Of a DNA stretch of 27,818 nucleotides, positions 1 to 27,818 are shown piece after piece. Both the position numbers and the translations under genes were made by a program. How positions within the stretch are numbered: position 1 is the first letter of the stretch; every line of letters starts with the position of its first letter. Location: NCBI GenBank assembly GCA_029865665.1, contig JARXAV010000076.1:1-27818 (forward strand), written 5' to 3'. The notes under the pieces were generated by a model. The model worked only from the letters and a program-made list of their open reading frames with translations. It was not told the DNA's origin and searched no databases. The stretch is from Flectobacillus sp. GTDB lineage: Bacteria; Bacteroidota; Bacteroidia; Cytophagales; Spirosomataceae.

Positions 1-1
1 A

Positions 2-181
2 TCTCAAACAGGTTTTTCTATTTCAATGAGCAAGTATAGTTCCTCTCAAACATTAAGATTACCCATCGGCACAAAGGTCTATCAGTGTAGTGATATGTTT
101 TGGAGTAATGACACAACGTTTACCGAAAAACTCCTACTGACTCTTAACGAGTCAAACGGAAATACAACACTAACACTTTAA
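2..181 (+). CDS. C-terminal end of an unidentified protein (5' truncated)
   Basis: An open frame enters from the left edge and runs 59 codons to a TAA at 179-181. The last residues read ..TKVYQCSDMFWSNDTTF.. and then ..NESNGNTTLTL. The fragment is rich in Ser, Thr and Asn, as is common for extracellular or periplasmic proteins of this phylum, but it shows no motif that I recognise. It lies on the same strand as the DoxX gene, with 44 bp between them and no visible terminator, so the two could be co-transcribed. Whether it is a real gene depends on sequence outside the window. The clean open frame up to the edge and a natural-looking protein composition are the only support. Confidence 0.4.
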   Translation, partial: SQTGFSISMSKYSSSQTLRLPIGTKVYQCSDMFWSNDTTFTEKLLLTLNESNGNTTLTL

Positions 182-225
182 TTATTTAAACAATCCTGAT
201 TTTCACCAGTTAACATTTTAAGACC

Positions 226-672
226 ATGAAAACGCTATTTTCAAAAATCATTACCCCTGTTTATACAGCAAATTGGTACTCAGACCTACTTTTGGCATTG
301 CCACGTATCGTTGGGTGTTATTTTTTAGCCATCAATTTTGGAGGAAGTAAATTCCCTTGTCCTGCTTGGTTTATTCAAGATGTTGCTAAATTTGGAGGAT
401 TATTCGCAAGTTTTCCTGATTTCTTTGCCTGGGCGGCTGTCTTAGCCGAAACTTTCGGAGGGGCTTTGCTTGTGCTAGGCTTAGGAACAAGAGTCGCTGG
501 TTTCACGGTAGCCTGTACTATGCTAGTTGCTATTTTCTTCCAGAAATGGGGGGGAGAAGTATGGGGAATGTTACCTGCCATGGGATTCTTATGGATTTCA
601 CTCTATGCTATCGTAATGGGTTCTGGTCGTTTTGGACTTGATCATCTTATCGCTAAAAATCAACTTACCTAA
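226..672 (+). CDS. DoxX family membrane protein
   Basis: A 148-residue, very hydrophobic protein with about four membrane segments: roughly residues 20-38, 65-88, 89-107 and 112-132. The layout of a short cytoplasmic start, a Gly-rich second segment (FGGALLVLGLGTRVAGF) and a final GxGRFGLDHLI-like tail fits the DoxX/DoxD family of small integral membrane proteins. Members have been linked to redox and thiol-stress functions, but the reaction is usually unknown and nothing here narrows it. The stop codon overlaps the start of the next gene (TAATG, 1 nt), so it is almost certainly co-transcribed with the AraC-type regulator, which may control it or sense a condition related to it. The family call is from overall topology and sequence feel. 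Confidence 0.75.
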   Translation: MKTLFSKIITPVYTANWYSDLLLALPRIVGCYFLAINFGGSKFPCPAWFIQDVAKFGGLFASFPDFFAWAAVLAETFGGALLVLGLGTRVAGFTVACTMLVAIFFQKWGGEVWGMLPAMGFLWISLYAIVMGSGRFGLDHLIAKNQLT

Positions 673-1802
673 TGAAAATTTTACTAAATCTTTATTCCAC
701 TCCACTTTGGTTTGGTTTTATTCAAAGCTGGATATATGGCTTACTTTTCTGGAATCGTGGTCGGCAAAATGCTCGTCTTTCCGATTTCTTGTTAGGACTC
801 ATTATCATCGGAATGGGATTTAGTATTTGGGAATATATGTTGGGTTTTTCGGGCATCGAAATCCTATGGCAAGAGCTGGATTTCTTTCCACGCAACTTTG
901 GTTATGCTTTTCCTCCGCTATGCTATTTTTATTTTAAAAGCCAGATTGATACCCAATTCCGTTTTACGAAAAAAGACCTGTACCATTTTATCCCTTTTCT
1001 TATACACACCTTCTACCACGTTGGTATTTATTCGATGGGACACGAATTTGTAGTCGCTTGGCAAGAGCATTTTCATAATCGATTTCATGTGTATTACCTT
1101 GAATTGACGGTAGAAGTAGCACTTTATTTTTACTATTTCTACCGTTCATTTTCCTTATATCAACACTATCACCAATGGACGAAAACCCAATTTTCGGATG
1201 TTGACACCGTAAGTTTTACATGGTATCGCAATTTTCTGCTGGTTTTGTTTTTAAGCCTTATCGCTTTTATACTGAAACATTTGCTCGATGCCCTATTAGA
1301 CTTATCTTTTAATCAAGACTGGTGGGATAATTTAGTGAGAGTCGTATTGATTTATTACGTTTGCATTACTGGCTATGCTCAAGCACAACCAAGTAAAGCC
1401 TTGATTTTTAAGGAAGAAAACACGGTTGCACTCCAACCCAAGGAAAAGTACGATGAAGTTGAACTCAACAAATGGCGAACAACCCTGAGCGATTTAATGG
1501 AAAAGGAAAAGCTTTATTTGCAGCCTGAACTAAGTTTATCTGATATTGCAGGACGATTACGCACCAATGTTTCACTACTCTCAGGGATTGTAAACAATGC
1601 CTTTGGCAAAAACTTCAACGACTTCGTGAACGAATATAGAGTTAACGAATTTATTGAGCGGATTCAATTACCCGAAAATAAACACCTAACTCTCTTAGGC
1701 ATCGCTTTTGATGCAGGATTTAACTCCAAAGCGACCTTCAACCGTGCTTTTAAGAAATTTACAGGGAAATCACCGAAAGAGTTTTTAGAAGTTGAAAGAT
1801 AA
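672..1802 (+). CDS. AraC family transcriptional regulator with membrane N-terminus
   Basis: A 376-residue protein in two parts. Residues 1 to about 237 are hydrophobic and aromatic-rich, with several predicted membrane segments (for example 38-58, 105-120, 143-160, 187-208 and 222-236). Residues about 262-374 are a cytoplasmic AraC-type DNA-binding domain. The first helix-turn-helix lies near LSLSDIAGRLRTNVSLLSGI (287-306). The second carries the family signature GFNSKATFNRAFKKFTGKSP (349-368). This arrangement is common in Bacteroidota, where the membrane part is thought to sense an extracellular or membrane signal. The start codon overlaps the stop of the DoxX gene, implying translational coupling. 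The ligand and targets cannot be read from the sequence. No terminator is visible after the stop. Confidence 0.9.
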   Translation: MKILLNLYSTPLWFGFIQSWIYGLLFWNRGRQNARLSDFLLGLIIIGMGFSIWEYMLGFSGIEILWQELDFFPRNFGYAFPPLCYFYFKSQIDTQFRFTKKDLYHFIPFLIHTFYHVGIYSMGHEFVVAWQEHFHNRFHVYYLELTVEVALYFYYFYRSFSLYQHYHQWTKTQFSDVDTVSFTWYRNFLLVLFLSLIAFILKHLLDALLDLSFNQDWWDNLVRVVLIYYVCITGYAQAQPSKALIFKEENTVALQPKEKYDEVELNKWRTTLSDLMEKEKLYLQPELSLSDIAGRLRTNVSLLSGIVNNAFGKNFNDFVNEYRVNEFIERIQLPENKHLTLLGIAFDAGFNSKATFNRAFKKFTGKSPKEFLEVER

Positions 1803-1865
1803 CGTCTTTACAATTTCATAATAGATTGTTTATACGCATATTCCATTCGCAGAAGGTTCATTATC

Positions 1866-1873
1866 TAGTTTTG
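1866..1873 (+). promoter_or_regulatory. Candidate Bacteroidota -7 element for the phytase-like gene
   Basis: TAGTTTTG matches the Bacteroidota -7 consensus TAnnTTTG and lies 13 bp before the ATG at 1887, in the 84-bp gap after the AraC gene. I do not see a convincing TTG element at the expected -33 spacing. The call rests on the one box and its position. Confidence 0.35.
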
Positions 1874-1886
1874 TGAAAAAAATATC

Positions 1887-3188
1887 ATGAACAACTATTC
1901 TAAATTTATCAGTTACACAATCTGTGTAATATCCCTAACAATTGCCTGTAAAACGACAGATACAGACATCTCTAAAACCATTAGCTACCCAGAAATGGCA
2001 GAAGCGTCTAACCCAAAGGTGCTATTAGACATTAATGGCGTGAAAGTGTATAATGGCGGTTATGGTTCTGCGGTAGTACAAGACCCCAACGACCCCGCTG
2101 TATTTTACTTACTTACGGATAGAGGCCCTAATATTGATGGAACAATTACTAACTCAAAAGTATTTGCACAACCTGGTTTTGTTCCTAAAATCGGGAAGTT
2201 TCGTCTGGTCGATAATCAACTAGTTTTAGAGAAAGACATTGAGCTTCAAAACGAGAATAATGTCAAACTTACAGGTTTACCTAATCCTGCAAATTTGGGA
2301 TCTACTGGGGAAATAGCACTCGATTTGAACGGTACTACCTTGGCGAACAGTGCAGACGGTATAGATTCTGAAGGCTTGGCAATGGCACCAGATGGCTCTT
2401 TCTGGATTAGTGACGAATATGGCCCTCATATCCTTCACGTTGATGCAAACGGAAAGACTCTTGAACGTATTAACCCTTTTGGTTCGGGTAAAGGTGGCAG
2501 AAAAATCCCTGCGGTTTTTGCTCGTCGTCGCCCCAACCGAGGAATGGAAGGCTTAACCATTACACCCGATGGAAAAACATTGGTAGGAATTATGCAATTC
2601 CCTCTTTATAACCCTTCTTCCGCTGCAATTTCGGGGTCGTTGGTAACTCGTATTCTAACTTTTGACATTGCTACGGGTGCTACCAAACAATACGTTTACC
2701 TAATTGATAATGCGAAATTACAGGCGATAAGCGAAATTACAGCCATTACAAACACTACCTTTTTGGTATTAGAACGAGATGGTGAATATGGCACCACAAG
2801 CAACAAAAGTACCATTGTTAAGAAAGTTTATAAAATTGACCTAGCAACAGCAACAGACATCTCTGATGCTACAGATGCTGTTGGGGGTAAACTTTACAAT
2901 GGAAAAACTGTTGAAGAACTTAAAACCGCAGCAGATTTACAAACGAATGGAATCACTCCTGTAACAAAAACCTTGGTTGTTGACTTAGCAAATGACTTAA
3001 CTACCATTTATCCACACGATAAAGCTGAAGGGATTGCGGTTATTAATGCTACAACCATAGCTATCTCAAATGACGACGATTTTGGGATTACTGGTACGGG
3101 AACATATAGTGCTAAAATTTTGCCATCCACCAATGCGATTGACCGCAATCGTATTTATTTTATTAAACTATCAAAACCTTTAAAGTAA
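1887..3188 (+). CDS. Esterase-like/phytase-like lipoprotein
   Basis: A 433-residue exported protein. The N-terminus has a hydrophobic stretch ending in LTIAC, with Cys21 as a plausible lipidation site, although position -3 is Thr rather than Leu. The rest resembles the 'esterase-like activity of phytase' family (PF13449), a beta-propeller-like fold. Supporting segments are DPAVFYLLTDRGPNID (about 70-85), SEGLAMAPDGSFWISDEYGPHI (about 161-182), a GMEGLTITPDGKTLVGIMQ repeat and a late KAEGIAVINATTIAISNDDDFG. Acidic clusters of this type bind calcium in phytases. The substrate is unknown; family members have been annotated as phosphatases or esterases on weak grounds. A hairpin terminator follows at 3212-3245, so it probably forms its own unit. 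Confidence 0.75.
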   Translation: MNNYSKFISYTICVISLTIACKTTDTDISKTISYPEMAEASNPKVLLDINGVKVYNGGYGSAVVQDPNDPAVFYLLTDRGPNIDGTITNSKVFAQPGFVPKIGKFRLVDNQLVLEKDIELQNENNVKLTGLPNPANLGSTGEIALDLNGTTLANSADGIDSEGLAMAPDGSFWISDEYGPHILHVDANGKTLERINPFGSGKGGRKIPAVFARRRPNRGMEGLTITPDGKTLVGIMQFPLYNPSSAAISGSLVTRILTFDIATGATKQYVYLIDNAKLQAISEITAITNTTFLVLERDGEYGTTSNKSTIVKKVYKIDLATATDISDATDAVGGKLYNGKTVEELKTAADLQTNGITPVTKTLVVDLANDLTTIYPHDKAEGIAVINATTIAISNDDDFGITGTGTYSAKILPSTNAIDRNRIYFIKLSKPLK

Positions 3189-3211
3189 TTATTAACTAAT
3201 GGTTTTTAGTA

Positions 3212-3245
3212 GAAAGGGCATTTCACTCGTGGAATGCCCTTTCTT
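3212..3245 (+). terminator. Terminator hairpin after the phytase-like gene
   Basis: A 15-bp stem: GAAAGGGCATTTCAC pairs with GTGGAATGCCCTTTC (one T-G wobble) around a 4-nt loop, followed by a short TT run. It starts 23 bp after the stop codon. The U-tract is weak, so efficiency is uncertain. Confidence 0.65.
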
Positions 3246-3295
3246 AATGGCTATTAAGCAGCAAAATATCAGCGAACTAATAGCGTCAAAACCAT

Positions 3296-3320
3296 TTATC
3301 CACATTTTGCGTTATTTTTG
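3296..3320 (+). promoter_or_regulatory. Candidate mfd promoter with an exact DnaA box just upstream
   Basis: TATTTTTG at 3313-3320 matches the Bacteroidota -7 consensus TAnnTTTG and lies 75 bp before the mfd ATG. An exact DnaA box, TTATCCACA, occupies 3296-3304, only 8 bp upstream, inside the region RNA polymerase would cover. DnaA binding here could influence mfd transcription. That is inference from position only, and no good -33 TTG is visible. Confidence 0.35.
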
Positions 3321-3395
3321 TACGTAAATGTTGCCGTGAGTTGTTTTGATAAAAAGCGATTCATGGCTATTGTTGTTTAGATACTCAAAGACCCC

Positions 3396-6300
3396 ATGCT
3401 TGTTAAAGAATTTCTTACGCTCTATCGTGAAGACAGTATTGTGCAGTCCATTGCAGAGCAAATGAAGAATCCTACGGACAATCCACATATCCAAATCAAG
3501 GGATTAGTGGGTAGTTTGGATGCTGTGTTGGTTTCCGCCATTCACCTCCGCAATCCTTCACAACATCATTTATTGGTGGTTTCTGACCGAGAAGAAGCGG
3601 CTTATTTTATCAATGATTTACAAAACTTGGTAGGAGATGAACACGTTTTATCTTTTCCGATGTCTTATAAACGAGCCTATCAATACCAAGAAATTGATAA
3701 TGCCAACGTCTTGATGCGTGCCGAAGTATTGAACAAACTCAATACCGAAAAAGACAAAGGTTTACTCATTGTTACCTATCCCGAAGCACTTTCTGAAAAA
3801 GTTATCAACAAACGTTCTTTACTGAAAAATACGTTTTCTATTTCGGTAAACGAATCGCTTGATACTACTTTTTTAGCCGAAATGCTGACAGGCTACGATT
3901 TCGAGAAAACCGATTTTGTTTATGAAGCAGGACAATTCTCCATCCGTGGGGGGATTGTCGATGTCTTTAGTTATGCCAATGACTTACCTTATCGAATTGA
4001 CCTTTTTGGCGATGAAGTAGAAAGTATCCGAACCTTTGACCCCGAATCTCAACTTTCGGTTGAATCTGTTTCTCGGGTAAATATCATTCCAGACGTTCAA
4101 AATAAGCTTATTCAAGAAACCAGAGAATCCTTTCTGAGCTTTTTTCCAGAAAATACTCGTCTCTGGTTTAGGGATGCCGACTTGGCTTTGGACATTGTGG
4201 AAACCTGTTTTGAAAAAGCCAGCAACGACTTTGAAGCCATTTTGGCAAGAAGCGGGGGCATCAAAGTAATTTCTGAACCCAGCGAACTGTTTGAAACTCG
4301 CAAGGGATTACTCAAACAATTCAAAGGCTTTGGAACGGTTGAATTTGGAAGGAAATTTTATTTCAAAGCGAAAGTCGATGCGGAATCGGAGAAAAAACAC
4401 AACCTATTCCAATGGAGTGCCAGCCTACAACCCACCTTCAATAAAGATTTCAAACGCTTGGCAGATAACCTACGAGAGAATCAGGGTTTCAATTACGTCA
4501 ATATTATTTCGGCAGAATCCCACCGTCAATTAGAACGCCTAGGGACTATTTTTGATGAAATTGATAACAATGTCCGTTTTCAGCCTTTGAGTATTTCCTT
4601 GAGAGAGGGTTTTGTGGATAAGCAAAGTAAAATCGTTTGTTATACCGACCATCAAATCTTTGACCGTTTTCACCGTTTCAAAGAAAAAAGTAAGTATTCT
4701 AAATCAAAATCCCTTACCTTAAAAGAACTCAGAACCCTCCAAACAGGCGACTACGTAACCCACGTGGACTACGGAATTGGGCGTTTTGTGGGGCTAGATA
4801 AGGTGATGGTGAACGATTCAGAACAAGAAGCCTTACGCTTGATTTACCGAGATAACGACATTGTAATGGTGTCTATCCATTCCTTGCACAAGGTTGCCAA
4901 ATATACAGGCAAAGAAGGAACACCTCCAATGATGTCAAAATTGGGTTCTCAGGAATGGGAAAACAAGAAATCACGAGTAAAGAAACAAGTACAAGACATT
5001 GCCAAAGAGTTAATTGCACTTTATGCACAACGTCGTTCGGCGATGGGCTTTGCCTATTCGCCCGACAGTTTTATGCAAGCAGAACTCGAATCGTCTTTCT
5101 TGTATGAAGATACCCCAGACCAAGCAAAAGCAACGCAAGATGTAAAAGTGGATATGGAAAAGCCGCATCCAATGGACAGACTAGTCTGTGGAGATGTTGG
5201 TTTTGGGAAAACAGAAGTTGCCATCCGTGCTGCCTTCAAAGCCGTTGCCGATTCAAAACAAGTAGCAATTCTGGTACCTACCACCGTATTGGCGATGCAG
5301 CACTTCCGCACCTTCCGTGACCGTCTGGAACATTTCCCTTGCCGAGTGGAATATATCAACCGCTTCAAGTCGGACAAGCAAATCAAGGAAACGCTAAAAC
5401 GAGTGGCGGCAGGAGAAACCGACATTTTGATTGGTACGCACCGAATCGTGAATAAAGACGTTACTTTCAAAGATTTGGGCTTAATGATTATCGATGAAGA
5501 ACAAAAATTTGGGGTAAAAGTAAAAGACCGTCTGAAAGAATTCCGTGTCAACGTCGATGTCTTGACCTTAACAGCAACGCCTATTCCAAGAACCCTTCAT
5601 TTCTCTTTGATGGGAGCAAGAGATTTATCCATTATTGCGACTCCTCCGCCAAACAGGCAACCCATCACAACGGAATTACATGTTTTTGACGAAATTCTAA
5701 TTCGTGATGCAGTCAGTTATGAACTCAAACGAGGTGGACAAGTGTATTTTGTTCACAATAGGGTAGGGGACTTAGACGGTATTGCCAATACCATCCTCCG
5801 CCTAGTGCCAGATTCAAAAGTAGGCATTGCTCACGGGCAAATGGGAGGCGACCAACTCGAAAAAGTGATGATGGGCTTTATCGAAGGGCATTACGACGTA
5901 CTAGTTTCGACCAATATCATTGAATCGGGGCTTGACATTCCGAATGCTAATACCATGATAATCAACCATGCTAACCATTTTGGGCTATCCGATTTGCACC
6001 AAATGCGTGGTCGTGTGGGGCGTTCTAACAAAAAAGCCTTCTGTTATTTACTCACAACGCCATTATCGTTACTTTCTACCGATGCCCGCAAACGTTTAAG
6101 TGCCTTAGAAGAATTTTCTGATTTGGGAGACGGTTTCAAAGTAGCTATGCGAGATTTGGATATTCGTGGGGCAGGAAACCTCCTCGGAGCAGAACAAAGC
6201 GGTTTCATCAATGATTTGGGTTATGAACTCTATCATAAAATTTTGGACGAAGCTGTTCAAGAATTGAAAGAAAACGAATTCAGAGCCTTGTTTGAAAAAG

Positions 6301-6797
6301 ACTTATCGGCAACCGTTGAAAAAATCAAAGTCGATTGCCAAATCGAAACAGATTTATCCATTCTCATTCCTGATAAATACGTAACCAGTATTTCAGAACG
6401 TCTATCGCTTTACACGCAATTAGACGATATGAAAAACGAAGAAGAACTCGTTAAATTCCAAGAATCCATCCGTGACCGATTTGGGCCTATTCCAGTAGAA
6501 GTCCGTGATATGATTGAAACTGTGCGAGTTCGTTGGATGGCAGAAGAGCTAGGAATCGAAAAAATAAACTTGAAAAGCAATAACTTGAAATGTTATTTCG
6601 TTTCTTCTGAGAACGAAAGGTATTATAAATCAGCCACCTTTGGCAAGATTCTTGACCATGTTCAGAAACATTCAAAGAAGTGTTCGTTAAAAGAAGCGAA
6701 AGGAAGACTTGTATTATTGATTGACAACGTACTGGGAATCGAAGAAGTAAAAAGCATGATGAAAGAAATCTTGATGAACGAAAAAACAATCAAGTAA
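3396..6797 (+). CDS. mfd: Transcription-repair coupling factor Mfd
   Basis: A 1133-residue ATP-dependent DNA translocase that removes RNA polymerase stalled at lesions and recruits UvrA for excision repair. The order of domains is standard: a UvrB-like N-terminal module (about 1-350, with FSIRGGIVDVF near 180), the CarD-like RNA polymerase interaction domain starting at about 449 (LKELRTLQTGDYVTHVDYGI), two RecA-like helicase lobes, and a C-terminal UvrA-binding regulatory domain (about 990-1090). Visible helicase motifs are Walker A GDVGFGKT (599-606), the DEEQ box (700-703), ESGLDIPNANT, and motif VI QMRGRVGR (869-876). Length is typical for the phylum. It is flanked by terminator-like sequence on the left and a 285-bp gap on the right, so it looks monocistronic. 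Confidence 0.97.
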   Translation: MLVKEFLTLYREDSIVQSIAEQMKNPTDNPHIQIKGLVGSLDAVLVSAIHLRNPSQHHLLVVSDREEAAYFINDLQNLVGDEHVLSFPMSYKRAYQYQEIDNANVLMRAEVLNKLNTEKDKGLLIVTYPEALSEKVINKRSLLKNTFSISVNESLDTTFLAEMLTGYDFEKTDFVYEAGQFSIRGGIVDVFSYANDLPYRIDLFGDEVESIRTFDPESQLSVESVSRVNIIPDVQNKLIQETRESFLSFFPENTRLWFRDADLALDIVETCFEKASNDFEAILARSGGIKVISEPSELFETRKGLLKQFKGFGTVEFGRKFYFKAKVDAESEKKHNLFQWSASLQPTFNKDFKRLADNLRENQGFNYVNIISAESHRQLERLGTIFDEIDNNVRFQPLSISLREGFVDKQSKIVCYTDHQIFDRFHRFKEKSKYSKSKSLTLKELRTLQTGDYVTHVDYGIGRFVGLDKVMVNDSEQEALRLIYRDNDIVMVSIHSLHKVAKYTGKEGTPPMMSKLGSQEWENKKSRVKKQVQDIAKELIALYAQRRSAMGFAYSPDSFMQAELESSFLYEDTPDQAKATQDVKVDMEKPHPMDRLVCGDVGFGKTEVAIRAAFKAVADSKQVAILVPTTVLAMQHFRTFRDRLEHFPCRVEYINRFKSDKQIKETLKRVAAGETDILIGTHRIVNKDVTFKDLGLMIIDEEQKFGVKVKDRLKEFRVNVDVLTLTATPIPRTLHFSLMGARDLSIIATPPPNRQPITTELHVFDEILIRDAVSYELKRGGQVYFVHNRVGDLDGIANTILRLVPDSKVGIAHGQMGGDQLEKVMMGFIEGHYDVLVSTNIIESGLDIPNANTMIINHANHFGLSDLHQMRGRVGRSNKKAFCYLLTTPLSLLSTDARKRLSALEEFSDLGDGFKVAMRDLDIRGAGNLLGAEQSGFINDLGYELYHKILDEAVQELKENEFRALFEKDLSATVEKIKVDCQIETDLSILIPDKYVTSISERLSLYTQLDDMKNEEELVKFQESIRDRFGPIPVEVRDMIETVRVRWMAEELGIEKINLKSNNLKCYFVSSENERYYKSATFGKILDHVQKHSKKCSLKEAKGRLVLLIDNVLGIEEVKSMMKEILMNEKTIK

Positions 6798-7082
6798 CTA
6801 TTATATTCAGCATGATTTACTTATAGATAATCCACTACCTATCAATCGTTTATCAGTAACTTTGATTTAACGCAAGACTTAATCTGAAGGAAATGTTCAA
6901 TTTAATTTCAGAATACCGTCAGTTTTTTAGCAAAAACGCTAATTTTGTGTTTGTATCCTTTTTTTTGACATCTCAAAAAGGAGAATGCCCGCTTTAAATC
7001 TTGAACAAACAGCATTTGAAGTACCCATTTTTACAACTGATTTTTAAATCAATCACTATCACGACAATAAATTAGTTAACAA
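6798..7082. other. Gene-free 285-bp stretch between mfd and gldJ
   Basis: No open frame, hairpin terminator or RNA gene stands out. It contains a -7-like TAATTTTG at 6940-6947 and a TTGACA at 6965-6970, either of which could belong to a gldJ promoter, but neither has a convincing partner element at the usual spacing. The leader in front of gldJ would be long (over 100 nt) if 6940 is used. Confidence 0.4.
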
Positions 7083-8333
7083 ATGAAATTGTCTCACAAA
7101 TCACTAGCTATCTTATTGGCAGGACTTGCCCTTATTAGTAGCTGTAAAAGTAAAAAACCCGATAGCGTTAAGCTAGGGAAAAGTAGTACCGCAACAGGAA
7201 TCGCCTACAACAAAAAAGGAGGCTTTCAAGTGGATAAAAAATTCAAAGGTCAACCAACTGGACCCAACCTCGTGTTTATCGAAGGCGGACGTTTCACGAT
7301 GGGGGCTTTAGAAGAAGATATTATGAATTCTCGTGACAACATTGAAAGAACCGTTTCGGTACAATCTTTCTATATGGATGAGACCGAAATTTCTAATGTT
7401 CACTATTTAGAATATTTGAATGCTATTCAGAAAGACTCGGCACAAGAGTTTTATGAATCAGCTCTTCCAGATACCTTGGTATGGAAAAACGAATTGGCAT
7501 TCAACGACTCGTATGTTGAACAATACTTACGTTATCCAGGTTTCCGTATGTATCCTGTTGTTGGGGTATCTTGGGTACAAGCAAACGATTACTCAGCTTG
7601 GCGTACTGCTGCGGTTAATAGCAACTTAGCTATGAAAAACAGCAAAGGCAAGAAAGTAAGCACTGCTAAAAAAGGGAAAAGCAAAGGAAAGGGCGAAACA
7701 AAAGCACCAGTAGTTGCGGTTAACTCAAAACAACGTTTGGCAATCGAATCGGGTGTAGTTCTTCCTGCATATCGTCTTCCAACAGAAGCGGAATGGGAAT
7801 ACGCAGCTAAAGCAATGATTGGTACACAATACGAAGACGAGAACCAAACGAACCAACGTATTTATCCTTGGGATGGTCCTTCAATGCGTTCATCTCGTGG
7901 TCGTCATAAAGGCGAAATGTTAGCGAACTACAAACGTGGACGTGGTGACTTTGCAGGTATTGCAGGTAAGTCGAACGATAAAGCAATTATCACAACGGAA
8001 GTTTATTATTATCCTGCCAACGACTTTGGTCTATACCAAATGGCTGGTAACGTAAACGAATGGGTATATGACTTATACCGTCCATTATCTCACGAAGACG
8101 TAAGTGACTTGAACCCAATTCGTCGTAACGATTATTTAGATAATGCGAAAAACTACGATAAGAAAAACAATAACTCCTTAATTGATAACAAAGTGCGTGT
8201 GTACAAAGGTGGTTCTTGGGCTGATATTGCCTATTGGTTAGCACCAGGTACTCGTCGTTTCTTAGATCAAGATTCAGCAACGTCAACAATCGGTTTCCGT
8301 TGTGCAATGATTAGAGCAGGTACAAACAAATAG
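7083..8333 (+). CDS. gldJ: Gliding motility / type IX secretion lipoprotein GldJ
   Basis: A 416-residue outer-membrane-directed lipoprotein with a clear signal peptide and lipobox (ALISSC, Cys21). The mature part has the formylglycine-generating-enzyme/sulfatase-modifying fold: GPNLVFIEGGRFTMG (60-74), SFYMDETEISNVHYLEYL (95-112), YPVVGVSWVQANDYSAWRT (157-175), LPTEAEWEYAAKA (232-244), MAGNVNEWVYDLY and a terminal IGFRCAM. The particular wording, especially ALPDTLVWKNEL (127-138), matches GldJ rather than GldK. In Flavobacterium, GldJ is needed for gliding and stabilises the type IX secretion motor. A Lys/Gly-rich segment (about 185-207) interrupts the fold. It ends in a terminator at 8361-8395 and appears monocistronic. 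No other gld genes are present in the window. Confidence 0.88.
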   Translation: MKLSHKSLAILLAGLALISSCKSKKPDSVKLGKSSTATGIAYNKKGGFQVDKKFKGQPTGPNLVFIEGGRFTMGALEEDIMNSRDNIERTVSVQSFYMDETEISNVHYLEYLNAIQKDSAQEFYESALPDTLVWKNELAFNDSYVEQYLRYPGFRMYPVVGVSWVQANDYSAWRTAAVNSNLAMKNSKGKKVSTAKKGKSKGKGETKAPVVAVNSKQRLAIESGVVLPAYRLPTEAEWEYAAKAMIGTQYEDENQTNQRIYPWDGPSMRSSRGRHKGEMLANYKRGRGDFAGIAGKSNDKAIITTEVYYYPANDFGLYQMAGNVNEWVYDLYRPLSHEDVSDLNPIRRNDYLDNAKNYDKKNNNSLIDNKVRVYKGGSWADIAYWLAPGTRRFLDQDSATSTIGFRCAMIRAGTNK

Positions 8334-8360
8334 CCCTAATAAGCTGTTATTCAATAAATT

Positions 8361-8395
8361 AAAAAAGGCGTTGAGATTTACTCAATGCCTTTTTT
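8361..8395 (+). terminator. Rho-independent terminator after gldJ
   Basis: AAAAAAGGCGTTGAG pairs with CTCAATGCCTTTTTT (one G-T wobble) around a 6-nt loop. The A-rich and T-rich flanks make it usable in both directions, serving gldJ on the plus strand and comF on the minus strand, which converge here. Confidence 0.85.
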
Positions 8396-8446
8396 AATGG
8401 GAAAATTCAACAATATGAATACTCATTCTACATTTTCAACCCTAAA

Positions 8447-9127
8447 TTAATACGTAACAGCCGCTGTTATCACAGAAATACTTGCAGGCTTTGCTTCCAA
8501 CAAGGCCAAAGCACAAGCCTCAATGGTTGCTCCCGTAGTTAAGGTATCATCCACCAATACAATGTGTTTGTCTCGAACTGCCTCAGCATCTTTCACTTCA
8601 AAAACAGCTTGCATATTCTCAAAACGCTCCAACCTAGATTTATGAATTTGTGTCGCTGTTTGATAGTTACGGGCTAAAGTTCCCTCATTCATCGCTATTC
8701 CCAAACCCGTTGCCAAACCTTGAGCAAAACACGCCGCCTGATTATATCCTCGGCTCTGTAAACGACTTTTGTGCAAGGGAACAGGAATTAACAAGTCAAA
8801 AGTGTTTTCATAGCCTGAAAGCTTTAATTCAGCACCATACCATTCGCCTAGTAGCATACCAACTTCTTGCTTTCCCTTGTATTTTAGAGCGTGCATTAAT
8901 TTTTGGGTACGTCCGCCTTTTACAAACTTTAGATAAGCAAAGGCATGTTTCAAATATACTTTACCTGCAAAACGATTAATAATTTTCTCGTCTGGCTGAA
9001 GATGACTCTCTGTCTTAGGTAAAACAAATCGGCAATCGGTACAGATTAACCTCTCGTTCTCTTGTAACGTTTGCGAACACCCCGCACAAGTACGAGGAAA
9101 AAGAAGATTCAAAAAAGAAGAAAACAT
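8447..9127 (-). CDS. comF: ComF family protein (phosphoribosyltransferase fold)
   Basis: A 226-residue protein with a short N-terminal zinc ribbon (Cys14, Cys17, Cys29, Cys32 in CAGC..CTDC) followed by a type I phosphoribosyltransferase domain. The PRPP-binding loop reads VDDTLTTGAT (192-201) and the middle region carries the ComF-like LIPVPLHKSRLQSRGYNQA (113-131). ComF proteins act in DNA uptake during natural transformation, probably on the cytoplasmic side of the import channel, though the exact reaction is unresolved. Length matches the family. It is the only minus-strand gene between 3 and 14 kb, and its stop converges on the gldJ terminator. The divergent neighbour at 9291 shares the upstream region. 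Confidence 0.92.
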   Translation of the reverse strand: MFSSFLNLLFPRTCAGCSQTLQENERLICTDCRFVLPKTESHLQPDEKIINRFAGKVYLKHAFAYLKFVKGGRTQKLMHALKYKGKQEVGMLLGEWYGAELKLSGYENTFDLLIPVPLHKSRLQSRGYNQAACFAQGLATGLGIAMNEGTLARNYQTATQIHKSRLERFENMQAVFEVKDAEAVRDKHIVLVDDTLTTGATIEACALALLEAKPASISVITAAVTY

Positions 9128-9184
9128 AAGTATGTAGAAACTAAATGATTTAAGGGACTATCCTAAATAAGTGAAAAGACTTTT

Positions 9185-9192
9185 TAACTTTG
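9185..9192 (+). promoter_or_regulatory. Candidate -7 element for the 9291-10419 genes
   Basis: TAACTTTG matches TAnnTTTG and lies in the divergent gap between comF and the small gene starting at 9291. A matching -33 element is not obvious. If used, the leader would be about 90 nt. Confidence 0.35.
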
Positions 9193-9290
9193 TAAATGTA
9201 ATTTTTAAGGAAAAGATTTCCAATTAATTATTACTGTAAAAACAATACTTGTTCACAAGTAATCAAACAACTCAAGTAGTATTCGTATTC

Positions 9291-9641
9291 ATGGAAATTG
9301 AAATAGATAAGATTGACGATAAGTGGGAAGAGTTACTCTCTTCTTTAAAAGAAATGCTAGGCAAACGTCCTGATGATTTAAATGCCGTTTTGTTTTTAAT
9401 CGGCGTACAGGAACTAGGTAAAGGACATCGTTTTTTCACGAAAGAAGAAAAGCAAGACCTGATGCACATTGCTATTTGCAAGGTATTAAGTTTTTCAGGC
9501 GTTTATGAACTAGAAGGCTTAGATCAAGAAGGCTGGCCTCATTGGAAACTGGTACAACAATTGCCCTTCGTAAATACCATCGAACAAGAGAAGCTTTTAA
9601 AGGCTCATGTAATTGAGTATTTTGAAAAAGAGGTTTTCTAA
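9291..9641 (+). CDS. Conserved-looking hypothetical protein, 116 aa
   Basis: Small, soluble, acidic protein beginning MEIEIDKIDDKWEELLSSLK. I prefer this ATG to the in-frame one at 9249, because the 14 extra residues (MFTSNQTTQVVFVF) are of a different, non-coding-looking composition. The sequence is predicted to be largely helical, with a KRPDDLNAVLFLIGVQELG segment (23-41) and a Trp-containing EGWPHWKLVQQLPFVN turn near residue 80. There is no signal peptide or membrane segment, and I cannot assign a function. It ends 16 bp before the exodeoxyribonuclease III gene on the same strand, so the two are probably co-transcribed. That hints at, but does not show, a link to DNA repair. Confidence 0.75.
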   Translation: MEIEIDKIDDKWEELLSSLKEMLGKRPDDLNAVLFLIGVQELGKGHRFFTKEEKQDLMHIAICKVLSFSGVYELEGLDQEGWPHWKLVQQLPFVNTIEQEKLLKAHVIEYFEKEVF

Positions 9642-9657
9642 CATAACAATGCTTTAA

Positions 9658-10419
9658 ATGAAAATTTTAACCTATAATGTCAATGGCATTCGTGCTGCCA
9701 TGACCAAAGGATTTGTTGAATGGTTAACAGCAACGAATGCAGACATCATTTGTTTACAAGAAGTAAAAGCCGAAGAACACCAAATCGACAAAGCCGTTTT
9801 TGAGAATTTGGGCTATCATGTTTACTGGTATTCAGCTCAGAAAAAAGGCTATTCTGGTGTAGCTATCTTTTCAAAAATAAAACCTAAACACGTTGAATAC
9901 GGTTGTGGTATCGAAGCCTACGACAGTGAAGGTAGAGTCTTACGTACGGATTTTGAAGATTTTTCGTTAATGTCTGTGTATATGCCTTCTGGTTCAAGTG
10001 GTGACATTCGTCAAGATTTTAAGATGCAATGGCTAGCTGATTTTCAAGAATATGTTAACGAGTTAACGAAGACGATTCCAAATCTAATCGTTTCGGGTGA
10101 CTATAACATTTGTCATCAAGCCATTGACATTCATAATCCAAAATCGAATGCCAACAGCTCAGGATTCCTTCCAGAAGAACGAGAATGGATGAGTAATTTT
10201 TTAGCAAGTGGCTTTATTGATACTTTCCGAACGTTCAATCAAGAACCTCATCATTATACTTGGTGGAGTTATAGGGCAGGAGCAAGGGGCAAAAACTTAG
10301 GCTGGCGTATTGATTATCATTGTGCGACAGAAGCGATGAGAAATCGTCTTGTTCGTTCATTCATTCTACCAGAAGCCAAACATTCTGACCATTGCCCTGT
10401 GTTATTAGAAATTGAATAA
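9658..10419 (+). CDS. xth: Exodeoxyribonuclease III / AP endonuclease
   Basis: A 253-residue cytoplasmic enzyme of the ExoIII/APE1 family, which cleaves DNA 5' of abasic sites and degrades duplex 3' ends in base excision repair. All catalytic motifs are visible: NVNGIRAA (8-14), the metal-binding Glu35 in LQEVKAEE, MSVYMPSG (105-112), Asp148 and Asn150 in SGDYNICH, the WSYRAGARGKNLGWRIDYH segment with Asp219, and the terminal SDHCPV with Asp244 and His245. Length agrees with the family. The next gene (Uma2-like) starts 12 bp after the stop, and the preceding small gene ends 16 bp before the start, suggesting an operon of three or four genes. The symbol exoA is used in some genomes. Confidence 0.95.
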   Translation: MKILTYNVNGIRAAMTKGFVEWLTATNADIICLQEVKAEEHQIDKAVFENLGYHVYWYSAQKKGYSGVAIFSKIKPKHVEYGCGIEAYDSEGRVLRTDFEDFSLMSVYMPSGSSGDIRQDFKMQWLADFQEYVNELTKTIPNLIVSGDYNICHQAIDIHNPKSNANSSGFLPEEREWMSNFLASGFIDTFRTFNQEPHHYTWWSYRAGARGKNLGWRIDYHCATEAMRNRLVRSFILPEAKHSDHCPVLLEIE

Positions 10420-10430
10420 ACCGTTACATT

Positions 10431-11036
10431 ATGGCACTTATCACCAACATCAACGACCTAGATATGAACGGCACATATACTTACGCCGATTATCTAACAT
10501 GGAAATTCAGCGAATTGGTTGAATTGATAAAAGGGCGTATCTATAAGATGTCGCCTGCCCCCATGCGTTATCATCAACAAATTTCAGTACATATTGCTTC
10601 TGACATCGACCGCTACCTTAGACGTAAACCTTGTTCTGTTTACGCAGCACCTTTCGATGTACGCCTTCCTCTCAATGGAGAAGAAGGGGCAGATGCGATT
10701 TACACGGTGGTACAACCTGATATTTGTGTGATTTGCGATGCTAATAAACTGGATGACCGTGGATGTATTGGTGCGCCTGATTTGATTGTTGAAATTCTAT
10801 CGCCAGCAACTGCTAGTAAAGATTTAAATGAGAAGTTTCACTTGTACGAAAGTGCAGGTGTAAGAGAGTATTGGGTGGTTTTTCCGAAGGAAAAATTCAT
10901 TTTGGTACATTTGTTGAATGAGAAAGGTAATTACGAATTAGTTGGCACTTTTGAACACAATAACGAAACGCCTACCATCAAAGTCAATATTTTTCCCGAT
11001 TTGGAATTAGTAATGGACGATATTTTTGAAAATTAG
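10431..11036 (+). CDS. Uma2 family endonuclease-fold protein (DUF820)
   Basis: A 201-residue protein with the PD-(D/E)XK nuclease-like Uma2 fold. Typical markers are LVELIKGRIYKMSPAPMRYH (29-48), QPDICVI (95-101), APDLIVEILSPAT (115-127), DLNEKFHLYESAGVREYWVV (131-150) and a terminal IFPDLEL. Asp97, Asp117 and Glu121 are the likely metal ligands. These proteins are abundant in cyanobacteria and some Bacteroidota. Activity as a nuclease is predicted from fold and rarely tested, and the cellular role is unknown. It sits 12 bp after the exonuclease III gene and just before the DUF4175 gene, so it is probably co-transcribed with both. Confidence 0.88.
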   Translation: MALITNINDLDMNGTYTYADYLTWKFSELVELIKGRIYKMSPAPMRYHQQISVHIASDIDRYLRRKPCSVYAAPFDVRLPLNGEEGADAIYTVVQPDICVICDANKLDDRGCIGAPDLIVEILSPATASKDLNEKFHLYESAGVREYWVVFPKEKFILVHLLNEKGNYELVGTFEHNNETPTIKVNIFPDLELVMDDIFEN

Positions 11037-11046
11037 CATTGCAACT

Positions 11047-14000
11047 ATGACAAATTCTCCGATAGCTACGCTCTTGATGCGTATTGAAGAATACAAACGA
11101 AAGTTTTATCTTAACAAACTCATCAAAGGTTCAATATTTTCAGCGGCAGTTCTTCTGTCCGCTTTTTTAGTTTTTAATACACTCGAATATTTTGGGCATT
11201 TCGGAACCGTTTTCCGTGGGATTCTCTTTTTTGCCTTTGTAATTGCGTTACTTGCATCGCTCTTTTTCTGGGTAATAAAACCTGCGGTATTCCTGTATGG
11301 AAAACAAAAGCCTTTATCAAACGAAGAAGCTGCCGACCAAATTGGTAAGTATTTCCCCAACGTTTCGGATAAATTAATCAATACGCTTCAATTGTCTAAA
11401 ACGGTTGATAAGTACGACAATGAACTATTGTTGGCTTCTATCAAGCAAAAATCAGAACAACTAAGTTTCGTCAAATTTGCCGATGCCATTAAGATTAATG
11501 ACAATAAAAAGTACGTCAAATACGCTGCCGTACCTGCTGTTTTGATTGGGCTTATTTTATTAATTTCTCCTGCTTTTTTCACTAAAAGCACGGAACGTAT
11601 TGTAAATTTCAAGAACGAATACCAAGAAGAAGCTCCTTTTAGTTTCGAACTAACTAATACGAATCTACAAGCCTTCAAAAACGAAGACTTTACCATTAAG
11701 CTTACCCTGCGTGGCAATACCATTCCAGAGAATGTGTATGTACTCCACAACGACCGCAAACTCAAAATGGAGTCTAACGATAAGCGTCATTATACCTACA
11801 CCTTCTCAAAGGTGCAGCAAGACTTTGATTTTCAATTTGAAGCAGCAGGCTTTAAGTCAAACGACTATGAAGTTGAACTGATTAACCGACCTAGTTTGGC
11901 ATTCTTTGATGTCAATGTGACTTATCCAGCCTACCTAAATAAACCTGCCGAGTCCCTTAAAAATGTAGGAAATCTTACCGTACCCGAAGGAACAAGCATC
12001 GAATGGGATTTTAATGTAACTGACACCGATTCTATTTTAATGGTTTTTGCTGGGGATAACAAACGCTATCCTGCCGAAAAGAAATTACTGGGAGGTGGAT
12101 TTGATTTTACAAAAAAAGTAAAAACAGCAGGAACGTATCAGGTATTTTTAAAAAATAAATATGCTGCAAACAAAGATGGCATCAGTTTCTTCTTAAATGT
12201 TGTTCCTGATAAATATCCACAATTGAGTTTAGAACAGTACAAAGATTCTACTTTGTACAATTTTATGGTGCTGGGTGGAAACATTGCCGATGACTATGGA
12301 ATTAGTAAACTAGCTATTTTCTACAAAGTGTTAAGAGACGGAAAAGCGTCAGCTAATGCTTTTAAGAGTATTAACGTTCCCGTAAACCAAAGCCAGTCCA
12401 TCCAAAGTTTCTATTATCAGTGGGGTTTGGATAGCTTAAAGTTAAATCCTGCCGATAAAATTGAGTACTATGTGCAGGTATGGGACAACGATGGTGTGAA
12501 TGGAGCAAAAGCAACTCGCTCGCAGGTGATGAACTATTTGATTCCTGACAAAAAGGCTATCAATAATGAAATTGATAAGTCGATGGAAAAAACGGAGGCT
12601 CAATTGGATAAAACCTTAGAGAAAGCCCAGAAGCTTCGTAAAGAATTAGCAGCCCTTGAAAATCGCTTGAAGAACAAAAAAGAATTGGACTATCAAGACA
12701 AAAAAATAGCCGAAGAAATTCTTAAAAAGCGAGAGGAGTTGATGAACGACATCAAGAAATTACAGGAGCAAAACCAAAATTTGAACGATAAGCAACAGCG
12801 ATTTAACGAGCAAAAGCCCGAAAATCAACAAAAAATGGAAGCCCTCCAAAAGATGATGAACGACTTGCTTGACCCCGAAACCCAAAAGATGTACGAAGAG
12901 TTGAAGAAGTTACTGGATCAAAAACCAGAAGAAAATCAACTCATGGAACAAATGGAGAAATTGGAGAAACTTAAAAATAAAGAACGCAATACGGAAAAGG
13001 AATTAGAACGTATGCAAAACTTATTTAAGAAACTTCAGCTCGACCAAAAGCTAGATAAGGCGATTAAGGAATTGGATAAGCAAGCGGAAAAGCAAGATCA
13101 ATTAGCCGAGAAAAACGAAGAACTTGCTCAAAAACCAGCCAATGACCCTCAAAAGAAAGCTGAGACAGATGCACTCAAAAAAGAACAAGAGAAACTCAAC
13201 AAGGATTTTGAAGAGCTGAAAAAGGAATTGAAAGAGGCGGAACAGATGAACAAAGAAATGAAAGACTCCGACCCAATGGATACGGGTAAAGAACAGCAAG
13301 AGTCTATTTCTAAAGATCAGAAGGATGCCAAAGAGGAGATGGACAAAGGCGATAATAAGGATGCCAAAGAAAAGCAGAAACGTGCTTCTCGCCAAATGAA
13401 GGCCTTGTCTAAGAAATTATCGGATATGAAAATGCAAGCTGAAATGAAAGAGAATGAGGAAAACATGGATGATTTACGTGATATTCTTGAAAACTTAGTC
13501 AAGCTGTCTTTCGACGAAGAGCGTCTGATGAAATCATTTAAAGACATTTCGGTGATAGACCCACGCTTTATCAAGTTGTCGCAGGAACAATTAAAACTTC
13601 AAGACGATGCAAAAGTGATTGAAGATAGTTTATATGCTCTTTCGAAACGGGTACTTCAAATCGAAACATTTGTCACACGTGAAATGGGCAATATGAAAGG
13701 CTACATGAACGATGCAGTACGATTGATTAAAGAACGTAAATTACAAATGACGGCTTCTAAGCAACAGTTTGCGATGTCTTCGATGAACAACTTAGCGTTA
13801 TTGCTTTCGGATGTTTTAAAGCAAATGCAGCAAAATCAACAGAACATGGCTTCTGGGTCTGGTAAAGGCAAGAAAAAAGGCAAAGGAAAAGACCAGGGTA
13901 AAAGCATGGGAGAGTCTCAGAAAGACTTAAATCAAAAAATGCAGCAAGCTATGCAAAAAGGAGCAAAAGGGCAGGGGGGACTTTCAGAAGACCTTGCACG

Positions 14001-14409
14001 TATGGCTAATGAACAAGGGAGAATCAGAAAAATGCTTCAACAGATGCTTGATAATAGTAAGGGAACAGAGAAAGGGAAACAGCTCGGTGATCAAATCAAT
14101 GACATGATAAAGAAAATGGAGCAGACAGAAACTGACTTGGTAAACAAACGCTTGAACCCTGAACTGTTGAAACGTCAGCAAGAAATGGTTACTCGCCTCA
14201 TGGAATCGGAGAAGGCGATGCAAGAACAAGAAGAAGATGAAAAACGAAAGGCTTCTGCCGCTAAAAGTTACGATCGAAAAGTTCCTGCTCAATTTCAGCA
14301 ATATGTAAAAGACAAGCAAAAGCAAACGGAATTACTCAGAACAGTTCCTGCAAATCTAAATCCATATTACAAACACCAAGTAGATACCTACTTCAAAAAG
14401 ATTCAGTAG
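11047..14409 (+). CDS. DUF4175 family large coiled-coil membrane protein
   Basis: About 1120 residues. The ATG at 11047 (MTNSPIATLLMRIEEYKRKF) is chosen over one 21 bp upstream, which would overlap the Uma2 gene. The N-terminus has two membrane helices (about 30-47 and 57-79) and a third near 164-181, followed by a long probably extracytoplasmic beta-rich region (about 200-500). The C-terminal half is very rich in Lys, Glu, Gln and Met, and is mostly coiled coil (about 505-790 and 880-1080) with a Gly/Lys linker (SGSGKGKKKGKGKDQGK). This matches the DUF4175 proteins of Bacteroidota, whose function is unknown. The family assignment rests on architecture and on phrases such as NEEAADQIGKYFPNVSDKLINTLQL. 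A strong bidirectional terminator follows. Confidence 0.85.
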   Translation: MTNSPIATLLMRIEEYKRKFYLNKLIKGSIFSAAVLLSAFLVFNTLEYFGHFGTVFRGILFFAFVIALLASLFFWVIKPAVFLYGKQKPLSNEEAADQIGKYFPNVSDKLINTLQLSKTVDKYDNELLLASIKQKSEQLSFVKFADAIKINDNKKYVKYAAVPAVLIGLILLISPAFFTKSTERIVNFKNEYQEEAPFSFELTNTNLQAFKNEDFTIKLTLRGNTIPENVYVLHNDRKLKMESNDKRHYTYTFSKVQQDFDFQFEAAGFKSNDYEVELINRPSLAFFDVNVTYPAYLNKPAESLKNVGNLTVPEGTSIEWDFNVTDTDSILMVFAGDNKRYPAEKKLLGGGFDFTKKVKTAGTYQVFLKNKYAANKDGISFFLNVVPDKYPQLSLEQYKDSTLYNFMVLGGNIADDYGISKLAIFYKVLRDGKASANAFKSINVPVNQSQSIQSFYYQWGLDSLKLNPADKIEYYVQVWDNDGVNGAKATRSQVMNYLIPDKKAINNEIDKSMEKTEAQLDKTLEKAQKLRKELAALENRLKNKKELDYQDKKIAEEILKKREELMNDIKKLQEQNQNLNDKQQRFNEQKPENQQKMEALQKMMNDLLDPETQKMYEELKKLLDQKPEENQLMEQMEKLEKLKNKERNTEKELERMQNLFKKLQLDQKLDKAIKELDKQAEKQDQLAEKNEELAQKPANDPQKKAETDALKKEQEKLNKDFEELKKELKEAEQMNKEMKDSDPMDTGKEQQESISKDQKDAKEEMDKGDNKDAKEKQKRASRQMKALSKKLSDMKMQAEMKENEENMDDLRDILENLVKLSFDEERLMKSFKDISVIDPRFIKLSQEQLKLQDDAKVIEDSLYALSKRVLQIETFVTREMGNMKGYMNDAVRLIKERKLQMTASKQQFAMSSMNNLALLLSDVLKQMQQNQQNMASGSGKGKKKGKGKDQGKSMGESQKDLNQKMQQAMQKGAKGQGGLSEDLARMANEQGRIRKMLQQMLDNSKGTEKGKQLGDQINDMIKKMEQTETDLVNKRLNPELLKRQQEMVTRLMESEKAMQEQEEDEKRKASAAKSYDRKVPAQFQQYVKDKQKQTELLRTVPANLNPYYKHQVDTYFKKIQ

Positions 14410-14410
14410 G

Positions 14411-14465
14411 AATTAGCCATAAAAAAAACGCTTCTTGATGGAAGCGTTTTTTTTTATGGCTAATT
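14411..14465. terminator. Bidirectional terminator between convergent genes
   Basis: A long hairpin: AATTAGCCAT, eight A and CGCTTC face GAAGCG, nine T and ATGGCTAATT, with a 6-nt loop (TTGATG). It starts 2 bp after the DUF4175 stop. The A- and T-tracts form a proper U-tract in either direction. The right arm includes the stop codon of the minus-strand OmpA-like gene (14460-14462). Confidence 0.95.
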
Positions 14466-15764
14466 CAAAATTTTAATCTCTACTCGTCGATTTATCTCTC
14501 GTTCTTTGGCAGTTCCTTTAGTTCTGAGCGGCTTCAATTCTCCATAGCCCTTCGTCTCTATTCTGGTGGGATTTATGCCGTGAGCAACCAAATATTGCTT
14601 ACAAGCGACAACTCTGTCTATTGAAAGTTGTAGATTATCCTCTTGAGTCCCTTCAATATCGGTATGCCCTTCTAATAAAATACGTTTGTTGCTTTCCTTC
14701 TTCATCCAATCCACCAAGCGATTCAAGTCATTGTAAGAAGATTTCAATAGACTTGCTTCTCCTAATTTGAACACCACGTTTTCTAATCGAATCGTATTTC
14801 CCTCTTTTGCCTCTATCACAAGCGGTTTACTAGGCAGCACCTCCTTTATTAAATCTGCTCTTTTATAGCTTCTAAAGTTATTGCAACCTGCCAGATCGGT
14901 TAAAATACCATAACGTGCGGTATCAATTTTAATGAGATTACCAAGTAAGATGGATTCTTCCGCCAGTTTTACCACACGATCTTTATTCGCTAAATACTCG
15001 ACAATACCACCGTCTTCAAGATGCAAAGCAAAAAAATCATTCGTTATACCAAAGTTGACAACGGGATTAATCTTAGTTTCTTTCAGCACTTTTGGGCTTC
15101 CAGTATTCAATCCCAATACCCACATTTTATTACCAATATTTTGCTTAATCACCATCTCATCATTCTTATTGATATAGAAGTTGCACCCATTCTGACAATT
15201 CGTTCTTTCCCATTTTCGAATATAACTGTTATCTGTCCACAACACATGAACATCACTTTTCCTCAAATCAATACGAACTAAGGTATTCATAGCAGTTGTC
15301 GCAAAATATAAATTCCCTTTTGAATCCGTTCCTCCAGAAATCCACCCCGTATCATCGTGGCTAGGTAATTCCCACTTCGTATATCTTCCAACCTTCGTGG
15401 CAGGATTATATTCATATACTCGTGTCTTATTTACCTCCTTTGCTTTTACGGCATAAACACGGTTATTGAAACTTTTAACAAGAGCATTACAGGGAAAAGG
15501 AAATACATTTTCCATAATTTCGACGGGAACATTAGTGGTAGTTCCCACATCTTCAAATGCAATCAAAGAACCTTTAATTGTTACTCCATAAATCTTATCA
15601 TCGCAATTATTAACCATTCCTCTATCGTAACGATTCAAATTAACGTATTCACGATAAATGCTATCTTGTGCCATTACACGAAAAGTATAACAGCCAATGA
15701 GAAAGCTAAGAATGAACATGTTTCTACTATAATATTGATACTTCTTTGAATGAAGAGAGGTCAT
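14460..15764 (-). CDS. OmpA-like C-terminal domain protein with propeller-like N-terminus
   Basis: A 434-residue exported protein. The signal peptide is MFILSFLIGCYTFRVMAQDS, cleaved after AQ. It starts at residue 16, so the true start may be the internal ATG at 15719 rather than 15764. Residues about 36-310 contain repeated short beta motifs (KGNLYFATTAMNTLVRIDLR, NNRVYAVKAKEVN) that look like a beta-propeller. Residues about 325-432 are an OmpA peptidoglycan-binding domain: NVVFKLGEASLLKSSYNDLN, LLEGHTDIEGTQEDNLQLS, RIETKGYGELKPL and EREINRRVEIKIL. The Asp and Arg that hold diaminopimelate (GHTD, NRRVEI) are present. It probably tethers to the cell wall from the outer membrane or periplasm. 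It stands alone on the minus strand. Confidence 0.88.
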   Translation of the reverse strand: MTSLHSKKYQYYSRNMFILSFLIGCYTFRVMAQDSIYREYVNLNRYDRGMVNNCDDKIYGVTIKGSLIAFEDVGTTTNVPVEIMENVFPFPCNALVKSFNNRVYAVKAKEVNKTRVYEYNPATKVGRYTKWELPSHDDTGWISGGTDSKGNLYFATTAMNTLVRIDLRKSDVHVLWTDNSYIRKWERTNCQNGCNFYINKNDEMVIKQNIGNKMWVLGLNTGSPKVLKETKINPVVNFGITNDFFALHLEDGGIVEYLANKDRVVKLAEESILLGNLIKIDTARYGILTDLAGCNNFRSYKRADLIKEVLPSKPLVIEAKEGNTIRLENVVFKLGEASLLKSSYNDLNRLVDWMKKESNKRILLEGHTDIEGTQEDNLQLSIDRVVACKQYLVAHGINPTRIETKGYGELKPLRTKGTAKEREINRRVEIKILN

Positions 15765-15903
15765 CTCGAATACGTTTATTTTCTACTTGTCTGTTTAGGC
15801 ATCAAAGGATATTGACCTGTCTTAAAAGTCGATTTTATCCTTTTGAATTAATCGTACAAAGTTCTCTATAAATTGCTGATTTTCATACACTCAATTTATA
15901 TAG

Positions 15904-15911
15904 TATCTTTG
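15904..15911 (+). promoter_or_regulatory. Candidate -7 element for ybeY
   Basis: TATCTTTG matches TAnnTTTG and lies 38 bp before the ybeY start, in the divergent gap to the OmpA-like gene. No TTG is seen at the expected -33 distance. Confidence 0.4.
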
Positions 15912-15949
15912 TATTATGATTTTTTTCAAACAAAACACATTCCAAACGG

Positions 15950-16369
15950 ATGATTAATTTTTTTAACGAAGACATTGACTTCAAGTTTAAAGGCAAATTA
16001 GCCTTAAAGAAATGGCTAAAGTCTGTGGCAGAAAGTGAAGGATATAAACTAAAAACGCTTAACTATCTTTTCTGTTCGGATGAGTATGTCCACAAAATCA
16101 ACGTAGAATATTTAGACCACGATACTTATACAGACATCATCACTTTCGATAATTCTGAAGAGGAAGGCAACATTGAAGGCGATATTTTTGTTAGCATTGA
16201 AAGAGTCCGTGAAAATGCGGTAGAGCTAAATTCGGGTTTTGAGAATGAGTTCAAACGAGTACTTGTTCACGGAGTATTACACTTATGTGGATACGACGAC
16301 CACAGCGACGAAGATGAAGCTGAAATGAGAAGACTGGAAAATCACTACATTGATTTGTTCGTCGATTAG
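15950..16369 (+). CDS. ybeY: Endoribonuclease YbeY (16S rRNA maturation)
   Basis: A 139-residue zinc metalloprotein of the UPF0054 family. YbeY acts in 16S rRNA 3' end maturation and ribosome quality control, and is close to essential in many bacteria. The zinc site HGVLHLCGYDDH (107-118) is complete, with His107, His111 and His118. It differs slightly from the usual HGxLHLxGYDH by one inserted Asp. Upstream, YTDIITFDNS (60-69) and GDIFVSIERV (77-86) are also family-typical. Length is normal for Bacteroidota. It is followed by a 305-bp gene-free stretch with parS-like sites and then mnmG. Confidence 0.95.
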   Translation: MINFFNEDIDFKFKGKLALKKWLKSVAESEGYKLKTLNYLFCSDEYVHKINVEYLDHDTYTDIITFDNSEEEGNIEGDIFVSIERVRENAVELNSGFENEFKRVLVHGVLHLCGYDDHSDEDEAEMRRLENHYIDLFVD

Positions 16370-16388
16370 CCAATATGTTCACAAAAAA

Positions 16389-16404
16389 GTCTCCACGTGG
16401 AACA
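16389..16404. promoter_or_regulatory. parS-like ParB-binding site 1
   Basis: GTCTCCACGTGGAACA contains the CACGTG core and matches 13 of 16 positions of the palindrome TGTTCCACGTGGAACA, the GC-core variant of the bacterial parS site; the right half is perfect. A second copy is 39 bp downstream. ParB itself is not in the window. Confidence 0.6.
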
Positions 16405-16427
16405 CTTGGGTAAAATAAACGAAAAAT

Positions 16428-16443
16428 CGTTCCACGTGAAGCA
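16428..16443. promoter_or_regulatory. parS-like ParB-binding site 2
   Basis: CGTTCCACGTGAAGCA matches 14 of 16 positions of the parS consensus TGTTNCACGTGAAACA; the mismatches are the first base and one A-to-G in the right arm. Together with site 1 it gives two sites within 55 bp, next to mnmG, a gene often found near the replication origin. Confidence 0.62.
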
Positions 16444-16674
16444 CATAAACCAACTGGGCAGATAAATTGTGTAGCTAATAGTCTTACGGAAAGAAGTTAG
16501 AAGATAACATCAAATATAGATGCTTCTCTGGAAGCTCAATGAACAATCAAGGCAAAGCGTTAGGTATAGGATACATAAAAAGCTAGTCAGATTTAGCTTC
16601 ATTCAGACAAAACGAAAAAGGATTAGCTAAAATAGAATCTGTTCTTAAATAGAATTAATTTATCATTAATAGAT

Positions 16675-18537
16675 ATGCACACGAATTATGATGTAATAGT
16701 AGTAGGAGCTGGTCATGCTGGTTGCGAAGCGGCTCATGCTGCGGCTACTATGGGTTCAAAGGTTTTGTTGATAACCATGAACATGAATACCATCGCTCAA
16801 ATGTCTTGTAACCCTGCAATGGGTGGCGTGGCAAAAGGACAAATCGTCCGTGAAGTGGATGCCTTAGGAGGTATGTCTGGGATTATCTCTGATAAAACCA
16901 TGATTCAATTCAGAATGCTAAACCGTTCTAAAGGCCCAGCTATGTGGTCGCCTCGTTGCCAATCTGACCGTATGCGGTTTGCAGAAGAATGGCGTTTGGC
17001 TTTAGAACGAAATCTTAATGTGGATTTTTGGCAAGAAATGGTGTCAGGACTACTCGTTGAGGGTAATAAAGTAACAGGGGTAAAAACTCAGTTAGGAATT
17101 GAGTTCAGAGCAAAATCGGTAGTACTTACCAATGGAACATTCTTAAACGGATTAATCCACATTGGCGAAAAAAACTTTGGCGGTGGTAGAACTGCTGAAG
17201 GAAAAGCTACGGGTATTACAGAGCAATTGGTAGAATTAGGCTTTGAGGCTGGTCGTATGAAAACGGGAACTCCGCCACGAGTGGATGCTCGTAGTTTAGA
17301 TTTTTCTAAAATGGAAGAACAAAAAGGAGATGAAAATCCAAGTAAGTTTTCGTATTTAGATACGCCTGCATTGACCGAACAACGTAGCTGTTGGATTACT
17401 TATACCAACCACGAAGTACACGAATTGTTGAAAACTGGCTTTGATAAATCACCGATGTTTGCTGGTAGAATCAAAGGACTTGGCCCTCGTTACTGTCCTT
17501 CGGTTGAGGATAAAATCAACCGTTTTGCAGACAAAGACCGTCACCAAATTTTTGTTGAACCAGAAGGATGGAATACAGTAGAAGTCTATGTAAATGGTTT
17601 TTCAACGTCGCTGCCAGAAGATGTTCAATACGCTGCCTTACGTAAAATTCCTGGTTTTGAAAACGTACGAATGTTCCGTCCAGGATATGCGATTGAATAC
17701 GATTATTTTCCACCAACGCAATTGAAAGCAACGCTTGAAACTAAGTTAATTGAAGGCTTGTATTTTGCAGGACAAATCAATGGAACTACTGGTTACGAAG
17801 AAGCCGCTTGTCAGGGACTAATGGCGGGTATCAATGCACACCGCAAAGCACAGGGTTTAGGCGAGTTTGTTCTAACACGTTCGGAAGCATACATTGGTGT
17901 ATTGATTGACGATTTAATCAATAAAGGGACGGACGAACCGTACCGTATGTTTACTTCTCGTGCGGAATACAGAACGCTTTTACGTCAGGATAATGCGGAT
18001 ATTCGTTTAACCGAAAAAGGTTTTGAGATTCAATTAGCTTCTGAAGACCGTCTGGCTAAGATGAAAAATAAGAAGGAGCAAACAGCTAATTTGGTAAATG
18101 ATCTTAAATTCAAAAAAGTAAGACCAGACGAAGTAAACGAGCAGTTAATCGCATTCGGAACAGCTCCTTTAAAAGAAGGTACAAGTATCTACAATTTATT
18201 GAAAAGACCGAATATCGGCTTAGAAGAGATCAAACAATTAACGCCCGAAATCGAAGAATATTTGGCCAAATTTACCGCCGATGTTTTGGAACATGCTGAA
18301 ATCAATATCAAGTACGAAAGCTATATTGAAAAGGAACAAGCCATGGTAGATAAAACCCTACGTCTGGAACACTTGCCAGTTCCTATTGATTTTGATTACA
18401 ATAAATTATCTGCTGTTTCGATTGAAGGTCGTCAAAAATTAAATAAAATTAGACCCGCTACTATTGGTCAAGCATCAAGAATTAGTGGTGTATCCGCATC
18501 TGATATTTCTATTTTGATGATGTTTATTGGCAAATAA
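16675..18537 (+). CDS. mnmG: tRNA uridine-5-carboxymethylaminomethyl modification enzyme MnmG (GidA)
   Basis: A 620-residue FAD-dependent enzyme that, with MnmE, installs the carboxymethylaminomethyl group on the wobble uridine of certain tRNAs. It opens with the dinucleotide-binding motif GAGHAG (11-16). It then shows [23 protein letters not shown], the signature [27 protein letters not shown], the second signature [17 protein letters not shown] and the C-terminal [22 protein letters not shown] tail that binds tRNA and MnmE. Length is standard. mnmG (gidA) commonly lies close to oriC in bacteria, which fits the parS-like sites directly upstream and the DnaA-box region 3 kb downstream. Its partner mnmE is not in the window. 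Confidence 0.97.
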
Positions 18538-18595
18538 GTTGCTAGTTACGAGCGTTATTTTCGAATAAAATCAAGCTAATCATTCCTTATCTTAA

Positions 18596-18621
18596 CGGTT
18601 CTGAATTTCGGTTCAGAACCG
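18596..18621 (+). terminator. Hairpin between mnmG and the methyltransferase gene
   Basis: A perfect 10-bp stem, CGGTTCTGAA with TTCAGAACCG, around a TTTCGG loop, 58 bp after the mnmG stop. It lacks a T-run, so it may be a weak terminator, an RNA-stability element or the 5' leader of the next gene, whose ATG is 21 bp downstream. Confidence 0.45.
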
Positions 18622-18642
18622 CTTATTCAAATCGTATTCATA

Positions 18643-19530
18643 ATGGTTGAACAATTGCAGGCTTGTCCCATCTGTCAAAGCCAAGAACTTACCCACTTTA
18701 AAACCTGCCAAGACTATACCGTTAGTCAGGAGAAATTTGACATTGTCAACTGTAAAAGTTGCGGTTTTAAATTTACCAATCCACGTCCAGATGAAGCCAA
18801 TGTTGGACGGTATTATAAATCAGATTCCTACATTTCACATAGTAATACCTCAAAAGGAATCATCGCAAAACTCTATCATGCGGTACGCAAATATACCCTA
18901 CAAGGCAAACTATCGCTCATTAATAGACTAGCCAACAAAAAAGGAAAACTACTGGATGTAGGCTGTGGAACGGGAATGTTTATCAACTGTTGTCAGGAAG
19001 CAGGATGGACGGTTAAAGGAATTGAGCCTGACCCTGATGCAGGTAAATTTGCGAAAGAACTCAATAAGGTACAGATTGAATCCCAGATTTTAGGAAGTTA
19101 TTCCAGCGAACAGTTTGATGTCATTACCATGTGGCACGTGCTAGAACACGTTCACCAACTTAATGAAACTGCCAACTGGCTCAACCAACGATTAACAAAG
19201 GAAGGTCACTTAATCATTGCAGTGCCGAACTACGAATCAAAAGATGCTCAAATCTATCAAGAGCAATGGGCGGCTTATGACGTGCCTCGTCATCTATACC
19301 ACTTCTCACAGAAAAGTATCCAGCAATTAATGGGAAATCATGGTTTCAAACTTGTGGAAACGCTACCCATGAAATTCGATTCATTCTACGTGAGTATGTT
19401 ATCCACAAAATACCAAACAGGAAGTATCAATTACCTAAAAGCGTTCTTTGATGGCCTTAAATCAAATCGCTGGGCTAGTAACAATCAACAGAACTATTCG
19501 AGCCTTATTTATGTCTTCAAGAAGCAATAA
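18643..19530 (+). CDS. Class I SAM-dependent methyltransferase with N-terminal zinc ribbon
   Basis: A 295-residue cytoplasmic protein. The N-terminus has two CxxC pairs (Cys8/Cys11 and Cys37/Cys40; CPIC..CKSC), probably a zinc ribbon. A Methyltransf_12/23-like domain follows, with SAM motif I LLDVGCGTG (103-111), the acidic IEPD that ends the second strand, and ITMWHVLEHVHQLNET as the post-I region. A Tyr/His-rich stretch, DVPRHLYHFSQKSIQQLMGNHGF, is typical of methyltransferases that act on sugars or small metabolites in surface-polysaccharide or natural-product pathways. The substrate cannot be deduced, and no polysaccharide genes are nearby. Near its 3' end an exact DnaA box lies within the coding sequence (19399-19407). 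Confidence 0.85.
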   Translation: MVEQLQACPICQSQELTHFKTCQDYTVSQEKFDIVNCKSCGFKFTNPRPDEANVGRYYKSDSYISHSNTSKGIIAKLYHAVRKYTLQGKLSLINRLANKKGKLLDVGCGTGMFINCCQEAGWTVKGIEPDPDAGKFAKELNKVQIESQILGSYSSEQFDVITMWHVLEHVHQLNETANWLNQRLTKEGHLIIAVPNYESKDAQIYQEQWAAYDVPRHLYHFSQKSIQQLMGNHGFKLVETLPMKFDSFYVSMLSTKYQTGSINYLKAFFDGLKSNRWASNNQQNYSSLIYVFKKQ

Positions 19531-19548
19531 TTAACGATATTTAACGTC

Positions 19549-19715
19549 TTATCCACAGCCCTCAGTTTATAAATTAAAACTGAGGGCTTACTTTTGTATT
19601 ACCTTTTTGAAGCTATTCGCTCAAAATTTGACAAATAATCCACAATTTAGAGCGAATTTTAAGAAAAAATCCAATTGAAGAAGATTTAATCCACAATGTT
19701 TTCAACATATCCACA
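19549..19715. promoter_or_regulatory. DnaA-box group upstream of the Ig-like lipoprotein gene
   Basis: One exact box TTATCCACA (19549-19557) and three one-mismatch boxes in the same orientation: TAATCCACA at 19636-19644 and 19687-19695, and ATATCCACA at 19707-19715, the last ending on the base before the ATG. All point the same way within 167 bp. They could be an outlying arm of the proposed origin 1.6 kb downstream, or DnaA-dependent regulation of the lipoprotein gene. Confidence 0.5.
19558..19587 (+). terminator. Terminator-like hairpin directly after a DnaA box
   Basis: GCCCTCAGTTT pairs exactly with AAACTGAGGGC around an 8-nt AT-only loop, 27 bp after the methyltransferase stop codon. 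The following TTACTTTTG is only moderately T-rich. The stem starts on the base after an exact DnaA box. Confidence 0.65.
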
Positions 19716-21356
19716 ATGAAAGTTAAACACATACTATTGATAAGTTTTTTGAGTTTTGTCTTTATTGAGACCCTTTTTAGCTGTGCCCAAATTGTTGCAC
19801 CTACGGGTGGAAAAAAAGATACCCTTGCTCCGAAGTTGGTGCGAGTATTCCCAAATAACCAGAGTAAGAATTTTCATGGAACCTTAATTGAACTACAATT
19901 TGATGAATACGTAAACGTCGATAACATCAAACAACAACTGGTCATCACCCCAAGTTTGACGGAAGGCTACGAAACGAAAATCATGCCGAAGGGCGTTCGA
20001 TTGACCTTGAATGCTCCTTTAAAAGAAAACACCACCTATAACTTGAACTTTAAGGAAACGTTTAAAGACATTACGGAGCGTAATCCTGCCAAAAATGTAC
20101 GCTTAGTTTTTAGCACAGGAAATGTCATTGATTCGTTAAAAGTAGATGGAGAAGTGATGAATGTACTCTCTGGAAAACCCATGATGGATGTATCCGTTGG
20201 TTTATATCAATATTCAGATACCTTAAAGCCTGCAAAGAACAAGCCTTACTATTTTACCAAAACAGATAGTTTGGGCAAATTCAATATGGAAAATATCGCA
20301 GCAGGTAAGTACCGAATCTATGCCATAACTGATTTGGATAATAATTCACTGTATGCTGAAGCTAAGGAAATGATTGGTTTTGTAAGAGATACCATCAACT
20401 TACAAAGCAATCTATCCACACTCAAAATTGCCATGAGTAAAAATGATAAAACTAAAAATAAGGTCAGTAAATCAAGAGCTACGTCAAGTTACTATTTTGT
20501 AGAATACCTAAAACCAATCAAAAGTTTCAAAGTAAGTTTTGCCAAAACAAGCGATAGTATCACTTATCAACAAGTTGGTTCGAACTCAATTCGCTTTTTT
20601 AACATCAAGAAAAATTCAACGGATACCTTAAAAGTACAAATAGCCGTAACGGATTCGCTAGAGCGTGTCTTTACGCATGAGCAAAAAATTAAGTTTAAAG
20701 TACCTAGTAAAAAAGAAAATGATAACATTAAGGAAGAACTTACCACCAAAATAACCCCTGATGCCAACGATGATGTAGAGCCTAAAAGTTTAGCATACAC
20801 ATTGACATTTAGTAAACCTATTCGTTCGTGGAGTATAGATAGCATCAAAGCAATAAGTGATACAATCAAGAAAATTCCTGTTTCGAAAGAACTTATCCAC
20901 TGGAATAAGGACATGACAGAAATGAATATCGTCTTTAAGGAGGTCATCCGAGCCAAAGAAAACATTAGTATTCAATTTCAAAAAGGTGCGTTCATCTCAA
21001 TTGAAGGAGACAGCTCTATGTATATTAAAACCTTAAATCCTATAAAAGATCCAGAACTATATGGGACGATTGGTGGAGAAGTTACCAACAAACAAAAAAA
21101 GAACTTCATTGTACAACTAATCAACGAGCAGGGACAGGTGATACAGGAATTGTTTAATACCCCTGCTTATAACTTCACTTTCGTGAAAGCAGGCTTATAC
21201 ACAATTAGATTAGTGGTCGATGAAAACGGAAATCGTCGTTGGGATACTGGCGATGTGGATAAAAATAGCCTTCCAGAGCCTATTTTGTTTATAAAAGATA
21301 AAATAAAGCTAAAACAGAACTTTGAATTAACTGGATTCAACTTTTCCATAGACTAA
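19716..21356 (+). CDS. Ig-like (SbsA-type) domain lipoprotein
   Basis: A 546-residue surface or periplasmic lipoprotein. The signal peptide ends at FSC with lipidated Cys23, followed at once by AQIVAPTGGKKDTLAPKLVRV, a start that is strikingly conserved in a Bacteroidota family annotated as 'Ig-like domain-containing protein'. Residues about 36-135 form the bacterial Ig-like domain (PNNQSKNFHGTLIELQFDEYV..TTYNLNFKETFKDITERNP). A carboxypeptidase-regulatory-like segment follows near 140-220 (DSLGKFNMENIAAGKYRIYAITDLDNN), and a related one ends the protein (GLYTIRLVVDENGNRRWDTGD). The cellular role is unknown. The 3' end contains an exact DnaA box in the coding strand (21254-21262), and the stop codon lies at the edge of the proposed origin. 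Confidence 0.85.
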   Translation: MKVKHILLISFLSFVFIETLFSCAQIVAPTGGKKDTLAPKLVRVFPNNQSKNFHGTLIELQFDEYVNVDNIKQQLVITPSLTEGYETKIMPKGVRLTLNAPLKENTTYNLNFKETFKDITERNPAKNVRLVFSTGNVIDSLKVDGEVMNVLSGKPMMDVSVGLYQYSDTLKPAKNKPYYFTKTDSLGKFNMENIAAGKYRIYAITDLDNNSLYAEAKEMIGFVRDTINLQSNLSTLKIAMSKNDKTKNKVSKSRATSSYYFVEYLKPIKSFKVSFAKTSDSITYQQVGSNSIRFFNIKKNSTDTLKVQIAVTDSLERVFTHEQKIKFKVPSKKENDNIKEELTTKITPDANDDVEPKSLAYTLTFSKPIRSWSIDSIKAISDTIKKIPVSKELIHWNKDMTEMNIVFKEVIRAKENISIQFQKGAFISIEGDSSMYIKTLNPIKDPELYGTIGGEVTNKQKKNFIVQLINEQGQVIQELFNTPAYNFTFVKAGLYTIRLVVDENGNRRWDTGDVDKNSLPEPILFIKDKIKLKQNFELTGFNFSID

Positions 21357-21526
21357 TTGTGGATAACCTCGCTTTCCACACTGATTTTCCACTTGCCAAA
21401 ACAAGATAAACGAAGCAAAAAGTGGAAAACCACAAAGTATGTGCAAATAGTGTTGATAAGTAGTCGATAATTGGTACAATTAGTGTTGATTAAAAATTAT
21501 AAGTCGTGGAAAGTAATTCTACTTAG

Positions 21527-21542
21527 TTATCCACGTGTATAA
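21527..21542. promoter_or_regulatory. Palindromic double DnaA box on a CACGTG core
   Basis: TTATCCACGTGTATAA is a 16-bp near-palindrome inside the proposed origin. Read from either side it gives TTATnCACG, one base from the relaxed DnaA consensus TTATnCACA, so two boxes overlap head to head, centred on CACGTG, which is also the parS core. Confidence 0.5.
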
Positions 21543-21771
21543 ATACTTGAGTTATCAGCAGCTAACAGACAAGTTAAACACATTAAAAGAGTCGTGTTGA
21601 TAAGCACAAGATAAATGGATAACTTGTAAACATAGATGTTAACAAAAATTAAGTCACTGATTATCAATTATTTAATAGTTAATAACTACTTTATAACTTG
21701 TGGACAAAAGAGGACTTACCCACAAGACTTTAAAAAAAATGATTTCTTAACAATTAATTAACATATCCACA

Positions 21772-21845
21772 GACCATATAGAAATAATAGATTCTTTTCT
21801 CTTTTAAAAAAAAATTAAAATCTATATTTATATACAATGTTGAAA
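21772..21845. other. AT-rich candidate DNA unwinding element
   Basis: A 74-bp block with about one-sixth G/C over its first 69 bases, including nine consecutive A and repeated TATA steps, placed between the last DnaA box (21763-21771) and the TPR gene start. Its position fits a duplex unwinding element; the promoter of the TPR gene must also lie in or near it. Confidence 0.5.
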
Positions 21846-21867
21846 TGTGTGAAAAAATGAAAATGAA

Positions 21868-23700
21868 ATGGAAGAGCGTTTGAAAAATAAAAAAGGGAAG
21901 TGGATTCGATATGGCTGGTGCTTGGTTCTTGTATTGTTGACGGGGTCTTTGAAAGCTCAGGAAGCAGAAGTGGGGATGGAATACCTAAAAGCAGGGGAAT
22001 TTGAAAAAGCGAAGGTTATTTTTCAGAAATTGGCGAAAAGTAAAGAATCAGTAAAGCAAGTTCATAAGCCTTATTTACAGACACTTATCAAGTTGAAAGA
22101 GTGGGATGCTGCTGAGAAATTTCTGAAAAAAGAGATTAAATCTTCAGACGGTGATGTAAAATACATCGCCGAATACGGAAGATTGCTCGAAATGCTTGAA
22201 AAAAAGGAGGATGCCACTAAACAGTACACCCTTGCTGTGGATAAAGCAAAGCTTGATGATAACGTATTGATTGGTCTGTTAAATGACCTAATCGAGAATG
22301 GACAGTACGATTTAGCCATCAAAGCAATTGAAGAGTCGAGAGTTGCTACGAAAGATGCAGGGAAAAAGACCCTAGAGATGGCTAAACTCTATCGTAGAGT
22401 GGGTAAAAGGGCAGAAATGATAGAGGAGTACTTGAGATACGGATTAATGACGGAAAACCTCGAATCTGTCGAAATGATGTTTCAAGATGAACTAAAAGAG
22501 GATAGTGATATTGAACTGTTTGAGAAAATACTTTATGCGGATATTCAGAAGTATCCAGAACAGCCTTATTTCAGTCAACTATTGAGTTGGCATTTAATTC
22601 AAAAGAAGGAATTCAATAGGGCCTTTGTCCAACTGAAAGCCTTGGATCGTCGGTACAAAAAAGAAGGACTTGAAGTTAGCCGTTTGGGGGATTTGGCCTA
22701 TCAAAATAAGGATTTTCAGAGTGCAGGGAAAATTTTTGAATATCTGGTAAAAGAGTACCCCAAAAATGTATATTATCCAGTGTGGAGAAGAATGTTGATA
22801 ACCTCAAAAGAGGAGTTGATAAAGACGGTTTATCCTGTCAATTTAGCGGATATTCGAGTTTTAATCAACGAATATAGTAAGATGTTAGGGGAATTGGGGA
22901 TAAATCAGCGAACATTAGACGGTCTTAGAAATCAAGGTTTATTGTATGCCTTTTATCTAAATGAAAAGGATACGGCAATCACGGTTTTGAACAAGGCAAT
23001 TGCCAATGCTCAGGGTGATCAGCAATTCATAGACCGTTGTAAATTGGATTTGGGAGATATTTATGTGTTGAAAACTGAACCTTGGGAAGCAACCTTATTA
23101 TATTCACAAGTGGAAAAGTCCGAAAAAGATAGTCCACTCGGATACGATGCGAAATTAAGAAATGCAAAATTGGCTTATTTCAGAGGGGATTTTGAATTAG
23201 CTCGTGAGGTCTTGGATATTCTTAAACAAGCTACCACTCGTGAAATTGCTAACGATGCCATGGATTTGAGTTTACTGATTTTAGAAAATACAGGGGAAGA
23301 TAGTACGGAAGCGGGTATGAAATCGTATGCAGCAATTGAATTACTTCTTTTTCAACATCGAGATACGGAAGCCTTAGCAGCGATGGATAAGATGTTGAAA
23401 ACCTTAAAAGGAAATTCATTGGAGGATAACGTGTTATTTTTACGAGCAAAGACCTACTTACGAATAGGTGATGTGGATAAAGCGATTAAAGATTTAGAAA
23501 CGATTCATGAACAATTTGCTATCGAAATTTTAGGGGATGATGCTTTATACACCTTAGCCAAGATTTATCAAGATAATTTGAATCAATCAAGCAAAGCCAT
23601 GAAGTTGTTCCAAGAGTTATTAACAAAATATCCAGGAAGTATCTACGGAGCTGATGCACGAAAAAGATTCAGAAATCTTCGGGGGGATGCAATAAATTAG
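21868..23700 (+). CDS. Exported tetratricopeptide repeat protein
   Basis: A 610-residue protein starting MEERLKNKKGKWIRYGWCLV, with a signal peptide (hydrophobic about 15-28, ending GSLKAQ, cleaved after AQ) and then helical repeats throughout. TPR units are clear at VGMEYLKAGEFEKAKVIFQKLAKS (about 35-58), in the LSRLGDLAYQNKDFQSAGKIFEYLV region (near 270-295), and at the C-terminus (ALYTLAKIYQDNLNQSSKAMKLFQELLTKYPGS). It resembles the periplasmic TPR scaffold proteins widespread in Bacteroidota; the partner is unknown. The coding strand is clearly G-rich over C compared with many genes to the left. Exact DnaA boxes lie inside it at 22236-22244 and 23472-23480. Upstream ATGs at 21857 and 21863 do not lead into this frame. 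Confidence 0.85.
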   Translation: MEERLKNKKGKWIRYGWCLVLVLLTGSLKAQEAEVGMEYLKAGEFEKAKVIFQKLAKSKESVKQVHKPYLQTLIKLKEWDAAEKFLKKEIKSSDGDVKYIAEYGRLLEMLEKKEDATKQYTLAVDKAKLDDNVLIGLLNDLIENGQYDLAIKAIEESRVATKDAGKKTLEMAKLYRRVGKRAEMIEEYLRYGLMTENLESVEMMFQDELKEDSDIELFEKILYADIQKYPEQPYFSQLLSWHLIQKKEFNRAFVQLKALDRRYKKEGLEVSRLGDLAYQNKDFQSAGKIFEYLVKEYPKNVYYPVWRRMLITSKEELIKTVYPVNLADIRVLINEYSKMLGELGINQRTLDGLRNQGLLYAFYLNEKDTAITVLNKAIANAQGDQQFIDRCKLDLGDIYVLKTEPWEATLLYSQVEKSEKDSPLGYDAKLRNAKLAYFRGDFELAREVLDILKQATTREIANDAMDLSLLILENTGEDSTEAGMKSYAAIELLLFQHRDTEALAAMDKMLKTLKGNSLEDNVLFLRAKTYLRIGDVDKAIKDLETIHEQFAIEILGDDALYTLAKIYQDNLNQSSKAMKLFQELLTKYPGSIYGADARKRFRNLRGDAIN

Positions 23701-23717
23701 TAATAATTTTCATTTCT

Positions 23718-23852
23718 AAGAAAGAGGTGCGTAAAAGTCAAAAGTTTATGAGTGACCATCGCTCAGATTAAAGCTAAGAACAGAGATATTATTTTGTGTT
23801 AAATGCTTTAAACATTAAACTTCTACACTTTTTACACACCTCTTTTCTTTTT
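23718..23852 (+). ncRNA. Candidate structured RNA with nested helices and U-rich end
   Basis: In the 218-bp gap after the TPR gene, four helices fit together without conflict. P1: 23718-23738 with 23827-23849, containing GAGGTG/CACCTC and GTAAAA/TTTTAC, with one mismatch and two bulges. P2: AAGTTTA (23742-23748) with TAAACTT (23816-23822). P3: a 5-bp hairpin GAGTG/CGCTC at 23750-23764 (one G-U). P4: TTAAAGC (23768-23774) with GCTTTAA (23805-23811). The 3' arm of P1 runs into a U-rich tract (CTTTTCTTTTTT). This could be a small RNA with its own terminator, the 3' UTR structure of the TPR mRNA, or a leader element of the next gene. No family is recognised. Confidence 0.35.
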
Positions 23853-23918
23853 TCCACATAACCGTATTTCATCTGATAACAGGACTACTTCATTTTTCAT
23901 ATTTTAATAATTACGCTC

Positions 23919-24974
23919 ATGAAGTATTGGTCTTTACTGCTCATGTTGTGTATAAGTCGTACTTATGCACAGCAAAATCCAGCTACGTTTGTTTGTCATT
24001 ATTATGGAAATAGTAGTCAGGTAGATGAAATTTGCCAAAATATGCAACGCTACATTTCGGCGGGTCGTGCCGAAAAGGAGGTCAAGAAAATAGCTTCTTT
24101 GATGAATCTCTCTCGTTGTCCCTTTCAAATGGTCGAATGCGACAATACAGATAATTGTTTTGCAACCCTCGTGGAAGGTGTACCTACCATTATTTATGAC
24201 CGTGATTTTTTGAATCGAGTAGAAGAAGTAACAACTAAAGACTGGTCCGCTATTTCGATTTTAGCTCATGAAGTAGGTCATCTAGTTTATTATCACCCGA
24301 CATCTCCTCGTACCGACCAACGTCAAAAGGAATTAGAAGCAGACGAATTTTCGGGAGCTTGTTTGTTTAAACTGGGTGCAAGTTTAGAAGAAGCTCAATT
24401 AGCGATTAACCATTTTCAGGACGAAACAGGCAATAACACCCATCCGCCAAGATGGGAACGACTCAAGGCTATTGAAAAAGGGTGGAAGGAAGAATGGACA
24501 AAAGCTGGAGGAAAAATGGTGGAAAATAAAAATGAAGAAGCCCAGATAAGCATTGCCGATGAAACGCAAAAAGAAATAATGCAGCCTGTGTACACTCGCC
24601 CACAAGTTGTGGATAACCATCAAACAGGTTGTATCGAAGGAAATTGTTCAGAAGGATTGGGCTATTTTATCCACAGTTCACAAGGAAGTTATAAGGGTTT
24701 ATGGAAAGACGGTAAACGGCACGGAGCAGGAATTCACTATGACCCACAAGGTTACAAAATTTACGAAGGAGATTGGATTGCAGGAAAGCGTGATGGAAAT
24801 GGGATTTACTATTTTGAAACGGGCGAAGTTTTTCAAGGTATTTTTATCAACGATAGACCTAGTTCTTCGGGCGAATATGTTTTAAATAACACAACATCAA
24901 CCGAAATTGTCAAGCTACGCTATGTACATGCAGACGGCACAGAAGAAATCATTCGAGTCAAAAAAGGAAATTAG
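23919..24974 (+). CDS. Secreted M48-like zinc metalloprotease fused to MORN repeats
   Basis: A 351-residue protein with a signal peptide (MKYWSLLLMLCISRTYAQ, cleaved after AQ). Residues about 30-190 carry a zinc-peptidase core: HEVGH (117-121), a downstream ELEAD (138-142) whose Glu would be the third zinc ligand as in M48/gluzincin-type enzymes, and THPPRWERLKAIEKGW (174-189), which mirrors the conserved HP..ER region of that family. Four cysteines (Cys26, 39, 67, 74) precede it. After a linker comes a Cys-containing CIEGNCSEGLGYF and two to three MORN repeats (YKGLWKDGKRHGAGIHY, YEGDWIAGKRDGNGIYY, FQGIFINDRPSSSGEY; about 255-320). MORN repeats usually bind membranes or other proteins. Exact DnaA boxes lie in the gene at 24608 and 24667. 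A terminator follows. Confidence 0.8.
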   Translation: MKYWSLLLMLCISRTYAQQNPATFVCHYYGNSSQVDEICQNMQRYISAGRAEKEVKKIASLMNLSRCPFQMVECDNTDNCFATLVEGVPTIIYDRDFLNRVEEVTTKDWSAISILAHEVGHLVYYHPTSPRTDQRQKELEADEFSGACLFKLGASLEEAQLAINHFQDETGNNTHPPRWERLKAIEKGWKEEWTKAGGKMVENKNEEAQISIADETQKEIMQPVYTRPQVVDNHQTGCIEGNCSEGLGYFIHSSQGSYKGLWKDGKRHGAGIHYDPQGYKIYEGDWIAGKRDGNGIYYFETGEVFQGIFINDRPSSSGEYVLNNTTSTEIVKLRYVHADGTEEIIRVKKGN

Positions 24975-25002
24975 ATTCAATCTTTTTTTATAACTTACAT
25001 CG

Positions 25003-25036
25003 GCTTGCTCTTTCAAAGGGCAAGCTTTTCTTTTTT
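25003..25036 (+). terminator. Rho-independent terminator after the protease-MORN gene
   Basis: GCTTGCTCTT pairs with AAGGGCAAGC (one T-G wobble) around a 3-nt loop, followed by TTTTCTTTTTT. Starts 29 bp after the stop codon. Confidence 0.85.
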
Positions 25037-25056
25037 ATCAACAAAAAAATTATGCT

Positions 25057-25085
25057 TACATACTATTTTGTAAAATAGTTATGTA
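25057..25085. promoter_or_regulatory. Near-perfect 29-bp palindrome upstream of the acyl-CoA ligase gene
   Basis: TACATACTATTTT, a GT spacer, then AAAATAGTTATGTA: the right arm is the exact reverse complement of the left except for one inserted T. A -7-like TATATTTG begins on its last two bases (25084-25091). The ATG is 76 bp further on. The size and symmetry suit a dimeric repressor (TetR- or GntR/FadR-like), but no regulator gene is nearby. Confidence 0.45.
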
Positions 25086-25142
25086 TATTTGAAACAACTA
25101 AATATAAATTTTGCTATGTTATTTTGTATTTTTAGTATAGCA

Positions 25143-25150
25143 TACTTTTG
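25143..25150 (+). promoter_or_regulatory. Second candidate -7 element before the acyl-CoA ligase gene
   Basis: TACTTTTG fits TAnnTTTG but lies only 10 bp before the ATG, which would leave almost no leader. It lies just after TGCTAT/ATAGCA inverted half-sites (25112-25141). The element at 25084-25091 is an alternative. Confidence 0.3.
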
Positions 25151-25160
25151 TCAATAAGCC

Positions 25161-26933
25161 ATGAAAACACATCCGCATATCAGTCGAGTTTTTGATCTAC
25201 TCCATAATTGTATCGTTCCGTCTAATAAAGACGATGTTTTTGCCATTAAGCGTGGCGGTACTTGGCATAAATATACTGCTCAAGAGGTATTAAGTATTGT
25301 CAATAAGGTAAGTCATGGGTTATATAAGTTAGGTGTACGAAAGGATGACAAGATTGCCATTGTTTCAACAAACCGACCAGAGTGGAATTTTATGGATTTG
25401 GGTATGCAGCAAATAGGGGCTGTTTCTGTACCTATGTACCCAAATATTACGGTCGAAGATTACAAATATATTTTTGCTGATGCAGGGGTAAAATTCATTT
25501 TTGTCTCAGATGCCCACTTATTAGCAAGAGTAAAGGAGGCAACTTCCATGTTAACAGACATCGAAGCAATTTATACCTTTGATGAAATTGATGGGGAAAA
25601 AAACTGGAAAGAGGTCGCTTTAGCTGGTGAAAAAGGAGATAATACCCAACTCGAACAACTTAAAAATGAAGTCAGTTCGCATGACTTGTTAACGCTTATT
25701 TATACTTCGGGAACGACTGGGAAACCTAAAGGGGTAATGCTTACGCACCGCAATATTGTGGCAGATATTGAAGGAGTAATTGATGGAAAACACCTTGAAT
25801 TTGAACCGACGGATAGGGCATTGAGCTTTTTGCCTTTGTGCCATATTTATGAACGAACCAATTTATATGTGTTTATGCGGTCTTCAGTTTCTATCTATTA
25901 TGCCGAAAGTATGGAAACGATTGGGGATAACTTAAAGGAAGTAAAACCTCAAGTATTTGCCACCGTACCACGTTTATTGGAAAAAGTGTATGATAAAATT
26001 GTAGCGAAAGGTCATGAACTAACAGGCGTTAAGAAGCAATTATTCTTCTGGGCTTTAAACCTTGGACTTCGTTATGACCCAATGGCAGATATGGGTTGGT
26101 GGTATAATTTTCAATTAGTAATTGCTCGAAAATTGATATTTAGTAAATGGCAAGAAGCTCTTGGGGGTAATATCAAATTAATTGCTTCGGGTTCGGCTGC
26201 TTTACAACCCCGTTTATCTCGTGTATTTTGGGCAGCAGGTATTCCAATTGTAGAAGGTTATGGACTTACGGAAACTTCACCTGTGGTTTCTTCGAGTTTA
26301 TTAGACGATTTTAGAGTGGGCTGTGTCGGTTCAGTAATTCCTAATATCCAAGTGAAAATTGCGGACGATGGCGAAATTTGTGTAAAAGGCCCTACCGTAA
26401 TGAAGGGGTATTACAACAACCTAGAAGCAACTGCCGAAGTGATTGACTCAGAAGGCTGGTTTCATACAGGTGATATTGGAGAATTATTTGAAGGAAAATA
26501 TCTGAAAATTACCGATCGTAAAAAAGAGATTTTCAAAACTTCGGGTGGAAAATACGTTGCTCCACAATTGGTGGAAAATAAATTGAAGGAGTCTATCTTA
26601 ATTGAACAGGCAATTGTGGTAGGTGAAGGACAGAAATTCCCATCGGCTTTAGTGATTCCTGAGTTTAATGCTTTGAAAGATTGGTGTAACCGAAATGACA
26701 TTGCTTATACCACCAACGAACAAATGGTTTGTAATGAAAAAGTAAAGCAGAAATTTAATGAGGATGTAAAAGCGTTAATGCAAAGCATTGCTCAGTATGA
26801 ACAGGTGAAGAAAATTCATATTCTACCAGCTTTATTTACGATAGAAGGAGGAGAATTGACCCCTACATTAAAACTAAAACGCAAGGTTATCCACACAAAA
26901 TACAGTCATCTCATCGAAAAACTGTATGAATAG
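25161..26933 (+). CDS. Long-chain fatty acid--CoA ligase (AMP-forming)
   Basis: A 590-residue adenylate-forming enzyme that activates long-chain fatty acids with ATP and CoA, at the inner face of the membrane. Motifs in order: the phosphate-binding loop YTSGTTGKPKGVMLTHRN (181-198), LSFLPLCHIYERT (near 220), the adenine-binding GYGLTETSPVVS (about 366-377), the ribose-binding TGDIGE (436-441) and ITDRKKEIFKTSGGKYVAP (about 450-468), with a complete C-terminal subdomain. The wording KEIFKTSGGKYVAPQLVE fits the FAA1-like long-chain group common in Bacteroidota. It has a complete length and is preceded by a palindromic operator-like site. It converges with thrC over a long inverted repeat. Confidence 0.93.
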   Translation: MKTHPHISRVFDLLHNCIVPSNKDDVFAIKRGGTWHKYTAQEVLSIVNKVSHGLYKLGVRKDDKIAIVSTNRPEWNFMDLGMQQIGAVSVPMYPNITVEDYKYIFADAGVKFIFVSDAHLLARVKEATSMLTDIEAIYTFDEIDGEKNWKEVALAGEKGDNTQLEQLKNEVSSHDLLTLIYTSGTTGKPKGVMLTHRNIVADIEGVIDGKHLEFEPTDRALSFLPLCHIYERTNLYVFMRSSVSIYYAESMETIGDNLKEVKPQVFATVPRLLEKVYDKIVAKGHELTGVKKQLFFWALNLGLRYDPMADMGWWYNFQLVIARKLIFSKWQEALGGNIKLIASGSAALQPRLSRVFWAAGIPIVEGYGLTETSPVVSSSLLDDFRVGCVGSVIPNIQVKIADDGEICVKGPTVMKGYYNNLEATAEVIDSEGWFHTGDIGELFEGKYLKITDRKKEIFKTSGGKYVAPQLVENKLKESILIEQAIVVGEGQKFPSALVIPEFNALKDWCNRNDIAYTTNEQMVCNEKVKQKFNEDVKALMQSIAQYEQVKKIHILPALFTIEGGELTPTLKLKRKVIHTKYSHLIEKLYE

Positions 26934-26950
26934 TTTAAGTTAATAGGTAT

Positions 26951-27036
26951 GAGGTTGTAGGTATTAGGTAGTAGATATGAGGTAATAGAAATTCATACCT
27001 ACTACCTCATACCTACTACCTAATTCCTACTACCTC
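26951..27036. repeat. Long-arm inverted repeat of GGTAGTAGGTATGA-type units between convergent genes
   Basis: Arms of 38 nt (26951-26988 and 26999-27036) are 34/38 complementary around a 10-nt loop. Each arm consists of degenerate tandem units of about 13-14 bp (GAGGTAGTAGGTAT-like), so it is a tandem repeat folded into a hairpin. In the minus-strand transcript two of the four mismatches become G-U pairs, so the fold is better for thrC mRNA than for the acyl-CoA ligase mRNA. It probably acts as a terminator or 3'-end stabiliser for both genes. There is no U-tract of normal type. Confidence 0.8.
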
Positions 27037-27050
27037 AAATCGAATTTCTA

Positions 27051-27818
27051 CTAAGCCAAAAGATAAGCTTTAAAGTCCTCAAAGTTTTTACTCATCGGTA
27101 TCGCTACTTTTTCTTTAGATAATAAATCCGAAAGACGGGTTGGAACTTCAACTTTCGTCCCTAATGTGTCTTCGACTACATCCAAGAATTTAGCATAATG
27201 TGCTGTGGATAAAAAGACTCCCGCAACTTCTTCTTGCAACGATTTAGTGTAATCCTTCAGACCTAAATAAGCTACCGCAGTATGTGGACACATCACATAA
27301 CCTGTGCGATCAAATACTTCTTTGATCGCTACACGAGTCTCGGCATCGTCTCTGAAATCGCCAGAAATATGTTTGACTACTTCTTCATACGCATCACCTG
27401 CTAAGATACGCATACGAATAAAGTTGGAAGGGTTACCTACATCCATTGCGTTAGAAATCGTTTCTTGCGAAGGTTTTGGTTCGTAAACTCCTGTGGATAA
27501 GTAGTTAGGAACAATGTTATTCACATTGGTAGCCGCCACAAACTGCTGAATTGGTAAGCCCATACGCTGTGCAATTAAGCCAGCCGATAGGTTTCCGAAG
27601 TTACCACTTGGCACACAGAAGACCACAGGTTTTGTATTACCCATTTTCTTCAACTGTGCATAAGCACTAAAATAATAGAATGCTTGTGGAATTAAACGGC
27701 TGATATTGATAGAGTTAGCCGATGCTAAGTTGAACGTTGTGGATAACTCTTTATCTAAGAATGCACCTTTCACTAAAGCCTGACAATCATCGAATGTTCC
27801 ATCTACTTCTAAAGCCGT
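27051..27818 (-). CDS. thrC: Threonine synthase, C-terminal part (cut by window edge)
   Basis: The frame is open to the right edge, giving the last 255 residues of a protein whose N-terminus lies outside; the usual length is about 430-440. Threonine synthase converts O-phosphohomoserine to threonine with pyridoxal phosphate. Visible family segments are TALEVDGTFDDCQALVKGAF at the edge, NLASANSINISRLIPQAFYY, VPSGNFGNLSAGLIAQRMGL (the Gly-rich loop that holds the cofactor phosphate), NVNNIVPNYLSTGVY, MDVGNPSNFIRM and a late CPHTAVAYLGL. The cofactor-binding lysine must be in the missing part. Three exact DnaA boxes lie within this coding sequence (27204, 27492, 27738). Confidence 0.93.
   Translation of the reverse strand, partial: TALEVDGTFDDCQALVKGAFLDKELSTTFNLASANSINISRLIPQAFYYFSAYAQLKKMGNTKPVVFCVPSGNFGNLSAGLIAQRMGLPIQQFVAATNVNNIVPNYLSTGVYEPKPSQETISNAMDVGNPSNFIRMRILAGDAYEEVVKHISGDFRDDAETRVAIKEVFDRTGYVMCPHTAVAYLGLKDYTKSLQEEVAGVFLSTAHYAKFLDVVEDTLGTKVEVPTRLSDLLSKEKVAIPMSKNFEDFKAYLLA

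Follow-up and report, generated by a model that had tools for sequence, protein, structure and literature searches.

Box counts, base composition, synteny and the GC skew of related chromosomes indicated that the 511-nt intergenic gap at positions 21357–21867 of the window, the whole 27,818-nt stretch of DNA analysed here, is the chromosomal origin of replication (oriC), with a probability of about 0.9 for a case that is wholly in silico and takes its chromosome-wide skew from relatives. Exact DnaA boxes also occurred in excess within the genes around this gap, which may reflect an origin-proximal DnaA titration zone retained by selection within coding sequence.

DnaA-box array and AT-rich block of the intergenic gap

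The gap (27.6% GC) lies between the open reading frames at 19716–21356, encoding an Ig-like protein, and 21868–23700, encoding a TPR protein, and is the longest among gaps between ORFs taken as genes, as the first-pass annotation had claimed for the longest non-coding stretch. Its claim of one exact and at least six one-mismatch DnaA boxes was also confirmed by the box scan. Allowing one mismatch, seven boxes (one exact TTATCCACA and six one-mismatch) were found in the gap against 0.20 expected, and none of 500 dinucleotide shuffles reached seven; allowing two mismatches, 18 were found against 2.4 expected, again with 0/500 shuffles. The gap thus contains a non-coding DnaA-box cluster beyond chance, as is characteristic of oriC. 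A recount of the 69 bases directly after the last box (21772–21840) gave the 11 G/C reported earlier, and across the 27.8 kb the windows of 50, 69 and 100 nt that are poorest in G/C were all located within the gap, at or after the last box, so that the array is adjoined by an AT-rich putative unwinding element, another characteristic of oriC. Neither RNA families (at the gathering threshold) nor tRNAs were detected in the window. The features of the gap are as follows.

21357..21867, no strand: predicted oriC, intergenic DnaA-box array and AT-rich unwinding region (boxes, GC, synteny, skew, alignment)
21358..21366, minus: exact DnaA box TTATCCACA (box scan)
21451..21459, minus: one-mismatch DnaA box TTATCAACA (box scan)
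21527..21535, plus: one-mismatch DnaA box TTATCCACG (box scan)
21595..21603, minus: one-mismatch DnaA box TTATCAACA (box scan)
21699..21707, minus: one-mismatch DnaA box TTGTCCACA (box scan)
21716..21724, plus: one-mismatch DnaA box TTACCCACA (box scan)
21763..21771, plus: last box ATATCCACA, conserved, adjoining the unwinding region (box scan, alignment)
21772..21840, no strand: AT-rich block, 11 G/C per 69, probable duplex unwinding element (base count)
21779..21790, plus: conserved triplet tract TAGAAATAATAG leading from the last box to the AT-rich block (alignment of relatives)

Alignment of 14 gaps, from the window and 13 relatives, gave a mean column identity of 46%. In the 13 gaps that reach it (the L013 sequence ends early) the 3' edge was nearly fixed, consisting of approximately AATCCACA-TATCCACAG, a few nucleotides, TAATAGAnATAATAG, a T-rich and then an A-rich stretch, and the TPR gene, with the second box changed in L001 and L002. 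The last box of the window corresponds to the second member of a tandem pair in many relatives, the first member being degenerate in the window, and a related edge, e.g. TAGTAATAATTAA, was found in Dyadobacter.

Where the last DnaA box gives way to the AT-rich block, a tract of TA(A/G) triplets was conserved in the window (21779–21790) and relatives. The succession of DnaA boxes, short spacer, triplet tract and AT-rich DNA resembles the basal unwinding system with DnaA-trios as outlined in PMC8287927 and PMC6669920, but the triplets of the window read 5'-TA(A/G)-3' from the box to the AT-rich block, apparently opposite to the 3'-GAT-5' given there along the loaded strand. Under the published search rule, a DnaA box must have at least three 3'-NAN-5' triplets, oriented as published, no more than 16 bp away; the window's first such run of three begins 19 nt past the last box, and a run of four triplets in the opposite direction begins 7 nt past it. 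Canonical DnaA-trios were therefore rejected, and the tract was not classified as a basal unwinding system because of the reversed triplets and the search rule. A similar TAATAAG-type stretch lies beside box R1 of E. coli. A literature search found no paper joining the DnaA-trio with Bacteroidetes, and in a separate search Flectobacillus and Arcicella were unmentioned among the matches listed.

Conservation of the locus and change of GC skew in relatives

Comparison of the same intergenic region across related genomes, which had been suggested as a check, showed that its place is conserved. Homologous loci numbered 63; the region following the Ig-like gene was examined in 53 of them, the other 10 being excluded as short or partial. 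At least one exact DnaA box was present in the same gap in 43 of the 53 relatives (four to eight boxes in 32, one to three in 11), and the array thus keeps the same place across related genomes, as is expected of oriC. Among the 10 loci with no exact box, eight were distant homologues (27–28% identity), L038 had four one-mismatch boxes instead, and L021 is hardly a test of box presence because an ORF was called 23 nt downstream of its Ig-like gene. In Xanthocytophaga flavus (L042) the array stays beside the TPR gene at about 3.9 kb from the Ig-like gene; the array occupies the TPR side of an Ig-like/TPR gap that measures 4.3 kb (11624–15954) at this locus.

Among the matches listed, the closest relatives of the Ig-like protein that bear an organism name were those of Arcicella (55–61%), and in a tree of 31 Ig-like proteins the window came out beside the Arcicella group (moderate support, 89/82), within a clade that includes Flectobacillus and Pseudarcicella. 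The window was taken to be chromosomal DNA from an Arcicella relative. The Ig-like protein of L008, recorded as Cellulophaga sp. BC115SP, fell inside Flectobacillus in this tree, and the genus name of the record looks wrong.

The GC-skew check was carried out on stretches sampled from near-complete chromosomes of three relatives (G091, G181 and G078), and in all three the sign changed around the homologous locus and not at dnaA, which lies 1.69 Mb (G091), 1.61 Mb (G181) and 1.77 Mb (G078) away and is not flanked by a change of sign. In G091 (a 5.43-Mb contig) the mean skew was -0.014 on the left and +0.034 on the right (19 + 19 stretches; Mann-Whitney p 0.004), and the skew was positive on either side of dnaA, located at the contig start. 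The sampled skew of G091 was best divided by a single split at 4.04–4.10 Mb (difference 0.064, compared with 0.047 at the locus and 0.019 at dnaA), 0.3 Mb to the right of the locus, because the skew is near zero at 3.80–3.92 Mb. Left and right means were -0.043 and +0.031 in G181 and -0.035 and +0.017 in G078, each from 9 + 9 stretches plus two beside oriC. The skew switch found in these relatives has exceptions: five of 19 left stretches of G091 were positive (all more than 1.8 Mb off) and three of 19 right stretches slightly negative; in G181 the skew was already positive over the 20 kb immediately left of oriC and was negative in the two stretches farthest to the right; and in G078 it was still negative over the 12.5 kb immediately right, as it was in two of nine right stretches, with one of nine left stretches positive. 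In the window itself, the pooled third-position GC skew of plus-strand genes was about -0.09 left of the gap (12 genes, two of them positive) and about +0.21 right of it (three genes, one slightly negative). As a separate observation, the replication arms of the G091 chromosome (C6) look unequal in the sampled skew, with a second sign change at about 1.7–2.1 Mb that is not opposite oriC.

Nearby parS-like sites and mnmG had been offered in the first-pass annotation as further support for an origin, and these are located upstream of the gap.

16389..16404, no strand: parS-like site GTCTCCACGTGGAACA, core CCACGTGG; weak alone
16428..16443, no strand: parS-like site CGTTCCACGTGAAGCA, three mismatches
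16675..18537, plus: mnmG

While mnmG was found where it had been claimed, the parS argument held for the placement in relatives and not for the sites of the window alone, which do not exceed chance: one site was found at three mismatches, and at least one such site occurred in 20 of 100 shuffles. The two degenerate sites of the window are 39 nt apart within the ybeY-mnmG gap, upstream of the oriC gap. Sites within three mismatches of TGTTTCACGTGAAACA were found in 26 of the 63 named loci, and the other 37, including Flectobacillus L007–L009, had no match at that threshold. Placement was checked in 19 of the 26 loci in addition to the window; all 19 had at least one parS-like site within the ybeY-mnmG gap, and in 12 of the 19 the locus contained an exact site, located in that gap or else some 4.4 kb ahead of the Ig-like gene. 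The box array and lowest-GC windows, the conserved 3' edge of the gap, the conservation of the locus, the skew change in relatives, the parS-like sites of the ybeY-mnmG gap and the third-position skew all support the earlier proposal that the gap is the origin.

The gap resembles oriC regions as predicted by Ori-Finder and DoriC (PMC10225481, as far as that account describes them) in its box array, adjacent AT-rich block and skew change, but differs in not being located at dnaA, in being flanked by Ig-like and TPR genes, and in having one exact box inside and 14 outside. Farther upstream in the window, gldJ, a gliding-motility lipoprotein gene, is located at 7083–8333, about 13 kb from oriC, and 11026–14409 encodes a protein of 1127 aa with a weak DUF4175 match, whose coding strand is strongly purine-rich, with an AT skew of up to 0.44 near 12.5–13.5 kb.

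Exact DnaA boxes in the flanking genes

The window contains 15 exact TTATCCACA boxes against 0.26 expected, a number reached in none of 100 shuffles and absent from the first-pass annotation. Twelve are inside ORFs and three between them. Those outside the gap are located in or between the following features.

3008..4621, no strand: three outlying exact boxes (3008+, 3296+, 4613-), about 17–18 kb upstream (box scan)
18643..19530, plus: methyltransferase gene; exact box at 19399
19549..19557, plus: exact DnaA box in the gap upstream of the Ig-like gene (box scan)
19716..21356, plus: Ig-like (Big_5) lipoprotein gene; exact box at 21254
21868..23700, plus: TPR protein gene; exact boxes at 22236 and 23472
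23919..24974, plus: MORN/M48-peptidase-like gene; exact boxes at 24608 and 24667
25161..26933, plus: acyl-CoA ligase gene; exact box at 26887
27051..27773, minus: threonine synthase-like ORF that may leave the window; exact boxes at 27204, 27492 and 27738

For 18 loci, boxes in the ORFs from -5.5 to +6.5 kb were counted and compared with synonymous-codon shuffles of the same ORFs. Coding boxes exceeded the shuffled mean in the window (9 versus 0.81), G091 (10 versus 0.64), G001 (6 versus 0.88), G092 (7 versus 0.84), G003 (7 versus 0.45) and G181 (3 versus 0.19), the observed number being reached in 0/300 shuffles in each case. A weaker excess, of one to three coding boxes, was found in six loci of the Arcicella group and Pseudarcicella, where the shuffles out of 300 reaching the observed number were 24 (L001), 61 (L002), 5 (L003), 2 (L004), 11 (L006) and 1 (L010), and also in G078 (one box, 1/300), L024 (three, 5/300) and L027 (two, 60/300). 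By the same test, no coding boxes were found in Dyadobacter L014 and L063 or Sandaracinomonas L053. Since flanking boxes are missing in some related origins, they are not required for initiation as such.

The excess near oriC also stood out against other composition controls, as is expected of a titration zone. In the pooled flanking genes of the window, G091, G001 and G003, 32 exact boxes were found compared with 2.85 in synonymous shuffles, an 11-fold excess; 400 permuted words averaged 0.13 occurrences in the window flanks outside the gap, with a maximum of two, compared with 11 for the exact box; and the commonest 9-mer of both the window flanks and the G091 flanks was TGTGGATAA. Distant genes of G091 showed no excess (two boxes versus 1.94 in 205.6 kb), genes in stretches 20–100 kb off had five boxes versus 1.04, and the reversed word ACACCTATT was rarer near oriC than far off in G091.

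Certain one-mismatch variants were enriched in the pooled flanks, with 0/200 shuffles reaching TTATaCACA (5 versus 0.83), TTATCaACA (12 versus 3.2) or TTATCCACt (5 versus 0.91). Others were weakly raised (TTATgCACA, TTATtCACA and TTtTCCACA, reached in 16, 18 and 5 of 200 shuffles), and TTATCtACA (1 versus 3.0) and TTATCgACA (0 versus 1.6) were not raised. This DnaA-like tolerance of variants resembles that of protein binding, and the consensus TTWTNCACA given for E. coli in PMC12371093 likewise lets position 5 vary.

At the scale of whole genomes, the close relatives G001 (136 boxes in 6.6 Mb), G002 (106 in 5.9 Mb) and G003 (108 in 5.4 Mb) had one exact box per 49–56 kb, and boxes were rarer in two others. 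In G091, 16 of 88 exact boxes were within 5 kb of oriC, 10 of them coding, and a weaker gradient spanned about 0.5 Mb (KS p 8e-11 outside 20 kb), the density being 4.3–4.4 per 100 kb at 20–250 kb and 0.5–0.7 beyond 1 Mb. In G036 the six boxes within 5 kb of oriC lay no more than 0.41 kb from the Ig-like gene, and its wide excess (KS p 3e-5, with the chromosome taken as 6.30 Mb, another figure being 6,251,631) peaked in density at 250–500 kb and was lower closer to oriC. Within 5 kb, G181 had eight boxes and G078 five; neither chromosome showed a wide gradient outside 20 kb (KS p 0.43 and 0.18), and a broad gradient common to all relatives was therefore rejected in this comparison, which covered G091, G181, G078 and G036 and left out G129. 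An E. coli-like strand preference was likewise rejected for G091 outside 5 kb, where boxes showed no clear bias (17 plus and 16 minus on the left, 16 plus and 23 minus on the right).

Secondary clusters of two to six exact boxes were observed away from oriC (L196–L203, in G091, G181, G036, G002 and G129); some of these lie inside genes, and they might act as extra DnaA sinks. Seven of the eight clusters were scanned (L199 was left out), and the genes there encode an epimerase, an aminotransferase, a histidine kinase, a competence protein, an FAD oxidoreductase, an outer-membrane barrel and a protein with no match. Because the genes at these seven clusters are unrelated, a conserved datA-like second locus was rejected.

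Box positions were compared between lineages whose third-position identity is 0.37–0.49 and in which 1–11% of 9-mers are identical. Three of the four TPR boxes of G091 recurred in G003 and two of its four Ig-like boxes in G001; the Ig-like box of the window recurred in G091 and G001 and not in G003 or L001, and neither of its two TPR boxes recurred in any of these four. In an alignment of 30 TPR genes, column 1610 carried a box in 10 genes of several genera, on a conserved FVDK motif that is encoded by other codons in six Dyadobacter loci, and column 1587 carried one in five genes (three of them from near-identical Flectobacillus), with the residues LST, unlike the others. Some box positions are thus common to relatives and others turn over, while the count remains high.

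Possible roles of the flanking boxes

In the mechanism we propose, which for initiation itself is the ordinary one, DnaA would fill the intergenic boxes of the gap, and the box at 21763–21771 would pass it on to the adjoining TA-rich tract; the block at 21772–21840 would then melt, helicase would be loaded and two forks would depart. The coding boxes beside oriC would be copied among the earliest DNA after initiation, and since they are copied first, the strong DnaA sinks per origin would double at once, which would bring the level of free DnaA under the initiation threshold and impede another firing. Such origin-proximal titration is the role that we prefer for the flanking boxes, at roughly even odds. 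For the Flectobacillus group and the lineage of the window there may be, with about an even chance, a compact titration zone of 6–10 exact coding boxes within about 6 kb, achieved mostly by codon choice with changed residues at one site, in which the number is selected while many positions turn over, with the weaker gradient of about 0.5 Mb in G091.

It is possible, though rather unlikely, that an extended or multipartite orisome includes the boxes of the TPR and Ig-like genes as functional components, which would aid unwinding through loops or a long DnaA assembly instead of serving as a sink. The recurrence of TPR columns 1610 and 1587 agrees with this, as do the bipartite origins of B. subtilis and H. 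pylori, in which box groups flank a gene beside the unwinding element according to PMC8235120; that intervening gene is dnaA, whereas here it is the TPR gene, box positions often turn over (both TPR boxes of the window are without a counterpart in the four relatives) while their number stays high, and related origins with no coding boxes exist. Control of host-gene transcription by the boxes, with no role in initiation, would suit their presence in or near several genes but is improbable, considering that 12 of the 15 exact boxes of the window are scattered within coding sequence and not at promoters, that the genes have no evident function in common, and that enrichment tracks the distance to oriC in G091.

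That the coding boxes are neutral products of codon usage or composition is very improbable in view of the synonymous shuffles, the permuted words, the roughly chance number in distant genes of G091 and the lack of accumulation of the reversed word near its oriC, even though one shared site falls on the conserved FVDK motif. Scarcely credible is the explanation that the gap is itself a datA- or DARS-like box cluster and the true origin is elsewhere, e.g. at dnaA. Small clusters elsewhere in relatives are in its favour, but the skew changes sign around the gap locus on all three chromosomes, and an origin at dnaA was rejected because none of the three has an adjacent sign change and G091 has no exact box within 40 kb of dnaA; moreover, the place of the gap is conserved, and the seven other clusters scanned are beside unrelated genes.

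Titration by flanking boxes, the preferred reading, has parallels in E. coli. The datA and DARS loci are also DnaA-box clusters that affect the supply of DnaA, but they are separate non-coding loci, whereas here boxes surround oriC within genes. Olivi et al. 2025 (PMC12371093) reported that E. coli boxes accumulate between centisomes 98 and 5; in both cases boxes gather towards oriC and beyond oriC itself, and titration has been proposed. That enrichment, as described there, extends from centisome 98 to 5 and includes consensus and loose motifs, whereas the boxes of G091 within 5 kb are exact and its 0.5-Mb gradient weaker; in the present case the boxes are more densely packed, span a shorter region and lie within genes. 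Enrichment near oriC is thus already published for E. coli, and the dense gene-embedded form was, provisionally, not found in print. Literature on the origin of this family was likewise not found in a provisional search of titles and the starts of abstracts that took in few subscription papers.

According to the account of Berger and ten Wolde (PMC9640692), titration alone prevents premature reinitiation only with sites near the origin, a placement inconsistent with E. coli experiments. If the compact zone is true, it would match the layout that theory singled out as capable of stopping reinitiation by titration alone at fast growth and set aside for E. coli. Since synteny can locate the oriC of this family, away from dnaA, it could serve to orient draft genomes and to infer replication rates from metagenomes. 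Flectobacillus and the window, which have flanking boxes, and the tested Dyadobacter and Sandaracinomonas loci, which lack them, form a natural contrast that would allow the long-debated DnaA titration model to be tested by synonymous recoding, with the intergenic oriC untouched.
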